Shown here piece after piece: positions 1 to 64,000 of a stretch of DNA of 64,000 bases (position 1 is the first letter of the stretch; each line of letters begins with the position of its first letter). The stretch covers positions 3,472,001 through 3,536,000 of the forward strand of contig NZ_CP017774.1 of NCBI RefSeq assembly GCF_001857965.1. Reading direction: 5' to 3'. Source of the stretch: Flavobacterium commune. Lineage in GTDB: Bacteria; Bacteroidota; Bacteroidia; Flavobacteriales; Flavobacteriaceae. Both the position numbers and the translations under genes were made by a program. Below the pieces are notes generated by a model, which was not told the origin of the DNA, did no database searches, and saw only the letters and a list, made by a program, of their open reading frames with translations.

Positions 1-1035
1 AGTGATAATGTTACTGATAGAAAGCGAAGCTGTCTTAGAATAACGGGAAGGAATATTAGGAACGCAATAATGAAGAATATTGCTTTTTACAAAAGTTGGT
101 TTTTCGTGAGTTGTGACTTCGGAAGTCTCAAAACAACCGCCTGTATCAATGCTTACATCGACAATTACAGCACCTTTTTTCATGTGTTCAACCATGGTTT
201 CAGTAACTACTACCGGACAGCGTTCTAAACCACGCATAGCACCAATAGCCACATCACAACGTCTTAGAGCTTTCATTAAAGCCTTAGGTTGAATGGTCGA
301 AGTAAAAATACGTTGATTTAGGCTGTTTTGAAGTCGTCTTAATTTAGTAATCGAATTATCGAAAACTTTGATGTTAGCTCCCAGGCCAATAGCGGTTCTT
401 GCTGCAAATTCACCAGCAGTACCCGCGCCCAGAATAACCACTTCGGTAGGAGGAACTCCGGTAATATTACCAAAAAGGAGTCCTTTTCCGTAAGAATTGG
501 CAATCATTAATTCGGCTGCGATTAAAATAGAAGCAGTACCGGCAATTTCGCTTAAAGACTTAACAATGGGGTAGGTGTCATCAACATCTTTGATGTATTC
601 AAAAGCAAGAGCTGTAATTTTTTTCTTAGCTAAAGCTTCGAAATATTCTCTTTTCTTGGTTTTTAATTGGATTGCCGAAATGAGTATCGCCTGATTGTTC
701 ATCATTTTGATTTCGGCAACTGTAGGCGGCTCTACCTTTAAAATCATAGGACAACCGAAGACTTTTTGAGTGTCTTTGGTTACTTCGGCACCTACTTCAG
801 AGTATTCTTTATCTGAATAACTGGCACTTTCTCCGGCACCCGATTCAATCATCACCCGATGTCCGTGACAAATTAACGAACTCACAGCATCCGGCGTGAG
901 ACAAATGCGACGTTCCTGATAGCTAGTCTCTTTGGGAATACCAATAAAAAGTTTGCCTTTTTTTCTAGCTACTTCCAGCTTCTCTTCCTGAGGTAATAAC
1001 TGTTGTTTGGTAAATGGAGTTATTGATATTGACAT
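1..1035 (-). CDS. ald: Alanine dehydrogenase, C-terminus beyond the window edge
   Basis: Catalyses NAD-dependent interconversion of L-alanine and pyruvate plus ammonia in the cytosol. I translated the minus strand from the ATG at 1033-1035 and found 345 open codons up to the window edge, so the last part of a roughly 400-residue protein is missing. Visible features are an N-terminal stretch with GIPKETS, the substrate-side KVEPPT region, and a Rossmann nucleotide-binding motif VILGAGTAGEFAARTA followed by an acidic strand end. The ~20-residue extension before the conserved core resembles other Bacteroidota alanine dehydrogenases (recollection). The next gene upstream is tsaE, in the same direction but 218 bp away, so a shared transcript is uncertain. 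A transhydrogenase alpha subunit is the related alternative, less likely here because no beta subunit is nearby. Confidence 0.9.
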   Translation of the reverse strand, partial: MSISITPFTKQQLLPQEEKLEVARKKGKLFIGIPKETSYQERRICLTPDAVSSLICHGHRVMIESGAGESASYSDKEYSEVGAEVTKDTQKVFGCPMILKVEPPTVAEIKMMNNQAILISAIQLKTKKREYFEALAKKKITALAFEYIKDVDDTYPIVKSLSEIAGTASILIAAELMIANSYGKGLLFGNITGVPPTEVVILGAGTAGEFAARTAIGLGANIKVFDNSITKLRRLQNSLNQRIFTSTIQPKALMKALRRCDVAIGAMRGLERCPVVVTETMVEHMKKGAVIVDVSIDTGGCFETSEVTTHEKPTFVKSNILHYCVPNIPSRYSKTASLSISNIIT

Positions 1036-1253
1036 CGTTTTTGCTACAATTAAAAAGTAAAATTACACAAAAAGATTAAAAGAATAAGCTTTATGTTTTG
1101 ATAAAAATACAAATGTGTTTAATTATTAACATTAAGTTGTATTTTTTAAGTTTTTATAGAAATTTTTTAGCAGTTTTTTCGGAATTTATACTAAGTAAAA
1201 AGTGTGTAATGTATTGAAAATCAGTTATCAGAACTTGTTTGTTTCTAACTGGT

Positions 1254-1661
1254 TTAGTTTAGTTTTAAAAGACGTTTGCCATCAGAAAGCACTTCGATAG
1301 TAATGGTCGAATGCGTTTCAGGAATAAGACTGGCAATGTTTTCGGCCCATTCAATAAAACACCAATTACCGGAATACAAATAATCATCGACTCCCATATC
1401 TAAGGCTTCTGTTTCTTTTTTTAATCTGTAAAAATCAAAATGATAAACTATCTGATTATCTGTGGTTTGGTATTCATTAACTAAGGAAAAAGTGGGACTG
1501 CTGGTAGCTTCGGCTACGCCTAAGGTTTTGCACAATTGTTTGATAAAAGTAGTTTTTCCGGCACCCATTTCACCATTGAAAAGTATGATTTTATTCGGTT
1601 GAGCAGCTACAATCAATTCAGCTACATTGCTTATTTCGTCTAATGAAAAAGTGATTTCCAT
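1254..1661 (-). CDS. tsaE: TsaE, tRNA t6A37 biosynthesis ATPase
   Basis: P-loop ATPase that works with TsaB and TsaD to place threonylcarbamoyl on A37 of ANN-decoding tRNAs. The 135-residue protein is normal for the family. The Walker A motif GEMGAGKT is at residues 30-37. The family signatures SSPTFSLVNEY and HFDFYRL follow, then FIEWAENI near residue 103. It lies between porX (upstream) and ald (downstream), all on the minus strand; the gap to porX is filled by a hairpin-forming repeat rather than an obvious promoter, so co-transcription with porX is possible. Confidence 0.95.
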   Translation of the reverse strand: MEITFSLDEISNVAELIVAAQPNKIILFNGEMGAGKTTFIKQLCKTLGVAEATSSPTFSLVNEYQTTDNQIVYHFDFYRLKKETEALDMGVDDYLYSGNWCFIEWAENIASLIPETHSTITIEVLSDGKRLLKLN

Positions 1662-1681
1662 GTTTTTAGTTTTTTAGTACC

Positions 1682-1743
1682 TAGTCCTTAGTCCCTAGTC
1701 TTAGTTTCGGTTCTCGATGCTAAGGACTAACAACTAAGGACTA
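1682..1743. repeat. Hairpin-forming intergenic repeat, tsaE-porX gap
   Basis: TAGTCCTTAGT at 1682-1692 is perfectly complementary to ACTAAGGACTA at 1733-1743. An inner near-copy (CTAGTCTTAG, 1695-1704) can pair with CTAAGGACTA (1720-1729) with one bulge. The arms are built from repeats of the same short word, like the other intergenic hairpins in this window. Confidence 0.8.
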
Positions 1744-1748
1744 AATCC

Positions 1749-3302
1749 CTACTTAGGATTAAATATCAAACATGGAATAATCATTTCTTCCAGAGAAATT
1801 CCTCCATGCTGATAGGTGTTTTTATAATAACTCACATAATGATTGTAGTTGTTGACGTAAGCCAAAAACAAATCATTTTTTGCAAAAATATAAGAACTAC
1901 TCATATTTATGGCCGGTAAACCAATTTTTTTTGGGTCTTTTACCGCATAAACATCTTTGCTTTCGTATGTCAGACTACGACCGGTTTTGTAACGTAAATT
2001 CAGGCTGGTGTTTTTGTCACCTACCACTTTTGAAGGATTTTTGACGTTGATGGTTCCGTGATCGGTGGTTAAAATCAATTTGAAACCCAGTTTTTGTGCC
2101 TGTTGGATGATTTCTAACAAAGGAGAATTTTTAAACCAACTCAATGTTAGCGAACGATAAGCTTTATCATCAGGTGCGAGTTCTTTTACCACATCCATTT
2201 CGGTTTTGGCGTGCGAAAGCATATCGACAAAATTATAAACTACAGCAACCAAATCGTTGTCTTTTAAGGCTCTGAAACTCTCAAGAAGCTTTTTACCCGA
2301 AGCCATATTGGTAATCTTAAAATAATCCGATTTGATGTTCAGACTCAAACGCTTTAATTGAGCTTCAAGAAATTCGGCTTCAAATAAGTTTTTTCCACCT
2401 TCATCGGGATCATTTTTCCATAAGTCAGGATGTTTTTTCTCCATTTCTGCCGGCAATAATCCGGAGAAAATTGCATTACGGGCATATTGGGTTGCAGTAG
2501 GCAAAATAGAATAGTAAGGCACTTCTTTTTCCAGTTTGTAATAATCGGACACCACGCTTTCAAAGGATTTCCATTGGTCATAACGTAAATTGTCAATGAC
2601 TACAAACAATACTGGTCTTTCTTTTTTCTTCAATTCAGGAACCACTAATTCCTTGAATAAAGTGTGCGACTGAATGGGTTTATCGGCTTTGGGTAAAAAC
2701 CAATCTTCGTAATTGCGTTCGATGAATTTTCCAAACTGCGAATTAGCTTCTACTTTTTGCGATTCCAGAATTTCAATCATACTTTGATCGTTGATATCTT
2801 CAAGCTGCAATTCCCAGAATAATAGTTTTTTGTACAATTCGATCCAATCTTCATAGCTGTTGACCATACCCATTTCCATGGCAATTTTTCGGAATTCCTT
2901 TTGGTAATCCAAAGTGGTCTTTTGGGAAATCAGTTTCGAATTATCCAAATTCTTCTTCAAACTCAGTAAAATCTGGTTTGGATTCACGGGTTTTATCAGA
3001 TAATCGGCAATTTTAGCGCCAATGGCTTCCTCCATGATGTATTCTTCCTCACTTTTGGTAATCATAATCATCGGAATAGCACTTTTTTTCTCTTTCATCT
3101 CCGAAAGGGTTTCCAGTCCGCTCATTCCGGGCATATTTTCGTCTAAAAAAACAATATCAAAGTTCTCGTTTTCAAATATTTCAATAGCGTCAAGACCATT
3201 ATTACAGGTAGTAACTTCGTAATTTTTTTTCTCTAAAAAAAGAATGTGTGGTTTTAGATAATCAATCTCATCGTCAACCCAAAGTATTTTTATTTTGTCC
3301 AT
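1749..3302 (-). CDS. porX: PorX: response regulator with PglZ effector domain
   Basis: In Porphyromonas and Flavobacterium, PorX with the kinase PorY controls the type IX secretion system and gliding. This 517-residue protein has an N-terminal receiver domain (about residues 1-125) with acidic pair D10-D11, phospho-acceptor D54 in FLDENMPGMSG and the conserved lysine in LIKPVNP. A helical linker leads to a C-terminal PglZ domain of the alkaline-phosphatase superfamily, with the nucleophile region LPTATQYARNAIFSG and metal-binding TTDHGT. No DNA-binding domain is visible, as expected for PorX. No porY lies in the window, also typical because the pair is usually unlinked. Length and motifs fit the family closely. 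Confidence 0.93.
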   Translation of the reverse strand: MDKIKILWVDDEIDYLKPHILFLEKKNYEVTTCNNGLDAIEIFENENFDIVFLDENMPGMSGLETLSEMKEKKSAIPMIMITKSEEEYIMEEAIGAKIADYLIKPVNPNQILLSLKKNLDNSKLISQKTTLDYQKEFRKIAMEMGMVNSYEDWIELYKKLLFWELQLEDINDQSMIEILESQKVEANSQFGKFIERNYEDWFLPKADKPIQSHTLFKELVVPELKKKERPVLFVVIDNLRYDQWKSFESVVSDYYKLEKEVPYYSILPTATQYARNAIFSGLLPAEMEKKHPDLWKNDPDEGGKNLFEAEFLEAQLKRLSLNIKSDYFKITNMASGKKLLESFRALKDNDLVAVVYNFVDMLSHAKTEMDVVKELAPDDKAYRSLTLSWFKNSPLLEIIQQAQKLGFKLILTTDHGTINVKNPSKVVGDKNTSLNLRYKTGRSLTYESKDVYAVKDPKKIGLPAINMSSSYIFAKNDLFLAYVNNYNHYVSYYKNTYQHGGISLEEMIIPCLIFNPK

Positions 3303-3582
3303 ATTTTGTCGGTTCTAAAGTTATTCTTGAACGTAAAAAACGCAAGTACATTGTGCAAATTACAGATTTTATACGCTCCAAATTGCTAATATTATGATAA
3401 AGTTTCTTAGTAAATAAGGTTTGAATAATTAATAATCGATTATCTAAGTAATACAGTTTTTTAAAATCTATACTAAATACTTTATATTTGATCGTAATTA
3501 AAAGGTTTCTGATATTTTTTAAATTATCATTTTTAAATAAAATCTTCAAACATTTATATTTAATTAAATTATAGGAAGTCAA

Positions 3583-3942
3583 ATGGAATGGAATATTTTT
3601 GAAAAAGAACAAAAAGAAATTTGTAAAAAGTATAATTTAGAATGGAATTCTGTAAATGAAAATTCTATGTTAGCAGTTAATGATTCTTTGTTCTTAAATA
3701 TTGAACCAATAAATGGTTTAAGGCATAATCGTAATGGAAATATTGAAGGTTGGTATATTTGGAGTGGTGATGAAATACCTCATGATGAAGAAAATTTTTT
3801 TAAATCAATTCACATTTATCACTTAATTGATAGTAAACCTGAAATACTTAAATATTTGGGATTACCCGTAGGTTATAGATTTCAGATTGATAGTAAAAAA
3901 TATGAAGACATTTGGTTTGATGAAAAAGTAGCAAACGTTTAA
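3583..3942 (+). CDS. Imm33-like small protein (possible orphan immunity protein)
   Basis: This 119-residue soluble protein has no signal peptide or membrane segment. The second half carries a recognisable pattern: GWYIWSGDEIP, then DEENFFKSIHIYHL, then YLGLPVGYRF and YEDIWFDE. I associate this with Imm33/DUF2185-type immunity-like proteins; the match is from memory. It stands alone: the neighbours are porX (opposite strand) and a GyrI-like gene, and no polymorphic toxin is visible within the window, so the immunity role is only a family inference. A possible promoter -7 box TATATTTG lies at 3483-3490. The 280 bp before it are AT-rich and otherwise empty. Confidence 0.65.
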   Translation: MEWNIFEKEQKEICKKYNLEWNSVNENSMLAVNDSLFLNIEPINGLRHNRNGNIEGWYIWSGDEIPHDEENFFKSIHIYHLIDSKPEILKYLGLPVGYRFQIDSKKYEDIWFDEKVANV

Positions 3943-3999
3943 AAATAGTAGAATACAGTAACGTTTATTACAGATTATAAATAAATTTCAAACGAAAAA

Positions 4000-4479
4000 A
4001 TGAAACCAAAAATCACCACACTTTCAGAGAAAAAGCTAATTGGTTGTAAGCAAAACATGAATTATGTGGCTTACAATCCGGTACCGTTATGGCAAAGTTT
4101 TATGCCTATAAAAAAGGAAATTATAAATACTGTAAGTGCTGATTTGTTTTCGGTTCAGCAATTTCCGGAAGGTTTTTGGACTCAATTTAACCCTGAAACT
4201 GTGTTTGAAAAATGGGCTGCGGTTGAAGTAACTGATTTTGACAGTATTCCTGAGAATATGAGTTCTTTAGTGATTCCGGGAGGTTGGTATGCCGTTTTTG
4301 ATTATAAAGGGGATGGGAGTGATGCTCCGGCTTTTTTTGAGTCTATTTTTGGAACCTGGTTTCCTAATTCGGCTTACGTTGTGGATGACAGACCACATTT
4401 TGAAATATTAGGTGCTAAATACAAAAAAGGTGATCCTAATTCAGAAGAGGAAATCTGGATTCCGATTCGATTGAAATAA
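4000..4479 (+). CDS. Stand-alone GyrI-like / AraC effector-binding domain protein
   Basis: The 159-residue protein looks like a single GyrI-like small-molecule-binding domain: an opening KPKITTLSEKKLIG strand, a central WAAVEV strand, the characteristic IPGGWYAVFDYKG segment, and a closing FEILGAKY...EEIWIPIRL strand pair. The family includes the ligand-sensing part of AraC/BmrR regulators and the gyrase-protecting SbmC. No DNA-binding domain is attached, so it may bind or hydrolyse a small molecule directly. It follows the Imm33-like gene by 57 bp on the same strand. Ligand and role are unknown. Confidence 0.8.
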   Translation: MKPKITTLSEKKLIGCKQNMNYVAYNPVPLWQSFMPIKKEIINTVSADLFSVQQFPEGFWTQFNPETVFEKWAAVEVTDFDSIPENMSSLVIPGGWYAVFDYKGDGSDAPAFFESIFGTWFPNSAYVVDDRPHFEILGAKYKKGDPNSEEEIWIPIRLK

Positions 4480-4572
4480 TTACTTGAATTTTTAAGGAAC
4501 ACAGATCAAACGGATTTTAGCAGATTTAAATGAATTTTATAGTGTTATTTGATGAATTGGAACGGGATTTAA

Positions 4573-4645
4573 TGGCTTTAGTCAAACTTAAAATAGATTT
4601 GGCTAAAACCATTTGTTGACAATTACTTACATAGGGCTAAAGCCC
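4573..4645. repeat. GGCTAAAGCC-type palindromic repeats
   Basis: The 289 bp gap 4480-4768 holds repeat-like material. AATGGCTTTAG (from 4571) pairs with CTAAAACCATT (from 4613) with one mismatch. GGGCTAAAGCCC at 4634-4645 is a near-perfect palindrome. Just before, 4495-4530 resembles the AACACAGAT..CGGATTTTAGCAGATT words also seen after hisC. These look like decayed dispersed intergenic repeats. Confidence 0.6.
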
Positions 4646-4695
4646 GACGCAATTGATGTTTGAAAAACAATTAAATAACATGAATACAACACAAC

Positions 4696-4729
4696 AAAGC
4701 TATCTCGTTTTTTGGAACGGGATAGCTTT
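4696..4729. terminator. Intrinsic terminator, probably bidirectional
   Basis: AAAGCTATCTCGTT (4696-4709) pairs with AACGGGATAGCTTT (4716-4729), with one G-T wobble and a short loop. A T run follows on the plus strand. It sits between the plus-strand GyrI-like gene and the end of the minus-strand efflux operon. Confidence 0.75.
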
Positions 4730-4768
4730 TTGAATATATAACCTAATGTAAACTGAGTAAATAATAAT

Positions 4769-6169
4769 TTACTGCCATCCTCCGCCCAAGGCTTTGTACA
4801 ATTGAATGATGGCTTTGTATTGTTGGAATTTATTATCAACCAAACTCAATTCGGCATTCAAGGCATCGTTTTTAGACGTTAAAACTTCGAGATAGTTGGC
4901 TAAACCATAAGTCAACAATTCATCTGAAAAATTTGCTGCTTTTTTTAGAGCATCAACCTGTTTTTCACGAACCTTGATTTTGTAAGTTTCATTATTGTAC
5001 TGTGCCAGTGCATCCGAAACTTCTTTTCCTGCCGTTAAAAGCGATTGTTCAAATTGAATATAGGCTTTTTCCTGATTGGCTTTTGCAATTTCATATTTGG
5101 TTTTTAACTGTCTTTGATTAAAAATAGGCTGTGTTAAACCGGTAACGATATTGGCAAAAATGGAATTAGCACTAAACCATTCATTCAGATGAATAGTTTG
5201 TAATCCGCCGGTAGCTGTGATTTTAAATGAAGGATAAAAACTGCTTTTAGCAACATTTGTCATTTCAAAATTGCTGATCAAATTGTACTCGGCAGCAATT
5301 ACATCAGGACGATTACGCAGTAAATTAGAAGGAACGCCAAGGGTAATTTGGGGTTGTATTTTTTGCGTTTCAAAAGTGCTTCGTTCTATTTTTTTAGAAG
5401 ATTCGCCTAAAAGAATATTCAACGTATTTTCCAGTAAAACGGCATTGTTTTTTAAATCGGCAATAATTAATAGTGTTGCATATTTTTGAGCTTCGGTTTG
5501 TTTGACACCTACTTCGGTAACGTTTCCGGCTTTTTTAAGTTGTTTGATTGTTTCAACACTTTGCTCTCTGTTGATTAAGGTTTCTTCAGCTACTTTTATT
5601 TGAGAATCAATAGCCATTAACTGGTAATAAGTAGTGGCAATCGAAGCAATTAATTGGGTTTTTATAGCCTGATTAACTGCCGAAGTTTGTAGAAACGCAG
5701 CATTGGTTGCGCGTTTATTGCTTCGTATTTTTCCCCAAATATCCGCTTCCCAGGATAAAGTTCCAGTAAGTTGGTACTGATCGGTACTACGGTTTTGAAC
5801 AATTGCACCAAACTGACTATTTTTAGACAATTCCTGATGTGTCCAGTCGGCTCCGGCAGAAAGAGTAGGGAAGTAGCCTGCTTTTCCTTGTTTCATAGAC
5901 GCTTCGGCAGCGGCAAGATTTTGCATGGCGATTTTAATATCCAAATTGTTTGCCAATCCTTTTGTGATATATCCCTGCAAAAGCGGATCGGTAAAAATCT
6001 TATCCCAGGAAACATTTGCAAATGAAACAGTGTCAGTTGACACTACTTCATTTCGATACAAATCGGCTGTTTTTAATTCAGGTCTTTTATAATCTTTGGA
6101 CACAAAACAAGATTGTAATAAGACCGCAGCTATCGCTAATAAAGCGATTTTATATATTCTATTTTTCAT
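4769..6169 (-). CDS. Outer-membrane efflux lipoprotein (OprM/NodT, TolC family)
   Basis: Forms the outer-membrane channel of a tripartite RND pump. The 466-residue protein starts with a lipoprotein signal whose lipobox LLQSC is at about residues 17-21. Two TolC-type repeats follow, each with long periodic coiled-coil helices; NLLRNRPDVIAAEYNL between the repeats is characteristic of the OprM/CusC group. Its start overlaps the end of the inner-membrane pump gene by 11 bp, so it is the last gene of a four-gene unit with its regulator. A terminator hairpin lies just beyond it. Confidence 0.93.
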   Translation of the reverse strand: MKNRIYKIALLAIAAVLLQSCFVSKDYKRPELKTADLYRNEVVSTDTVSFANVSWDKIFTDPLLQGYITKGLANNLDIKIAMQNLAAAEASMKQGKAGYFPTLSAGADWTHQELSKNSQFGAIVQNRSTDQYQLTGTLSWEADIWGKIRSNKRATNAAFLQTSAVNQAIKTQLIASIATTYYQLMAIDSQIKVAEETLINREQSVETIKQLKKAGNVTEVGVKQTEAQKYATLLIIADLKNNAVLLENTLNILLGESSKKIERSTFETQKIQPQITLGVPSNLLRNRPDVIAAEYNLISNFEMTNVAKSSFYPSFKITATGGLQTIHLNEWFSANSIFANIVTGLTQPIFNQRQLKTKYEIAKANQEKAYIQFEQSLLTAGKEVSDALAQYNNETYKIKVREKQVDALKKAANFSDELLTYGLANYLEVLTSKNDALNAELSLVDNKFQQYKAIIQLYKALGGGWQ

Positions 6170-9100
6170 TTTCTTCTTCTAAAGATTCAATATTAGATTC
6201 GCCAATTGGAGTTGGAAGTGGTTTTGTTGAAATTTTTTCCTGTAAATTTTGGAAAACAATAAACAAAATTGGAATTACAAATACTCCTAAAATAGTACCG
6301 ATAAGCATTCCTCCAATAGCACCTGTACCAATTGCTTTGTTACCAACCGCACCGGCTCCTTTGGCCAACATTAATGGCAATAATCCAAGAATAAAGGCGA
6401 AAGAAGTCATCAAAATAGGACGCAAACGAGCTACTGAACCTTGTATGGCTGCTTGTGAAATACTTAAGCCTTTTCTTCTTGCTTCGGCAGCAAATTCGAC
6501 TATCAAAATGGCATTTTTAGCCAATAATCCAATAAGCATGATGAGCGTAATTTGGAGGTAAATAGTATTGCTTAACTTAAAGAAATAAGCAAAAATAAAG
6601 GTTCCGGCTAAACCAACAGGTAATGATAACAATACGGCAAAAGGCAGAATATAACTTTCATATTGGGCTGCCAATAAGAAATAAACAAACACTAGACACA
6701 ATAAGAAAATGTATAAGGTTTGTCCCCCTGCACTGATTTCTTCACGCGTCATTCCTGAGAATTCATATCCGTAACCCAAAGGTAAATGTTGTGCAGCCAC
6801 TTCTTCAATCGCTTTAATAGCGTCTCCTGAGCTGTATCCTTCTTTTGGAGCTCCTGTAATTTTTACCGAAGTAAATAAGTTAAAACGTTCGATGGCTTGA
6901 GGGCCAAATACCTTTTCTAATTTTACATATTCAGAAATTGGTGCCATTTGTCCGCTGTTATTTCGAACCAAAACTTTGTTTAAAGATTCCGGATCTGTTC
7001 TGAATTGTGGTTCGGATTGATACATTACACGAAATTGCTTTCCGAATTTATTAAAGTTAGAAGCATAAACTCCACCATAATAGCCTTGCATTGTACCTAA
7101 AACATCGGTAACGCTAAGCCCCGATTTTTTGATAGCTGCTACATTCAAATCAATTCGGTATTGCGGGAAATTAGGAGAGAATGAAGTAGCTGCATATTGA
7201 ATTTCCGGACGACTGTTTAAAGCCGCCAAAAATTGACTGTTTACCGTACTTAATTCCTGGATTGTTCCTCCTTTTTGATCTTGTAATTGAAATTCGAAAC
7301 CATTCGAATAACCAAAACCAACTAATGTAGGGCGCGCAAAGAATAGTACTTTGGCATCTTTAACAACTGCAGCACGCTTGAATAATTCCTGTACCACAGC
7401 GGTAATTTCCTGATTTGCATTTTTACGTTCGGCCCAGGGTTTTAATTTTACAATGACCATCCCGTAATTACTTCCTGTTCCACTTATCAAGCTTCGACCT
7501 GAAATACGAAGTACTTCCTGAATTTCAGGCATGTTTTTTACCTGGTTTTCAATTTGGATTAGTACTTTTTCGGTTTTTTCCAAAGAAGTTCCCGGTGCTA
7601 AAGAAACATCCGAAAGAATGGCTCCGGTATCTTCGCTAGGTACAAACGCTTTTGGAGTAGTATTAGTCAATAAGATAAAAAGTCCTGCAAAAACAACAAT
7701 TCCTAAGAAAGCTAACCATTTACGCTTAACTAAAAATTCAACGGCTCTTTTGTATTTAGAAGTTGTTGAGTCGAATCCGGCATTAAAAGCAGAGTAAAAA
7801 CGGTCTAAAAATCCTTTGCTACTTTTCTCTCCATGATTTTTTAAGAAAATAGCACACAAAGCCGGCGAAAGTGTTAAGGCATTGATAGCAGAAAGTACGA
7901 TAGCAATAGCCAAGGTCAATCCAAATTGTTTGTAGAAAACTCCGGCAGATCCACTAATAAATGAAACCGGAATAAATACCGCCGACATGACTAAGGTAAT
8001 CGAAATAATAGCACTACTGATATCGCCCATGGCACTATGAGTTGCTTTTTTAGGATCATGTTCACCGGCTTCCATTTTAGCATGAACAGCTTCTACAACC
8101 ACAATGGCATCATCAACCACAATACCAACAGCTAATACTAACGCAAATAAAGTTAATAAGTTAATGGTAAAACCAAATAAACTTAAGAAAAAGAAGGTTC
8201 CAACAATAGCAACCGGAACAGAAATAGCCGGTATTAATGTAGATCTCCAGTCTTGCAAAAAGATGAAAACAACAAGGAATACCAATATAAAAGCTTCAAT
8301 TAAAGTATGGATTACCTTAGAAATAGATTCTTCCAGAAAATCATTAGCATTAATTAAAGTGGTATATTTTATTCCTTTTGGGAAATTCACTACTGACTGA
8401 TCCATTACTTTCAGAGAGCCTTCAATTACTTCCTGTGCATTAGATCCTGCGGTTTGAGCAATGGCAATGGCAATAGATTGGTTGCCATTAGTAAACGATT
8501 TACTGGCATAATTAACCGCTCCCAGTTCAATTCGGGCTATATCCCCCAGTTTTAATACTTCGCCATTGGGAGTAGAACGCACAATAATTTCTTCAAACTC
8601 TTTAGTACTTTGTAAACGTCCTTTGTATTTTAAAGTATATTGGAAAGACTGGTCGCCGCTTTCTCCTAATTGTCCCGGAGCAGCTTCAATATTTTGTTCG
8701 GCCAATAATGCAGAAATATCCGAGGGCACTAAACCATAAGCACCCATAACATCAGGTTTCAACCAAATACGCATGGAGTAGTCTCTCTGACCAAATATCA
8801 TTGCTTCTCCAACTCCCGGAACACGTTTGATTTTTGGTAAAATATTAATGTTGGCATAGTTTTGAAGAAAGGTAATATCGTAATCCGGATTTTCACTATA
8901 CAGCGATAAAATTAAAATGTTATCACTTTGTTTTTTTGATGTAGTAACTCCGGCTTTAGTAACTTCCTGTGGCAATAATGAAGCAGCACGTGCTACACGG
9001 TTTTGTACATTTACAGCTGCCAAATCAGGATTAGTTCCTAATTTAAAAAAGATATTAATTGAAGCTGAACCATCATTATTTGAGGTTGAAGTCATGTAGG

Positions 9101-9326
9101 TCATGTCTTCTACACCATTGATTTGTTCTTCTAAAGGAATAACTACCGAGTTCATTACTACTTCGGCACTCGCACCCTGATAATTAGCGGATACCGTTAC
9201 CGTAGGAGGTGCAATTTCGGGATATTGTGAAACGGGAAGCGAAATCAACCCTAATATTCCCAGTATAACAATGATAATAGAAATTACCGTTGACAATACG
9301 GGTCTGTCAATAAATTTTGAAAACAT
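6159..9326 (-). CDS. RND multidrug efflux inner-membrane transporter, HAE1 (AcrB/MexB) family
   Basis: Proton-driven exporter of hydrophobic compounds. The 1055-residue length is standard. It opens with MFSKFIDRPVLSTVISIII and the PEIAPPTVTVSANYQGAS signature. The proton-relay pair is in LAVGIVVDDAIVVVEA (about residue 407), with the partner lysine in GLLAKNAILIVEF. Twelve membrane helices in two sets with two large periplasmic loops can be traced. It sits 19 bp after the adaptor gene and overlaps the outer-membrane gene, so the three subunits are co-made. Substrates cannot be read from sequence. Confidence 0.96.
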   Translation of the reverse strand: MFSKFIDRPVLSTVISIIIVILGILGLISLPVSQYPEIAPPTVTVSANYQGASAEVVMNSVVIPLEEQINGVEDMTYMTSTSNNDGSASINIFFKLGTNPDLAAVNVQNRVARAASLLPQEVTKAGVTTSKKQSDNILILSLYSENPDYDITFLQNYANINILPKIKRVPGVGEAMIFGQRDYSMRIWLKPDVMGAYGLVPSDISALLAEQNIEAAPGQLGESGDQSFQYTLKYKGRLQSTKEFEEIIVRSTPNGEVLKLGDIARIELGAVNYASKSFTNGNQSIAIAIAQTAGSNAQEVIEGSLKVMDQSVVNFPKGIKYTTLINANDFLEESISKVIHTLIEAFILVFLVVFIFLQDWRSTLIPAISVPVAIVGTFFFLSLFGFTINLLTLFALVLAVGIVVDDAIVVVEAVHAKMEAGEHDPKKATHSAMGDISSAIISITLVMSAVFIPVSFISGSAGVFYKQFGLTLAIAIVLSAINALTLSPALCAIFLKNHGEKSSKGFLDRFYSAFNAGFDSTTSKYKRAVEFLVKRKWLAFLGIVVFAGLFILLTNTTPKAFVPSEDTGAILSDVSLAPGTSLEKTEKVLIQIENQVKNMPEIQEVLRISGRSLISGTGSNYGMVIVKLKPWAERKNANQEITAVVQELFKRAAVVKDAKVLFFARPTLVGFGYSNGFEFQLQDQKGGTIQELSTVNSQFLAALNSRPEIQYAATSFSPNFPQYRIDLNVAAIKKSGLSVTDVLGTMQGYYGGVYASNFNKFGKQFRVMYQSEPQFRTDPESLNKVLVRNNSGQMAPISEYVKLEKVFGPQAIERFNLFTSVKITGAPKEGYSSGDAIKAIEEVAAQHLPLGYGYEFSGMTREEISAGGQTLYIFLLCLVFVYFLLAAQYESYILPFAVLLSLPVGLAGTFIFAYFFKLSNTIYLQITLIMLIGLLAKNAILIVEFAAEARRKGLSISQAAIQGSVARLRPILMTSFAFILGLLPLMLAKGAGAVGNKAIGTGAIGGMLIGTILGVFVIPILFIVFQNLQEKISTKPLPTPIGESNIESLEEENEK

Positions 9327-9345
9327 ACTCTGTTATTATTCGATG

Positions 9346-10458
9346 TTAGTTAATGGCTTTTTTATCAGCAGTAATTATGGTGGCATAGTCCACTAATTCA
9401 GGTTTTATTGCTGTTCCTTCGGCAACAATTCCTACACCTTCAATAAGAATTTTATCATTGCTATTCAATCCTTTATCAACAACAAAATATTGTCCTCCGG
9501 GTACCGCACGAACTTCAACGGGAACAAATTTTACTTTGTTGTCCTTATCAGCAACCAATACAATGCGTTTGTCCTGCATTTCTAAAGTAGCATTTTGTGG
9601 AATTAAAATCACATCTTTTAAATTAGTTGGAATTTGAATACTACCACTTCCTCCGGAACGCAATACTTTGTTTGCATTTGGAAAACTGGCTCTTACGTTA
9701 AAAGAACCTGTTTGTGTATTAGCCTGTCCGCTAAAAGTTTCGATTTTTCCTTTTAAATCATATTGCATTCCGTTACTTAGAATCAAATTGACGGCAGGCA
9801 TTTTAGTGATTTTTTCCTGAAAAGTTTTTCCAGGAGTTTGCATGGTAATATCCAATTGCTGTTTTTCGTTCATTGAAAAATAGGCATAAATAGTACTTAC
9901 GTCTGAAATTCGGGTTAATGGCTCGGCAGTTTGGCTGCTTACATAACTTCCTAATCGTAAAGGTAAAGTTCCTACTATTCCGTTTACCGGACTTTTGATT
10001 GTTGCGTAATTAATGCGTTCAAGAATACTTTGATAGGTACTTTTGGCACTGGCTAAATTTGCTTTAGCTGTTTCCAGTTGTACATCGCTGATAATATTGC
10101 GTTCTACTAATGGTTTTAAACGATTCACTTCTACTTGAGCTGCAGTTACTTTTGCTTTAGCAGCAGCGGCTTCCTGATTAGCCGTTTGTGTTTCCAGCTT
10201 AAAAAGCAATTGTCCTTTTTTTACTTCCTGACCTTCCTGAACATATATTTTTTCGATATAACCATCCACTTTTGCACGAATGTCAATATCTGTAATTCCT
10301 TCTAAAGTTGCAGGATATTCGGCTAATAGAGTAGTATTTGATTTTTGTATTTGAATTACTTTGTACGGAATTACAGTAGGTGCTGCTGCCTGTTCTTCTT
10401 TTTTACCACAAGCTACTAAGAGAATGGCACTTATAAGGGTTAATGAAAGTTTTTTCAT
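9346..10458 (-). CDS. RND efflux periplasmic adaptor (AcrA family) lipoprotein
   Basis: Links the inner-membrane pump to the outer-membrane channel. The 370-residue protein has an N-terminal lipobox (LLVACGKK, Cys about 17). A lipoyl half-motif IRAKVDGYIEKIYVQEGQEV is followed by a helical hairpin (about residues 95-145), the second lipoyl half IKSPVNGIVGTLPL, then beta-barrel and membrane-proximal domains. It lies 9 bp after the GbsR regulator and 19 bp before the pump gene, indicating one operon. Confidence 0.95.
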   Translation of the reverse strand: MKKLSLTLISAILLVACGKKEEQAAAPTVIPYKVIQIQKSNTTLLAEYPATLEGITDIDIRAKVDGYIEKIYVQEGQEVKKGQLLFKLETQTANQEAAAAKAKVTAAQVEVNRLKPLVERNIISDVQLETAKANLASAKSTYQSILERINYATIKSPVNGIVGTLPLRLGSYVSSQTAEPLTRISDVSTIYAYFSMNEKQQLDITMQTPGKTFQEKITKMPAVNLILSNGMQYDLKGKIETFSGQANTQTGSFNVRASFPNANKVLRSGGSGSIQIPTNLKDVILIPQNATLEMQDKRIVLVADKDNKVKFVPVEVRAVPGGQYFVVDKGLNSNDKILIEGVGIVAEGTAIKPELVDYATIITADKKAIN

Positions 10459-10467
10459 TGAGACAAA

Positions 10468-10962
10468 TTATTTATTATTGTTGTTATTGATTTCTATTTG
10501 TTTGAAGTTGTTAATTGTTTTACTAAACACTTTTCCAACTTCTATAATATGTGTTCTGTAGGCTTTTACGTTTTCCAAATTGCACTTTTCTTCAGGGCAG
10601 GAAGCAGTGGCTTCTCGGTACTCGACCAATCGGTCAATGATGAGCATTTCAGAATCGATTAGTTTGATAATATTGCCGAGACGTTCACTTAAGTTGGCCG
10701 GTTTAAAATATTTTTTGCGGTCTCCTGTTTTGGTGAAATAGGATATTTTTTCCATCTTTAAGAGTAAGTTCAAATTAGTAGAAATTGAACTTTTGCTGGC
10801 ACTTAATTTTTCGACTAAAGATTCAAATGTAAGCCCTGTTTTGCATCCGTCAATAATTAGTGTTCCTAAGATTCTTGCCGCAAGTGGTGAAATATTGTAG
10901 AGTTTTTCAAAATAATTCCCGTACAATTCTATGATTTCTTCCCTTTCTTTTTTGATGTCCAT
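10468..10962 (-). CDS. GbsR/MarR-family transcriptional regulator, probable repressor of the efflux operon
   Basis: A 164-residue winged-helix protein. The helix-turn-helix lies around residues 45-90 (SLVEKLSASKSSISTNLNLL, then a wing with YFTKTGDRKKYFKP). A C-terminal helical region contains a two-cysteine CPEEKCNLE stretch, a possible ligand- or redox-sensing site. It is the first gene of the operon; a perfect palindrome lies just upstream of its start over the promoter, consistent with autorepression. The effector is unknown. Confidence 0.9.
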   Translation of the reverse strand: MDIKKEREEIIELYGNYFEKLYNISPLAARILGTLIIDGCKTGLTFESLVEKLSASKSSISTNLNLLLKMEKISYFTKTGDRKKYFKPANLSERLGNIIKLIDSEMLIIDRLVEYREATASCPEEKCNLENVKAYRTHIIEVGKVFSKTINNFKQIEINNNNNK

Positions 10963-10975
10963 GACTAATTTTTTG

Positions 10976-11020
10976 CAAATTTAAAGTTAGTTCGTAAAAT
11001 ACCGAACTAACCGAACTTAA
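10976..11020 (-). promoter_or_regulatory. Promoter and palindromic operator of the gbsR-efflux operon
   Basis: On the minus strand a Bacteroidota -7 box TAAATTTG (10976-10983) lies 13 bp before the regulator start. Directly upstream TTAGTTCG (10987-10994) and CGAACTAA (11003-11010) form a perfect 8-bp inverted repeat with an 8-bp spacer. A third half-site CCGAACTT follows at 11011-11018. The palindrome covers the -33/spacer region, a typical repressor position. Confidence 0.75.
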
Positions 11021-11182
11021 TTTTGTGTTAATTTTTATACAGCCATATTTTTCAGATTTGAAAATAATTCAGTTAAATACATCAAAATCAATTGTTCAAT
11101 AGTTTTATTTTAATAAAATTAGTTCTTAAAAAAAATGCTTAATATTGAGAATCAAAAATTAACCATTCAAATAAATTGAACC

Positions 11183-11974
11183 ATGAAATTTAAAGTTTTG
11201 AAACAATCTTTTTTATCGGTAGTCTTATTTTCGGCAGGAATTACAGCACAAAACAAGTTTGTAAATACTCCGCCGGAAGTTTCTCCAATGCCCATGAAAC
11301 CTGAAATGACTGAAATTTGGAAACCGGAAGTAAAAATAATTACACCTGCTAAAATTTTGGGCAACGCACCTTCGGACGCAATTGTTTTATTTGATGGAAA
11401 AAACTTAGATCAGTGGGTCAGTAAAAAAAACAGTAATAAACCGGCGGAATGGAAAATTGTTGATAATGATTATTTAGAAGTTGTACCAGGTTCGGGTGAT
11501 ATTCAGACAAAAATGACTTTTGGAGACTGTCAGTTTCATTTAGAATGGAGTACGCCGGACGAAGTTTTAGATGGAGGACAGGCAAGGGGAAATAGTGGTG
11601 TGTTTTTCCAAAACAGATATGAATTGCAAATTTTAGATTCTTATAATAACAGAACTTACAGTAACGGTCAGGCGGGAAGTATATATAAGGATCATGCACC
11701 ATTAGTAAATGCTGTAAAATCACCATTGGAATGGAATGTTTATGATGTAATCTATACCGCACCACGCTTCAGGACTGATGGAAAAATTGATGCTCCAGCC
11801 AGAATTACTGTTTTTCTAAACGGTGTTTTGATACAAAATAATGTAACAATAAATGGTTTGACGCTTTATATCGGTTTACATAATTATCCGTCTTCTCATG
11901 GTGATGATGTTATTTCGCTTCAGGATCATGGTACTAAAAATCAATTTAGAAATATTTGGATAAGAAAACTTTAA
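11183..11974 (+). CDS. Secreted DUF1080 (3-keto-disaccharide hydrolase-like) protein
   Basis: A 263-residue exported protein with an N-terminal signal peptide ending ...GITAQ (about residue 23). A concanavalin-like DUF1080 domain follows: IVLFDGKNLDQWVSK, LEVVPGSGDIQTK, FGDCQFHLEWSTP, GNSGVFFQNRYELQILDSY and a closing LQDHGTKNQFRNIWIR. Members act on or bind glycosides; some are 3-keto-glycoside hydrolases (family knowledge). It is a single gene with no sugar-utilisation partners adjacent, so the substrate is unknown. Confidence 0.88.
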   Translation: MKFKVLKQSFLSVVLFSAGITAQNKFVNTPPEVSPMPMKPEMTEIWKPEVKIITPAKILGNAPSDAIVLFDGKNLDQWVSKKNSNKPAEWKIVDNDYLEVVPGSGDIQTKMTFGDCQFHLEWSTPDEVLDGGQARGNSGVFFQNRYELQILDSYNNRTYSNGQAGSIYKDHAPLVNAVKSPLEWNVYDVIYTAPRFRTDGKIDAPARITVFLNGVLIQNNVTINGLTLYIGLHNYPSSHGDDVISLQDHGTKNQFRNIWIRKL

Positions 11975-12136
11975 AAATGGCAATTAGCAGGTCAAGTGCA
12001 TTAAATTTTTTTGCCGAAAATTAGACCAATAAGTACAAATTAAACGTTGTTTTTAATTACACTAATCATTAAAACAGATAGAATTTGTGTTATTCGATTT
12101 TAATTTTGATTATAATTAGTAACAATTGTTGTAATT

Positions 12137-12168
12137 GCTTCGCCAATTCGCTATCGCTCGGGTCGTGT
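12137..12168. repeat. GC-rich repeat-like island in an AT-rich gap
   Basis: The 293 bp gap 11975-12267 is AT-rich except for this stretch, which reads GCTTCGCCAATTCGCTATCG and continues CTCGGGTCGTG. It is flanked by GTTGTA (12128) and TACAAC (12167), which could close a hairpin. It resembles short dispersed non-coding repeats of flavobacterial genomes; this is a recollection only. Confidence 0.4.
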
Positions 12169-12237
12169 ACAACTTTTTTCTAAAAGTAAACACCTTGGAG
12201 AATTAGTAATTTTACTGTTTTTACAATCTAATTTACT

Positions 12238-12245
12238 TATATTTG
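12238..12245 (+). promoter_or_regulatory. Promoter -7 box for the HD-domain gene
   Basis: TATATTTG matches the Bacteroidota TAnnTTTG element 22 bp before the GTG start at 12268 and supports that start. No clear TTG -33 element is seen. Confidence 0.55.
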
Positions 12246-12267
12246 TCAACCTAAAATTCAAGTTCTA

Positions 12268-13497
12268 GTGACGCAAATCAATAAGCTTAAAATATTCAAC
12301 GATCCTATTTATGGATTTATCAGCATTCCAAATGCTTTAATATACGACTTAATTCAGCATCCCTATTTTCAACGATTAAGACGTATTTCTCAAATGGGTT
12401 TGTCGTACTTAGTATATCCCGGAGCTAATCATACTCGTTTTCATCACGCCTTAGGTTGCCTACATTTAATGCAAAAAGCCGTAGATGTGTTGCGTTTTAA
12501 AGGGGTTTCCATTTCGGAAGAAGAAGAAAACGCATTGTATATTGCTATTTTATTGCACGATATTGGGCATGGACCATTTTCGCATGCAATGGAAAAAAGT
12601 ATTGTAGAAGATGTGCATCATGAGGAAATTTCGTTGTTGTTCATGAAGCAATTAAATGTTGAGTTCAAAGGAAAATTAAGTCTGGCAATTAAAATTTTTG
12701 AAGGAGATTATCATCGAAAATTCATGTTGCAATTGATTTCAAGTCAATTGGATATGGATCGAATGGATTATTTAAAACGTGATAGTTTCTATTCGGGTGT
12801 GGCCGAAGGAAATGTCAATTCGGAGCGTTTAATCCAAATGATGAATGTCGAAGATGATTTTTTGGTTATCGAAGAAAAAGGTATTTATTCAGTTGAGAAA
12901 TTTTTAATGTCACGCCGACTGATGTATTGGCAGGCTTATTTGCACAAGACCAGTTTAGTGGGCGAATTGATTTTGACAAAAATCTTAAAACGCGCCAAAG
13001 AATTAGCATTAAAAGGAATGGTTTTGCCTTGCAGTGAGCCATTGCAATTTTTTATGCAAAATAAAATTTCGTTGGAATCGTTTAATACTATTACTTTAGA
13101 TTTGTTTTCTCAGTTAGATGATTTTGATATCATTAGCGCCTTAAAAGCCTGGCAAAGACAAGATGATTTTATTTTATCTACTTTGAGTAAAATGATTATC
13201 AACAGAGATTTATTGAAAATAAAATTGACTAGTGAAAAAGTAGCCATTGAAGATTTAACTCCTTTAAAAGAGCGTTTTGCCTTAGAAAATAATATCAGTG
13301 TAGCCGATGCTAATTATTTTATTTTTAAAGGAAAAATAAAAAATCAGGCTTATGACAAGGAAGCTGAACCCATACGAATTTTGAAAAAAGACCGAACAGT
13401 TGAAGATGTTATCGAATCATCAGATCAATTGAATTTGAAATCTTTATCAAAGTCGGTGACCAAATATTACATTTGTTTCCCAAAACAACTGGTATAA
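12268..13497 (+). CDS. HD-domain phosphohydrolase (dGTPase/SAMHD-like)
   Basis: Predicted metal-dependent nucleotide phosphohydrolase. The 409-residue protein begins with IFNDPIYGFISIP, then FQRLRRISQMGLSYLVYPGA and TRFHHALG (first metal His). The HD pair is in LLHDIGHGPFSHAME and the last Asp in SSQLDMDRMDYLKRD. This pattern matches the dGTPase-related HD family conserved in Bacteroidota. GTG is used as start; a TAnnTTTG box lies just upstream and no ATG fits the conserved N-terminus better. lpxD begins 38 bp downstream, so the two may be co-transcribed. The exact nucleotide substrate is not evident. Confidence 0.88.
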   Translation: MTQINKLKIFNDPIYGFISIPNALIYDLIQHPYFQRLRRISQMGLSYLVYPGANHTRFHHALGCLHLMQKAVDVLRFKGVSISEEEENALYIAILLHDIGHGPFSHAMEKSIVEDVHHEEISLLFMKQLNVEFKGKLSLAIKIFEGDYHRKFMLQLISSQLDMDRMDYLKRDSFYSGVAEGNVNSERLIQMMNVEDDFLVIEEKGIYSVEKFLMSRRLMYWQAYLHKTSLVGELILTKILKRAKELALKGMVLPCSEPLQFFMQNKISLESFNTITLDLFSQLDDFDIISALKAWQRQDDFILSTLSKMIINRDLLKIKLTSEKVAIEDLTPLKERFALENNISVADANYFIFKGKIKNQAYDKEAEPIRILKKDRTVEDVIESSDQLNLKSLSKSVTKYYICFPKQLV

Positions 13498-13535
13498 AAC
13501 CATATTTAAAATCTATTTTTTATATTTTTGTCGGA

Positions 13536-14582
13536 ATGAAATTTACAGCAGAACAAATAGCGGGTGTTTTAGAGGGCGAAGTAGTGGGGAATCCCCAAGC
13601 TGAAGTCCATGAATTATCTAAAATAGAAGAAGGAAAAGAGGGTTCGCTTACTTTTTTATCCAATCCCAAATACAATAATTATATCTATACTACCGAGGCT
13701 ACAATAACCATTGTAAATAAAACTTTTGTCCCTGAATCAGATTTAAAAACAACACTAATTAAGGTGGATGATGCTTATATGGCTTTTTCCAAGTTGTTAG
13801 AATTTTACGATCAGGCAAAAAAAGCCAGTAAAAAAGGTATCGAACCTCATACAGTTTTATCTGAAGATGTCAAATATGGTCAAAATTTATATTTAGGTAG
13901 CTTTAGTTATGTAGGTACAAATGTGGTTATTGGTGATAATGTAAAAATATATCCTAACTGTTTTATTGGCGATAATGTTGTCATTCGCGATAATGTCACT
14001 ATTTTTGCCGGCGCAAAGATTTATTCGGAAACCATAATTGGTAATAATTGTATTATTCATGCAGGAACTGTTATTGGTTCGGATGGTTTTGGGTTTGCAC
14101 CCAATTCGGATGGAACATACAAGAAAATTCCCCAAATAGGAAATGTAGTTATTGAAGATGATGTTGAAATAGGAGCTTGTACTACAATTGACAGAGCCAC
14201 ATTAGGTTCAACCCGAATTAGAAAAGGAGTGAAATTAGACAATCAGATTCAGGTTGCTCACAATGTTGAAATTGGCGAAAATACTGTAATAGCTGCTCAA
14301 ACCGGAATTGCGGGTTCTACTAAGATTGGTACAAACGGAATGATTGGCGGGCAAGTAGGAATATCAGGTCATTTAATAATTGGAAATAATGTCAGAATCC
14401 AGGCGCAGTCCGGAGTGGCAAGAAATATAAAAGACGACGAAGTTTTGCAAGGGAGTCCTACATTTGGTTATACTGATTTTAGTAAATCCTATGTGCATTT
14501 CAAAAATTTCCCTAAGATTATTGCAGAAATTGACGAATTAAAGAAACAAATATTAAACCAAAAACATGGAAACAATGGTTAA
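13536..14582 (+). CDS. lpxD: LpxD, UDP-3-O-acylglucosamine N-acyltransferase
   Basis: Third step of lipid A synthesis: N-acylation of UDP-3-O-acylglucosamine. I chose the ATG at 13536 (MKFTAEQIAG), giving 348 residues, because the longer frame opening at 13473 overlaps the preceding gene and adds non-conserved residues. An N-terminal uridine-binding domain (to about residue 100) leads into left-handed beta-helix hexapeptide repeats, with the catalytic His in IQVAHNVEIG and a C-terminal helix. A TATTTTTG box ends 5 bp before the ATG, too close for a normal leader, so read-through from the HD gene is as likely. The end overlaps lpxC-fabZ by 17 bp. Confidence 0.95.
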   Translation: MKFTAEQIAGVLEGEVVGNPQAEVHELSKIEEGKEGSLTFLSNPKYNNYIYTTEATITIVNKTFVPESDLKTTLIKVDDAYMAFSKLLEFYDQAKKASKKGIEPHTVLSEDVKYGQNLYLGSFSYVGTNVVIGDNVKIYPNCFIGDNVVIRDNVTIFAGAKIYSETIIGNNCIIHAGTVIGSDGFGFAPNSDGTYKKIPQIGNVVIEDDVEIGACTTIDRATLGSTRIRKGVKLDNQIQVAHNVEIGENTVIAAQTGIAGSTKIGTNGMIGGQVGISGHLIIGNNVRIQAQSGVARNIKDDEVLQGSPTFGYTDFSKSYVHFKNFPKIIAEIDELKKQILNQKHGNNG

Positions 14583-15969
14583 ACAGAAGACCATCAAAAC
14601 AGAAATCTCGTTAACGGGAGTTGGCTTACACACCGGTAAAGAAGTTAAAATGACTTTTAAACCTGCTCCTGCAAATAATGGTTTTACTTTTGTTAGGTTA
14701 GATCTTGAAGGACATCCTGTAATTGAGGCAGATGCAAATTATGTTGTCAATACTCAAAGAGGTACAAATCTGGAAAAATTAGGCGTTAAAATTCAAACAC
14801 CTGAGCATGTTTTAGCTGCTCTGGTAGGTTGTGATTTAGACAATGTTATCATTGAATTAGATGCTTCAGAGCTTCCTATTATGGATGGTTCTTCAAAATA
14901 TTTTGTTGAAGCTTTAGAAAAAGCAGGTGTAGAGGAACAAAGTGCTAAACGCAATGTTTACGTTGTAAAAGAAGTAATTTCATTTACTGACGAAGCAAGC
15001 GGAAGCGAAATTCTGGTAATGCCTAGTGATCATTATACGGTAACTACAATGGTTGATTTTGGTACTAAAATTTTAGGTACACAAAATGCAACTCTTAAAA
15101 GTATAGACGATTTTAAAACTGAAATTGCATCTTCAAGAACTTTCAGCTTTTTGCACGAATTAGAGTCTCTTTTAGATAATGGTTTGATTAAAGGCGGTGA
15201 TTTGAATAATGCTATTGTTTATGTAGATAAAGAAATTTCTACAGCAACAATGGAAAATTTAAAAGTAGCTTTTGGTAAAGAAACACTTACTGTAAAACCA
15301 AATGGTATTTTAGATAATCTGACTTTACATTATCCAAATGAAGCTGCAAGACACAAATTATTGGATGTAATAGGTGATTTGGCTTTGATTGGAATAAAAA
15401 TACAAGGAAAAGTTATTGCTAATAAACCAGGTCATTTTGTAAACACACAATTTGCAAAGAAAATGGCTAAGATGATTAAAATTGAACAACGCAACTACGT
15501 TCCTGTTTACGATTTGAATCAAGAGCCTTTGATGGATATTCATAAAATCATGGCAATGTTGCCACACAGGCCACCATTTTTGTTGATTGACAGAATCATC
15601 GAAATGTCTGACAGTCATGTGGTGGGGATGAAAAATGTAACTATGAATGAAAATTTCTTCGTTGGACATTTCCCTGATGCTCCGGTTATGCCTGGAGTTT
15701 TAATTGTTGAAGCTATGGCACAAACTGGTGGTATTTTAGTTTTAAGTACCGTTCCGGATCCGGAGAATTATTTGACCTACTTTATGAAAATTGATAATGT
15801 GAAATTCAAACATAAAGTATTGCCAGGAGATACCTTAATATTCAAGTGTGATTTAATTACTCCTATCAGAAGAGGAATTTGCCACATGCAGGCTAATGCT
15901 TACGCTAATGGTAAATTAGTTGCTGAAGCTGAATTAATGGCACAAATTGCAAGAAAACAACAACAATAA
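14566..15969 (+). CDS. lpxC/fabZ: LpxC-FabZ fusion: UDP-3-O-acyl-GlcNAc deacetylase / 3-hydroxyacyl-ACP dehydratase
   Basis: Joins the committed step of lipid A synthesis with the fatty-acid dehydratase that competes for the same 3-hydroxyacyl-ACP. Residues 1 to about 310 are LpxC: TGVGLHTGKEV, the zinc ligand in TPEHVLAAL, IMDGSSKYF, and the second zinc site KLLDVIGDLALIG followed by GHF. Residues about 320-467 are FabZ: MLPHRPPFLLIDRI, then FFVGHFPDAPVMPGVLIVEAMAQ with the catalytic His and Glu. The fusion is well known in Bacteroidota. The start overlaps lpxD; an alternative ATG lies three codons later. Confidence 0.97.
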   Translation: METMVKQKTIKTEISLTGVGLHTGKEVKMTFKPAPANNGFTFVRLDLEGHPVIEADANYVVNTQRGTNLEKLGVKIQTPEHVLAALVGCDLDNVIIELDASELPIMDGSSKYFVEALEKAGVEEQSAKRNVYVVKEVISFTDEASGSEILVMPSDHYTVTTMVDFGTKILGTQNATLKSIDDFKTEIASSRTFSFLHELESLLDNGLIKGGDLNNAIVYVDKEISTATMENLKVAFGKETLTVKPNGILDNLTLHYPNEAARHKLLDVIGDLALIGIKIQGKVIANKPGHFVNTQFAKKMAKMIKIEQRNYVPVYDLNQEPLMDIHKIMAMLPHRPPFLLIDRIIEMSDSHVVGMKNVTMNENFFVGHFPDAPVMPGVLIVEAMAQTGGILVLSTVPDPENYLTYFMKIDNVKFKHKVLPGDTLIFKCDLITPIRRGICHMQANAYANGKLVAEAELMAQIARKQQQ

Positions 15970-15994
15970 TTAGGATAGAAACAGTTCCTCCCTG

Positions 15995-16018
15995 TTACTA
16001 TGATTTTTTAAATAGTAA
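15995..16018. repeat. Small intergenic hairpin, lpxC/fabZ-lpxA gap
   Basis: TTACTAT (15995-16001) is perfectly complementary to ATAGTAA (16012-16018) with a 10-nt loop. It lies inside a run of same-strand lpx genes, so it is more likely an mRNA structure than a terminator. Confidence 0.5.
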
Positions 16019-16050
16019 TTAAGGTAATTAATTATAAAAACAAAAAATAG

Positions 16051-16836
16051 ATGAATCAACCGTTAGCTTATGTTCATCCTGGTGCGAAAATCGCCAAAAA
16101 TGTGGTAATTGAACCTTTTACAACCATTCATAACAATGTGGTAATTGGCGATGGTACCTGGATAGGTTCTAATGTAACCATCATGGAAGGTGCAAGAATT
16201 GGAAAAAATTGCAATATTTTTCCCGGAGCAGTTATCTCGGCTGTTCCACAAGATTTAAAATTTGGTGGTGAAGATTCATTGGCTATTATTGGTGACAACT
16301 GTACTATTAGAGAGTGTGTAACTATCAACAGAGGTACTAATGCTTCCGGACAAACAGTTATTGGAAATAATTGTTTAATTATGGCAGCAGCTCATATTGC
16401 TCATGATTGTGTAGTAGGAGATAATGCAATTATTGTAAACGGTGTGCTTTTGGCGGGTCATGTTATTGTGGGTAAATACGCTGTATTAGGCGGTTTGGCA
16501 GCAGTACATCAGTTTATCAATATTGGAGATCACGCAATGGTTTCAGGTGGTTCTTTAGTTCGTAAAGACGTTCCTCCTTATACTAAAGCGGCTAAAGAAC
16601 CTTTGTCCTATGTAGGTATCAATTCTGTTGGATTGAGAAGAAGAGGTTTTACAACTGAAAAAATCAGAGAAATTCAGGACATCTATCGAATTTTATATCA
16701 AAAAAATTATAATAATACTCAGGCTTTAGGAATCATAGAAGCCGAAATGGAAGCAACTCCTGAAAGAGACGAAATTATTGATTTTATAAGAAACTCTTCC
16801 AGAGGTATTATGAAAGGTTATAGTGGAGGCTATTAA
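16051..16836 (+). CDS. lpxA: LpxA, UDP-N-acetylglucosamine O-acyltransferase
   Basis: First acylation step of lipid A synthesis. The 261-residue protein is almost entirely hexapeptide repeats, beginning AYVHPGAKIAKNVVIEPFT. The catalytic His is in MAAAHIAHDCVVG, followed by GLAAVHQFINIG and a C-terminal helical domain with FTTEKIREIQDIYRILY. Length and motifs are standard. It stands 81 bp after lpxC-fabZ on the same strand. Confidence 0.97.
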   Translation: MNQPLAYVHPGAKIAKNVVIEPFTTIHNNVVIGDGTWIGSNVTIMEGARIGKNCNIFPGAVISAVPQDLKFGGEDSLAIIGDNCTIRECVTINRGTNASGQTVIGNNCLIMAAAHIAHDCVVGDNAIIVNGVLLAGHVIVGKYAVLGGLAAVHQFINIGDHAMVSGGSLVRKDVPPYTKAAKEPLSYVGINSVGLRRRGFTTEKIREIQDIYRILYQKNYNNTQALGIIEAEMEATPERDEIIDFIRNSSRGIMKGYSGGY

Positions 16837-16867
16837 AGGCTAATAGAATAAAAAAAGAAGAATGAGA

Positions 16868-16948
16868 AAAGATCAGGTATTTAATTTATATTAGTTGATC
16901 TTTAGAAAATAAATAAAATAAGATTTTAGAAATATAAACTCTAAAATC
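16868..16948. repeat. Two intergenic hairpins, lpxA-efp gap
   Basis: AAAGATCA (16868-16875) pairs perfectly with TGATCTTT (16896-16903). GATTTTAGA (16922-16930) pairs perfectly with TCTAAAATC (16940-16948). There is no strong T run. This is another member of the gap-filling hairpin set. Confidence 0.7.
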
Positions 16949-16971
16949 TACAATCTTAAATCATAAATAAA

Positions 16972-17538
16972 ATGGCATCTACATCAGATATTAGAAACGG
17001 ACTTTGTATTAAATACAACCACGATATTTATAAAATTATCGAATTTTTACACGTAAAACCAGGAAAAGGACCTGCTTTTGTAAGAACAAAATTAAAAAGT
17101 TTAACAACCGGAAAAGTATTGGATAATACTTTTTCAGCAGGACATAAAATTGATGATGTACGCGTAGAAACACATACGTACCAATATTTATATGCAGAAG
17201 GAGATCAATTTCATTTTATGAATAACGAATCTTTTGAGCAAATTACTTTGAACAAAAGTATTCTTGATGCTCCGGATTTATTGAAAGAAGGAACTAATGT
17301 AATGGTTCAGATTAATACTGAAACTGATTTGCCTTTATCAGTAGATATGCCGGCTTCAATTATTCTTGAAGTAACTTATGCAGAACCGGGAGTAAAAGGG
17401 AATACAGCTACAAATGCTACTAAATCAGCAACTGTTGAAACTGGAGCTACAGTTAACGTTCCTTTGTTTATCAACGAAGGAGATAAAATTAAAATTGATA
17501 CCGCTTCAGGATCCTACATGGAGCGTGTTAAAGAATAG
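16972..17538 (+). CDS. efp: Elongation factor P
   Basis: Relieves ribosome stalling at polyproline. The 188 residues cover the KOW-like N-domain and two OB domains. The tip loop reads HVKPGKGPAFVRTKL, with lysine at about residue 32 where E. coli EF-P is lysylated; no poxA/epmA-type modifier is in the window. The C-terminal signature GDKIKIDTASGSYMERV is intact. It sits between lpxA and the second lpxD-like gene. Confidence 0.97.
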   Translation: MASTSDIRNGLCIKYNHDIYKIIEFLHVKPGKGPAFVRTKLKSLTTGKVLDNTFSAGHKIDDVRVETHTYQYLYAEGDQFHFMNNESFEQITLNKSILDAPDLLKEGTNVMVQINTETDLPLSVDMPASIILEVTYAEPGVKGNTATNATKSATVETGATVNVPLFINEGDKIKIDTASGSYMERVKE

Positions 17539-17544
17539 TTTACA

Positions 17545-17595
17545 GTATTTAGTGCTCCAGTTTGAAAATCAGGCTGGACATTAAAAACTGAATAC
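17545..17595. repeat. Hairpin-forming intergenic repeat, efp-lpxD2 gap
   Basis: GTATTTAGT (17545-17553) pairs with ACTGAATAC (17587-17595) with one wobble; inside, CCAG and CTGG can also pair. A further GCTAAATAC copy just before the next gene could compete for the first arm. Confidence 0.65.
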
Positions 17596-17629
17596 CTGCC
17601 TACCGACAGTCGGGCTAAATACTAAAAAG

Positions 17630-18562
17630 ATGAAATTTACAAGAGCATATTCTTTAAAAGAAATCGCAAATTTACTCAACTGTGAATTTGTAGGGAATGA
17701 GGATTTTGAGGTTTTAGGCATGAACGAAATTCATGTGGTGGAGAAAGGAGATATTGTTTTTGTAGATCATCCTAAATACTACGACAAAGCGCTAAACTCG
17801 GCAGCTACAATTGTTTTGATTAATAAAAAAGTGGATTGTCCTGAAGGAAAAGCATTGCTTGTTTCTGATGATCCTTTTCGTGATTTCAACAAACTAACTC
17901 ATTTTTTTAAACCTTTCCAATTTGCCGGAGTAGCTATTGCTCCAACGGCAATTATTGGCGAAGGAACTATAATTCAGCCAAATTCTTTTATTGGTAATAA
18001 TGTTGTTATTGGAAAAGATTGTTTGATTCATTCTAATGTGTCCATTTATGATCATACTATAATAGGAGACAATGTAATTATTCATGCCGGAACTGTTCTT
18101 GGTGCCGATGCGTTTTATTATAAAAAACGTCCTGAGGGTTTTGACCAATTGCTATCAGGAGGTCGTGTTGTTATTAAAGATAATGTAGGCATTGGTGCTC
18201 TTTGTACTATTGATAAAGGGGTTACCGGTGATACAACAATTGGTGAAGGAACAAAAATTGACAATCAGGTTCATGTAGGTCATGATACTGTGATTGGAAA
18301 AAAATGTTTAATAGCTTCTCAAACCGGAATTGCAGGTTGTGTAATCATTGAAGACGAAGTGACACTTTGGGGACAGGTTGGTACAACCAGCGGAATTACA
18401 ATTGGAGGAAAAGCTGTTGTCATGGGACAAACCGGAGTAACTAAATCAGTAGAAGGAGGGAAAACTTATTTCGGAACACCTATTCAGGAGTCCAGAGAAA
18501 AATTAAAACAATTAGCCAATATCAAAAAGATTCCGGAGATTCTTGATAAATTAAAACAATAA
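17630..18562 (+). CDS. LpxD-like N-acyltransferase paralogue
   Basis: A 310-residue hexapeptide-repeat acyltransferase with the same plan as LpxD: an N-terminal uridine-binding-like domain ([20 protein letters not shown]), beta-helix repeats, and a histidine in [10 protein letters not shown] where LpxD has its catalytic base. It is about 38 residues shorter than the lpxD product at 13.5 kb and diverges in the repeat loops and C-terminus. It may acylate a different UDP-sugar or use another acyl chain; calling it simply lpxD would be ambiguous. It is separated from the main lpx genes by efp. Confidence 0.85.
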
Positions 18563-18687
18563 AAAAAGTGCTGCCAAATTATTAATTTTGTTTAAAAAGT
18601 AAATAATTTGTGTTGAAGCTAACAAAATGGGTAGAATATCCATCTTTTTTTTGGTAAGAAAACTGTTTAGATTAATTTCGAAAATCT

Positions 18688-18695
18688 TACTTTTG
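18688..18695 (+). promoter_or_regulatory. Promoter -7 box for sucD
   Basis: TACTTTTG matches TAnnTTTG 35 bp before the sucD start. No convincing TTG is found at the expected upstream spacing. Confidence 0.5.
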
Positions 18696-18730
18696 CATAA
18701 CAAATTTAAAAATCACAAAAAATATATATC

Positions 18731-19615
18731 ATGAGTGTTTTAGTTAATAAAGATTCCAAAATAATCGTTCAAGGATTTACAGGTAGCGAAGGTACTTTCC
18801 ACGCTTCTCAAATGATTGAATACGGTACAAACGTTGTAGGTGGTGTAACTCCAGGAAAAGGGGGAACAACTCACTTAGACCTTCCTGTTTTTAACACTGT
18901 TAAAGATGCAGTTGAGCAAGCAGGTGCTGATACTTCTATTATTTTTGTACCACCAGCTTTTGCTGCTGATGCAATTATGGAAGCTGCTGATGCCGGAATT
19001 AAAGTAATCATTGCAATTACAGAAGGAATTCCTGTTGCTGACATGATTTATGCAAACGACTACGTTAAAGCAAGAAACAGCAGATTAATTGGGCCTAACT
19101 GTCCAGGTGTTATCACTCCAGGTGAAGCTAAAGTTGGTATCATGCCAGGTTTCGTTTTCAAAAAAGGAACTGTAGGTATTGTTTCTAAATCAGGAACTTT
19201 AACTTATGAGGCTGCTGACCAGGTTGTAAAACAAGGTTTAGGAATCACTACTGCTATCGGAATTGGTGGAGACCCAATCATTGGAACAACTACTAAAGAA
19301 GCAGTTGAATTATTAATGAACGATCCTGAAACAGAAGCAATCATCATGATTGGCGAAATCGGTGGTCAATTAGAAGCTGATGCTGCTAAATGGATTAAAG
19401 CTGATGGTAACCGTAAGCCTGTAATTGGTTTCATCGCTGGAGAAACTGCTCCTGCTGGTAGAACTATGGGACATGCCGGTGCTATTGTTGGGGGTTCTGA
19501 CGATACTGCTGCTGCTAAAAAACAAATTATGAGAGACAACGGAATTTATGTTGTTGATTCACCAGCTGAAATTGGTAAAAAAGTTAAAGAAGTATTAGTT
19601 ACAGCAACAGTTTAA
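18731..19615 (+). CDS. sucD: Succinate-CoA ligase alpha subunit
   Basis: TCA-cycle enzyme subunit converting succinyl-CoA to succinate with NDP phosphorylation. The 294 residues include the CoA-binding Rossmann part ([15 protein letters not shown]), [20 protein letters not shown], and the active-site histidine loop [13 protein letters not shown]. The beta subunit gene (sucC) is not adjacent, as is usual in flavobacteria. A strong intrinsic terminator follows 28 bp after the stop. Confidence 0.97.
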
Positions 19616-19643
19616 TTATTTCTAAATTAAATTTTAAATAAAT

Positions 19644-19670
19644 TAAGCCTCACATTTGTGGGGCTTTTTT
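19644..19670 (+). terminator. Intrinsic terminator after sucD
   Basis: AAGCCTCAC and GTGGGGCTT form a stem (one wobble) with a short ATTT loop, followed by a run of T. Confidence 0.9.
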
Positions 19671-19801
19671 AGTATAAAACAGAATTAAAGGAATACATTT
19701 GCACTCGATTAAAATCAAAGCTCTGATTTAATCTAAAAGTAAATTAAAAATAAATAATTGATTTCATGTTTTTTTCTGAAATCAATTCAAAAGGAAATAC
19801 T

Positions 19802-20224
19802 ATGTATAAGGAATTAGAAGGATTCAAAGTTAAAAATCAATTTTCATTAACAATAGAAGATAGCTTAGAAGAAGTTTGTAATGCTACTGAGGGTTCAGGT
19901 GTGTTTTTAGTTTATGATGTTGCCGATGAAAAAGAATTAATCATGGTAGGTTCTACAGGAACGGTACAAAATGATGGTACTTTGAAGACTAAAAATGGCG
20001 GACTGTATGATAAAATTGTAAACGGTCACCAATTTGCAAAAACAGGAAGAAAATATTCTTGGCCTGCACAAATGAAAAAAGAAGAAATTAGCCGTTTAGA
20101 AGTAGTTTGGTATGAAACATTTAACGATGATACTAAAGTGATTCCTACTTTTGTCGAAGCTCAGATTTTGCAAAACTTTTTAAGTGAAAATGCAAAATTG
20201 CCAAGATGGAATGTAGCTTTCTAA
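19802..20224 (+). CDS. Small protein with degenerate GIY-YIG-like fold (uncertain)
   Basis: A 140-residue protein read from the ATG at 19802 (MYKELEGF), which follows an AAAGGAAA stretch; a start at 19766 would add 12 residues. A GIY-YIG pattern can be traced: GVFLVYD in the GIY position, IMVGSTG in the YIG position, a charged middle, and late PTFVEAQIL with the possible catalytic Glu, ending LPRWN. The Tyr residues of both signature triplets are replaced, so nuclease activity is doubtful. It is flanked by terminators on both sides, so it is monocistronic; a possible -7 box TACATTTG is at 19694-19701. Function unknown. Confidence 0.6.
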   Translation: MYKELEGFKVKNQFSLTIEDSLEEVCNATEGSGVFLVYDVADEKELIMVGSTGTVQNDGTLKTKNGGLYDKIVNGHQFAKTGRKYSWPAQMKKEEISRLEVVWYETFNDDTKVIPTFVEAQILQNFLSENAKLPRWNVAF

Positions 20225-20255
20225 TTCATTTTCAGTGAAATAAAATATTATTATT

Positions 20256-20284
20256 AAAAGCTTTACTTCGGTAAGGCTTTTTTT
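20256..20284 (+). terminator. Intrinsic terminator after the GIY-YIG-like gene
   Basis: AAAGCTTTAC and GTAAGGCTTT form a stem closed by a TTCG tetraloop and followed by a T run. Confidence 0.9.
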
Positions 20285-20317
20285 ATAGCATAAATTTTAT
20301 AAAACAGCTAAATCGTT

Positions 20318-20325
20318 TATATTTG
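20318..20325 (+). promoter_or_regulatory. Promoter -7 box for fabG
   Basis: TATATTTG lies 35 bp before the fabG start and directly after the upstream terminator, marking the start of a new transcription unit. Confidence 0.6.
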
Positions 20326-20360
20326 TACCTCAATTTAGAAAATAAACTTATTATCATAAT

Positions 20361-21107
20361 ATGAAATTACTCGAAGGAAAAGTAGCTATTATTACAGGCG
20401 CAAGTCGCGGAATTGGAAGAGGGATTGCTGAAGTTTTTGCAAAAAACGGTGCCGATGTTGCTTTTACATACAGCTCATCTGCTGAATCAGCTCAGGTATT
20501 GGAAAATGAATTGAACGCATTAGGTATTAAAGCTAAAGGTTATAAATCCAATGCTGCCGATTTTAATGAAGCACAAACTTTAGTAGATACTATTTTAGCT
20601 GATTTTGGTACAGTTGATATCCTTATCAATAATGCCGGAATTACAAAAGACAATCTGTTAATGCGTATGTCAGAGGCTGATTTTGATCAGGTAATTGATG
20701 TGAATTTGAAATCGGTTTTTAATATGACTAAAGCCATTCAAAAAACATTCTTGAAAAAACGTGCAGGTTCAATCATCAATATTAGTTCAGTTGTAGGGGT
20801 TTCCGGAAATGCAGGACAAACTAATTATGCGGCTTCTAAGGCTGGTGCTATTGGGTTTACAAAATCAGTAGCTTTAGAATTAGGTTCTCGTAATATCCGT
20901 TGCAATGCTATTGCTCCAGGATTTATTGAAACTGAAATGACTGCTAAATTAAGCGAAGATGTTGTAAAAGGATGGAGAGAAGGAATTCCATTGAAACGTG
21001 GTGGAACTACTGAAGATGTTGCAAATGCTTGTTTATTCTTAGCTTCAGATATGAGTGCTTATGTTACAGGACAAGTATTGAATGTTTGCGGAGGAATGCT
21101 TACTTAA
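20361..21107 (+). CDS. fabG: 3-oxoacyl-ACP reductase FabG
   Basis: NADPH-dependent reduction of 3-oxoacyl-ACP in fatty acid synthesis. The 248-residue short-chain dehydrogenase has the cofactor motif TGASRGIGRGIAE near residue 12, NNAGITKDNLLMRM, the catalytic Ser in INISSVVG and the YAASK catalytic pair (about residue 152). The PGFIETEMTAKL loop and C-terminal YVTGQVLNVCGGM fit FabG closely. The following VWA-like gene is 72 bp downstream across a hairpin repeat. Confidence 0.93.
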   Translation: MKLLEGKVAIITGASRGIGRGIAEVFAKNGADVAFTYSSSAESAQVLENELNALGIKAKGYKSNAADFNEAQTLVDTILADFGTVDILINNAGITKDNLLMRMSEADFDQVIDVNLKSVFNMTKAIQKTFLKKRAGSIINISSVVGVSGNAGQTNYAASKAGAIGFTKSVALELGSRNIRCNAIAPGFIETEMTAKLSEDVVKGWREGIPLKRGGTTEDVANACLFLASDMSAYVTGQVLNVCGGMLT

Positions 21108-21122
21108 TCAGTTTGTTGTTAA

Positions 21123-21153
21123 TAGTTTGTTGTTTTTTTGAAACCACAAACTA
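21123..21153. repeat. Hairpin-forming intergenic repeat, fabG-VWA gap
   Basis: TAGTTTGT (21123-21130) pairs perfectly with ACAAACTA (21146-21153). More copies of the same words (TTTGTTGTTAATAG and TATAAACTATAAACCATAAAC) extend on either side. Confidence 0.7.
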
Positions 21154-21179
21154 TAAACTATAAACCATAAACTAAAAAT

Positions 21180-23207
21180 ATGACAACAAACACCATTCTA
21201 TTAGTATTGCTTTCATTATTAATAGCAGCTGGGTTGTCTTATTTTCAATATTATTACAAAGCCAAGAGTCAATTAAAAGTTAATTTACTCTTGGCTTTTT
21301 TGCGTTTTTTAAGCATTTTCGGGATATTATTATTGCTGGTAAATCCAATAATTACAACCAATAATACAGAAATGATTAAGCCTCCGCTTGCTGTGGTGGT
21401 TGATAATTCCGGTTCCATATTTTTTTTAAAAGCTGAAAAAACAGCTTCTGAATTGTATTTGAAGCTAAAAAACAATAAAGCATTGAATGAAAAATTCAAC
21501 ATTCAATCCTATCAATTTGATTCGGAGTTTTCTCTTTTAGAAAAATTAAATTTTAAAGGAACTCAAACCAATCTGGACGTAGCGGCTAAAGATTTAAAGG
21601 CAATCAACAGAAATAGCCTGTTTCCTACGGTACTAATTAGTGATGGAAACCAAACTTCAGGTAATGATTATGTATATAGTTTTGATGCTTCCAATAAAGT
21701 TTATCCCATAGTTTTAGGAGATACAACCAGGGTTTTAGATTTAAAAATCAATCAGCTGAATGTCAATAAATACGCTTTTTTTAAGAATAAATTTCCTGTA
21801 GAAGTGTTTTTACAATATTCAGGCACAAAAAATATAACTGCTGATTTTCAGATTTCGCAGGGAAATTCAGTTTTGAGCAAGCAGAAAGTTTCTTTTTCTG
21901 CTACTAAAAATACAGCTGTTATTTCTCTTTTGCTATCAGCAAATAAAATAGGAACGCAGTTGTATAAGGCGAGTTTGGTTTCGAATGAAAAAGAAAAAAA
22001 CAGCTATAACAACAATAAAAATTTTGCTGTAGAAATTATAGATCAAAAGACCAATGTTGCCATAATTTCGTCAATAAACCATCCTGATATAGCTGCTTTA
22101 AAACGGGCAATTGAATCTAATGCACAACGTAAAGCAACTATAGTTAATCCGAAACAAATCAATGGATTAAACAATTATAATGTTTTGGTTTTTTACCAAC
22201 CTACAACGGAATTTAAAACTGTTTTTGATGCCAATAAATCAGCCCGAGTTAATGCTTTTTTTATTACCGGAACACATACTGATTTTGGATTTTTAAATCA
22301 GCAGCAAAATAATTTAGAATTTAAAATGACTTCTCAAAAAGAAGATTATTTGGCTGAATATAAATCGCAATTCAATCTTTTTGCTATTGATAATATTGGT
22401 TTCGAAAATTTTCCTCCTTTGCAAAATCCGTATGGAAAAATCAAAGTAAACGGAAACACTACTGTTTTACTTTCTTCAAAAATCAGAAATATTGACACTC
22501 AGGCACCATTGCTTGCTTTTAATGAAAATCAAGGAAATCGGTCTGCTTTTCTCTTGGGAGAAAACAGTTGGAAATGGCGTTTAGAAAGTCATATTACAAA
22601 TGAATCTTTTGAAAAATATGATGTTTTTATTGATAAAATCATTCAGTTTTTGGCAACAAACAATGCTAAAAAATCTTTGGTTGTCAATCACGAAAGTTTT
22701 TACAATTCAGGTGATGCTATCGAAATCACAGCTCAATATTTCAATAAGAATTATGAATTTGACGAAAAAGCACATTTAACTATTAAGCTGATTAATTCCA
22801 AAACGAAGCAAACTAAAAATTACGATTTATTGAAAGGAAACAATGCCTACAAGGTAAATCTGGATGGATTAGCTGCCGGGAATTATCAGTTTACGGTGAA
22901 AGAATTAAATTCAAATGCTTCGTATTCGGGTCGTTTTGAAATTCTAGATTTTGATATCGAAAAGCAATTTGTAAATCCTGATTTAGACAGACTGAATCAA
23001 TTAGCCTCATCAACAAAGGGAAAAGTTTATTATCCGAATCAAATAGATGCTTTGATCCAATCGCTTTTAGCTGATGAGAATTATAAAACCATTGAAAAAA
23101 GCAACATAAAACGTTCTCCTTTGATTGATTGGAAATGGCTGTTGGTATTCATTTGTGGCTTTTTTGCAATCGAATGGTTTGTTCGAAAATACAACGGTTT
23201 GTTGTAA
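21180..23207 (+). CDS. Membrane-anchored VWA-like protein
   Basis: A 675-residue protein with two N-terminal membrane helices (about residues 5-22 and 36-56), then a von Willebrand A-like domain whose MIDAS-type DNSGS follows AVVV near residue 76, a long region of predicted beta-rich extracytoplasmic domains, and a final membrane helix (WKWLLVFICGFFAIEWFV) before a short tail. The layout resembles flavobacterial BatA/BatB-like or CARDB-like membrane proteins of unknown role. No AAA ATPase partner is nearby. Likely inner-membrane with a periplasmic body. Function not established. Confidence 0.75.
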   Translation: MTTNTILLVLLSLLIAAGLSYFQYYYKAKSQLKVNLLLAFLRFLSIFGILLLLVNPIITTNNTEMIKPPLAVVVDNSGSIFFLKAEKTASELYLKLKNNKALNEKFNIQSYQFDSEFSLLEKLNFKGTQTNLDVAAKDLKAINRNSLFPTVLISDGNQTSGNDYVYSFDASNKVYPIVLGDTTRVLDLKINQLNVNKYAFFKNKFPVEVFLQYSGTKNITADFQISQGNSVLSKQKVSFSATKNTAVISLLLSANKIGTQLYKASLVSNEKEKNSYNNNKNFAVEIIDQKTNVAIISSINHPDIAALKRAIESNAQRKATIVNPKQINGLNNYNVLVFYQPTTEFKTVFDANKSARVNAFFITGTHTDFGFLNQQQNNLEFKMTSQKEDYLAEYKSQFNLFAIDNIGFENFPPLQNPYGKIKVNGNTTVLLSSKIRNIDTQAPLLAFNENQGNRSAFLLGENSWKWRLESHITNESFEKYDVFIDKIIQFLATNNAKKSLVVNHESFYNSGDAIEITAQYFNKNYEFDEKAHLTIKLINSKTKQTKNYDLLKGNNAYKVNLDGLAAGNYQFTVKELNSNASYSGRFEILDFDIEKQFVNPDLDRLNQLASSTKGKVYYPNQIDALIQSLLADENYKTIEKSNIKRSPLIDWKWLLVFICGFFAIEWFVRKYNGLL

Positions 23208-23238
23208 GCAATTTTAAATTTTAATAAAAAGATTTCTC

Positions 23239-24210
23239 TTGAAAAAACAATCCAAAATTCTCCCTGAACACGGAATCTTCAATTTAGAAAAACATACCAG
23301 AACACAGCAGGTGATTTTTGTGGGTTTGCTATTGGTTTGTTTGACAGGGATGATTACTCCGCCTATTGCATTATTATTAGGTTTGCTTGTTGCTAATCTT
23401 TCGGGGCATCCCTGGTTGCATTTAAACCATAAAATCATTCGGGTTTTACTTCAGGTTTCGGTTGTAGGACTGGGTTTTGGAATGAATGTTACTAATGCTT
23501 TATTATCGAGTAAAGAAAGTTTCATACTCACGGTTGCCACAATATTTAGTACTGTTTTTCTGGGAAGTGTTTTAGGAAAATGGCTTAATACTGATAAAAA
23601 AACTTCTCATTTAATTTCCTGCGGAACTGCCATTTGTGGTGGAAGTGCTATAGCTGCAATTACTCCGGTTATTCAATCGGATGAAAAACAGACTTCGGTA
23701 GCATTAGGAGTGATTTTTATTTTAAATTCTATTGCCTTGTTTTTGTTTCCAACTATTGGTCATTGGTTAAGTTTATCTCAGGAAGATTTTGGATTGTGGT
23801 GTGCCTTAGCGATTCATGATACCAGTTCGGTTGTGGGAGCAGCTAACAAGTATGGTGCCGAAGCCTTAGCTATTGCTACAACTGTAAAATTAGCACGTGC
23901 TTTATGGATAATTCCAATTGTATTGTTAACGAGCTTCTTGTTTAAAAACAAAGCAAGCAGAATAAAAATTCCTTATTTCATTGGATTTTTTATTCTGGCG
24001 ATGATTGCAAATACTTATATTTCTCAAGTAGCAATTGCGACTCCTTATATCGTTGCTGTTGCTAAAATTGGATTAACAGTTACCTTGTTTTTTATTGGTT
24101 CAGGACTTAGTAGTTCGGTATTACTTGCTGTTGGAATAAAACCATTGATACAAGGAATTTTGTTATGGGGATTTATTGCTACAATGGCTTTATTGGCAAT
24201 TTTGATTTGA
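23239..24210 (+). CDS. YeiH-family (UPF0324) putative anion/sulfate exporter
   Basis: A 323-residue polytopic membrane protein with about ten hydrophobic helices. Recognisable family segments are VVGLGFGMNVTNAL, SCGTAICGGSAIAAITPVI and ALAIHDTSSVVGAANKYG, ending FFIGSGLSSSVLLAVGIKPLIQG. The family is annotated as putative sulfate or other anion exporters; substrate evidence is limited. The start is a TTG at 23239; no ATG fits the conserved N-terminus better. It follows the VWA-like gene by 31 bp and may be co-transcribed. Confidence 0.88.
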   Translation: MKKQSKILPEHGIFNLEKHTRTQQVIFVGLLLVCLTGMITPPIALLLGLLVANLSGHPWLHLNHKIIRVLLQVSVVGLGFGMNVTNALLSSKESFILTVATIFSTVFLGSVLGKWLNTDKKTSHLISCGTAICGGSAIAAITPVIQSDEKQTSVALGVIFILNSIALFLFPTIGHWLSLSQEDFGLWCALAIHDTSSVVGAANKYGAEALAIATTVKLARALWIIPIVLLTSFLFKNKASRIKIPYFIGFFILAMIANTYISQVAIATPYIVAVAKIGLTVTLFFIGSGLSSSVLLAVGIKPLIQGILLWGFIATMALLAILI

Positions 24211-24249
24211 TTTTTTTAAAAAATTTCAAAAACTGGAATATTCTAATTC

Positions 24250-24301
24250 TTTTTATAAAGAGTTGTACTCCTGGTAAAATTGGATAATCTCTTTATAAAA
24301 A
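24250..24301. repeat. Long AU-rich inverted repeat downstream of yeiH
   Basis: TTTTTATAAAGAG (24250-24262) is a perfect 13-bp complement of CTCTTTATAAAAA (24289-24301) with a 26-nt loop. It could terminate yeiH transcription weakly or protect mRNA ends. Confidence 0.65.
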
Positions 24302-24348
24302 CATAAAATAGGATTCATAATAGTAGAAAATTGGTTTTAGGTTTTATT

Positions 24349-24365
24349 CTTAAGTTTAGCTTAAG
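24349..24365 (+). promoter_or_regulatory. PmrA-box-like direct repeat, site 1
   Basis: CTTAAG (24349-24354), a 5-bp spacer, then CTTAAG (24360-24365): an 11-bp-period direct repeat 91 bp before the thioredoxin-like gene. The same arrangement occurs at two other promoters in the next 7.5 kb. It matches the published PmrA consensus YTTAAK-N5-YTTAAK. Proposed binding site for the response regulator encoded at 27589-28251. Confidence 0.7.
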
Positions 24366-24456
24366 AAAGATATAAACATGTAATATTCTTTTTGAATTTT
24401 AGTTTCTTTGATTAAACTTAATGTTGTTTGTTGAATAAAGTTTAAAAAAGGATTTC

Positions 24457-24894
24457 ATGAAAAATACACTATTACTATTGTTGGTTTTAACTGGATTTTT
24501 TGGGTATTCTCAAGATTGGAAAAGTAATTTTGATGAAGCTAAAAAAGAAGCTGTAAATGAAAATAAAAACATTCTTCTTGTATTTTCTGGCTCAGATTGG
24601 TGTGCACCTTGCATCAAATTAGATAATGTAGTTTGGAAATCGGAGGTATTCAAATCGGAATCCGAAAAAAACTGGGTGATTTATAAAGCTGATTTTCCTA
24701 AAAAGAAAGCCAATCAGTTGTCAGTCGAACAAACAGAATCGAATAATAAATTGGCGGAAAAATACAATCGAAATGGTAGTTTTCCCTTGGTGATCCTTTT
24801 GGATAAAACAGGAAAAGTGATTGGAATGACTGGTTTCAAAAACATTTCAGCAATAGATTATATACAGTTAATTCATTCATTGGAGAAAAAATGA
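24457..24894 (+). CDS. Exported thioredoxin-like protein
   Basis: A 145-residue protein with a signal peptide ending at about residue 19 (FFGYSQ). A thioredoxin fold carries the active site SDWCAPCIKLD (Cys about residues 49 and 52) and the cis-proline loop NGSFPLVILLDKTGKVIG. It belongs to the thioredoxin-7/DUF255-like group acting in the periplasm. It is the first gene of a run that includes apbE, DUF4266, DUF3570 and a two-component pair; its stop overlaps the apbE start by 4 bp. Its likely task is thiol-disulfide handling for the cysteine-containing partners, which is inference. Confidence 0.88.
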   Translation: MKNTLLLLLVLTGFFGYSQDWKSNFDEAKKEAVNENKNILLVFSGSDWCAPCIKLDNVVWKSEVFKSESEKNWVIYKADFPKKKANQLSVEQTESNNKLAEKYNRNGSFPLVILLDKTGKVIGMTGFKNISAIDYIQLIHSLEKK

Positions 24895-25874
24895 AAAATA
24901 TAGCTTACTTCCTTTTTTTACTTGCGACTTATAGTTCTTTTGGACAAATCACGCACAAGAGAAAACTATCAATGTTAGGTAGTCCATTAGAAATAACTGT
25001 TGTTGCACAAGACACTATTCAAGGAAATCAATATATCGATATGGCAATAGCTGAAGTAAAACGCATCGAAAATTTAATTTCCGATTGGATTCCGAGTTCG
25101 CAAATATCGAAAGTCAATCAAAATGCCGGAATCAAAGCCATTAAAGTAGATAAAGAAGTATTTGATCTAGTGGGTAGAGCTATCAAAGTATCCCAAATTA
25201 CTTCTGGAGCATTTGATATTTCCTATGCTTCAATGGATAAAATTTGGAAATTTGATGGTAGTATGAAAGCCATGCCAACGGAAGAAGCCATCAAGAAATC
25301 GGTTTCTAAAATTGGATATAAAAACATTATTCTTGATTCAAACGAGCAAACTATTTTCCTTAAAATCGGAGGAATGAAATTAGGACTTGGTGGCATTGGT
25401 CAAGGTTATATTGCTGACAAAGTGAAAGAATTACTCCAAACTAAAGGCTGTGTTTCAGGTATTGTTAATGTTTCAGGCGATATTAATACTTGGGGTAAAC
25501 AAGTTGATGGAAAATCTTGGACAGTTGCTATTGTAAACCCCATGAATAAAAATAAAATTTTTGCCACTTTCCCATTAGAAAACAGTGCTGTAGAAACTTC
25601 TGGTAGCTATGAAAAATTTGTTTTTTTTAATGGTATCCGCTATTCTCATATCATCGATCCACGAACGGGATATCCGGCTCAAGGCATTGTGAGTGTTTCG
25701 GTTTTTGCCAAACAAACCGAAATTGCTGATGCTTTAGCTACAGGAATTTTTGTTCTTGGAGTAGAAGTAGGCTTGGATTTAGTCAATCAAATGAAAGGGA
25801 TTCAGTGTATTATTGTGGATGATAAAGGTAAAATTCATACATCAAAAGGAATAGACATCAAAAAATTTGAATAA
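24891..25874 (+). CDS. apbE: FAD:protein FMN transferase (ApbE)
   Basis: Attaches FMN covalently to Thr/Ser of extracytoplasmic proteins. The 327-residue protein has a signal peptide (ends about residue 18, SSFGQ). ApbE landmarks are MLGSPLEITV, the FAD/metal-binding LGLGGIGQGYIADKV, NVSGDINTWG, ETSGSYEKF and YSHIIDPRTGYPA, then the metal-site region EIADALATGIFVLG. The set looks complete and active. It overlaps the thioredoxin-like gene and is followed after 1 bp by the DUF4266 lipoprotein gene. The substrate is not labelled by a standard FMN-binding domain in the operon; see the SGASKS motif in the DUF3570 protein. Confidence 0.94.
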   Translation: MKNIAYFLFLLATYSSFGQITHKRKLSMLGSPLEITVVAQDTIQGNQYIDMAIAEVKRIENLISDWIPSSQISKVNQNAGIKAIKVDKEVFDLVGRAIKVSQITSGAFDISYASMDKIWKFDGSMKAMPTEEAIKKSVSKIGYKNIILDSNEQTIFLKIGGMKLGLGGIGQGYIADKVKELLQTKGCVSGIVNVSGDINTWGKQVDGKSWTVAIVNPMNKNKIFATFPLENSAVETSGSYEKFVFFNGIRYSHIIDPRTGYPAQGIVSVSVFAKQTEIADALATGIFVLGVEVGLDLVNQMKGIQCIIVDDKGKIHTSKGIDIKKFE

Positions 25875-25875
25875 G

Positions 25876-26088
25876 ATGATACAGAAAATAATTTTAGTGT
25901 TATTGATTGTAGTTGTTTTTCAATCGTGTAACACAGTAAGAGAGTATGAAAAAGTATCCATCAATGATCCCGACATGAAACTTTCTGCTCGAACATCGGA
26001 ACGTTATGAAACTGCTTTTCAGGTTTATAGAGAAGCTGCAGCTGGAGCCAATGGAGGAAAATCGGGTGGAGGTTGTGGTTGCAACTAA
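25876..26088 (+). CDS. DUF4266 lipoprotein
   Basis: A 70-residue lipoprotein read from the ATG at 25876; an upstream TTG at 25867 is less likely. The lipobox is VVVFQSC (Cys about 16). The mature part has the DUF4266 pattern REYEKVSINDPDM, RYETAFQVYREAAAGANGG and a Cys-rich end GGGCGCN. The terminal C-G-C could be a metal ligand or a target of the neighbouring thioredoxin. Family function is unknown; I recall it next to DUF3570 and apbE in other bacteria. Confidence 0.88.
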   Translation: MIQKIILVLLIVVVFQSCNTVREYEKVSINDPDMKLSARTSERYETAFQVYREAAAGANGGKSGGGCGCN

Positions 26089-26132
26089 ATTTCTATCTCC
26101 AGTGGATGGAGTATTATTTTATAATATGTAAG

Positions 26133-27584
26133 ATGAAAAATAGAATCATATATTTCTTTTTATTAGTTGGAATCAGTGCATTTTCTCAAAAAACTACTGA
26201 CAGCATACAGTTTAAGAAAAGAGTTTTAGAAAGTACCGAGGTAGATTTTCTATTGAGTTATTACAATCAAGACGGCTCTAAATCAGCCGTTTCAGGTGGT
26301 CTTGGTTCGGAACAATTAACAGATATAGCTTCAAATGTTGTAGTTTCCATGCCTATAAATGACAATGATGTTTTAACGGTTGATTTGGGTATTTCGGCAT
26401 ATTCATCTGCTTCTTCCAGTAATATTAATCCATTTAATGCAACTGGTGCTTCGGGCGGTGGAGGCGATGACGACGACGATGATAACGATGATAATCCCAA
26501 TTCAGGTTCAACAGCACCTTATGGAACTCCATGGCAAGCTTCTTCAGGAGCTTCAAAGAGTGATCAGTTAACAGCTATAACCGTAAATTATGCTCACAGT
26601 AGTGATTCTCGTAATTTTATTTGGAATGCAGATGTTTCTTTTTCTAATGAATATGATTATACTTCTATAGGTTTTGGTGGAGGTGTAGCTCAACTTTTTA
26701 ACGATAAAAATTCAGAAATAAATCTTAAAGTCAATGCGTATTTAGATCAATGGAGACCTATTTATCCAACAGAATTACACGAATATTCAAAAAATGGTCC
26801 TGATTTCTTAAACCAAGGATTTTTTAGTGGAGTTTCAGTTTTAAATCAAAACGGACAAGCTACGGTGGATTATTTACCTTCAATTTTTCAAACTGTAAGT
26901 GCTGTGAATCGAAATTCGTATTCTGCTTCATTTGGATTTTCGCAGGTAGTTTCAAAAAAATTACAATTCTCTGTATTCTTTGATGTTTTAAAGCAACAAG
27001 GATTATTGTCAACACCGTATCACCGAATTTATTTTGCTGACAAAGACAATTATTATATTGGTCAAGCACAATATATTCCTGAATACCAAAACCAAAGCAA
27101 TGTAGGAGTGTATCAATTGTCAGACGATATTGAAAGATTGCCTAATAGTCGATTCAAATTGCCTATTGGAGGGCGACTCAATTATTACATTAACGAACGA
27201 TTTGTTTTGAGAACTTATTATCGCTATTATTCCGATAATTGGGATATTCAATCGCACACCGCCAATATCGAATTGCCTTTTAAAATTTCTGATCGATTTA
27301 CTATTTTCCCAATGTATCGTTTTTATACCCAAACGCAATCCAAATATTATGCACCTTATGAAACCCATTTATCAACCGAAAAATATTATACATCAGATGC
27401 TGATTTAAGTAGTTTTGATACTAATCAATATGGTTTTGGTATTAATTATACGGATATTTTTACAGGAGCAAAAATTTGGAAATTAGGTTTAAAGAATATC
27501 GATTTCAGATTCAGCCATTATCGAAGAAGTGATAATTTAACCGCAAATATTGCTACTATTGGATTTAAGTTTATCTTACAATAA
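26133..27584 (+). CDS. DUF3570 outer-membrane beta-barrel-like protein
   Basis: I chose the ATG at 26133 (MKNRIIYFFLLVG...SQ signal peptide), giving 483 residues; a frame opening at 26073 adds a non-signal N-terminus. After the signal the protein is rich in alternating aromatic/polar strands and ends in FKFILQ, as in outer-membrane barrels. A low-complexity acidic loop (residues about 108-125: GGGG then a long Asp/Asn run) sits between two TGAS/SGAS sites: T104-S107 and S138-S141. The second, SGASKS, resembles ApbE flavinylation motifs. Co-encoded with apbE, DUF4266 and a thioredoxin. Function unknown. Confidence 0.85.
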   Translation: MKNRIIYFFLLVGISAFSQKTTDSIQFKKRVLESTEVDFLLSYYNQDGSKSAVSGGLGSEQLTDIASNVVVSMPINDNDVLTVDLGISAYSSASSSNINPFNATGASGGGGDDDDDDNDDNPNSGSTAPYGTPWQASSGASKSDQLTAITVNYAHSSDSRNFIWNADVSFSNEYDYTSIGFGGGVAQLFNDKNSEINLKVNAYLDQWRPIYPTELHEYSKNGPDFLNQGFFSGVSVLNQNGQATVDYLPSIFQTVSAVNRNSYSASFGFSQVVSKKLQFSVFFDVLKQQGLLSTPYHRIYFADKDNYYIGQAQYIPEYQNQSNVGVYQLSDDIERLPNSRFKLPIGGRLNYYINERFVLRTYYRYYSDNWDIQSHTANIELPFKISDRFTIFPMYRFYTQTQSKYYAPYETHLSTEKYYTSDADLSSFDTNQYGFGINYTDIFTGAKIWKLGLKNIDFRFSHYRRSDNLTANIATIGFKFILQ

Positions 27585-27588
27585 AAAA

Positions 27589-28251
27589 ATGAAAATTCTA
27601 CTAATTGAAGACGAAATAGGTATCGCTAATTTTCTCCAACAAGGTTTGGAAGAAGAAGGTTATACTGTTTTAGTTGCTAATGATGGGAAAAAAGGACTCG
27701 AATTAGCCTTGGCTCAAACAGTAAATATTATTCTTTTAGATTGGATGTTACCCAAAATAACCGGAATTGAAGTTTGTAAAGCTATTCGAAAAGCAAATTC
27801 AACAACACCAATTATTTTTCTTACGGCCAAAGATACAGTTCAGGAAACCATAGAAGGACTCAAAGCTGGAGCCAATGATTACATCAAAAAACCATTTAGT
27901 TTTGAAGAATTACTCGAACGAATTAAAATTCATTTTAGGAATCAAACTCAACCTGAAATATTAAAATTGGGGTCTATAAAAATTGATTTGGCTCAATATC
28001 TTGTTAGCGTCAATGGAATTGAAGTGAATTTAACACAACGTGAATTTGAATTGCTACGCTATTTAGTTCAAAATAAAGGAAAAGTTTGCACTCGAACTCA
28101 AATTATAGAAGACGTTTGGGACATTCATTTTGAATATGATACTGGTGTGATTGATGTTTTTATGAATGCCATTCGTAAAAAATTAAATTTAAATAAAGAT
28201 GAAGATTTAATCAAAACTATTCGAGGAGTTGGTTATATTGCTAATGATTAA
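27589..28251 (+). CDS. OmpR/PhoB-family response regulator
   Basis: A 220-residue two-domain regulator starting at the ATG 27589 (MKILLIEDE), 4 bp after the DUF3570 stop. The receiver has E7-D8 and the phospho-acceptor D51 in LLDWMLPKITG, the Thr in FLTAKD and the Lys in YIKKPFS. The C-terminal winged helix has NLTQREFELLRYLVQNKGKVCTR and IDVFMNAIRKKL. OmpR-family proteins bind 11-bp-period direct repeats, exactly the spacing of the three CTTAAG pairs nearby. Its gene overlaps the kinase gene by 8 bp. PmrA, CusR and QseB are all relatives; orthology to PmrA is not shown. Confidence 0.94.
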   Translation: MKILLIEDEIGIANFLQQGLEEEGYTVLVANDGKKGLELALAQTVNIILLDWMLPKITGIEVCKAIRKANSTTPIIFLTAKDTVQETIEGLKAGANDYIKKPFSFEELLERIKIHFRNQTQPEILKLGSIKIDLAQYLVSVNGIEVNLTQREFELLRYLVQNKGKVCTRTQIIEDVWDIHFEYDTGVIDVFMNAIRKKLNLNKDEDLIKTIRGVGYIAND

Positions 28252-29644
28252 CACCCAATATATGTTTTCCTTTTCTTTTAAAAACAGAATTGCTTTTTAC
28301 TACATCATCAGCACGGGATTATTGATTTCGGTGGTGTTTTTTGTGATTTATCATAGTATAGATCACAATGTAAATACTCATATCAATGAAGATATTAACG
28401 ACGAAGTGCAAAAGCATTTAAGAGAGATTGTCATTGATCCTAATAATACTTATTTGATTCAGGTGGACGAATGGCGAGAACGGGAGCACAATACCGTTAA
28501 TGTAAATCCTGTTTTTGTACAGTTTTTAGACATCAACAAACAATTAATTGACAAGTCTCCTAATTTAAAAGGAATACAACTCAAAGTATATTCTACAGAA
28601 TGGAACAATAAATTTATAGATACTTACTTGAATAAAAAACCAATTAGACAAATTCAAGTACCACTATTAGACAAAAATAAAGTGGTTGGTTATTTATTAA
28701 TTGCCATGTCATTAGATGATGCAACAATGATTTTGAATAATTTGCAAAATACTTTATTAATTGCTTTTCCGCTAATACTACTTATTCTTTTCTTGATTGC
28801 CAGATTGATTGCCGGAAGAAGTATCAAGCCTGTAAGCTTAATTACTGCAACATCCAGCAAAATTACTAAAGACAATCTCAAGGAGCGTATCTCTCTGCCT
28901 CAAAATAAAGATGAACTTTATGTTTTATCCAAAACAATAAATGATTTGCTGGATAGAATTGAAAATGCCGTAGAAAGAGAAAAACAATTCACTTCAGATG
29001 CTTCACACGAATTACGAACTCCATTAACGGTTTTGAAAGGAACATTAGAAGTTCTGGTTAGAAAACCCAGAACACAAGCGGAATATGAAGACAAAATTAA
29101 ATATGGAATTTCAGAAGTAAATCGATTGAATACTTTAGTAGATCAACTGTTATTACTGGCTCGATTTGAAAATCAAATTCAAAGTTTGAAGGTAGAAAAA
29201 GTTTATTTGAACGCTATGATTTTAGATATTCTGACCCGATTTTCCAGTAAAATTAATGTCAAAAAAATAAGCATCAATCCTTCTTTTTCAAAAGATTTTA
29301 ATATTGAATCCGATAATTATTTACTATCCATAATCATCAGTAATATTATCAGTAATGCAATTAAATATTCTAATGAGAAAGGAACTGTTTCAATACAACT
29401 TTCACAAAATCAAAACACTACAACTTGTACCATTACGGATAACGGAATTGGGATTGCTAAAGAAGATTTAGATAAAATTTTCAATCCTTTTTATCGTTCA
29501 AATCCAACGCAGCATCCCGAGATAAAAGGATCTGGATTAGGACTTTCTATTGTAAAACGATTAGCAGATTTGCTCAATATTCAATTTGAAATTCATAGCG
29601 AAGTAGGCAAAGGAACTACAGTTGTTTTAAGTTTTAATAGCTAA
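28244..29644 (+). CDS. Sensor histidine kinase, partner of the OmpR-type regulator
   Basis: A 466-residue inner-membrane kinase. One helix is at about residues 15-35, then a periplasmic sensing region of about 130 residues, a second helix (TLLIAFPLILLILFLIARLI), a HAMP domain, the phospho-acceptor His near 255 in SDASHELRTPLTVLKG, and an HATPase with NIISNAIKYS, DNGIGI and GSGLGLSIV. The periplasmic part contains an EWRE (ExxE) motif as in iron-sensing PmrB, but such a short motif is common by chance. It starts within the regulator gene; an alternative ATG is at 28262. The ligand is unknown. Confidence 0.93.
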   Translation: MINTQYMFSFSFKNRIAFYYIISTGLLISVVFFVIYHSIDHNVNTHINEDINDEVQKHLREIVIDPNNTYLIQVDEWREREHNTVNVNPVFVQFLDINKQLIDKSPNLKGIQLKVYSTEWNNKFIDTYLNKKPIRQIQVPLLDKNKVVGYLLIAMSLDDATMILNNLQNTLLIAFPLILLILFLIARLIAGRSIKPVSLITATSSKITKDNLKERISLPQNKDELYVLSKTINDLLDRIENAVEREKQFTSDASHELRTPLTVLKGTLEVLVRKPRTQAEYEDKIKYGISEVNRLNTLVDQLLLLARFENQIQSLKVEKVYLNAMILDILTRFSSKINVKKISINPSFSKDFNIESDNYLLSIIISNIISNAIKYSNEKGTVSIQLSQNQNTTTCTITDNGIGIAKEDLDKIFNPFYRSNPTQHPEIKGSGLGLSIVKRLADLLNIQFEIHSEVGKGTTVVLSFNS

Positions 29645-29659
29645 AGGTCAATAAAAATT

Positions 29660-29676
29660 CTTAAGCGAATCTTAAG
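29660..29676 (+). promoter_or_regulatory. PmrA-box-like direct repeat, site 2
   Basis: CTTAAG (29660-29665), a 5-bp spacer, CTTAAG (29671-29676), 96 bp before the LtaS-like gene. With site 3 it shares the longer pattern TTAAGC-N3-TCTTAAG-N-CGAT. A possible -7 box TACTTTTA (29731-29738) with TTG at 29712 lies between the site and the gene. Confidence 0.7.
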
Positions 29677-29772
29677 CCGATACTAATTAAATATTAAGGT
29701 GGTTAATCTGGTTGATTTAATTTTTGAATCTACTTTTATAATTTATTACGAATTCAGTTTTAAATTATATTT

Positions 29773-31707
29773 ATGAAAAAAATAGCTTTCCTCAAACCAA
29801 CATTTAGTTTCTTATTTATTGGATTATTGATAACTACTTTATCTAGATTTCTTTTGTTTTTTTTCTATATCGAACGAGTAATTTCAACTGCTGATTATTG
29901 GTATGTTTTTCCAATAGGTTTGCGAATGGATTTAATAATACTCTGCTATATTCTCTTTCTTCCAACACTGTTAATTTGTTTACTTCCAGATCGGTTTTTA
30001 AAGAAAATAAGCGTTTTTTTTACTTTTTATTTTGTTTTTTTCTTGTCGTTAATTTTGTTTTTAGAATTAGCAACACCAAATTTCATAGGACAATACGACA
30101 CTAGGCCGAATCAATTATTTATCCAATATTTAATTTACCCCAAAGAAATTTTGCAGCTGCTTTACAAAGGTTATCTTCTTTCAATTATTGCAACTTTTAT
30201 TATCATTTCTGTATTTATTTATGTTTTGATAAAGCATAGAATAAGACTTTTTGGAACAGTTTTTTCGGTTTATAAAACCAAGTTGATTTTATTCCCATTG
30301 ATTGTTTTTCTGTTATTTTTTGGAGCTCGCTCTAGTCTTACTTCCAAGAGACCAATAAATTCAAGTAATGCAGTGTTTTCTACAGATCAATTGACCAATT
30401 GTTTGGGATTAAATTCATTTTACACCATTACATTTGCATTATATTCAATAAAAAATGAAGGCAACTCTGGGAAAATTTATGGGAAAATGAATCCTGAGGA
30501 AGCCATTTCAAGAGTTAAAAAATATATGAATGTTAGCAATAGTGATTTTACTGATAAAGAATTACCATTGTTACACAATCAATATTCTGATACACTACTT
30601 AAGAGACCATACAACATAGTTATTCTACTAGAAGAAAGTTTGGGAGCAGAATATGTAGGGTGTTTAGAAGGCTTAAAGCTAACTCCTGAATTTGATAAAT
30701 TAGCAAAAGAAGGTTTGCTGTTTACTAATTTATATTCAACAGGAACTAGAAGTGTAAGAGGAATTGAAGCTGTGGTTACAGGTTTTTTACCTTCGCCATC
30801 AGAAAGTGTTGTAAAATTAAATAATTCCCAAACCAATTTTTATACTATTGCGAGTTTATTAAAGAGAAAAGGATATGACACTAGTTTTATTTATGGAGGC
30901 ATGAATAATTTTGACAATATGGGTTCTTTTTTTAATGGAAACGGCTTTGATTATTTGATTGACGAAGACAATTTTGATTCCAAAAAAAGCATTTTTCATG
31001 GAACATGGGGCTGGTGTGATGAAGATGTAATGAAAAAAGCAAACACCTATTTTAGTTCGTTAAAGACAAAACCTTTTGTTTCATTAATTTTTTCATCCTC
31101 TAATCACGAGCCCTTTGAGTATCCCGAAGGAAGAATTAAATTATATGACAAACAGAAAAATACAGTAAATAATGCAATGAAATATGCCGATTATTCTATA
31201 GGAAAGTTTTTTGAGATGGCTAAAAAAGAAGCCTATTATAAAAACACCATATTTGTAATAATTGCTGATCACAATACCCGAACTTATGGCAAGCATTTAG
31301 TTCCTATTCATAAATTTCATATTCCAGCATTAATCATTGGTCCTAATTTTCCAAAAGGAGAGAAATATACCAAATTATGTAGTCAAATTGACATACAACC
31401 AACAGTTTTAAGCAAAATTGGTATGAATGTAAGTACTCCAATGCCTGGCAGGAATTTGTTTGAACTTCCGGAAAATGTAAAAGGAAGAGCCATAATGCAG
31501 TTTAACGACATCAATGCTTTTAGATTAGGCAATCAGGTAGTTATCATGCAACCTTATAAAGAACCTTTGCAATTTAAGGTTGAAAAAGACACTGTGTTTA
31601 CTCCTGTAACTCTGAATAAAGAATTAGCAAAAGACGCTTTGGCTCATGTGATAACGGCCTCTTATTTATATAAAAACAGGAAATATTGCTCTAATAATAG
31701 GGAGTAA
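29773..31707 (+). CDS. LtaS/MdoB-like membrane sulfatase-family transferase
   Basis: A 644-residue protein with about five N-terminal membrane helices (to about residue 190) and a periplasmic alkaline-phosphatase-superfamily domain. Metal-site and nucleophile regions are visible: YNIVILLEESLGAEYVG, STGTRSVRGIEAVVTGFLPS with the likely catalytic Thr, HGTWGWCDED and FVIIADHNTR. Relatives transfer phosphoglycerol or phosphoethanolamine from phospholipids to envelope polymers or lipids. In a Gram-negative lacking lipoteichoic acid it likely modifies lipid A, a glycan or an envelope lipid (inference). It has its own CTTAAG-pair promoter just downstream of the kinase gene. Confidence 0.88.
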   Translation: MKKIAFLKPTFSFLFIGLLITTLSRFLLFFFYIERVISTADYWYVFPIGLRMDLIILCYILFLPTLLICLLPDRFLKKISVFFTFYFVFFLSLILFLELATPNFIGQYDTRPNQLFIQYLIYPKEILQLLYKGYLLSIIATFIIISVFIYVLIKHRIRLFGTVFSVYKTKLILFPLIVFLLFFGARSSLTSKRPINSSNAVFSTDQLTNCLGLNSFYTITFALYSIKNEGNSGKIYGKMNPEEAISRVKKYMNVSNSDFTDKELPLLHNQYSDTLLKRPYNIVILLEESLGAEYVGCLEGLKLTPEFDKLAKEGLLFTNLYSTGTRSVRGIEAVVTGFLPSPSESVVKLNNSQTNFYTIASLLKRKGYDTSFIYGGMNNFDNMGSFFNGNGFDYLIDEDNFDSKKSIFHGTWGWCDEDVMKKANTYFSSLKTKPFVSLIFSSSNHEPFEYPEGRIKLYDKQKNTVNNAMKYADYSIGKFFEMAKKEAYYKNTIFVIIADHNTRTYGKHLVPIHKFHIPALIIGPNFPKGEKYTKLCSQIDIQPTVLSKIGMNVSTPMPGRNLFELPENVKGRAIMQFNDINAFRLGNQVVIMQPYKEPLQFKVEKDTVFTPVTLNKELAKDALAHVITASYLYKNRKYCSNNRE

Positions 31708-31734
31708 AATAAAACTAATATACTTTGTTTTTTA

Positions 31735-31751
31735 TTTAAGCAGTTCTTAAG
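31735..31751 (+). promoter_or_regulatory. PmrA-box-like direct repeat, site 3
   Basis: TTTAAG (31735-31740), a 5-bp spacer, CTTAAG (31746-31751), followed by GACGAT. It ends 21 bp before the -7 box TATTTTTG (31773-31780), close to the -33 region, and lies 72 bp before the first gene of the metal-efflux operon. Confidence 0.7.
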
Positions 31752-31772
31752 ACGATTGATGTAATTAGATCT

Positions 31773-31780
31773 TATTTTTG
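31773..31780 (+). promoter_or_regulatory. Promoter -7 box of the metal-efflux operon
   Basis: TATTTTTG matches TAnnTTTG 43 bp before the 31824 start. A TTG lies at 31756-31758 but spacing (14 bp) is short, which would suit an activator-dependent promoter. Confidence 0.5.
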
Positions 31781-31823
31781 TAATTAATTTTAAAGTTTTT
31801 TAAATTTTATAATTGTCATTATT

Positions 31824-32228
31824 ATGACTCTAAAAAAAATAATTACACTTTTATTTTTACTCTTTTTTGTATATTCCAATACAGAACTGGGGCAGTTATT
31901 TAAAATTTCAAATCTTGTTCAACACTATTTAGAGCATACTAATCACAAGCAAGAACAGCCACAATCTTTTATGGCGTTTATTATTAATCATTACAAAAAT
32001 TCACAAAAACACACTGATGCAGATGGACATGATAAACATGAAAATTTACCTTTCAAGACACAAACTCTAAATTTAGATACTGTTGTTCTTACTTTTGAAG
32101 AGATTCTAACTATTTTTACTTTTAAGAAACCAATATTGATCTCTGTAAATCAATCCCTTCCGATTTATAAAGAATGGTATATTTCTAATGTACTTCTGTC
32201 GATTTGGCAGCCCCCTAAACTAGCATAA
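31824..32228 (+). CDS. Small His-rich exported/membrane protein of a metal-efflux operon
   Basis: A 134-residue protein with an N-terminal hydrophobic segment (residues about 5-18) serving as signal or anchor. The middle is rich in His and Asp (HYLEHTNHKQEQ, HYKNSQKHTDADGHDKHENLPF), a plausible metal-binding stretch, and the end is IWQPPKLA. I have seen similar unnamed genes ahead of CzcA/CusA pumps in Bacteroidota. It precedes the pump gene by 100 bp, with two hairpins between them. It may bind metal in the periplasm; no named domain recognised. Confidence 0.8.
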   Translation: MTLKKIITLLFLLFFVYSNTELGQLFKISNLVQHYLEHTNHKQEQPQSFMAFIINHYKNSQKHTDADGHDKHENLPFKTQTLNLDTVVLTFEEILTIFTFKKPILISVNQSLPIYKEWYISNVLLSIWQPPKLA

Positions 32229-32241
32229 ATAAATATTTTTA

Positions 32242-32298
32242 ACTAATTGTCTTTTTGTAATTAGTAGTTCAAGAATTATTTGATTGTTAAATAATTCT
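32242..32298. repeat. Two hairpins between the His-rich gene and czcA
   Basis: ACTAATT (32242-32248) pairs with AATTAGT (32259-32265). AGAATTATTT (32272-32281) pairs perfectly with AAATAATTCT (32289-32298) across a 7-nt loop. They may set expression of the small protein relative to the pump. Confidence 0.65.
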
Positions 32299-32328
32299 AA
32301 CTAAATAATTTATTTAATTTTAACTAGT

Positions 32329-35300
32329 ATGCTTAATAAAATCATCTTTTTTTCTATTCAGAATAAGCTCATCGTACTATTATTCACTTTAGGAATTTTT
32401 GGATTCGGATTTTTTTCTGTCTTCCAAATTTCCATAGGTGCTGTTCCTGATGTGACTAACAATCAGGTTCAGGTGATTACTACCTCACGCAATCTTTCTA
32501 CTCAGGATATTGAACAATTTATTACCTATCCGGTGGAGATTGAAATGTCTAATTTGCCTGGAGTAAAAGAAATTCGTTCGGTTTCAAAATTCGGATTATC
32601 GGTAGTAACTATTGTTTTTGATGATGATTTAGGAACTTATTTGCCACGGCAATTAATAGCCGAAAAAATTAAATCGGCTGCTGAGAAAATCCCGGAAGGT
32701 TTTGGCACACCCGAAATGGGGCCTATAACAACCGGACTGGGTGAAATTTATCAATATACACTTGAAGTAAAACCTGAATTTAAAAACAATTATTCGGTTA
32801 CGGATTTAAGAACACTTCAGGATTGGGTGGTAAAACGTCAACTTTCAGGAATTAAAGGAGTAGTCGAAATTAATACTTGGGGTGGTTATTTAAAACAATA
32901 CGAAATAGCCATTTCGCCCTCTCGTTTAAATGCGATGAACATAAGTGTTTCGGATGTTTTTAAAGCGTTGCAAAATAACAACGGAATTGCAGGAGGAGCC
33001 TATATTGAAAGAGTCAACCAAAGTTATTTTATTCGTGCTGAAGGAAAAACAAAATCTTTAGAAGATATTGGAAATATTGTGGTTACAAATCATAATGGCT
33101 TGCCTATTTTTATTAAAAATGTTGCCAATGTGCGTTTTGGTCATGCCAATCGTTTTGGAGCAATTACCGGAAACGGAGAAGGAGAGAAGGTACTTGGACA
33201 AGTAATGATGCTCAAAGATGCCAATTCTAAAAAGGTAATTAATGATGTAAAAGACAGGGTTGCAGAAATTCAGAAAAGTTTACCTGAAGGCGTTTATATC
33301 AATGGCTTTTTGGAAAGAAGTGAGTTAGTAAGCAAAACTACTTTTACAGTTGCCGAAAACCTAATTCTGGGCTGTTTGATTGTTGTTTTCGTAGTTGTTT
33401 TGTTGCTTGGAAATTGGCGTTCAGGATTGGTTGTAGCATCGGTTATTCCGCTGTGTTTATTGTTTGCCATTTCGTTAATGAATATTTTTGGCATTGATGC
33501 CAATTTAATGAGTTTAGGCGCGATTGATTTCGGAATCATTATCGATGGAGCTGTAATTATTGTCGAATTTATTGCGTTCCAAATTGCTCATAAATCAGCA
33601 CATTTAGCCAAACTTTCAAGAGAAGACAGTCAGCTAGAAATTGACCAGATTACCTACAAAAGTGCTTCAAAAATGATGAATTCGGCTATTTTTGGACAGT
33701 TAATTATTTTAATTGTTTTTATTCCAATTCTATCGCTTTCCGGCATTGAAGGAAAAATGTTCAAACCCATGGCAATGACTTTTAGTTTTGCTTTGGTTGG
33801 AGCAATGTTGTTTTGTTTTTCGTATGTTCCAGTAGTTGCATCCTTATTTTTAAAACCTAAAGAAGAAAATCCAGATTCATTTTCGAATAAATTAATAGCC
33901 CAATTAAATTCCTTTTATCTGCCTGTAATCAGTTGGGCGTTAGAAAATACTAAAAAAGTAATGTACAGCGCGATAGGATTGTTAGTAATGGCTGTCATTT
34001 TATTTTCAACTATGGGAGGCGAATTTATTCCGACTTTGGATGAGGGCGATTTTGTGATTCAGCCTGTTTTAAAAACAGGAACTTCTTTGAGTAAAACCAT
34101 CGAAACTACAACTAAAATTGAGAAAATAATTCTTAAAAACTTTCCCGAAGTTCAACAGGTTGTTAGTAGGATAGGAGCAGCCGAAGTCCCAACCGATCCA
34201 ATGAGTATGGAAGAAAGCGACATTATTGTGAAGCTAAAACCAAAATCGGATTGGGTTTCAGCTTCCAGCAAAGACGAATTGGCTGATAAAATCAAATTAG
34301 CAGTCGAAGAACAAATTCCGAATATGGAAATCGAATTTACCCAACCTATTGAGATGCGTTTTAACGAATTAATTTCAGGGACTCGTTCGGATGTGGCGGT
34401 GAAAATTTTTGGTGAAAATTTAGATGTTTTAGCTAAAAAAGCACAAGAAATTGAGAAGGCCATTAGAAATGTTGAAGGAGCTTCGGATATCATTATAGAA
34501 AAAACAGAAGGTTTGCCACAAATGAGTGTACAATTTGACCGTTCTAAAATAGCACGTTATGGATTGAATATTGCTGATTTGAATGAATTGATTGCTCTTG
34601 GCTTTGCCGGAAAAACGGTTGGAAATGTGTTTGAAGGTGAAAAACGATTTGATATGGTCATTCGTTTGGATCAAAATAACCGACATGATATTGAGGATTT
34701 AAAAAATCTCTATGTAACTACTCCGTCGGGTAATCAGATTCCAATGCAAGAATTGGCAACAATTGAATATACTCAAGGTCCTGCAAAAATTTCAAGAGAC
34801 AATACCAACAGGAGAATTGTCGTTGGAATTAATGTTAGAAATAGAGATTTACAAAGTGTGGTAACTGACATTCAAAATAATGTAACTGCCAAAGTAAAAT
34901 TACCATCTGGGTATTCGATTGAATATGGAGGACAATTTGAAAACCTTCAAAGTGCCAAAGCAAGATTACTTATTGCAGTGCCTATTGCCTTATTTTTGAT
35001 ATTCATACTGTTGTATTTTGCCTTTGGTTCTGTCAAAGAAGCTTTGATGGTTTATTCAGCCATTCCATTATCTGCTGTTGGAGGAATCTTATTTTTATGG
35101 ATAAGAGATTTGCCTTTTAGTATCTCTGCAGGAGTTGGTTTTATTGCGTTGTTTGGTATTGCGGTATTAAACGGAATTGTATTAATTGAACATTTTAAAG
35201 AATTGAAACATCAGGGAATTACAAATAAAGACGAATTAATTTTGAAAGGAACAAGCGATAGATTGCGTCCCGTATTATTAACAGCAGCAGCAGCTGCCTT

Positions 35301-36666
35301 AGGATTTTTGCCAATGGCAATTTCATCATCTGCTGGAGCCGAAGTTCAAAGACCATTAGCAACAGTAGTAATTGGTGGATTGTTTACGGCTACAATTTTG
35401 ACAATGATAGTGTTGCCTGTTTTATTTAAAGTTTTTGATGGAAAAGAATTCAAAAAAACAAAATTTAAAAAACTGCATCATGGAGCTTCTGTTGTTTTGT
35501 TTTTGCTGAGTACTTCATTTGCTTTTGGACAAAATTCTAATCAAGAATTACATCAGTTAATCACAATAGGAATCAATAATAACAACTCTTTGAAAGCTTC
35601 TTTATTACAGGTTGAAAAAGTAAAAGCCAATATTAACAGTGCTTATTCTTTTGACAAAACCAATGTTTATTATAATTACGACCAAAATAATTTGGCCTAC
35701 AATAATAAAGCTGTTTCGGTAATTGGAGTTCAACAAAGCTTTTTGTTTCCTACGGTGTATGCTGCCCAAAAAAAACTCAACACAGCCGAATTTCAAAAGC
35801 AACAAGCTGTTTTTGAATTAGAAAAAAACAAGTTGAGTTTAGAAATTTCGAAATTGTTTTATCAAATTGTGTATTTGCAACACCAGGAGATTTTATACAA
35901 AAGATTAGATAGTTTGTATCAAAATTTCTCTAAAGCAAGCAATCGTCGTTTTGAATTAGGAGAAACTAATTATCTTGAAAAAATCACAGCTCAGTCCAAA
36001 GCAAGACAAATTGCTTTAAAGCTTTCACAAATTAGAAATGAGAAAGAAGCACAGTATAATTTACTTCAATATAACATTCAATCGAATGAGAAAATTACAA
36101 TAAAAACAAATGAAATCAAACCTTTAGAGTTTTCAACTAATGAAATAAGTAAAACACTTTATAGTAATTATTTAGAGTCTGTTAGGGAAAATTATATCAA
36201 TCAAATGAATTTACAAAAACAAAATTGGTTGCCTGATTTAAATTTAGAATACTTCAGAGGTTCTAATAAAGGATTATCCCAATCTTTGAATGGTTTTCAG
36301 GTGGGGATAGCTTTACCAATTCTGTTCTCTGGAAATGTTTCTAAAACTAAAGCAGCCAAACTTGAATTAGAAAGTTGGGAAGCACAAATCCAAAATGAAA
36401 ATCAAAAAATAAATGCTTTTGTTGAAAACAAAAAGAATGAATTGTTAAAGCACCAAGAAGCTATTCATTATTACAATCAACAGGGAAAAAAATTAGCTGA
36501 CGAAATTCTGAAAGTAGCTAATATGAGTTACAAGCATGGAGAAATTGACTTTTTTCAATACATCCAAAGTCTTGAAAACGCTACAATTATTGAAGTCGAA
36601 TATTTAGATAATGTACTTCAGTTTAACCAAACTCAATTAGATTTTCAATACTTAAATTTTAAATAG
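32329..36666 (+). CDS. CzcA/CusA heavy-metal RND pump fused to a TolC-like channel
   Basis: A 1445-residue fusion. Residues 1 to about 1040 form an HME-RND exporter with QNKLIVLLFT, PDVTNNQVQV and the proton-relay signature DFGIIIDGAVIIVE (D400, D406, E413). This matches the CzcA divalent-metal type more than the CusA Cu/Ag type. At about 1049-1068 a hydrophobic segment ending STSFAFGQ looks like an internal signal peptide. Residues about 1070-1445 form a TolC-like domain with coiled-coil repeats. The fusion is known in Bacteroidota. The adaptor gene follows after 6 bp. Confidence 0.94.
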   Translation: MLNKIIFFSIQNKLIVLLFTLGIFGFGFFSVFQISIGAVPDVTNNQVQVITTSRNLSTQDIEQFITYPVEIEMSNLPGVKEIRSVSKFGLSVVTIVFDDDLGTYLPRQLIAEKIKSAAEKIPEGFGTPEMGPITTGLGEIYQYTLEVKPEFKNNYSVTDLRTLQDWVVKRQLSGIKGVVEINTWGGYLKQYEIAISPSRLNAMNISVSDVFKALQNNNGIAGGAYIERVNQSYFIRAEGKTKSLEDIGNIVVTNHNGLPIFIKNVANVRFGHANRFGAITGNGEGEKVLGQVMMLKDANSKKVINDVKDRVAEIQKSLPEGVYINGFLERSELVSKTTFTVAENLILGCLIVVFVVVLLLGNWRSGLVVASVIPLCLLFAISLMNIFGIDANLMSLGAIDFGIIIDGAVIIVEFIAFQIAHKSAHLAKLSREDSQLEIDQITYKSASKMMNSAIFGQLIILIVFIPILSLSGIEGKMFKPMAMTFSFALVGAMLFCFSYVPVVASLFLKPKEENPDSFSNKLIAQLNSFYLPVISWALENTKKVMYSAIGLLVMAVILFSTMGGEFIPTLDEGDFVIQPVLKTGTSLSKTIETTTKIEKIILKNFPEVQQVVSRIGAAEVPTDPMSMEESDIIVKLKPKSDWVSASSKDELADKIKLAVEEQIPNMEIEFTQPIEMRFNELISGTRSDVAVKIFGENLDVLAKKAQEIEKAIRNVEGASDIIIEKTEGLPQMSVQFDRSKIARYGLNIADLNELIALGFAGKTVGNVFEGEKRFDMVIRLDQNNRHDIEDLKNLYVTTPSGNQIPMQELATIEYTQGPAKISRDNTNRRIVVGINVRNRDLQSVVTDIQNNVTAKVKLPSGYSIEYGGQFENLQSAKARLLIAVPIALFLIFILLYFAFGSVKEALMVYSAIPLSAVGGILFLWIRDLPFSISAGVGFIALFGIAVLNGIVLIEHFKELKHQGITNKDELILKGTSDRLRPVLLTAAAAALGFLPMAISSSAGAEVQRPLATVVIGGLFTATILTMIVLPVLFKVFDGKEFKKTKFKKLHHGASVVLFLLSTSFAFGQNSNQELHQLITIGINNNNSLKASLLQVEKVKANINSAYSFDKTNVYYNYDQNNLAYNNKAVSVIGVQQSFLFPTVYAAQKKLNTAEFQKQQAVFELEKNKLSLEISKLFYQIVYLQHQEILYKRLDSLYQNFSKASNRRFELGETNYLEKITAQSKARQIALKLSQIRNEKEAQYNLLQYNIQSNEKITIKTNEIKPLEFSTNEISKTLYSNYLESVRENYINQMNLQKQNWLPDLNLEYFRGSNKGLSQSLNGFQVGIALPILFSGNVSKTKAAKLELESWEAQIQNENQKINAFVENKKNELLKHQEAIHYYNQQGKKLADEILKVANMSYKHGEIDFFQYIQSLENATIIEVEYLDNVLQFNQTQLDFQYLNFK

Positions 36667-36672
36667 ATTCCA

Positions 36673-37791
36673 ATGAAAAAAATACTCTCTATACTTTCTT
36701 TATCAATTGTTTTGTTTTCTTGCCAGCAAAATAAAACAGAAGAAAATACTGTAGTTGATTCTGATTTAATTACAGTGACAGCTACCCAATTTAAATCAGC
36801 CGGGATGGAACTTGGCAGTCCAACAGAACAGTCTTTTGATGTTATGGTAAAAGCGACTGGTAAAGTGGATGTGCCTCCTCAAAATCGTACTCAAATCACT
36901 TCTTTTGTTGGAGGTTATGTAAAGTCAACTCAATTATTGGTTGGAGACAAAGTAGTGAAAGGACAGGCTTTATTAACTCTTGAAAACACCGAATTTTTAG
37001 ATATTCAAAAAGAATATTTGGAAGTAGCTGAACAAATTAATTATTTGAAATCAGAATACTTTCGTCAAAAAACATTGTTTGATGAAAAAATTACTTCTCA
37101 GAAAAATTATCTAAAAGCGGAAAGTGATTATCGTCGGGCTAAAGGTATGTATCAAAGTTTGAAAGAAAAACTAAAATTGTTAAACATCAATCCTGCTAAT
37201 GTTGAAAAAGGAAAGTTATCATCTGTTGTAACTATTTACGCGCCTATTTCAGGAGATATTGTGGTAATGAATGCTCATTTAGGAATGCATATTAATCCAT
37301 CCGATGTGATTTTAGAAATTATCCAAACGGATCATTTGCATTTAGAATTGGCTATTTTCGAAAAAGACATTTTGAAAATTAAGAAAGAACAAGATATTCT
37401 ATTTACTGTTCCGGAGGCTTCTAAGGAGGTTTTTAATGCTAAAGTTCATTTGGTGGGAAAGTCAATTGAAGGTAACGACAGAACGATAAATATTCATGCA
37501 CATTTAGACGATAATATCAAACAACGATTGCTTACCGGAATGTTTGTGGAAGCCAATATTATTGTTGATTCTAAAAAAGCTTTAGCCATTCCTAAAGACG
37601 CTTTATTGAATGAAGAAAACAAAAATTTCATACTTTTATTAAGTAAAAACAAAAATGGTAATTATACTTTTAAAAAAGTAGCCGTTACTACTGGAGCAGT
37701 ATCAGAGGATTATGTTGAAATAATTCCTGATAATCAAATCAATAAAAATTCCAGAATTTTGCTAAAAGGAGCTTATGAAGTTGCTAATTAA
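36673..37791 (+). CDS. CzcB/CusB-type periplasmic adaptor of the metal pump
   Basis: A 372-residue lipoprotein (lipobox LFSCQQ, Cys about 17) of the membrane-fusion family. It has a first lipoyl half around SFVGGYVKSTQLLVGDKVVKGQALLTLE, a helical hairpin (about residues 110-165), a second half IYAPISGDIVVMNAHLGMHI, then beta-barrel and C-terminal domains. It bridges the CzcA pump to the channel domain. It lies 6 bp after the pump gene and 9 bp before the ferritin/VIT1 gene, so all are one operon. Confidence 0.92.
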   Translation: MKKILSILSLSIVLFSCQQNKTEENTVVDSDLITVTATQFKSAGMELGSPTEQSFDVMVKATGKVDVPPQNRTQITSFVGGYVKSTQLLVGDKVVKGQALLTLENTEFLDIQKEYLEVAEQINYLKSEYFRQKTLFDEKITSQKNYLKAESDYRRAKGMYQSLKEKLKLLNINPANVEKGKLSSVVTIYAPISGDIVVMNAHLGMHINPSDVILEIIQTDHLHLELAIFEKDILKIKKEQDILFTVPEASKEVFNAKVHLVGKSIEGNDRTINIHAHLDDNIKQRLLTGMFVEANIIVDSKKALAIPKDALLNEENKNFILLLSKNKNGNYTFKKVAVTTGAVSEDYVEIIPDNQINKNSRILLKGAYEVAN

Positions 37792-37800
37792 TCTTGTATT

Positions 37801-38919
37801 ATGAATCTACAAAAACTAAAAAGTCAGTTGCAAACCGAAGTTGATACTGCTTTTCTTTATGAAAATATAGCGGCTATACAAACGGATTCTAATTTAACTA
37901 AGGTTTTAAATAGCTTGGCAGAGATTGAAAACAATCATGCCAATCATATGCTTCAAAAAGTGAGGGCGGTTGAGCCTAATTACGAAATGCCAGCTGCTTC
38001 ATCCAGGGCCAAGATACAACTCAAAGCAGGTAAGTATTTTGGATATAGCAGTATTATTAGTAATTTGTCAAATACCGAGAGAGAGTTCGCAGAAATTGCT
38101 ATTAAAGACAAAATAGCCAAAGGAATTAAAACTTCAGGATTTGAACACAATCATTTGAATATTATTGAAGCTGTTAGTCAAAATGAAGCGCTCAATGTTT
38201 CGGGTGGTTTGTTGTCTAAATTTGAAAGCCGTCATAAATCAGTTGGGGGAAATGCTTTGCGTGCTGCCGTTTTAGGAGCTAATGACGGTTTGGTTTCCAA
38301 TATGAGTTTGGTTATGGGAGTTGCGGGTGCTGCTGTTTCTAATAACACTATTCTGCTTACTGGAATTGCGGGACTTTTAGCAGGGGCTATTTCTATGGCT
38401 TTAGGCGAATGGCTATCAGTACAAAGTTCGAGAGAATTAAATCAGCGTCAAATAGATTTGGAGATGGAAGAGTTCGAAGTCTCTCCTGAAGAAGAAAAAA
38501 AAGAGTTGGTTTTGTTGTATCAGGCAAAAGGAATGAATGCTGATGAAGCTCAAAAATTAGCCGAAAAGGCATTTGAAAATCCTGATACCGCGATGGACGC
38601 TATCATTGCAGAAGAATTAGGAATTGATAAAGAAGAATTAGGAGGTTCTGCATGGGAAGCGGCTATAGCTTCTTTTGTGTTGTTTTCAATTGGAGCCATA
38701 ATTCCTTTGTATCCGTTTATTTTTATCAATGGCGAAAAAGCAATTTTGTTAAGTTTAGCAAGCTGTGTTATTGGACTTTTCGGTATTGGAGCAGCGATTA
38801 CTTTATTAACGGGTAAAAGTCTTTGGTTTTCAGGCCTTAGACAAGTTTTATTTGGATTAGTTGCTGCCGCAATAACTTATGGAATTGGTTCGCTCATAGG
38901 TGTTTCCCTAGCAGGATAA
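37801..38919 (+). CDS. MbfA-like protein: ferritin-like domain fused to VIT1/CCC1 transporter
   Basis: A 372-residue protein. Residues 1 to about 140 form a four-helix ferritin-like domain with metal ligands suggested by TAFLYENIA and LAEIENNHANHM (ExxNH..H) and a later EREFAE/FEHNH pair. The rest is a VIT1/CCC1 transporter with five hydrophobic helices: LRAAVLGANDGLVSNMSLVMG, ISMALGEWLSVQSSREL, and the EELGI segment. MbfA in Rhizobiales/Bradyrhizobium exports iron; yeast CCC1 moves Fe2+/Mn2+. Its place after a CzcA-type pump suggests shared response to excess divalent metal. Confidence 0.9.
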   Translation: MNLQKLKSQLQTEVDTAFLYENIAAIQTDSNLTKVLNSLAEIENNHANHMLQKVRAVEPNYEMPAASSRAKIQLKAGKYFGYSSIISNLSNTEREFAEIAIKDKIAKGIKTSGFEHNHLNIIEAVSQNEALNVSGGLLSKFESRHKSVGGNALRAAVLGANDGLVSNMSLVMGVAGAAVSNNTILLTGIAGLLAGAISMALGEWLSVQSSRELNQRQIDLEMEEFEVSPEEEKKELVLLYQAKGMNADEAQKLAEKAFENPDTAMDAIIAEELGIDKEELGGSAWEAAIASFVLFSIGAIIPLYPFIFINGEKAILLSLASCVIGLFGIGAAITLLTGKSLWFSGLRQVLFGLVAAAITYGIGSLIGVSLAG

Positions 38920-38959
38920 TTTTTGAAATAAAAATGTTTAACATTAAAAAAGAATAATT

Positions 38960-39439
38960 ATGAATGATGCACATTTACATATGATTGTAAACCATTTTCC
39001 TATTGTTGGACCAATTTTAGGATTATTGGTTTTAATAGGTGGTCTGTTTTTTAAAAACACTCCAATTAAAAATACCGCTTATTTTTTATTTATAACAGCT
39101 ACCGTTTTCACAGTGTTTTCTATGACAACCGGTGAAGGGGCGGAAGAAATAGTGGAGGATATGCCAACTATCGGGCATGAAATTATTCATAATCATGAAG
39201 AATTGGCGGAAAAATTTGCTATTATCATGTATTTATTAGGTGCTGTATCTGTTATTGGATTAATAACTAACATTAAAAAACATTCTAAAGCCAATTTCTT
39301 TTCGTATGCAATTTTAGTTATTTCGATAGTTGCTGTGTTTTTTTCAACAAAAGTGGGAACATCTGGAGGAGAAATTCGTCATACCGAAATTCGCCCTGAA
39401 AAAGCGTTTCAAAATCTTAATGTTGAAAGTCCGGAATGA
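38960..39439 (+). CDS. Four-helix membrane protein of unknown function
   Basis: A 159-residue protein with about four membrane helices (residues about 12-30, 38-55, 83-102, 111-129). The start AHLHMIVNHFPIVGPILG resembles DUF2231-type heme or metal proteins with an early His cluster, and the loop GEGAEEIVEDMP...HEIIHNHEE is His/Glu rich. It is the last gene of the metal-efflux operon, 40 bp after the MbfA-like gene. Possible metal or heme binding; no firm family. Confidence 0.75.
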   Translation: MNDAHLHMIVNHFPIVGPILGLLVLIGGLFFKNTPIKNTAYFLFITATVFTVFSMTTGEGAEEIVEDMPTIGHEIIHNHEELAEKFAIIMYLLGAVSVIGLITNIKKHSKANFFSYAILVISIVAVFFSTKVGTSGGEIRHTEIRPEKAFQNLNVESPE

Positions 39440-39496
39440 TCAATTAATAAAGTTCTTTTTTTTAATATTTTTGAAACATTTAGTTAAATTAAAAAT

Positions 39497-39527
39497 TTGG
39501 TTGTAACTATTTTATCACTTATATTTG
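39497..39527 (+). promoter_or_regulatory. his operon promoter
   Basis: TTG (39497-39499), a 20-bp spacer, TATATTTG (39520-39527): a good Bacteroidota promoter. Transcription would start about 39533-39536, some 25 nt before the leader peptide. Confidence 0.75.
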
Positions 39528-39559
39528 CAGCACAAAATTAAGATTAATACAAAATCATA

Positions 39560-39619
39560 ATGTTATCAAATCAATTGCATCATCATCATTCACATTATTG
39601 CTCTCAAGCGATGTGTTAA
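39560..39619 (+). CDS. hisL: his operon leader peptide
   Basis: A 19-residue open frame reading MLSNQLHHHHSHYCSQAMC then TAA. Five His codons occur in six consecutive positions (39578-39595). It lies between the promoter and an intrinsic terminator, directly ahead of hisG. Ribosome stalling at the His codons when histidyl-tRNA is scarce would control the downstream fold. It is a regulatory peptide rather than a functional protein. No Shine-Dalgarno is seen, as usual here. Confidence 0.9.
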   Translation: MLSNQLHHHHSHYCSQAMC

Positions 39620-39678
39620 TGGTATGCGTGTAAGTCATCATATTAATAAACCCGTTTGAGTACATCAAACGGGTTTTT
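39591..39678 (+). promoter_or_regulatory. his attenuator: protector, antiterminator and terminator structures
   Basis: Three mutually exclusive foldings can be drawn. Protector: CACAT (39591-39595) with ATGTG (39611-39615), continued by TGCT (39599-39602) with AGCG (39607-39610). Antiterminator: CTCAAGCG (39603-39610) with CGTTTGAG (39653-39660), eight pairs with one wobble. Terminator: AAACCCGTTTGA (39648-39659) with TCAAACGGGTTT (39665-39676), then a T run. Stalling over the His codons blocks the protector, frees 39603-39610 and so favours the antiterminator. Confidence 0.85.
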
Positions 39679-39738
39679 CATTGTGTGTTAAGTCCTTTGT
39701 ACTCAAACACATTCAATAAAACATAAAAAAACAAAACA

Positions 39739-40596
39739 ATGAGTACGCTAAAAATTGCAATTCAAAAATCAGGTAGATTAAACGAAGAAAGTATCCAAAT
39801 CCTAAAAGATGCGGGAATTTCTATCAACAATGGTATTGATCAGTTAAAGGCTGAAGCATCAAATTTTCCATTGGAAGTTTTGTATTTAAGAAACTCCGAT
39901 ATTCCTCAATATTTGATTGATGGAGTAGTGGATATTGCTATTGTAGGAGATAATTTATTGGTTGAAAAAGGAAAAAACATTGAAGTAATTCAAAAATTAG
40001 GTTTTTCTAAATGTAAAGTTTCTATTGCTGTACCAAAGGCGTTTCAATACAATTCTATTCAGGATTTGAATGGTTTACGTGTTGCGACATCTTATCCAAA
40101 TACGGTGATTGATTATTGCAATTCAAAAGGAGTAACCGTTGATATTCACCAAATTTCCGGTTCGGTAGAAATTGCTCCAAATATTGGTCTGGCCGATGCA
40201 ATTGTGGATATTGTTTCTAGCGGTAGTACTTTGTTTAAAAACAATTTGAAAGAAGTTGAAGTAATTTTTAAAAGTGAAGCAGTTTTAGCGGTTTCTCCAA
40301 AAGTTTCTGCTGAATCTCAAAAAATCATTGATACATTAAAATTCAGAATCGAATCGGTTTTAAGAGCTAGAAAATCAAAATACATTTTGATGAATGTGCC
40401 TAACGATAAAATCGAAGCGGTAAGCAGTATTCTTCCGGTATTGAAAAGTGCTACGGTGATGCCATTGGCTCAGGAAGGTTGGAGTAGTGTTCACACCGTA
40501 ATTGACAAAGATACTTTTTGGGAAGTTATCGACCAATTGAAAGCAGCTGGTGCTGAAGGAATTTTGGTTTGCCCAATCGAGAAAATGGTGCTTTAA
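39739..40596 (+). CDS. hisG: ATP phosphoribosyltransferase HisG (long form)
   Basis: First step of histidine synthesis: joins ATP and PRPP. The 285 residues include both the catalytic halves (LKIAIQKSGRLNEES, GLRVATSYPNTV, and the PRPP loop DAIVDIVSSGSTLFKNNL) and the C-terminal regulatory domain ending EGILVCPIEKMVL. This is the long, histidine-inhibited form that needs no HisZ. It is the first structural gene after the attenuator. Confidence 0.97.
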   Translation: MSTLKIAIQKSGRLNEESIQILKDAGISINNGIDQLKAEASNFPLEVLYLRNSDIPQYLIDGVVDIAIVGDNLLVEKGKNIEVIQKLGFSKCKVSIAVPKAFQYNSIQDLNGLRVATSYPNTVIDYCNSKGVTVDIHQISGSVEIAPNIGLADAIVDIVSSGSTLFKNNLKEVEVIFKSEAVLAVSPKVSAESQKIIDTLKFRIESVLRARKSKYILMNVPNDKIEAVSSILPVLKSATVMPLAQEGWSSVHTVIDKDTFWEVIDQLKAAGAEGILVCPIEKMVL

Positions 40597-40600
40597 AAAA

Positions 40601-40690
40601 GTTAGTAGTTTGAAGTTAGTAGTTAGAAGTTTTCAGATAATCTGAATAACAACTGACACTTAACTGACAACTCATAACTCATAACTTAAC
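40601..40690. repeat. Repeat-filled hisG-hisD gap
   Basis: The left half is built of GTTAGTAGTT/AAGTTAG words; the right half holds complementary words (CTTAACTGACAACT, CATAACT). The centre CAGATAATCTG (40634-40644) is an 11-bp palindrome. Together they can fold into a long imperfect hairpin. Confidence 0.7.
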
Positions 40691-40693
40691 AAC

Positions 40694-41992
40694 ATGAATA
40701 AAATATACAATCCAACACCTGATACCTGGGATTCTATTTTGGAAAGACCAACTAAAACGGTAAACGATATAGAACAAACGGTAAAAGAAATTTTTGCTGC
40801 TGTTCAAAAAGACGGAGATGTAGCTGTTTCCAACTATACAAAGCAGTTTGATGGCGTAAGTTTTGAAAATATTGAAGTAACGGCTGCTGAAATCGATGCT
40901 GCTGTTGCGACTTTACCAAATGATTTGAAAGAAGCAATTGCCTTGGCAAAAGCCAATGTAGAAACTTTTCATCAAGCACAAAAAACGTCTCGCGTTTCAG
41001 TAGAAACTGCTCCAGGCGTGCAATGCTGGCAGGAAAAAAGACCAATTCAAAAAGTTGGTTTATACATTCCTGGAGGAACAGCGCCTTTATTTTCTACAGT
41101 GTTAATGTTAGCTGTTCCTGCTAAGATTGCTGGTTGCAACGAAATTGTTTTATGCTCTCCACCTGATAAAAACGGAAATATCAATCCTGCGATTTTGTAC
41201 GCTGCTAATTTATGTGGTGTGACTAAAATTATCAAAGTAGGAGGAATTCAAGCGATTGCCGGAATGACTTTCGGTACGCAAGCAATCCCAAAAGTATATA
41301 AGATTTTCGGACCTGGAAATCAATATGTAACTGTAGCGAAACAATTAGCAACGCAATTTGGTGTGGCGATTGATATGCCTGCCGGACCATCTGAATTGTT
41401 GGTAGTGGCTGATGACACGGCTATTCCTGCTTTTGTAGCTTCTGATTTATTGTCGCAAGCAGAGCACGGAACTGACAGTCAGGTAATTTTAGTTTCTACT
41501 TCTAAAACGATGATGGATGCTGTTGAGAACGAAATTCAATTGCAATTAGAAGTGTTACCTCGTAAAGCCATTGCCGAAAAAGCCATTGCTAATTCGAAAT
41601 TGATTTTTGTTGAGAATGATGCTGTTGCTCTGGATTTAATCAATGAATACGGGCCAGAACACTTTATTGTATGTACTGCCAATAATGATTTTTATGTAGA
41701 TGGAATCCAAAATGCGGGTTCGGTTTTCATAGGGAATTATACGCCGGAAAGTGCCGGAGATTATGCTTCTGGAACTAATCATACTTTGCCGACAAACGGT
41801 TATGCTAAGAATTACAGCGGTGTGAATCTGGATAGTTTTATGAAATCGATGACTTTTCAAAAAATATCTTCCGAAGGAATTCAAAATATTGGGAAAGCTA
41901 TTGAAATCATGGCCGAAGCCGAAGGATTGCAAGCACACAAAAATGCAGTTACTTTGAGATTAGCTCAGATAGAAAAAGATAATAGAAAATAG
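40694..41992 (+). CDS. hisD: Histidinol dehydrogenase
   Basis: Zinc- and NAD-dependent final two oxidations from histidinol to histidine. The 432 residues show GLYIPGGTAPLFSTVLM, KIFGPGNQYVTVAKQ, DMPAGPSELLVVAD, the zinc-binding DLLSQAEHGTDSQ and the catalytic YGPEHFI region, then SVFIGNYTPESAGDYASGTNHTLPT. Complete and standard length. Lies between repeat-filled gaps in the his operon. Confidence 0.97.
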   Translation: MNKIYNPTPDTWDSILERPTKTVNDIEQTVKEIFAAVQKDGDVAVSNYTKQFDGVSFENIEVTAAEIDAAVATLPNDLKEAIALAKANVETFHQAQKTSRVSVETAPGVQCWQEKRPIQKVGLYIPGGTAPLFSTVLMLAVPAKIAGCNEIVLCSPPDKNGNINPAILYAANLCGVTKIIKVGGIQAIAGMTFGTQAIPKVYKIFGPGNQYVTVAKQLATQFGVAIDMPAGPSELLVVADDTAIPAFVASDLLSQAEHGTDSQVILVSTSKTMMDAVENEIQLQLEVLPRKAIAEKAIANSKLIFVENDAVALDLINEYGPEHFIVCTANNDFYVDGIQNAGSVFIGNYTPESAGDYASGTNHTLPTNGYAKNYSGVNLDSFMKSMTFQKISSEGIQNIGKAIEIMAEAEGLQAHKNAVTLRLAQIEKDNRK

Positions 41993-42076
41993 AACATAGA
42001 GAATAGAAAAAAGAAAGAATATTAATTGAGATTTTGTTCAGCAAGTTTATATTCTATTTTCTTTATTCTGTACTCT
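41993..42076. repeat. Repeat-filled hisD-hisC gap with long imperfect hairpin
   Basis: AGAGAATAGAAAAAAGAAAG-type words in the left arm face ATTCTATTTTCTTTATTCTG words in the right arm. AGAATAT (42016-42022) pairs exactly with ATATTCT (42049-42055), and the stem can extend outwards with small bulges. Confidence 0.7.
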
Positions 42077-42092
42077 TTTTGAAATAAAAAAA

Positions 42093-43142
42093 ATGAAAAA
42101 TTTCGATATAAATAGTTTAGTTCGTGATAACGTAAAGGTGTTGAAGCCTTATTCGTCAGCACGTGATGAATTTGAAGATTTTGATACCGCTAATATGGTA
42201 TTTTTGGATGCCAATGAGAATCCGTATCAAAATGGGGTAAACCGTTATCCAGATCCGCAACAAGCCAGTGTGAAAGTGGTTTTAGCCAAAAATAAAGGTT
42301 TGAGTCCTAAACAAATTTTGTTAGGAAATGGAAGTGACGAAGTACTGGATTTACTTTTTAGAGCTTTTTGTGAGCCAAAAGAAGACAATGTAATTTCGTT
42401 GCCTCCAACTTACGGAATGTATGGTGTTTTGGCAAATATCAACAACGTAGAACATAAAGAAATTTTACTTTCAGAAAGTTTCCAACCAAGAGTGGAGGCA
42501 ATTTTAGAAGCGGTAACAGCAAACACCAAAATTATCTTTTTGTGTTCACCAAATAATCCAACAGGAAACTCTTTCACCGAAGAAAGTGTAACAACAATTT
42601 TAGAAAAATTCAATGGTTTTGTTGTAATTGACGAAGCTTATATTGACTTTTCTGATAAGGCGAGTTGGTTAGCCAAATTAGATCAATATCCTAATTTAAT
42701 TATTACACAAACCTTGTCTAAAGCTTATGGTCTGGCAGGAATTCGTTTGGGGATTTGTTACGGTTCCCCTGAAGTGATTGCGGTTTTGAATAAAATAAAA
42801 CCACCGTATAACGTAAACGAATTGACACAACAAAGAGCTTTGGAAAGATTAAAAGATCAATCAAAAATTGACAACGAAATCACCTCAATTATAGCACAAA
42901 GAGAAGCTTTATTGCAAGTTTTGGACAAAGTATCTTTTGTTGAGAAAATCTATCCAACAGAGGCTAATTTTATCTTGGTAAAAGTGGATGATGCCAACAA
43001 ACGTTATGATGAATTAATTGCTAAAGGCATCGTAATCAGAAACAGAACTACGCAGCCTTTATGTGAAAACTGCTTGCGTTTTACTATTGGAACAGAAGAA
43101 GAGAATAAAAAGTTGATGAACGCATTAACAGAATTGAATTAA
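42093..43142 (+). CDS. hisC: Histidinol-phosphate aminotransferase
   Basis: PLP enzyme converting imidazole-acetol phosphate to histidinol phosphate. The 349 residues have LDANENPYQNG, ILLGNGSDEVLDL, LCSPNNPTGNSF, DEAYIDF, the PLP lysine in TQTLSKAYGLAGIRLG and a final arginine in LRFTIGTEEEN. Fold type I, HisC subgroup. Complete. Confidence 0.97.
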   Translation: MKNFDINSLVRDNVKVLKPYSSARDEFEDFDTANMVFLDANENPYQNGVNRYPDPQQASVKVVLAKNKGLSPKQILLGNGSDEVLDLLFRAFCEPKEDNVISLPPTYGMYGVLANINNVEHKEILLSESFQPRVEAILEAVTANTKIIFLCSPNNPTGNSFTEESVTTILEKFNGFVVIDEAYIDFSDKASWLAKLDQYPNLIITQTLSKAYGLAGIRLGICYGSPEVIAVLNKIKPPYNVNELTQQRALERLKDQSKIDNEITSIIAQREALLQVLDKVSFVEKIYPTEANFILVKVDDANKRYDELIAKGIVIRNRTTQPLCENCLRFTIGTEEENKKLMNALTELN

Positions 43143-43151
43143 AAAAAATAG

Positions 43152-43217
43152 GCCACAGATTTCACGGATTAAAGATCAAAAATCCGTGAAATCCGTGAAA
43201 TCCGTGAAATCTGTGGC
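43152..43217. repeat. Perfect 19-bp inverted repeat with 9-bp tandem units
   Basis: GCCACAGATTTCACGGATT (43152-43170) is perfectly complementary to 43199-43217. Within the right side four 9-bp units (AAATCCGTG three times, then AAATCTGTG) run from 43180 to 43215, so the left arm can pair in several registers. It lies between hisC and the DUF2846 gene. The word family also appears around 4495-4530. Confidence 0.92.
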
Positions 43218-43232
43218 AAAAAAACATAATAA

Positions 43233-43655
43233 ATGAAAAATATAGTATTTGCAATTTTAGTTTCTTTAATAGTTACTTCATTTGTTTCGGCTCAAGAAAA
43301 AGAAAATTTAGGAACTGGTAAAATCTATTTTTTGCGGTCAACAGGTTTTCAAGGTTCTGCAGTTGCATTCAAAACGTTTATAGATGGAGAATTTGTATGC
43401 AAATTGAATAATAAAAAGTATTCTATTCATGAAGTACCTGTTGGTAAACATGAATGTTCTGTGCAATTTGGAGGAAAGACATCTAAAGAAAAAGCGGAGA
43501 AGTTTGAAGTTCAAGTTGAACCAGGAAAAATAACTTATGTACAGCTTGTTTTTGAAACAGGTGTTTTTATTAATAATATTTATTGTGAAGAAGTAACTGA
43601 GAACACTGCTAAAAAGAAAATGGAGATATTAGTTGAAGACACAAAATGTCTTTAA
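43233..43655 (+). CDS. Exported DUF2846-like protein embedded in the his operon
   Basis: A 140-residue protein with a signal peptide ending SFVSAQ (about residue 20). The mature part has KIYFLRSTGFQGSAVAFKTFIDGEFVCKL, then a VPVGKHECSVQFG turn and IIYVQLVFETG-like strands (VEPGKITYVQLV), the pattern of DUF2846 beta domains. It has no evident link to histidine synthesis although it sits between hisC and hisB on the same strand. Codon use looks like that of its neighbours. Function unknown; it may be a passenger gene. Confidence 0.75.
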   Translation: MKNIVFAILVSLIVTSFVSAQEKENLGTGKIYFLRSTGFQGSAVAFKTFIDGEFVCKLNNKKYSIHEVPVGKHECSVQFGGKTSKEKAEKFEVQVEPGKITYVQLVFETGVFINNIYCEEVTENTAKKKMEILVEDTKCL

Positions 43656-43690
43656 AATTATAATAGAAGATATTTAACTTATAAAAATAA

Positions 43691-44827
43691 ATGAAAAAAG
43701 TACTTTTTATAGATCGTGATGGAACGATTGTTTTAGAACCGGAAGGATACCAATTAGACAGCCTGGAGAAATTAGAGTTTTATCCGAAAGCGTTTCAATA
43801 TTTGGCTAAAATTGCTAACGAATTGGATTATGAATTAGCAATGGTAACCAATCAGGACGGTTTAGGAACAGATTCTTTTCCTGAAGATACTTTTTGGCCA
43901 ACACAGGATTTCATTCTGAAAGCCTTTCAAAACGAAGGAGTGCTTTTTGATGATATTTTTATCGATCGTTCTTTTCCAGAAGATAATGCGCCTACACGCA
44001 AGCCTCGCACGGGAATGTTAACCAAATATATTGATAACCCAGACTACGATTTGGCAAACTCATTTGTTCTTGGTGACCGACTTACTGATGTGGAATTGGC
44101 TAAAAATCTTGGTGCTAAAGCCATCTTTATGAATACGACTGATGGCGCAGGAAGTGAAGAAATCAGTGCTAAAAGAGAAGAATTAGACGCTACAATAGTG
44201 TTACAATCTACTGATTGGAAACAAATATATGAGTTCTTAAAGTTAGAAGCGCGTACAGCTTCAATTACCAGAAAAACGCACGAAACAGATATTTACATCA
44301 AGTTAAATCTGGACGGAACCGGAAAGAGCAACATCGATACCGGAATTGCTTTCTTCGACCACATGTTAGACCAAATTTCGCGTCACGGACAAATGGACCT
44401 GGATATAAAAGTTAAAGGAGATTTGGAAGTGGATGAACACCATACAATCGAAGATACTGCGATTGCTTTAGGTGAAGTGTATGCAAAAGCCTTAGGGAAT
44501 AAATTAGGAATTGAGCGTTACGGTTTCTGTTTGCCAATGGACGATTGTTTAGCCCAGGTGGCTATCGATTTTGGTGGAAGAAACTGGTTGATTTGGGAAA
44601 CCGAATTCAAACGTGAAATGGTGGGAAAAATGCCAACTGAGATGTTTTTCCACTTTTTTAAATCATTTTCTGATGGAGCGAAAGCCAATATCAACATCAA
44701 AGCAGAAGGTGACAATGAACATCACAAGATTGAAGCCATCTTTAAAGCTTTTGCGAAAGCGATAAAAGTTGCGGTAAAACGTGATACCGAAAAAATGATT
44801 TTGCCTTCAACGAAAGGAATGCTATAA
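43691..44827 (+). CDS. hisB: HisB: histidinol-phosphatase / imidazoleglycerol-phosphate dehydratase
   Basis: Bifunctional enzyme of 378 residues. The N-terminal HAD phosphatase (to about residue 165) has the nucleophile [25 protein letters not shown] and [16 protein letters not shown]. The C-terminal IGPD part has the paired metal-binding motifs [18 protein letters not shown] and [16 protein letters not shown] plus [13 protein letters not shown]. The same fusion occurs in enterobacteria and many Bacteroidota. Confidence 0.97.
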
Positions 44828-44900
44828 AGTAGGAAGCTTGGAGGTGGAAGCTTGAAGTAATATTTGCTTCTTCCAACTCCCAACTTCTAACTCCCAACTA
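44828..44900. repeat. Repeat-filled hisB-hisH gap
   Basis: GGAGGTGGAAGC on the left can pair with GCTTCTTCCAACTCC on the right with one mismatch and a small bulge; AACTCCCAACTT and CTAACTCCCAACT repeat in tandem just before hisH. Confidence 0.65.
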
Positions 44901-44909
44901 AAAAAAACA

Positions 44910-45491
44910 ATGAAAATAGTTATCATAAATTACGGAGCAGGAAATATTCAAAGTATTCTATTTGCAATAGAAAGATTGGGATATTCTGCTGTGTTAACCA
45001 ATAATCCAGAAGAAATCAAAGCTGCGGACAAGGTAATTTTTCCGGGTGTAGGAGAGGCGAGTTATGCCATGAAGATGCTAAAGGAAAGTGGATTGGATAC
45101 TTTAATTCCAACATTAAAACAACCGGTTTTAGGAATTTGTCTGGGCATGCAATTGATGTGCAAACACACACAAGAAGGCGATACTACCGGTTTGGGGATT
45201 TTTGACGTGGATGTGATTAAGTTTACACCAAAAGTAAAAGTGCCACAAATGGGGTGGAACCAGATTTATAATTTGAAATCGGGGCTTTTTGAAGGAATTA
45301 CCGAAAACGAATACATGTATTTGGTACACAGTTTTTACGCACCGCTTTGTGACGAAGCCATTGCAACAACTAATTATGAAGTAGAATACGCTTCGGCATT
45401 AGAAAATAATAATTTCTATGGAACCCAATTTCACCCTGAAAAAAGTGGTGATGTAGGGGAGAAAATTTTAGGGAATTTTTTAAAATTATAA
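44910..45491 (+). CDS. hisH: Imidazole glycerol phosphate synthase, glutaminase subunit
   Basis: Class I amidotransferase (193 residues) feeding ammonia to HisF. Motifs: [22 protein letters not shown], the nucleophile cysteine in GICLGMQLM and the His-Glu pair in FHPEKSG. Partner hisF lies two genes downstream. Confidence 0.97.
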
Positions 45492-45521
45492 ATTTCAATA
45501 TTTAAAAAATCAGCGGAATGA

Positions 45522-45545
45522 GATTGCTTCGTTCCTCGCAATGAC
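45522..45545. repeat. Dispersed repeat abutting hisA
   Basis: The stretch reads GATTGCTTCGTTCCTCGCAA then TGAC; ATTGC and GCAAT at its ends can pair. This word (reverse: GTCATTGCGAGG, then AACGAAGCAATC) resembles a short repeat I recall from many bacterial genomes. It contains the ATG at 45541, which is therefore a doubtful start for hisA. Confidence 0.65.
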
Positions 45546-45552
45546 AAATAAA

Positions 45553-46275
45553 ATGAGAATAATACCAGCCATAGACATCATAGACGGAAAATGTGTTCGT
45601 TTGTCTAAAGGAGATTACAATACCAAAATTATATACAACGAAAATCCGCTAGAAGTTGCTAAAGAATTTGAAGCACACGGAATCGAATATTTGCATTTGG
45701 TGGATTTAGACGGAGCCAAATCAAGCAAAATTGTAAATTATAAAATATTGGAACAAATTGCTTCACAAACCAAATTGAAAATTGATTTTGGTGGTGGATT
45801 AAAAGCGGATTCTGATTTGAAAATTGCTTTCGAAAGTGGAGCTAACCAAATTACAGGAGGAAGTATCGCCGTGAAAAACCGTGCTATTTTCGAAAAATGG
45901 ATTGCTGAATATGGTGCTGATAAAATTATTTTAGGAGCCGATGCCAATAACGAAAAAGTAGCTGTTTCTGGATGGTTAGAAGATTCTAATGAAGATTTAG
46001 TTCCTTTTATTCAGGATTATCGATCTAAAGGAATTCAATACGTAATTTGTACTGATATTGCTAAAGACGGAATGCTGGAAGGACCAAGTTTTGATTTGTA
46101 TGCCAAAATTTTAAAACAAGCACAAGGTTTAAAATTAATTGCTTCAGGAGGAATTTCTACTTTTGATGAATTGCCTAAATTAGCCGAATTAGGTTGCGAA
46201 GGAACTATAATTGGAAAAGCAATTTACGAAGGAAGAATTAGTTTGAAGCAACTAGAAGAATTCATAATAAAATAG
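45553..46275 (+). CDS. hisA: Phosphoribosylformimino-AICAR phosphate isomerase HisA
   Basis: TIM-barrel isomerase (240 residues). I start it at the ATG 45553 ([20 protein letters not shown]), where homologues begin, rather than at 45541, four codons earlier, because that ATG belongs to a dispersed repeat. Both phosphate-binding halves are present: [12 protein letters not shown] and [11 protein letters not shown]. The general acid/base Asp residues lie in PAIDI and CTDIAKDGM. Confidence 0.95.
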
Positions 46276-46282
46276 ATTGTTT

Positions 46283-46348
46283 CGCAAAGAAGCACTAAGA
46301 AACACAAAGATTCGCTAAAACTTTGTGTATCTCTGTGGAATCTTTGCG
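46283..46348. repeat. Nested inverted repeats in hisA-hisF gap
   Basis: CGCAAAGA (46283-46290) pairs with TCTTTGCG (46341-46348). Inside, ACACAAAG (46302-46309) pairs with CTTTGTGT (46321-46328). Both are perfect 8-bp arms; further AATCTCTGTG words follow. Confidence 0.8.
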
Positions 46349-46371
46349 AATCTCTGTGTAACAAAAAAAAT

Positions 46372-47127
46372 ATGCTTACAAAAAGAATAATCCCTTGTCT
46401 CGATATTAAAAACGGAAGAACCGTAAAAGGTGTTAATTTCGTAGATTTGCGTGATGCAGGAGATCCGGTGGAATTAGCTAAAATTTATTCGGATGAAGGC
46501 GCGGATGAATTGGTTTTTTTAGATATTTCGGCAACTGAGGAAAGAAGACGAACTTTAGTCGATTTGGTTCGAAAAGTAGCTTCAACTATTAATATTCCAT
46601 TTACTGTAGGTGGTGGAATCTCGGCAGTTTCTGATGTTGAAGTCTTGTTGCAAAATGGAGCCGACAAAGTTTCAATTAATTCATCAGCGGTAAAAAATCC
46701 GCAGTTGATTAATGATTTGGCTCAGAAATTTGGAAGTCAATGTGTCGTGGTAGCAATTGATGCGAAGCAAATTGACGGACAATGGATTGTTCATTTAGTA
46801 GGTGGAAAAGTACCTACCGAATTGAATCTTTTTGACTGGGCACAAGAAGTAGAACAAAGAGGCGCAGGAGAAATCCTTTTTACCTCAATGGATAATGACG
46901 GAACTAAAAACGGATTTGCTAATGAAGCTTTAGCTAAATTGTCAAGTTTAGTCAATATCCCTATTATAGCTTCGGGTGGAGCCGGAAACATTCAGCACTT
47001 TGTGGATAGTTTTGCTAAAGGAAAAGCCGATGCAGCATTGGCAGCAAGTGTTTTTCATTTCAAGGAAATTGAAATCAAAACTTTGAAAAACGAATTAAAA
47101 AATAATAATATTGAGGTTAGAATTTAG
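46372..47127 (+). CDS. hisF: Imidazole glycerol phosphate synthase, cyclase subunit
   Basis: TIM-barrel cyclase (251 residues) producing IGP and AICAR. It starts [20 protein letters not shown] with the catalytic Asp, has [12 protein letters not shown] and the second Asp in [13 protein letters not shown], then [12 protein letters not shown]. Complete and canonical. Confidence 0.97.
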
Positions 47128-47171
47128 AAATAAGAAGTCAGAAGTATTCATCTTCTTTCTTTTATTTCTAA
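47124..47171. repeat. Inverted repeat spanning the hisF stop, hisF-hisI gap
   Basis: TTAGAAATAA (47124-47133, containing the hisF TAG) pairs perfectly with TTATTTCTAA (47162-47171); GAAG and CTTC add an inner stem. More TTTCTAACTTCTAA words follow. Confidence 0.75.
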
Positions 47172-47203
47172 TTTCTAACTTCTAATCTCAAACTTTAAAA
47201 TTA

Positions 47204-47803
47204 ATGGAAATAGATTTTTCAAAAAGTGCACACGGATTAATTCCGGCCATTATTCAAGATAGCGAAACCAAAAACGTTTTGATGCTGGGTTACATGAACG
47301 ACGAGGCTTATCAAAAAACAATTGAAACAGGAAAAGTAACTTTTTTCAGTCGTTCTAAGCAACGCCTTTGGACTAAAGGAGAAGAAAGTGGTCACTTTTT
47401 AAATTTGGTTGATATCAAAAATGATTGTGATGGCGATACTCTTTTGATTCAGGCTGTTCCGGTAGGACCAACTTGTCACACCGGTGCTGATACTTGCTGG
47501 CAAACTCCTAACGAGAGTAGTTATGGTTTTATTTCGAAATTGGAAGACACCATACAAATTCGAAGAGAAAAAGCCGATTCAGAACAAAGTTATGTGGCTT
47601 CTCTTTTTGCAAAAGGAATCAACAAAATTGCTCAAAAAGTAGGTGAAGAGGCGGTAGAAGTAGTCATTGAAGCTAAAGACTCTAACGATAATTTATTTTT
47701 GGATGAAAGTGCCGATTTATTATTCCATTATTTGATTTTGTTACAGGCTAAAGGATACAAACTTAATGATGTGATTGACGTTTTGAAAAGCCGTCAGAAA
47801 TAA
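47204..47803 (+). CDS. hisI: HisIE: PR-AMP cyclohydrolase / PR-ATP pyrophosphatase
   Basis: Bifunctional second and third steps of the pathway (199 residues). The N-terminal HisI part has MLGYMNDEAY, TFFSRSKQRLWTKGEESG and the metal-binding DCDGDTLLIQAVPVGPTCH...CW. The C-terminal HisE part (from about residue 110) has KLEDTIQIRR, KVGEEAVEVVIEA and DESADLLFHYLILL. Last gene of the operon; a terminator follows. Confidence 0.97.
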   Translation: MEIDFSKSAHGLIPAIIQDSETKNVLMLGYMNDEAYQKTIETGKVTFFSRSKQRLWTKGEESGHFLNLVDIKNDCDGDTLLIQAVPVGPTCHTGADTCWQTPNESSYGFISKLEDTIQIRREKADSEQSYVASLFAKGINKIAQKVGEEAVEVVIEAKDSNDNLFLDESADLLFHYLILLQAKGYKLNDVIDVLKSRQK

Positions 47804-47830
47804 CAACCTTATTTTGTGTTAATTTATATT

Positions 47831-47880
47831 AAAAACGAGTTTATAAGTGTAGAAAACACCTTATAGATTCGTTTTTATTT
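47831..47880 (+). terminator. Terminator of the his operon
   Basis: AAAACGA pairs with TCGTTTT at the base and TATAAG-TGT with ACA-C-CTTATA above it, with small bulges; a T-rich tail follows. It is 28 bp after the hisI stop. Confidence 0.75.
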
Positions 47881-47941
47881 TTCCACAAAAACACAATCTG
47901 TTATATTTACCGCATTAATTAATGATTAGCTATAACAACTT

Positions 47942-49069
47942 ATGATTTTTGATAAAACTCATTTTTCAGAAGATTTAATCGATACTAAAATAAAAACAGG
48001 ACTATACATCATATTGACCACTGACGAAGACGATTCACGTCCGGTATATTTATCGGGTAATTTCAACGATTGGCGTACTCAGGACAAGGAATTTATGATG
48101 GAAAAAGTAGGTGTAGGCCTGTATCATTATAAGTTCACTCACGATTTTAATTATCCGGAAACCTTATTGTATAAATTTACTAAAGGAGACTGGAGTGATG
48201 TAGAAATTGGTATTAACGAAGAACGAACAGAAAATCGTTCTACAACAAAACATACAGGAATTCAAAATGAGCATGTTTATAAATGGAGAAGAAACTGGTT
48301 GCCGTTCAAACCTAATTTTTTGCCTCAAATCCAATTAATATCGGATGAGTTTGAAATTCCGCAACTGAATACCACCAGAAAAATTTGGGCTTTATTGCCT
48401 CATGATTACGATGCATCGGAAGAAAGCTATCCGGTGATGTATTTGCAGGATGCCCAGAATTTATTCAACGAAAATGCTGAATATGGCAATTGGGAAATTG
48501 ATAAGAAATTAGCAGTAATGTCTGAATATAAAGTAGGCAAAATTATTGTTATTGCCGTTGAACATGCCGAAGAAGACCGGATAAAAGAATACAATGTTGG
48601 TAAAACACTTTTAGGTAAAGGACAAGGAAAAAAATACATTCAGTTTTTAGTTGAAACCTTAAAACCTTATGTGGATAATAATTTCAGAACCAAAAAAGAA
48701 AGAGAATTTACCGGAATAGGAGGAAGTTCGATGGGAGCTTTGGTCAGCATTTTTAGCGGTTTAAGGTATCCGGAAGTATTTGGTAAACTGATGATTTTTT
48801 CGCCTTCACTTTGGGTTAACCCCAAAATAAAAGTTAAAGATGCAGAAAACTCAGGTGACACTAAAATCTATTTGTATGCCGGAGGAGACGAAAGTGCAAC
48901 CATGATTGAACATGTGGAAACTTTCAAAACCCGAATACTTGAAAATGAATTTGTTAATGATAAGATGAAAATTAATCTTAGTATTAACAAATTAGGAAAA
49001 CACAACGAAACCTATTGGAGTGACGAATTCCCTAAGGCAATAGAATGGCTCTTTTTTAACACTAAATAA
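47942..49069 (+). CDS. Esterase of the Fes/EsD (alpha/beta hydrolase) family with N-terminal E-set-like domain
   Basis: A 375-residue cytoplasmic-looking protein. The first ~100 residues resemble a glycogen-recognition/E-set beta domain (PVYLSGNFNDWRTQDKEF, LYKFTKGDWSDVEIG). The rest is an esterase D-type hydrolase: KIWALLPHDYD, PVMYLQDAQNLF, the nucleophile elbow GIGGSSMGALVS and the late His in KLGKHNETYW. Substrates in this family range from siderophore esters to S-formylglutathione; none is indicated here. It precedes the aminopeptidase gene by 9 bp, so they are probably co-transcribed. Confidence 0.87.
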   Translation: MIFDKTHFSEDLIDTKIKTGLYIILTTDEDDSRPVYLSGNFNDWRTQDKEFMMEKVGVGLYHYKFTHDFNYPETLLYKFTKGDWSDVEIGINEERTENRSTTKHTGIQNEHVYKWRRNWLPFKPNFLPQIQLISDEFEIPQLNTTRKIWALLPHDYDASEESYPVMYLQDAQNLFNENAEYGNWEIDKKLAVMSEYKVGKIIVIAVEHAEEDRIKEYNVGKTLLGKGQGKKYIQFLVETLKPYVDNNFRTKKEREFTGIGGSSMGALVSIFSGLRYPEVFGKLMIFSPSLWVNPKIKVKDAENSGDTKIYLYAGGDESATMIEHVETFKTRILENEFVNDKMKINLSINKLGKHNETYWSDEFPKAIEWLFFNTK

Positions 49070-49078
49070 AATAATTAG

Positions 49079-50509
49079 ATGAAAACGACAAATATTGATA
49101 GTTTAGGAAAATTTTCAGGAACAGTTTTAATTCCCGTTTTTGAAACGGCTGCTAAGAATTTGACTTCTATCCAATTTGACGGCGTGGAAATAAGTCCAAA
49201 GATTTTTTCAGGAAAAAAAGACACCCATTATATAGTGGAAAAAAACGATACAATCTATATCTTTATTGGGCTGGGAAAAACAATTGATTATAAATCGTTA
49301 AAAACAATATTTAGGAGAATTACATTTAAAGAAAAAGACACATTTACCAAGAATGTGTCTTTATTTTTACCGGAAGTTTTTACTGAAGAGCATGTAGAAG
49401 CTGCTATTTCCGGATTGTATTTAGGAACCTATAATCTGGGACATTATAAAAAAAAGGAAACACATCCGTTTTTAAATGCGGAATTTGAACTCAAAAACTC
49501 TTCTGGTAAAGATTATTCAGCATCAATTAGTAAGGCTATAAAAATTGCGCGAGCACAACTGGAAACTTTTGCACTGGTAGATTTACCTCCCAATACAGTT
49601 ACTCCAAAGTATTTAGCGCAATGGGCACAAGAAAAAGGAGATAAATACGGTTTTGATGTCAAAATATTAGGATTAGAAGCTGCTAAAAAAGAAAATTTAG
49701 GTGCTTTTGTGGCCGTTGGAAAAGGCAGCCAAAATGAAGCTCAATTTGTAATCATGAATTACAGTCCTAAAGAAGCTGTTACTAATTTAAAACATGTTGG
49801 TTTAGTAGGCAAAGGAATCACATTTGATACTGGAGGATTGAATATCAAAACGGCAGGAATGGTGCACATGAAATGTGATATGGCCGGTGGAGCTGCTGTT
49901 TTAGGAGCCATGCAATTGATTGCCGATTTACAATTGCCCGTAAAGGTTACTGCGATTGTTCCTTGTGCTGAAAATTCTGTCGATAGTAAGTCTTTTTTAC
50001 CAAGTGATGTCATTCATAGTTACAGCGGAAATACAATTGAAATAATCGATACCGATGCCGAAGGCCGATTAGTTTTAGCCGATGGATTATCCTATTTAAT
50101 TAAGAATTACAATCCCGAATATATTATAGACATTGCCACACTTACAGGAAGTAGTGTCGCTACTTTTGGATACGAATGTGGCGCTTTGTTTACCAATAAT
50201 CAATCTATTGCTAAAAAAATACAGGAAGCAGGAGAGTCAATTGGCGAACGTTTATGGCCTTTACCTTTGTGGGATGATTATAAAAAAGACATTGAAAGCG
50301 ATATTGCCGACGTTAAAAATTTCAGTGGAAAACCGGTAGCCGGAGCCATCAGTGCAGCTAAGTTTTTAGAGTTTTTTACTAAAGAACATATCGCCTGGGC
50401 GCACTTAGATATAGCTGGCGTAGCCTTTGGTGATGACGAATTTGCAAAAAGTAAACATGCAACTGCTTATGGTGTACATTTATTGACTAAATTCATAGAA
50501 AATTTATGA
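49079..50509 (+). CDS. Leucyl aminopeptidase family M17
   Basis: A 476-residue dizinc aminopeptidase, cytosolic. The catalytic domain has GLVGKGITFDTGGLNIK, MKCDMAGGAAVLGAM and the signature DTDAEGRLVLADGL, with the substrate Lys and Arg in place. The N-terminal domain is less conserved, as usual. It is followed after 4 bp by an ATP-grasp gene and preceded by an esterase gene, suggesting a three-gene unit. Confidence 0.94.
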   Translation: MKTTNIDSLGKFSGTVLIPVFETAAKNLTSIQFDGVEISPKIFSGKKDTHYIVEKNDTIYIFIGLGKTIDYKSLKTIFRRITFKEKDTFTKNVSLFLPEVFTEEHVEAAISGLYLGTYNLGHYKKKETHPFLNAEFELKNSSGKDYSASISKAIKIARAQLETFALVDLPPNTVTPKYLAQWAQEKGDKYGFDVKILGLEAAKKENLGAFVAVGKGSQNEAQFVIMNYSPKEAVTNLKHVGLVGKGITFDTGGLNIKTAGMVHMKCDMAGGAAVLGAMQLIADLQLPVKVTAIVPCAENSVDSKSFLPSDVIHSYSGNTIEIIDTDAEGRLVLADGLSYLIKNYNPEYIIDIATLTGSSVATFGYECGALFTNNQSIAKKIQEAGESIGERLWPLPLWDDYKKDIESDIADVKNFSGKPVAGAISAAKFLEFFTKEHIAWAHLDIAGVAFGDDEFAKSKHATAYGVHLLTKFIENL

Positions 50510-50513
50510 CATT

Positions 50514-51728
50514 ATGGAAAGTGCTAAAAGCTTCGTTTGTATCTCAAATTATTTTAAAGGAACTGATTTTTTAATTCAGTTAAAAAAACTAGGTAATACG
50601 GTATATCTGGTAACTAGTGAAAAACTACGTGAGAAGCCTTGGCCACATGATTATATTGACGAAATTTTCTATATGCAGGGACAGGATACCGAATGGAATT
50701 TAGAGCATTTATTATTAGGTGTTGGCAGTTTGATGAAGTTAAAGAACATTGATGCTATAGTCGCTTTAGACGATTTCGATGTTGAAAAAGCTACTTACCT
50801 CAGAGAAAATCTCCGAATTGACGGAATGGGACAAACTACGGGACGTTATTTTAGGGATAAATTAGCGATGCGTATGAGAGCTAAAAGTTGCGGAATTCCA
50901 ATTCCCGAATTTTGTTCTTTATTTAACGACCATGACATCAATACTTTTGCTGATACGATTTCACCTCCCTGGGTTTTAAAACCCCGTTCCGAAGCTTCTG
51001 CATCCGGAATTATAAAGGTTTTTGACAAAGAAATGCTATGGATTCATATTAATGAAATGGGCAATAACCGATTCAAATATTTATTGGAACAGTTTAAACC
51101 CGGTTCCGTTTATCATTGTGATAGTTTAGTTTTAGACCGTAAAAACCTGTTTAGTCTCACTTCAAAATATTTAGCTACACCAATGGAAATCACACAAGGT
51201 GGAGGTGTTTTTAGAAGTTCAAATATTCCGTATGATTCAGAAGATGATATTGAAATTAAAAAAGTGAATGAAGAAGTTTTAAAAAGCTTTGGTTTAAAAA
51301 ATGGAGCGGCTCATACTGAATTTATAAAATGTAATGAAGATGGTAAAATCTATTTTCTGGAAACTTCTTCCCGTGTAGGTGGTGCTCATATTGCAGAAAT
51401 GGTCGAAGCCGCTTCGAATATCAATCTTTGGAAAGAATGGGCAACTATCGAAGATGCTTTGGTTAAAGAAAAAGCATATCAGTTGCCAAAAGTAAAAAAA
51501 GAATACGCCGGTATCGTTTTGACTTTATCCAAATACCAATATCCTGATTTGTCTTCTTTCTCAGATCCCGAAGTTTGCTATAGAGTTCCATTAGATTATC
51601 ATGCGGGATTAATAGTAAAATCGGATAAAAACGAAAGAGTTTTAGAGTTGCTCAATAATTATGTCGATCGCCTAATTGCCGATTATACCGTGGTTGTGGA
51701 ACAAAACAAAGTGACCAAATTGCATTAA
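50514..51728 (+). CDS. ATP-grasp domain protein
   Basis: A 404-residue putative ligase of the carbamoyl-phosphate-synthase-like ATP-grasp superfamily. N-terminal preATP domain (about 1-110), then FRDKLAMRMRAKSCGIPIPEF, ATP-binding PPWVLKPRSEASASGIIKV, LLEQFKPGSVYHCDSLV, and the metal-binding AAHTEFIKCNEDGKIYFLETSSRVGG split across two strands (HTEF, then FLETSSRVGG). Substrate unknown; family members make dipeptides or amino-acid conjugates. Its tight link to a leucyl aminopeptidase gene hints at peptide metabolism (inference). Confidence 0.87.
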   Translation: MESAKSFVCISNYFKGTDFLIQLKKLGNTVYLVTSEKLREKPWPHDYIDEIFYMQGQDTEWNLEHLLLGVGSLMKLKNIDAIVALDDFDVEKATYLRENLRIDGMGQTTGRYFRDKLAMRMRAKSCGIPIPEFCSLFNDHDINTFADTISPPWVLKPRSEASASGIIKVFDKEMLWIHINEMGNNRFKYLLEQFKPGSVYHCDSLVLDRKNLFSLTSKYLATPMEITQGGGVFRSSNIPYDSEDDIEIKKVNEEVLKSFGLKNGAAHTEFIKCNEDGKIYFLETSSRVGGAHIAEMVEAASNINLWKEWATIEDALVKEKAYQLPKVKKEYAGIVLTLSKYQYPDLSSFSDPEVCYRVPLDYHAGLIVKSDKNERVLELLNNYVDRLIADYTVVVEQNKVTKLH

Positions 51729-51792
51729 TCTCAATTAATTCATTTTTTAGATTGACCTTTTGTTCTCTATTTTTATCATATTCCGTGCGTAA

Positions 51793-51837
51793 AACTTTCT
51801 TTTTTGTTTCTTTTTTGATCAAGCAAAAAAGAAAGTT
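51793..51837. repeat. Perfect 14-bp inverted repeat (possible terminator)
   Basis: AACTTTCTTTTTTG (51793-51806) is perfectly complementary to CAAAAAAGAAAGTT (51824-51837), loop 17 nt. It follows the ATP-grasp gene by 64 bp and precedes the M1 peptidase gene. Confidence 0.75.
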
Positions 51838-51872
51838 ATTATTTTAAAAAACTTCTCTAAGGATTCTTTTCA

Positions 51873-53528
51873 ATGAAAAATATTTGTCTTTTTGTTTTTA
51901 TATCATTCTTTATTTCGAATGGAATAAAAGCACAATCACTTTTGGGTAACCAAACAACTTCGTTTACTAAGCAAGATAGTTTGCGCGGAAGTATCACTAA
52001 AGAAAGATTCTGGTGGGATTTAAAACAGTATCGTTTAGATATAAAAATCAATCCTTTAGATAGCACAATTACAGGCTCTAATACTATTAAATATCAAGTG
52101 TTACGAGAATATAATGTAATACATCTTGATTTGCAAAAACCATTAGAAATCAGTAAAGTTATTCAGGATGGTGTAGCTTTAAAATACAGACGTGAAGGCA
52201 ATGTTTTTTGGATTGATTTAGTCGCTTCTCAAAAAGAGGGTGCTATAAAAGAACTTACGGTTTTTTATGGAGGTAAACCTAAAGTTGCTGTTAATCCGCC
52301 TTGGGATGGTGGAATTAGCTGGAAAAAAGACAGCAACGGAAAACCCTTTATTGCTTCTTCCTGTCAGGGATTAGGAGCTAGTGTTTGGTGGCCAAATAAA
52401 GATCACATGTATGATGAAGTGGAGGATATGTATATTAGTGTGAATGTTCCGTCTGATTTAATGGATGTTTCCAATGGTCGTTTGCTGAGTGTTAAAAAGA
52501 AAAAAGATGGCACGAAAACTTATAATTGGTATGTTTCTAATCCGATAAATAATTATGGAGTCAATATCAATATTGGAGATTATGTTTCGTTTTCAGAAAA
52601 ATATAAAGGTGAAAAAGGCATTTTAGATTGCAGTTATTATGTTTTGAGAAATAATTTGGCGAAAGCCAAAAAACAATTTAAGGAAGTCCCTAGAATGTTA
52701 AAGGCTTTTGAATACTGGTTTGGTCCTTATCCTTTTTATAAAGATGGTTATAAATTGGTTGAAGTACCTTATTTAGGCATGGAACATCAAAGCTCGGTGA
52801 CTTATGGCAATGGATTTCAAAATGGTTATTTAGGACATGATTTGAGTAATACAGGTTGGGGACTAAAATTTGATTTCATCATTGTTCATGAGTCAGGACA
52901 CGAATGGTTTGCGAACAATATTACCTATAAAGATGTTGCAGATATGTGGATTCACGAGAGTTTTACAAACTATTCCGAAAGTCTTTTTCTGGAATATTAT
53001 TACGGAAAAAAAGCCGGATCTGAATATGTTATAGGAACAAGAAGTGGTATTAAAAATGATATTCCTATCATTGGTACTTACAATGTGAATCAGGAGGGGT
53101 CAGTAGATATGTATTCGAAAGGAGGAAATATGCTTCATACTTTGCGCCAAATTTTAAATGATGACAAAAAATGGAGAAGAATTTTAAGAGGCTTAAACAG
53201 TACTTTTTACCATCAAACCGTTACCACAAAACAAATTGAAGATTATTTGAGTGAAGAAGTTGGAATGGATTTGAATCCATTTTTTAACCAGTATTTAAGG
53301 GACGTTAAAATACCTAAGTTAGAATATTATTTTAAAGACAATCAGTTTTTTTATCATTGGACAAATTGTGTTCCCGAATTTAATATGCCAATTAAAGTTA
53401 GTATTGATAATGTTGAAAAATGGTTAAAGCCTGAAACTAATTGGAAAACAGAAGATAATAACAGCCAAAATTCGAAATTAGTAATTGATCCTAATTTTTA
53501 TGTTGTCGAAATGAATATTACAAAATAA
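51873..53528 (+). CDS. Secreted M1-family metallopeptidase
   Basis: A 551-residue exported aminopeptidase-like protein with a signal peptide ending GIKAQ (about residue 21). The substrate-binding loop reads YLGMEHQSS (GxMEN-like, with His for Asn). The zinc site HESGH is at residues 339-343, with the third ligand E362 in WIHESFTNYSE at the usual 18-residue spacing. It lacks the long C-terminal helical domain of full M1 enzymes, as in other short Bacteroidota members. Probably periplasmic or secreted peptide degradation. Confidence 0.92.
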   Translation: MKNICLFVFISFFISNGIKAQSLLGNQTTSFTKQDSLRGSITKERFWWDLKQYRLDIKINPLDSTITGSNTIKYQVLREYNVIHLDLQKPLEISKVIQDGVALKYRREGNVFWIDLVASQKEGAIKELTVFYGGKPKVAVNPPWDGGISWKKDSNGKPFIASSCQGLGASVWWPNKDHMYDEVEDMYISVNVPSDLMDVSNGRLLSVKKKKDGTKTYNWYVSNPINNYGVNINIGDYVSFSEKYKGEKGILDCSYYVLRNNLAKAKKQFKEVPRMLKAFEYWFGPYPFYKDGYKLVEVPYLGMEHQSSVTYGNGFQNGYLGHDLSNTGWGLKFDFIIVHESGHEWFANNITYKDVADMWIHESFTNYSESLFLEYYYGKKAGSEYVIGTRSGIKNDIPIIGTYNVNQEGSVDMYSKGGNMLHTLRQILNDDKKWRRILRGLNSTFYHQTVTTKQIEDYLSEEVGMDLNPFFNQYLRDVKIPKLEYYFKDNQFFYHWTNCVPEFNMPIKVSIDNVEKWLKPETNWKTEDNNSQNSKLVIDPNFYVVEMNITK

Positions 53529-53584
53529 AATAGACTAATTTTATCAGGAAATTCAAAACTGTTAAACCGAATATCCTAAATAAC

Positions 53585-54289
53585 ATGAGACCATATAACT
53601 TCTTTTTGTGTTTTTTTCTAATGGTATCAGGGATTAATTATAGTCAAAATGCTAAAACTAATCCTGCTGTGACTGAATTGCAAACAAGTACTGATTCTAT
53701 TGAAGCGGCTCCTAAAATCAATTTAGATTCGATTCAATTTGCACCCTCATCTGAAATGCTGGACGAAGAAAGCTATTGGGGAATTATAGAAAAATCATTG
53801 AAAGAAACCAGTAATCAGGAAGATCAGGAAATTTTTCTTACAGCTGAATTAGAAAAACTTTCTCCAAAGGAAATGATTGGTTTTCGCCTGAGAACAGATA
53901 AACTTTTGTTTGATTCTTATACTTCTAATTTGTGGTGTGCTAATTATATTATTAGTAACGGAACAGCCGATGAAGGTTTTGATTATTTCAGATGTTGGTT
54001 GATTTCAAGAGGTAAAGAAGCTTACTACAAAACACAGGAAACCCCTGATTATTTAGTTAATTTGGTTGGAAACGAACCTCATGCGTATGATTTTGAAGGT
54101 TTTTGGTATGTAGCCAATAATGCTTTTAAAAACCTGACCAACAAAGAAGCTGAAGCTTACATTGACTACGAAAATTTTCAAACAACCGACGAACATTATC
54201 CAATATTAGAATTCAACTGGAATGTTGATGAACCTAAAACAATGGAAAAAGTTTGTCCTGTTTTGTTTAAAAAATTCTGGAAAAAATAA
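53585..54289 (+). CDS. Exported DUF4240 protein
   Basis: A 234-residue protein with a signal peptide ending GINYSQ (about residue 21), a Thr/Ser-rich linker, then a DUF4240 domain: SYWGIIEKSL, FLTAELEKLSPKEMIGFRLR, YTSNLWCANYIISNGTADEGFDYFRCWLISRG with repeated Trp/Cys. DUF4240 proteins are mostly cytosolic and small, so an exported form is slightly unusual. Function unknown. It follows the M1 peptidase by 56 bp on the same strand. Confidence 0.85.
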   Translation: MRPYNFFLCFFLMVSGINYSQNAKTNPAVTELQTSTDSIEAAPKINLDSIQFAPSSEMLDEESYWGIIEKSLKETSNQEDQEIFLTAELEKLSPKEMIGFRLRTDKLLFDSYTSNLWCANYIISNGTADEGFDYFRCWLISRGKEAYYKTQETPDYLVNLVGNEPHAYDFEGFWYVANNAFKNLTNKEAEAYIDYENFQTTDEHYPILEFNWNVDEPKTMEKVCPVLFKKFWKK

Positions 54290-54307
54290 TTTTTTAAATG
54301 GAATGAT

Positions 54308-54366
54308 AAAAAATCCAGATTATAGATAATTGGAATTTATGCCGAATTCAGGATTGATTTTTTTAT
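54308..54366. terminator. Possible bidirectional terminator between convergent genes
   Basis: A-run plus AATCC (54312-54316) pairs with GGATT (54351-54355) plus a T run across a loop with an inner AATT/GAATT match. It separates the convergent DUF4240 and monooxygenase genes. Confidence 0.4.
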
Positions 54367-55883
54367 TCTTTTCTCTTCAAAAAACGGCCTCTAGGCTCAT
54401 CTCCTTTGTGAAGTACAATATCCGAATGCAAAAACTCGGCAGCAGCTGCTGAATCTTTTACTTTTATAGCCGAGCGGGTTAACATTTCTGCTTCAAACTT
54501 ATTGAGTACACTTTCTCTAATTCCGGATTTTCTCCATTGTGATAATGGACGGCATTCTTTTGTGATGGTACGAGCCAATGAAAGTGCATCCAATAATGCC
54601 TGATTAGCTCCCTGGCCTTTAAACGGACTCATGGGGTGAGCTGCATCACCAATTAATGTTACTTGTCCACCTTTTTTCAATAATTCACAATTCAGTAATT
54701 CGCGGTCATACACCGGATAACCTGAAATTTTAGCTTCTTGAGTTGCGGCTATAATTTGAGGAATAGGAGCATGCCATTGTGTTCTTCGACAGGCTTCTTC
54801 TTTGAGTGCCTGGGAACCTTTAGCACTTAAAGACTTAGCTTCATTTTCCGGCATTGGAAAACTAAGTTGCCACATCACCGAATCGGAAGTATAAGGCATG
54901 ATATAGATTCGTTCATTACCATTAGCTGTTTGAAATACCGTAGCAGAATCCAATAAAGAATTATCAAAACTTTCAATAGCATGCAAAGGACAAATTCCTA
55001 AAATCACTATACAATCCAAATAGCGTAATGGAGTAATTTCTTCACTAATCAACAAGTTGCGTACTGAACTACGAATTCCGTCAGCCCCCACTACAAGATC
55101 AGCTTTCGAGTGTTTTATTTCATTATTTACCTGAAAACTGAGATCAATACTTCCGTCTTCGGTTGCTTTGAAATTTATCAATCGATGTCCCCATGTCACA
55201 GCACCATTTCCACCGAGTTGTTCCAATAATGCTAAACGTAGCGATTGTCGGGTAATGTGAATATTGGTACGTTTCGGAGTGTTTTTTGTTTCTGATTGTA
55301 GCCATTTTCTAACTCCCCATTCACCAATAACTTCTCCTTCAGTGGTATGAACCAAATGTCTGGTGGAAATTACACCCTCATCTAAAGAAAAAATACCCAA
55401 ACCCTCAATAGCCTTACTTGCTTGTTGCAAAGTGAGTCCGTAACCCTGAGATCGGGCTTCAAAATTAGTATCACGTTCATAAAGCGTAAATGGAATACCA
55501 CGATGCAAACAGGCCACAGCCAGAGCTACACCACCAATACCGCCACCAATAATAGCAAGTTGTGGATAGTTTTCTTTGTCAGGAATAGGAGGACTGGTAG
55601 CGGGAATTAGTCCGGATCCGTTGCAATTAGAGCAGAGAATTAAGTGACTTTTAGGAGGAACAGGAACCGTTCCTTCACCATTGGACTTTTCAAATTGTTC
55701 TAACTCCATTTGGTAACGTAGTCGCACTTTCTTACTGAGTCTTTGGCTTTTTTTGCCTTGTCCTTTACAATCCAAACAAATAGTCCAGTTTGTAGCTTCC
55801 TTTTTTTCTTTTTCCAATTCCTCTTTGTTTAACCTGAAAATATGTTTTTTCAGTGTTTTTTTGCTGCTTATTAGCTTATGCAA
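54363..55883 (-). CDS. FAD-dependent monooxygenase with N-terminal zinc-ribbon-like extension
   Basis: A 506-residue protein. The main body is a group A flavoprotein monooxygenase: dinucleotide motif AIIGGGIGGVALAVA (about 110-124), DLVVGADGIRSSVRN, and the flavin-site GDAAHPMSPFKGQGANQAL. Unusually, ~105 residues precede it, with two CxxC pairs (C36/C39 in CLDCKGQG and C84/C87 in CSNCNGSG). These match DnaJ-type CxxCxGxG zinc modules. The substrate is unknown. It is transcribed away from the LLM oxidoreductase gene. The start at 55883 includes the extension; the first FAD motif has no better start directly before it. Confidence 0.88.
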   Translation of the reverse strand: MHKLISSKKTLKKHIFRLNKEELEKEKKEATNWTICLDCKGQGKKSQRLSKKVRLRYQMELEQFEKSNGEGTVPVPPKSHLILCSNCNGSGLIPATSPPIPDKENYPQLAIIGGGIGGVALAVACLHRGIPFTLYERDTNFEARSQGYGLTLQQASKAIEGLGIFSLDEGVISTRHLVHTTEGEVIGEWGVRKWLQSETKNTPKRTNIHITRQSLRLALLEQLGGNGAVTWGHRLINFKATEDGSIDLSFQVNNEIKHSKADLVVGADGIRSSVRNLLISEEITPLRYLDCIVILGICPLHAIESFDNSLLDSATVFQTANGNERIYIMPYTSDSVMWQLSFPMPENEAKSLSAKGSQALKEEACRRTQWHAPIPQIIAATQEAKISGYPVYDRELLNCELLKKGGQVTLIGDAAHPMSPFKGQGANQALLDALSLARTITKECRPLSQWRKSGIRESVLNKFEAEMLTRSAIKVKDSAAAAEFLHSDIVLHKGDEPRGRFLKRKE

Positions 55884-56008
55884 ATTTAAGGCAAAAGACT
55901 GTTACTAGAAAATTCTATAGTTAATAACGATTATTTTGCTCTTCTTTGTTTTATCTCTTAAACTTCTTGATTAATTCTGATTTAACTTTCTATTAGTATT
56001 TGATATTC

Positions 56009-56037
56009 TTGAAAGCACATTACAATCCTTACCTTTG
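56009..56037 (+). promoter_or_regulatory. Promoter of the LLM oxidoreductase gene
   Basis: TTG (56009-56011), an 18-bp spacer, TACCTTTG (56030-56037), 25 bp before the ATG: a good Bacteroidota promoter match. Confidence 0.7.
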
Positions 56038-56062
56038 TATATACAAATAAGAAACTGTTTTC

Positions 56063-57067
56063 ATGACTAGCAATAAACTTTCACAAATAAAAATATCCGT
56101 TCTTGATTTAGCCATAGTTAGAGACGGAGGAAACGCAAGCGATACTTTTAAAAACAGTTTGGCATTAGCCCAACAGGCAGAAAAGTGGGGCTATGAACGA
56201 TTTTGGCTGGCTGAACATCACAATATGAAAGGCATTGCAAGCACCGCTACAGTAGTTTTGATTGGACATATTGCTGCTGGAACTTCCAGGCTAAGAGTGG
56301 GTTCTGGAGGAATTATGCTTCCTAATCATGCTCCTTTAATTGTGGCGGAACAATTTGGCACCTTGGCAACTCTTTTTCCTGACCGCATCGATTTAGGTTT
56401 AGGACGCGCTCCGGGAACCGATCAATTTACGGCTGCAGCCTTAAAAAGGGACGAACATGCCGCAATGGAATTCCCTGCTAATGTAGAAGAATTGCAGCGT
56501 TATTTGTCAGAAGGGAATAAAAACGGAAGAGTAAGGGCTTTCCCGGGAGAAGGATTGAATATCCCAATCTGGATTCTGGGTTCGAGCACCGAAAGTGCTT
56601 ATTTAGCAGCTTCTTTGGGCTTACCTTATGCCTTTGCGAGTCATTTTGCTCCGGCTCATTTGCATAATGCTTTGGCTATTTACAGAAGAAATTTTATTCC
56701 TTCAGAACAATTAGCAGCACCTTATGTAATTGCCTGTGTGAATGTAATTGCTGCCGATACTGATAAGGAAGCCGAGCGATTAGCTACTTCGTTTAAAAAA
56801 TTATTTTTGGGCATTATAACCGGAAACAGGCAACAGCTAAAAGAACCCGTTGAACCCGATGAAGATTTTATGGATCCGATGGAAGAGGCTGCTTTACAAC
56901 AAATGATCAAATATACTTTTATTGGTGGACCAGAAAAAGTAAAAACGGAATTGGAACATTTTATCGAAATTACCCAAATTGACGAATTAATGGTAACAAC
57001 TGCCGTCTATGAACATGAAGCGAGATTGCATTCCTATGAAATTTTAGCACAATTGAATAAAGAGTAA
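56063..57067 (+). CDS. LLM-class flavin-dependent oxidoreductase
   Basis: A 334-residue luciferase-like TIM-barrel enzyme using FMNH2 or F420-like flavin. Signature segments: [54 protein letters not shown] and [27 protein letters not shown]. This is the "single-domain" LLM subgroup common in bacteria. Substrate unknown. It ends 15 bp from the convergent pseudo-exonuclease gene. Confidence 0.93.
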
Positions 57068-57082
57068 TCTTTATGTTTTTTG

Positions 57083-57682
57083 TTATTTCAATCCCAGTTT
57101 GAATTTTAATTTCAAAAAGAGTAAAGCAATTTTATAGGCTTTTTCAGTGGTTGTATCAGCAGGTGTGGGTTGAATTTTGTAAAAATCAGCAAGTTCTTCC
57201 AGAGACAATTCTTTGTCATCGGTAATTTCGTTGAGTTTTCGGTGCATAATGTCAATATCTAAGGCTTCATTACGCAATTTTCCACATTCTAGTCTTTCTA
57301 AGGTAGCGTTAATCATAGCAACACTTGATTGCACCTGATGACCTACAATAATTGCATTACCCAGATATTCTATAAAACTTTTCAGAGCTTCGGGTTCAGA
57401 TAATTTAAGCAATCTGCTTTCGATGATGTACTCGTTTGAAAGATGATTATCATGCAAAAAACGGTACTGCAATAATATTGTTTCAAAACTATCTTTGATT
57501 AAAACAGCATCATCTTCAACTGCAAAAGCACTTATAAATGTTATCACGTCTTTTTCAGTTGAATTTCCTGTTGCGTCAGTAGATAGAATTACGTATCGCT
57601 TGGATTTTTTCGAAAATTTAGCCAAATAATCATTCCAAAATTCAGGATATTCCTTATTTATATGTTTTAACCAGTCTAACAT
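57083..57682 (-). CDS. Degenerate DnaQ-like (DEDD) 3'-5' exonuclease-fold protein
   Basis: A 199-residue protein with the outline of a DnaQ fold: YVILSTDATGNSTEKDVITFISAF in the ExoI place, IIVGHQVQSSVAMINATL for ExoII and DTTTEKAYKIALLFLKL for ExoIII. The catalytic acids appear lost: ExoI D-x-E reads S-T-D, the ExoII Asp is Ser and the ExoIII Asp aligns with Lys. It is therefore probably inactive as a nuclease. It lies 4 bp after the DUF294 gene, a pairing also common for active homologues, and is likely its partner. Confidence 0.8.
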   Translation of the reverse strand: MLDWLKHINKEYPEFWNDYLAKFSKKSKRYVILSTDATGNSTEKDVITFISAFAVEDDAVLIKDSFETILLQYRFLHDNHLSNEYIIESRLLKLSEPEALKSFIEYLGNAIIVGHQVQSSVAMINATLERLECGKLRNEALDIDIMHRKLNEITDDKELSLEELADFYKIQPTPADTTTEKAYKIALLFLKLKFKLGLK

Positions 57683-57686
57683 CTGT

Positions 57687-59591
57687 CTATGAGAATTGAG
57701 TGAGTTGGAACTTATCTTTAATTAATTCTTCTAATTCTTTCATTGGAATTAGGGCATTTTTTAATTTTTCTCTATCATTTTTAGATAGTTCCTCTAAGTT
57801 AATATATTGTCCTGAATTTTCGTTTTTTAAACCTTCTAAAGTTCTGATTCGGGTTAAAAATAAATAAGCTTCAGCACAATTCAGATAAATTTCTGCATGT
57901 TTAGGATCAACAATTGCTAATTGCTTAAAACGGGTATAAGTATTGTTGATTCCTTTAATATCATGACTTAAGGTAAAAAGCCGCGCACTATCAATTAAAG
58001 GCATTAATGCACGGGATTTAATATCAAATTTGTCTTTATGAATACCTTCTTCTTCAACAATAAATTTTTTGAAAAAACTCAAAGGCGAATTTTTTCGCAA
58101 AGCGTCGTTTCCTAAGAAATCAAAAAATAAAGTATTGTTATAGGCATTTTCGAAAACAATATTATTGATCGCAGTTTCTATTTTTTGTTCTCCAATAACC
58201 AATTCATAATCAAAGAAAATACTACTTAAATTGTCCTGATTCTCTCTTGGAGCATTCATCCAATTGTTGTACTGTTTTATCCAGTCAGTCAATGATTTAC
58301 ACCACATCATGTTGCTCCCCATATGACCATGCGGACACAATTGATAACCTATTTTTTCTAAGGTAGCAGTTGTCTTTTTTCCCAGTTTTAAAAAATAATC
58401 TTTTACTTCAATATATTTATCTTGGGCAACATCTTCAAAAATTAAAATACTGTCCTGATCGGTTAATAAAAGTTGTTCTTTTCGTCCCTGACTACCAATG
58501 CTCAACCAGGCAAATCGAGCAGGAGGGGAGCCTAAATCTAAAATAGACAATTCGACTGCTCGCTTTAAAATAGCAAAATTAATTTCGCTGGCAATATTAG
58601 TTATGTGTGTTAAAGGAATGTTTTTTTGAATCGAAGACTGAATTAAATTCGTCAATCGACTGCGAATTTCTTTGAGTTCATTTGAAGACAAAGAACGTTT
58701 GACTTCTTTGATTAAAACCCCAGGATTACTGGCTTGAGCTGCAATCAAATCATGTTCAGAAATTACTCCTTTAATCACAGATTTATCGGTTCCGTCAACT
58801 GTAACACACAAATGTGTCACATTATTTTTAAGCATTAATAATTGGGCTTCCGCCAAAGAAACATTCTCTAAAACGGTAACCACAGGCGAAGACATGATAT
58901 TATTTACCGGGATATTAATAGGATAGCGGCCTGTAGCAATTTTTGAAGCCAAATCGGCATGAGTTACAATCCCAATTGGACCATTTTTTTCAAAAATAAT
59001 TACATTATTCTTTAAAGATTCTGCCATTAATTGGGCTACTTCCTGGGCAGTACTGTCAGCAGTGGCCAGTAGAGGTGTAGTATTATATGCTAAAGTTTGA
59101 AAAAATTGTACTTCCGATTGCTTTTCAGTGTAAAACCCGTCTGAAGCAAGATTTCCCTGAGTTGAACGATCTTCGGGTAAGTTACTGGCAAAACTTTCTA
59201 ATAAAAAATTTAAAACCTCCGAATTATTTGCCAGTAAAGGCTTGAACACAGCGATAGGAATTGCGTAAACCAAACTTTCTTCACGAGCTTTTGCCGTCAT
59301 TTTGTATTTATTTTTGGCGAAAAAAGGACGTAAACCAAAAATAGTTCCTTCGTGACATTTATTGATAATACTTTCTTCGGCATCAGCAATTACTGAAATA
59401 TTAACAACCCCCGAAGCCACAACATAAAAACTGTCGTGCAAAGCATCATTAATTTTAAATAAAGTTTGCTTTTTTTCTAAACTAATTACACGAACATTAT
59501 TAGCAATTTCAGCTAATTCATCTGATCTCAGCTGATTAAAAGGTGCATAATTTTTTAAAAAATCGGCAATTTGTTCCGCGATTATATTCAT
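57687..59591 (-). CDS. DUF294 nucleotidyltransferase-like protein with cNMP and CBS domains
   Basis: A 634-residue cytosolic protein. Domains in order: cyclic-nucleotide-binding-like domain (about 15-140), a CBS pair (about 165-290: NNVIIFEKNGPIGIVTHADLAS and VTVLENVSLAEAQLLMLKNNVTHLCV), a DUF294 nucleotidyltransferase-like domain with GSQGRKEQLLLTDQDSILIF, and a C-terminal helical domain. The GSxGR..E..TDQD motif resembles GlnD uridylyltransferases. It probably senses adenine nucleotides and modifies or binds a partner; the adjacent exonuclease-like protein is the first candidate. Confidence 0.92.
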   Translation of the reverse strand: MNIIAEQIADFLKNYAPFNQLRSDELAEIANNVRVISLEKKQTLFKINDALHDSFYVVASGVVNISVIADAEESIINKCHEGTIFGLRPFFAKNKYKMTAKAREESLVYAIPIAVFKPLLANNSEVLNFLLESFASNLPEDRSTQGNLASDGFYTEKQSEVQFFQTLAYNTTPLLATADSTAQEVAQLMAESLKNNVIIFEKNGPIGIVTHADLASKIATGRYPINIPVNNIMSSPVVTVLENVSLAEAQLLMLKNNVTHLCVTVDGTDKSVIKGVISEHDLIAAQASNPGVLIKEVKRSLSSNELKEIRSRLTNLIQSSIQKNIPLTHITNIASEINFAILKRAVELSILDLGSPPARFAWLSIGSQGRKEQLLLTDQDSILIFEDVAQDKYIEVKDYFLKLGKKTTATLEKIGYQLCPHGHMGSNMMWCKSLTDWIKQYNNWMNAPRENQDNLSSIFFDYELVIGEQKIETAINNIVFENAYNNTLFFDFLGNDALRKNSPLSFFKKFIVEEEGIHKDKFDIKSRALMPLIDSARLFTLSHDIKGINNTYTRFKQLAIVDPKHAEIYLNCAEAYLFLTRIRTLEGLKNENSGQYINLEELSKNDREKLKNALIPMKELEELIKDKFQLTQFS

Positions 59592-59981
59592 GTGTTTTTG
59601 ATAAAATATTGCCGTAAAAATACTAAATAAATGAGTTAAAATATATTTGATTACTGCTTAATGTTGTTGTTTTACAAAAATATTTTGTGTACTATTTATT
59701 ATAAATTCTATTCTAAGTTATATAGATAGAACAGTACAATCAGATTATTATTATTTAACAATTTTTTTTTCAACAAATGAAAAATTCTATTTTACATAAT
59801 ATAAATTATAGTTCAAAAATAATACATCTAAAATTCATGGTTTTTTGAAGCTTTTAAGTTGATTTTAATGAATATTAATCACTTTATAAAAGTGAAAAAT
59901 TATTTTAAAAAACATCGAAATAAAAAAAACCGACACAAATCATTGATTCGCATCGGTTTGAATGATTTTTAAAATGGTGAT
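59592..59981. other. 390-bp AT-rich intergenic region
   Basis: Lies between the starts/ends of two minus-strand genes: upstream region of the DUF294 gene on its left and terminator of the sugar operon on its right. The middle (59640-59920) is very AT-rich with no open frame, no clear promoter pair and no strong hairpin that I can see. Confidence 0.7.
59927..59959 (-). terminator. Terminator of the sugar-uptake operon
   Basis: On the minus strand AAACCGA (59953-59959 region) and TCGGTTT (59927-59933) form a stem followed by a T run; the loop contains a further AATCA/TGATT match. It lies 22 bp beyond the transporter stop. Confidence 0.8.
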
Positions 59982-61337
59982 TTATTCAGTTACAAGTATT
60001 TTTTTCGTGTTTTTCTCTTTTATTGAAATCTTATAAGTTGCATAACCATAATGTGCTACAACTGCCAAACAAATTAAAGGCAAAATAAATGAAAAATTTA
60101 CTTCAGGAATAAATCCTAAAATTTGAATATCTGAAAATCCTGAACCTCCCCAATCCAAAATACTTCCCTGCAAAACAGGCATTAAAGCTCCACCAACAAT
60201 GGCCATTACCAGTCCGGCTGAACCAATTTTAGCTTCATCGCCCATATCTTTTAATGCAATTCCGTAAATAGTTGGAAACATAATCGACATAAAAACAGAA
60301 ATACTAATCAGCGAAATCAAACCCGGAATTCCCTGAAGTACAATTGCTCCAGCGGAACACAAAACACCTCCAAGACCAAAATACATCAATATTTTGGAAG
60401 GATTGGTGTTTTTCATCAATGCAGTTCCAAGCCATCGGCCTGACAAAAATAACAGCATCGCTCCTATATTATAATACGTAGCTGTCAATTCTAACCCTAA
60501 GTTCATATTAATGTTGTCAACGTATTGAAAAATAAAAGTCCAGCACATAATTTGTGCGCCTACGTAAAAAGCCTGTGCAATAACACCATGTTTGTAATTT
60601 TTATTAGCCAGTAATTTTTTGAAAGAATCACCAATAGACATTTTGTCTTCATGCGCTGTTTTTGGCATTTTTGTCAAACAAATAATTACTAAAATAAGCA
60701 ACACAAAAAGTCCTAATCCAATATAAGGAATACTGATAATACCTAAATCATTCTCTCTGATACTGGCTAATTCACTTGAGGACAAAGCGTTAAAAGCATC
60801 GGTACTGTAATCGTCTGATTTTATTTCTTTAATGACTAAAAACTGAGCCATTACTAATCCTGTTATTGCTCCGATAGGATTAAATGCCTGAGCTAAATTT
60901 AAACGCTGTGTGGCCGTCTCTTTGTTTCCCAAAAATAAAATTAAAGGATTAGATGTTGTTTCTAAAAATGCTAAACCACAGGTAATTACCCATAAAGACA
61001 GCAAAAAGAAATTATAACTTTGGTAATGTGCTGCAGGATAAAACAAGAAAGCTCCTGCAGCATACAGAATCAATCCAACGATTATTCCTGATTTATAACT
61101 GTATTTTCTAATGAATAATGCCGCTGGCAATGCCATAAAGAAATAACCAAAATAAAAGGCAAATTGCACTAATGATGCCTGAGTATTCGAAAGTTCGGGC
61201 ATTACTTTTTTGAAAGTAGAAACCATAGGCGTAGTCAAATCATTGGCAATTCCCCATAGTGCAAATAGTATGGTGATAATGATAAACTGAAAAACATATT
61301 CTTTGCTGACTACGGGTATTTTTTTAGAAAGATTCAT
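59982..61337 (-). CDS. Sugar:proton symporter of the FucP/GluP MFS family
   Basis: A 451-residue inner-membrane transporter with about 12 helices. FucP-type features: FALWGIANDLTTPMV in helix 1, LVQFAFYFGYFFMALPAA, LETTSNPLILFLGNKETATQRLNLAQAFNPIGAITG, and MFPTIYGIALKDMGDEAKIGSAGLVMAIVGGALMP late in the protein (shown in parts). Likely sugars are fructose, glucose or a related hexose given the neighbouring kinase. Last gene of the operon. Confidence 0.92.
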   Translation of the reverse strand: MNLSKKIPVVSKEYVFQFIIITILFALWGIANDLTTPMVSTFKKVMPELSNTQASLVQFAFYFGYFFMALPAALFIRKYSYKSGIIVGLILYAAGAFLFYPAAHYQSYNFFLLSLWVITCGLAFLETTSNPLILFLGNKETATQRLNLAQAFNPIGAITGLVMAQFLVIKEIKSDDYSTDAFNALSSSELASIRENDLGIISIPYIGLGLFVLLILVIICLTKMPKTAHEDKMSIGDSFKKLLANKNYKHGVIAQAFYVGAQIMCWTFIFQYVDNINMNLGLELTATYYNIGAMLLFLSGRWLGTALMKNTNPSKILMYFGLGGVLCSAGAIVLQGIPGLISLISISVFMSIMFPTIYGIALKDMGDEAKIGSAGLVMAIVGGALMPVLQGSILDWGGSGFSDIQILGFIPEVNFSFILPLICLAVVAHYGYATYKISIKEKNTKKILVTE

Positions 61338-61356
61338 AATTATATTGATTTTTTGG

Positions 61357-62307
61357 TTATTTGATTGCGAACTGTATTTTGCTTAAACGCTTGCATTGGT
61401 GATGTTTTTTTTTACTGAAATCGCATAGAAATTCGTCTATTTCCGATTGCAAAATAATCGGATTTGCTCCTTCACTTTGTGCCACAATAGCTCCAATGGC
61501 ACTGGCAAAATTGATGGCATATTGCGGATCTTCACCATTGAGAAGCATGATAATTAGTGAAGCCAAAAAAGAATCACCTGAACCAACAGTATCCACAACA
61601 TTTACTTTGTAACCACAGTTGTGATAGAATGTATTGTTGTGAAAAAGTACCGCACCATGAGACCCCAGTGTAACACACACAGTTGGTGTATCGGTAAGTT
61701 CGGCAATAAATTGGATATTTTGCTCCAAGGATTTTTTATTCGAATGTAAATCTTCGCAAATTTCATTCAATTCCTCATCATTAAATTTGATAAAATCAGC
61801 GGCATATAATAAATCCAATACATTTTTCTTAGTGTAATGCGGCACTCTTAAATTAACATCGAATATTTTATATTTGGCTACTGCCAATAATTCTAATAAT
61901 GTTTTTTTAGAAATTGAATCTCGGCACGATAAACTTCCGTACACCAAAAAATCAGCCTCTTCAACTATTTTTTTATTTACAGCCGTAGTTTCAATTTTAT
62001 CCCAGGCCGACGGATACTGAATATCATAAGAAGCATTCCCTTTTTCGTTTAAAATCACATTGACAATTCCTGTTGGATAATTAGGTTTTACCTCAATTCC
62101 TCTGGTGTCAATTCCTAGATTATCTAAATAGTGAGTTAATTTTTTACCATTATTATCATCCCCTACTGCGCTTATCATCGCAACCTCTCCTCCTAGCGCC
62201 TTCAATCTTGTGGCTACGTTAAGTGGTGCTCCGCCAATTTTTTTATGTTCCAGAAATACATCAAAAAGGATTTCTCCAAAACAAACTGCTTTTAATTCTT
62301 TTTTCAT
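61357..62307 (-). CDS. PfkB-family carbohydrate kinase, fructokinase-like
   Basis: A 316-residue ribokinase-fold kinase. It begins AVCFGEILFDVFLEHKKIGGAPLNVATRLKALGG in two recognisable parts (GEILFDVF and GGAPLNVA), typical of fructokinases, and has the anion-hole/catalytic VDTVGSGDSFLASL with the base Asp. It lies 19 bp before the transporter gene in the transcribed direction, so import and phosphorylation are coupled. Fructose is the best guess. Confidence 0.9.
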   Translation of the reverse strand: MKKELKAVCFGEILFDVFLEHKKIGGAPLNVATRLKALGGEVAMISAVGDDNNGKKLTHYLDNLGIDTRGIEVKPNYPTGIVNVILNEKGNASYDIQYPSAWDKIETTAVNKKIVEEADFLVYGSLSCRDSISKKTLLELLAVAKYKIFDVNLRVPHYTKKNVLDLLYAADFIKFNDEELNEICEDLHSNKKSLEQNIQFIAELTDTPTVCVTLGSHGAVLFHNNTFYHNCGYKVNVVDTVGSGDSFLASLIIMLLNGEDPQYAINFASAIGAIVAQSEGANPIILQSEIDEFLCDFSKKKHHQCKRLSKIQFAIK

Positions 62308-62364
62308 TGCTTCTTTTTTTTAGGTTTACTGTAGTAATTGTAATATTTATTCTGTTTTTTGTTA

Positions 62365-62428
62365 CACTAAGCTTGTCTAAGTGCATACTTTCTATTAAAA
62401 TCAGGCTTCAACATCCCGAAACTTCAGG
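62365..62428. repeat. Dispersed repeat relics between kinase and epimerase genes
   Basis: CACTAAGCTTGTCTAAGTG (62365-62383) is an imperfect palindrome resembling the common CACTGAGCTTGTCGAAGTG repeat (recollection). CCCGAAACTTCAGG (62415-62428) is another near-palindrome. Confidence 0.6.
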
Positions 62429-62444
62429 ACAGACCGACAACTGA

Positions 62445-63299
62445 TTAATCATTTTTGTTGTAATATTTATTTACCATTTCCTGCATAAAAGCCAGACTGC
62501 CTTTGGCAAGATCTTCCGAATTGTATTTTGACGGTCTCCACAACGAAGTTGGCCCAATCAATTCGGTTATTTCAGATGAAAAATTTTCTAAAACCAACGG
62601 CCCCTGATAATTAATTTGAGCGAGAGCTTTAAATAAATCATCCCAACGCACATTGCCTTCACCGGTCATTCCACGATCCGATTCTGTAATGTGCAAATGA
62701 TTTAAATTATTTCCTGCCCGAATAATTGGATCGTAAAAATTAGATTCTTCAATATTCATGTGAAAAGTATCCAAATGCAAGCCAATGTTAGTTGTACCAA
62801 TATTTTCAATCATATTTAAAACTTCATCGGCAGCTGTAAATACATAACTTTCATAGCGGTTGATGGGTTCGATTCCCAGATTGATGTTATGTACTTTAGC
62901 ATAAGCCGCAACTTCGGTAAAAACTTGTTGGATAACTTTTTTTTCATCCTTAGTACAAGGATTTCCGGTGAATGTTCCAATGGCTGAATGTAAAACACCT
63001 CCTAAAAAATCACCATTCATTTCGGCTACTTTATCCAATGCTGATTTAATGATGCTTACAGCCTGTTCCGGATAAAAAGGAATATGACAATCAGCAGGCA
63101 AATTGAGTGTACAACGTGCCGAAATTTCTACTGTATCTAATTGTTTTTTTACCTGTTTGGAATCGAAATCCAATGAAGTTGGTAAAAGAATTTCCAGCAT
63201 ATCAAAACCACATTCGGCTGTTTTTTGTATCGCATATTGTCCTCCGTCAGCAGTCCAATTGGGTATAAATGATAAAATAGATGTTCCAAAAATTGGCAT
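62445..63299 (-). CDS. Sugar phosphate isomerase/epimerase, ketose 3-epimerase-like
   Basis: A 284-residue xylose-isomerase-like TIM barrel. Metal ligands characteristic of D-tagatose/D-psicose 3-epimerases are visible: Glu in LGIEPINRYESY, Asp in GLHLDTFHMNIEE, His in LHITESDRG and Glu in LVLENFSSE. It may interconvert ketoses so the kinase can use them. It belongs to the minus-strand sugar operon, 76 bp after the porin gene. Confidence 0.9.
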   Translation of the reverse strand: MPIFGTSILSFIPNWTADGGQYAIQKTAECGFDMLEILLPTSLDFDSKQVKKQLDTVEISARCTLNLPADCHIPFYPEQAVSIIKSALDKVAEMNGDFLGGVLHSAIGTFTGNPCTKDEKKVIQQVFTEVAAYAKVHNINLGIEPINRYESYVFTAADEVLNMIENIGTTNIGLHLDTFHMNIEESNFYDPIIRAGNNLNHLHITESDRGMTGEGNVRWDDLFKALAQINYQGPLVLENFSSEITELIGPTSLWRPSKYNSEDLAKGSLAFMQEMVNKYYNKND

Positions 63300-63375
63300 A
63301 ACGATTTAATTTTTAATTTAAAAAATAATTTAAGTGATACATTGTAAACAATTATTAATTAGGTAATAATGATTT

Positions 63376-64000
63376 TTAAAAAAGCCACCATTCTGTTTTA
63401 ACTCCAATATAAGATCCCCAGCGTTTTTGATTAATTTGTAAAAAAGGAGAATAATTATGGTCTTTTGCGTAGTCATTATATCTTGCTACAGTGGCAACTA
63501 ATCGAATGTGGGGACGGCTCCAGGGATCACGCTGTCCTAACGGAACAATTGTAGGAGCCAATGAAAATTTCCACATACTGGCTTCGGGATTATCACCGTC
63601 TTTTCTAACAGCATAATGCACTTCCTGAATTAGATGAAGCCAATTGGTTACATAATAAAAGTTTCTTAAGCCAATAACAAAATCAGTTTTTCGGTTATAG
63701 AGTTGGTTTCCGTTGAAATATTCATCAGTATTTGTACTTGATGACCCTCCTTTGCTTTTGGTAAAAACGCCATAACCGTTAATACTAAACTTGTTTGATA
63801 GATTCAGTAAAAAATGTTCTACCATCGTGAACGAATATGCATTAGTGTATTTTCCGTCAGTATCGGGAGCACCATAAGTTGCCCAGGTAAAGGTGTTTCC
63901 GTTGTCGCCTCCATTCGCAATTCCGGAACCGTAACGCGCTGAAATTTGGTTAAATGAACCCGGCTTCACTGTTTTAAACGGACTATTGTATTTAATTCCG
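63376..64000 (-). CDS. LamB-like carbohydrate porin, N-terminus beyond the window edge
   Basis: Outer-membrane sugar channel; 208 C-terminal codons are visible and the frame stays open to the window edge (reads ...GIKYNSPFKT before VKPGSF). Maltoporin-like strands occur: SARYGSGIANGGDNG, NLSNKFSINGYGVFTKS, LGLRNFYYVTNWLHLIQEVHYAV-type paired strands, RPHIRLVATVARYNDYAK and the closing GSYIGVKTEWWLF with a terminal aromatic. It is the upstream member of the sugar operon. Confidence 0.85.
   Translation of the reverse strand, partial: GIKYNSPFKTVKPGSFNQISARYGSGIANGGDNGNTFTWATYGAPDTDGKYTNAYSFTMVEHFLLNLSNKFSINGYGVFTKSKGGSSSTNTDEYFNGNQLYNRKTDFVIGLRNFYYVTNWLHLIQEVHYAVRKDGDNPEASMWKFSLAPTIVPLGQRDPWSRPHIRLVATVARYNDYAKDHNYSPFLQINQKRWGSYIGVKTEWWLF

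Follow-up and report, generated by a model that had tools for sequence, protein, structure and literature searches.

A TTAAG direct repeat as candidate operator of a putative CusR/CzcR-like metal regulon in Flavobacterium commune and other Bacteroidia

Two-component regulons and operators of Bacteroidota are, to our knowledge, poorly known. Within the 64,000-nucleotide stretch of the Flavobacterium commune genome analysed here (the window), three short direct repeats stand before an operon encoding a response regulator and its sensor kinase, a gene for an LtaS-like protein and a metal-pump operon. This raises the question of whether the repeats are operators of that regulator, and whether the system is of the PmrAB kind, to which an earlier sequence-only reading had likened it.

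The repeat sites and their locus

The features of the locus are as follows.

24349 to 24365, no strand assigned: site 1, CTTAAG-N5-CTTAAG (CTTAAGTTTAGCTTAAG), heading the thioredoxin/ApbE/DUF4266/DUF3570/regulator/kinase operon
24457 to 24894, plus strand: thioredoxin-like protein (PF13899/PF13098)
24891 to 25874, plus strand: ApbE flavin transferase (PF02424, 9.6e-81)
25876 to 26088, plus strand: DUF4266 small lipoprotein-like protein with the C-terminus GGGCGCN (PF14086)
26115 to 27584, plus strand: DUF3570 protein, start uncertain (PF12094)
27589 to 28251, plus strand: OmpR-type response regulator, CusR/CzcR-like (PF00072 and PF00486)
28262 to 29644, plus strand: sensor histidine kinase with a periplasmic sensor domain (HAMP/HisKA/HATPase)
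29660 to 29676, plus strand: site 2, CTTAAG-N5-CTTAAG (CTTAAGCGAATCTTAAG), start of a longer array
29773 to 31707, plus strand: LtaS/OpgB-like sulfatase-fold transferase, VP1736-like (PF00884; PDB 3lxq, E 2.3e-122)
31735 to 31751, plus strand: site 3, TTTAAG-N5-CTTAAG (TTTAAGCAGTTCTTAAG), heading the pump operon
31824 to 32228, plus strand: 134-residue protein (p134) with 7 histidines, for which no Pfam family was found
32329 to 36666, plus strand: RND pump of the CzcA/CusA type carrying a fused outer-membrane efflux domain (PF00873 and PF02321)
36673 to 37791, plus strand: CusB/HlyD-type adaptor (PF16576)
37801 to 38919, plus strand: VIT1-family protein (PF01988, residues 153-364)
38960 to 39439, plus strand: DUF2231 membrane protein (PF09990 at its cut-off, 26.4 bits)

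The first operon has the make-up of a DUF3570 flavinylation operon, with ApbE, a thioredoxin-like protein, a DUF4266 protein with a C-terminal CxC and a DUF3570 protein carrying TGAS and SGAS at residues 110 and 144 of the reading used here. The RND pump scored 1182 bits against TIGR00914 (cut-off 701). The LtaS-like protein fell below the curated equivalog cut-offs (76 vs 572 bits for the OpgB type, 53 vs 970 for LtaS) and its nearest solved chain is the uncharacterised VP1736 (3lxq); it is predicted to be an envelope transferase.

The three sites have exactly the sequences given in the sequence-only reading, and the 72-96 bp that it claimed between site and start codon agree with the 91, 96 and 72 bp found to the ATGs at 24457, 29773 and 31824. 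It had also pointed to TTAAGC-N3-TCTTAAG-N-CGAT as common to sites 2 and 3, which was observed here too. The CGAT tail was rejected as a part of the operator, not being seen behind the pump sites of the relatives compared. Two further half-sites had been overlooked, ACTAAT (29682) and ATTAAG (29693), which extend the array of site 2 with the same 11-bp step.

The PmrA-type pattern YTTAAK-N5-YTTAAK, as given in that reading, fits all three sites and gave six strand matches in the window compared with 1.6 expected and a maximum of 5 in 100 shuffles; the six represent four places, the fourth being at 59853 (TTTAAG/TTTAAT). This loose consensus showed no genome-wide enrichment (20 + 26 matches vs 62 + 52 for the reversed control), and YTTAAG-N5-CTTAAG with up to two mismatches was at chance level in the window (21 vs 23); only the strict form is therefore informative, and the loose consensus was dropped as evidence. 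Of the loose-pattern matches listed for the 3.85 Mb genome (46), only those at three places have the form YTTAAG-N5-CTTAAG, and all three places fall inside one 7.4 kb, which is not a random frequency. Exact TTAAG-N6-TTAAG occurs at six distinct places in the same genome, three of them at the locus. The other three lie at 1184833 (intragenic), 3052898 (between convergent genes, beyond the 3' terminus of one that by eye resembles DNA polymerase III beta) and 3265066.

Conservation of the box in relatives

The sequence-only reading had made conservation before orthologous genes a test of its claim, and the test supported it. Among 80 named loci bearing the regulator, 39 CTTAAG pairs were spaced at N5, compared with four or fewer at every other gap from 0 to 21, and none of 11 control palindromes peaked at N5 in the same count. 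The placement of the box was surveyed in these 80 loci as TTAAG-N6-TTAAG with no more than one mismatch over its 10 positions and a distance of up to 900 bp from a gene, loci missing flanks or genes being left unclassed for those genes. It was found upstream of all 33 CzcA-class genes (25 exact), all six p134 genes (3 exact), 60 of 61 divergent LtaS genes (40 exact) and all four co-directional ones (3 exact). Heads of the Trx operon carried it in 37/40 cases (9 exact) and regulator heads in 29/36 (7 exact), with weaker representation in the VIT-headed (5/7, 3 exact) and DUF2231-headed (3/8, 1 exact) classes. The exact TTAAG-N6-TTAAG was missing from six of the 80 named loci and from one of 18 congeneric loci (L079, with a 44% regulator that is not an orthologue, was excluded from the 18), and in two of the 18, L063 and L076, no YTTAAG-N5-YTTAAG precedes any operon gene.

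The box was also found beyond the genus. In the other Flavobacteriaceae genera found, it lies no further than about 66 nt from the regulator start in 9/9 cases (8 exact), and an exact site was present in all 13 loci from other families, in nine of them no more than 160 bp upstream of the regulator. The remaining four comprise L259, whose sole exact site is 1077 bp upstream, L265, with an exact site downstream only, and L268 and L269, with exact sites 572-607 bp upstream. Paralogue loci carried the exact box in 0/9 cases at 43-49% regulator identity and in 1/11 at 36-45%, orthologues and paralogues being told apart by identity only. The box is linked, at the level of sequence, to this regulator rather than to its paralogues.

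Across 150 congeneric genomes, CTTAAG-N5-CTTAAG was present in 59 of 104 with the regulator vs 3 of 46 without it (Fisher 2e-9, ignoring kinship), 45 of the 104 lacking this strict form, and 39 of its 74 sites are 12 kb or less from the regulator gene. That the repeats arose by chance or belong to a repeat family, as the loose consensus at or below chance level would allow, has practically no probability left given the genome-wide, gap and paralogue counts, and the strict site, its gap and its placement are conserved despite spacers and flanks that diverge among relatives. The consensus of 28 oriented sites, TTTAAGCAAATCTTAAG, shows half-sites repeated directly and in tandem with a period of about 11 bp, as in OmpR/PhoB operators.

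A different transcription factor, for example a metal repressor encoded elsewhere, might instead bind the boxes, since binding by this regulator is what we infer and the strict site occurs in three of 46 genomes lacking the regulator, once before an LtaS-family gene. That LtaS site, in the third of these genomes, is on the 3265-base contig 246 of a draft that may simply lack the regulator. The 11-bp direct repeats suit the OmpR/PhoB fold, and the site keeps a near-fixed position before the regulator gene in the nine other-genus loci and is absent from the nine closer paralogue loci; another factor is accordingly considered unlikely. The sequence-only reading had assigned the sites to the regulator/kinase pair and placed its own operon, the LtaS-like gene and the pump under its control; on the conservation and strict-site tests the pair is indeed the best candidate and these genes are likely targets, although a PmrA-type system is not supported.

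Off-locus sites in regulator-bearing genomes suggest further targets. Twenty-eight of 32 such strict sites precede a TonB receptor (24 siderophore-type and one SusC-like), a CzcA/p134 gene (two) or a Trx gene (one); no target was assigned for the other four, nor for two of the three sites in regulator-lacking genomes. The two tested among the 24 siderophore-type receptors scored 254.5 and 240.6 bits against TIGR01783 (cut-off 223.5). As the same box lies before such receptors in Flavobacterium genomes of 4.7-6.5 Mb, the regulon looks wider than the sequence-only reading had proposed, extending in these larger genomes to siderophore-type TonB receptors. DUF1573-like promoters with TTAAG-N6-TTAAG were of a different flavour and were excluded from the regulon.

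Promoter register and direction of control

Promoters of Bacteroidota are of a -33/-7 consensus type. The following -7-like elements were found behind the three sites.

24403 to 24410, plus strand: -7-like TTTCTTTG, 37 nt past site 1, not fitting TAnnTTTG
29718 to 29726, plus strand: -7-like TAATTTTTG, 19 nt past the last half-site of array 2
31773 to 31780, plus strand: -7-like TATTTTTG, 21 nt past site 3

Spacing was counted in relatives after removal of near-identical promoters (33 to 29, 60 to 57, 37 to 34 and 29 to 28). Pump promoters of relatives have 21-22 nt from the end of the site to the start of the -7-like element in 28/29 cases. At LtaS promoters, 53 of 81 -7-like counts fall at 21-22, 32-34, 42-45 and 52-54 nt, in steps of about 11, and the remaining 28 lie outside these four peaks. 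The element is at 37-38 nt at the Trx head (17 counts over 34 nonredundant promoters) and at 56-57 nt at the regulator head; because of these different spacings, the activation geometry at both heads would be unlike that of the pump and LtaS promoters. Some of the sites at the Trx and regulator heads may belong to the divergent LtaS gene.

At the pump and LtaS promoters the array ends before the -7-like element is reached, at preferred spacings from it, which is the usual position of an activator. Repression at the boxes could be envisaged from VgrR of Xanthomonas, an OmpR-type iron regulator described as repressing a TonB receptor gene (PMC5231390, in part), and the -7-like candidates at 13 TonB receptors are indeed spaced differently (38, 65-67 or 94 nt in most cases); weighed against the register, a repressor seems rather improbable.

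Affinities of the pair and the proposed regulon

The regulator consists of a receiver and a winged-helix domain, as in the OmpR/PhoB family. Its best NCBIfam family among those listed was TIGR01387 (CzcR/SilR/CopR) with 215.3 bits, below the cut-off of 279.2, compared with 140.4 bits against PmrA (NF007928, cut-off 330); the kinase, whose best family was TIGR01386, also below cut-off, reached 149 bits against the PmrB model (cut-off 314). Identity is 37% to E. coli CusR and 32% to BasR. Asn188 and Asn196 of PmrA, which contact bases in the major groove (PMC4660055, in part), are replaced by Gly186 and Ala194, the alignment having been made by way of E. coli BasR, where both Asn are present.

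The modelled sensor domain (mean pLDDT 84) matches those of WalK, CusS and KinD, and CzcS weakly (CusS 5ku5, E 1.2e-4, TM 0.41; CzcS 5gpo, E 0.011), whereas the sensor part of PmrB is much shorter. ExxE occurs somewhere in the periplasmic part of 42/49 kinases, with the first Glu of EWxE (residues 70-73) in only 33; it is not constant enough to be taken as a PmrB-like sensing motif. Better kept are E48 (Glu in 49/49) and the residues H52 and H76 (His in 43 and 44, respectively), but no metal site is claimed because residues 75-81 are of low confidence in the model.

A true PmrAB system, with the regulator as PmrA orthologue and the LtaS-like protein in the role of EptA, is very improbable on these scores, identities, residues and sensor matches, and the likeness to PmrAB drawn in the sequence-only reading is not supported in this respect. 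What speaks for it is the box: the same pattern finds those before E. coli eptA (CTTAAGGTTGGCTTAAT) and pmrR (CTTAAGGTTCACTTAAT), and Flavobacterium sites such as CTTAAGATTGGCTTAAG (L175) are nearly identical to them. Both systems have TTAAG/TTAAT half-sites preceded by C in 11-bp direct repeats and, following the box, a gene for an envelope transferase of the sulfatase fold: EptA, which has this fold, in enterobacteria, and the predicted LtaS/OpgB-like one in Flavobacterium. PmrA binds head-to-tail with the -35 element at half-1 (PMC4660055, in part). Unlike PmrAB, the Flavobacterium pair has a regulator nearer CusR/CzcR, a promoter of the Bacteroidota type and a proposed regulon comprising genes for CzcA-type efflux, flavinylation and siderophore-type receptors.

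The pair resembles CusRS/CzcRS/CopRS in its best families, its sensor model and its adjoining RND metal pump; it differs in scoring below both curated cut-offs, in its wider regulon and in its TTAAG repeats, CusR-type boxes being palindromic. ColRS and RaxRH (Pseudomonas, Xanthomonas) are also metal-responsive pairs (zinc, iron, manganese and cadmium for ColRS) controlling membrane functions, lipid A remodelling among them (PMC4074579; PMC8306577), although their ExxE sensing motif is variable in the Flavobacterium-type kinases and the portions cited of these two papers name no RND pump or flavinylation operon. VgrRS of Xanthomonas campestris, an OmpR-type pair, responds to iron and exerts control at the promoter of a TonB receptor (PMC5231390, in part), there as a repressor, whereas the Flavobacterium regulator is proposed as an activator; the portion cited gives no binding motif for VgrR. 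Meheust et al. (2021) described DsbD/ApbE/DUF3570/DUF4266 flavinylation clusters, 25 of which have VIT1, with the same four genes and two [S/T]GA[S/T] sites in DUF3570; the portion cited gives no regulator or operator (PMC8238504).

Taken as a whole, the observations are very probably explained by TTAAG-N6-TTAAG being the operator of this regulator in a kinase-driven, activating metal regulon. The half-sites, which share one strand, follow one another at an 11-bp step and often form longer arrays, would be bound by the regulator. The kinase would detect a periplasmic metal-related signal and the phosphorylated regulator would occupy the array as head-to-tail dimers; the final half-site of a pump or LtaS-type promoter would take the place expected for the -33 element and RNA polymerase would be recruited there (class II activation). 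Candidate targets would be the regulator's own operon (a flavinylated thiol/electron-transfer system), the LtaS/OpgB-like envelope transferase, and the CzcA-type pump together with the VIT1 and DUF2231 proteins. In large Flavobacterium genomes, siderophore-type TonB receptors would be added to these.

No description of this operator or regulon was found in the search listings of open-licence PubMed Central papers, and the circuit is best read as a metal regulon under its own control, so far undescribed and conserved within Bacteroidia. On balance we lean towards a Bacteroidia-wide CusR/CzcR-type regulator that converged on the PmrA half-site TTAAG through different base-contacting residues and that, via 11-bp arrays in register with the -7 element, would run a metal/iron homeostasis regulon in which efflux and siderophore uptake are tied to periplasmic flavin electron transfer and to envelope modification. 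This suggests a second protein solution for reading TTAAG, beside that of PmrA. One operator and promoter register become readable from sequence alone in nine families, Flavobacteriaceae included, and a single candidate regulator can now be named for the flavinylation operon with DUF3570 and ApbE, the LtaS-like protein and the siderophore-type receptors, so that their function could be tested by one deletion. In relatives, envelope enzymes and iron receptors as well as metal pumps are fronted by the same sites, so that this undescribed control circuit is open to direct test.

The box and its placement before candidate target genes

The three boxes were re-read in the window with the positions and sequences given by the sequence-only reading, which had taken them for PmrA-box-like direct repeats through which a regulator/kinase pair controls three local units in the manner of PmrAB. 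The features concerned are:

24349-24365, site 1, before the thioredoxin-like/ApbE/DUF4266/DUF3570 genes
27589-28251 (+), OmpR-type regulator, CusR/CzcR-like
28262-29644 (+), sensor histidine kinase
29660-29676, site 2
29773-31707 (+), LtaS-like gene
31735-31751, site 3
31824-32228 (+), gene of a 134-aa protein (p134)
32329-36666 (+), CzcA-type pump, followed by adaptor, VIT1-family and DUF2231 genes

The strict form YTTAAG-N5-CTTAAG was found in a whole-genome pattern search of the 3.85-Mb genome at these sites only, and exact TTAAG-N6-TTAAG was counted at six places (1.6 per Mb). The loose PmrA consensus showed no genome-wide enrichment (46 matches vs 114 for the reversed control). In 80 named loci holding the closest regulator relatives (72-82% identical; 1.56 Mb total), CTTAAG pairs counted at every gap from 0 to 21 numbered 39 at N5, four at N11, two at N16, one at N19 and none at other gaps; 11 other A/T-rich palindromic hexamers gave no N5 peak in these loci.

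Conservation of the box before orthologues in relatives, set as a check beforehand, was found, for example before CzcA and divergent LtaS-family genes.

Box upstream of candidate target genes in the 80 named loci (search span, the 900 bp ahead of each tblastn match; at most one of the ten TTAAG positions mismatched; CzcA, p134-type, VIT and DUF2231 each counted as first gene found downstream of the kinase)
CzcA: 33/33, exact 25
p134-type: 6/6, exact 3
VIT: 5/7, exact 3
DUF2231: 3/8, exact 1
Divergent LtaS-family: 60/61, exact 40
Co-directional LtaS: 4/4, exact 3
Thioredoxin head: 37/40, exact 9
Regulator as head: 29/36, exact 7

By an estimate from 412 whole-genome matches, chance would give about 0.05 one-mismatch boxes in 900 bp of a single strand, and somewhat more in A/T-rich intergenic DNA. 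The LtaS and operon-head counts are not independent, since divergent LtaS genes and operon heads use the same intergenic region.

Promoter geometry

The Bacteroidota promoter consensus is of the -33/-7 type. Of 29 nonredundant pump promoters, 28 have a TAnnTTT(G/A) or TAnnnTTTG element that begins 21-22 nt past the box. Further half-sites lie ahead of the box at -11, with a mean of 3.62 matches out of 5, and at -22, with 4.55, against a background of 1.55. Window site 3 has a -7-like element at 21 nt, and site 2 has two extra half-sites followed by such an element 19 nt on. Among divergent LtaS promoters (n=57), 53 of 81 element counts fall at 21-22, 32-34, 42-45 and 52-54, in steps of about 11, as though a phased array could have its strongest half-site pair at any step; the other 28 fall outside these ranges. 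Spacing differs at operon heads (37-38 nt in 17 counts of 34 promoters) and regulator heads (56-57 nt in 16 of 28), and is mostly 38, 65-67 or 94 at TonB receptor promoters (n=13).

A TTAAG-N6-TTAAG pair about 21 nt ahead of a -7-like element also precedes a DUF1573-like gene adjoined by a mutS-like gene (both named by eye, not by HMM) in five species (G000:C1:2165969-2166013 in the F. commune genome, and genomes G005, G004, G017 and G008; loci L189, L190, L194, L202, L204). These promoters are perhaps under another regulator, because the second half-site is TTTTAAG.

Co-occurrence and phylogenetic depth

Among 150 congeneric genomes, 104 have a regulator match (E <= 1e-70), and 59 of these contain CTTAAG-N5-CTTAAG, as do 3 of the 46 that lack a match (Fisher 2e-9, with no correction for relatedness). 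The 74 sites comprise 39 no farther than 12 kb from the regulator gene, 32 off-locus in regulator-bearing genomes and three in regulator-lacking ones, one of the last preceding an LtaS-family gene (G345) and two having no assigned target. TonB siderophore-type receptors follow 24 of the 32 off-locus boxes; the others precede a SusC-like receptor (one), p134/CzcA genes (two) and a thioredoxin gene (one), or have no assigned target (one each in G341, G325, G011 and G024). Both receptors scored by HMM exceed the TIGR01783 cut-off, and the other 22 were assigned by BLAST match (eleven, one at only 28% identity) or by reading the protein start (eleven). A DUF4198-like gene lies just 5' of a boxed TonB receptor in L098, L099 and L101, the family being tested in L098 only. 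Loci L065, L068, L070 and L073 (genomes G008, G004, G015 and G006; 5.3-5.7 Mb) keep LtaS and regulator/kinase, with neither CzcA nor the flavinylation operon seen there; boxes precede siderophore-type receptors elsewhere in G008, G015 and G006, and none do in G004.

Regulator matches were found in 11 of 199 family genomes (E <= 1e-60), nine of them other genera (58-63% identity). In all nine a box lies no more than about 66 nt from where the regulator starts; it is exact in eight and has one mismatch in L225. At class level (E <= 1e-55) 25 of 345 genomes matched, and all 13 other-family loci (53-66% identity; 3.6 kb each) contain the exact box: nine no more than 160 bp ahead of the regulator, L268 (607 bp) and L269 (572 bp) farther upstream, L259 solely at 1077 bp upstream, and L265 downstream only. 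The exact box is absent from nine paralogue loci at 43-49% identity and present in 1 of 11 at 36-45%. Its density per Mb is 97, 109, 209 and 546 in four sets of orthologue loci, which differ in length (20 kb or 3.6 kb) and are not inter-comparable, and 0 and 25 in two paralogue sets. The 28 oriented boxes from other genera and families give the consensus TTTAAGCAAATCTTAAGA, from which the site 2 spacer, CGAAT, is one base away.

Four MAG loci (L105, L117, L157, L183) carry a Flavobacterium-type regulator (73-79% identical) in records titled Klebsiella pneumoniae, Lentimicrobium, Crocinitomicaceae and Rhizobium, which are likely misbinned or mislabelled.

Comparison with PmrA and proteins of the locus

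The regulator contains PF00072 and PF00486; TIGR01387 is its best family, yet under cut-off, with the PmrA model far under, and TIGR01386 is likewise best but under cut-off for the kinase. In an E. coli control stretch, a PmrA-type pattern with one mismatch allowed found CTTAAGGTTGGCTTAAT ahead of eptA and CTTAAGGTTCACTTAAT ahead of pmrR, which we take to be BasR boxes. Mapped through E. coli BasR, the window regulator has Gly186, Ala194 and Arg212 where Klebsiella PmrA reads bases with Asn188, Asn196 and Arg210, and Thr185, Val190 and Asn193 at the hydrophobic contacts Thr187, Val192 and His195 (PMC4660055). The operators thus look alike, while two specific contacts and the family differ; the proposed likeness to PmrAB holds for a box that would work like a PmrA box, and not for the regulator, which is not PmrA.

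The kinase sensor-domain model (mean pLDDT 84) matches, at fold level only, the sensor domains of WalK, CusS (silver-bound: E 1.2e-4, TM 0.41, rmsd 6.3), KinD and CzcS (E 0.011). At the position of AVGAMVD in E. coli CusA, the window CzcA reads DFGIIID, a motif that presumably marks divalent-metal pumps; 32329-36666 encodes one 1445-aa protein with the pump and a fused outer-membrane efflux domain. VP1736 is the closest PDB entry to the window LtaS-like protein (29773-31707). LtaS-family genes of two types, that of the window and another sharing only about 30% identity with it, stand behind the box (window, L131 and L196); the gene in L196 is off-locus and by eye resembles the window type. The ApbE/DUF3570/DUF4266/thioredoxin operon, whose DUF3570 protein has both of two [S/T]GA[S/T] motifs, is the flavinylation cluster of PMC8238504, a paper that places VIT1 in 25 such clusters and mentions a possible role in iron assimilation.

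No description of this regulon was found in the open-licence PubMed Central papers searched for operon, operator and regulon. A regulon built on the TTAAG-N6-TTAAG box, with predicted binding, predicted sign of regulation and predicted signal, is well supported by these genomic comparisons.
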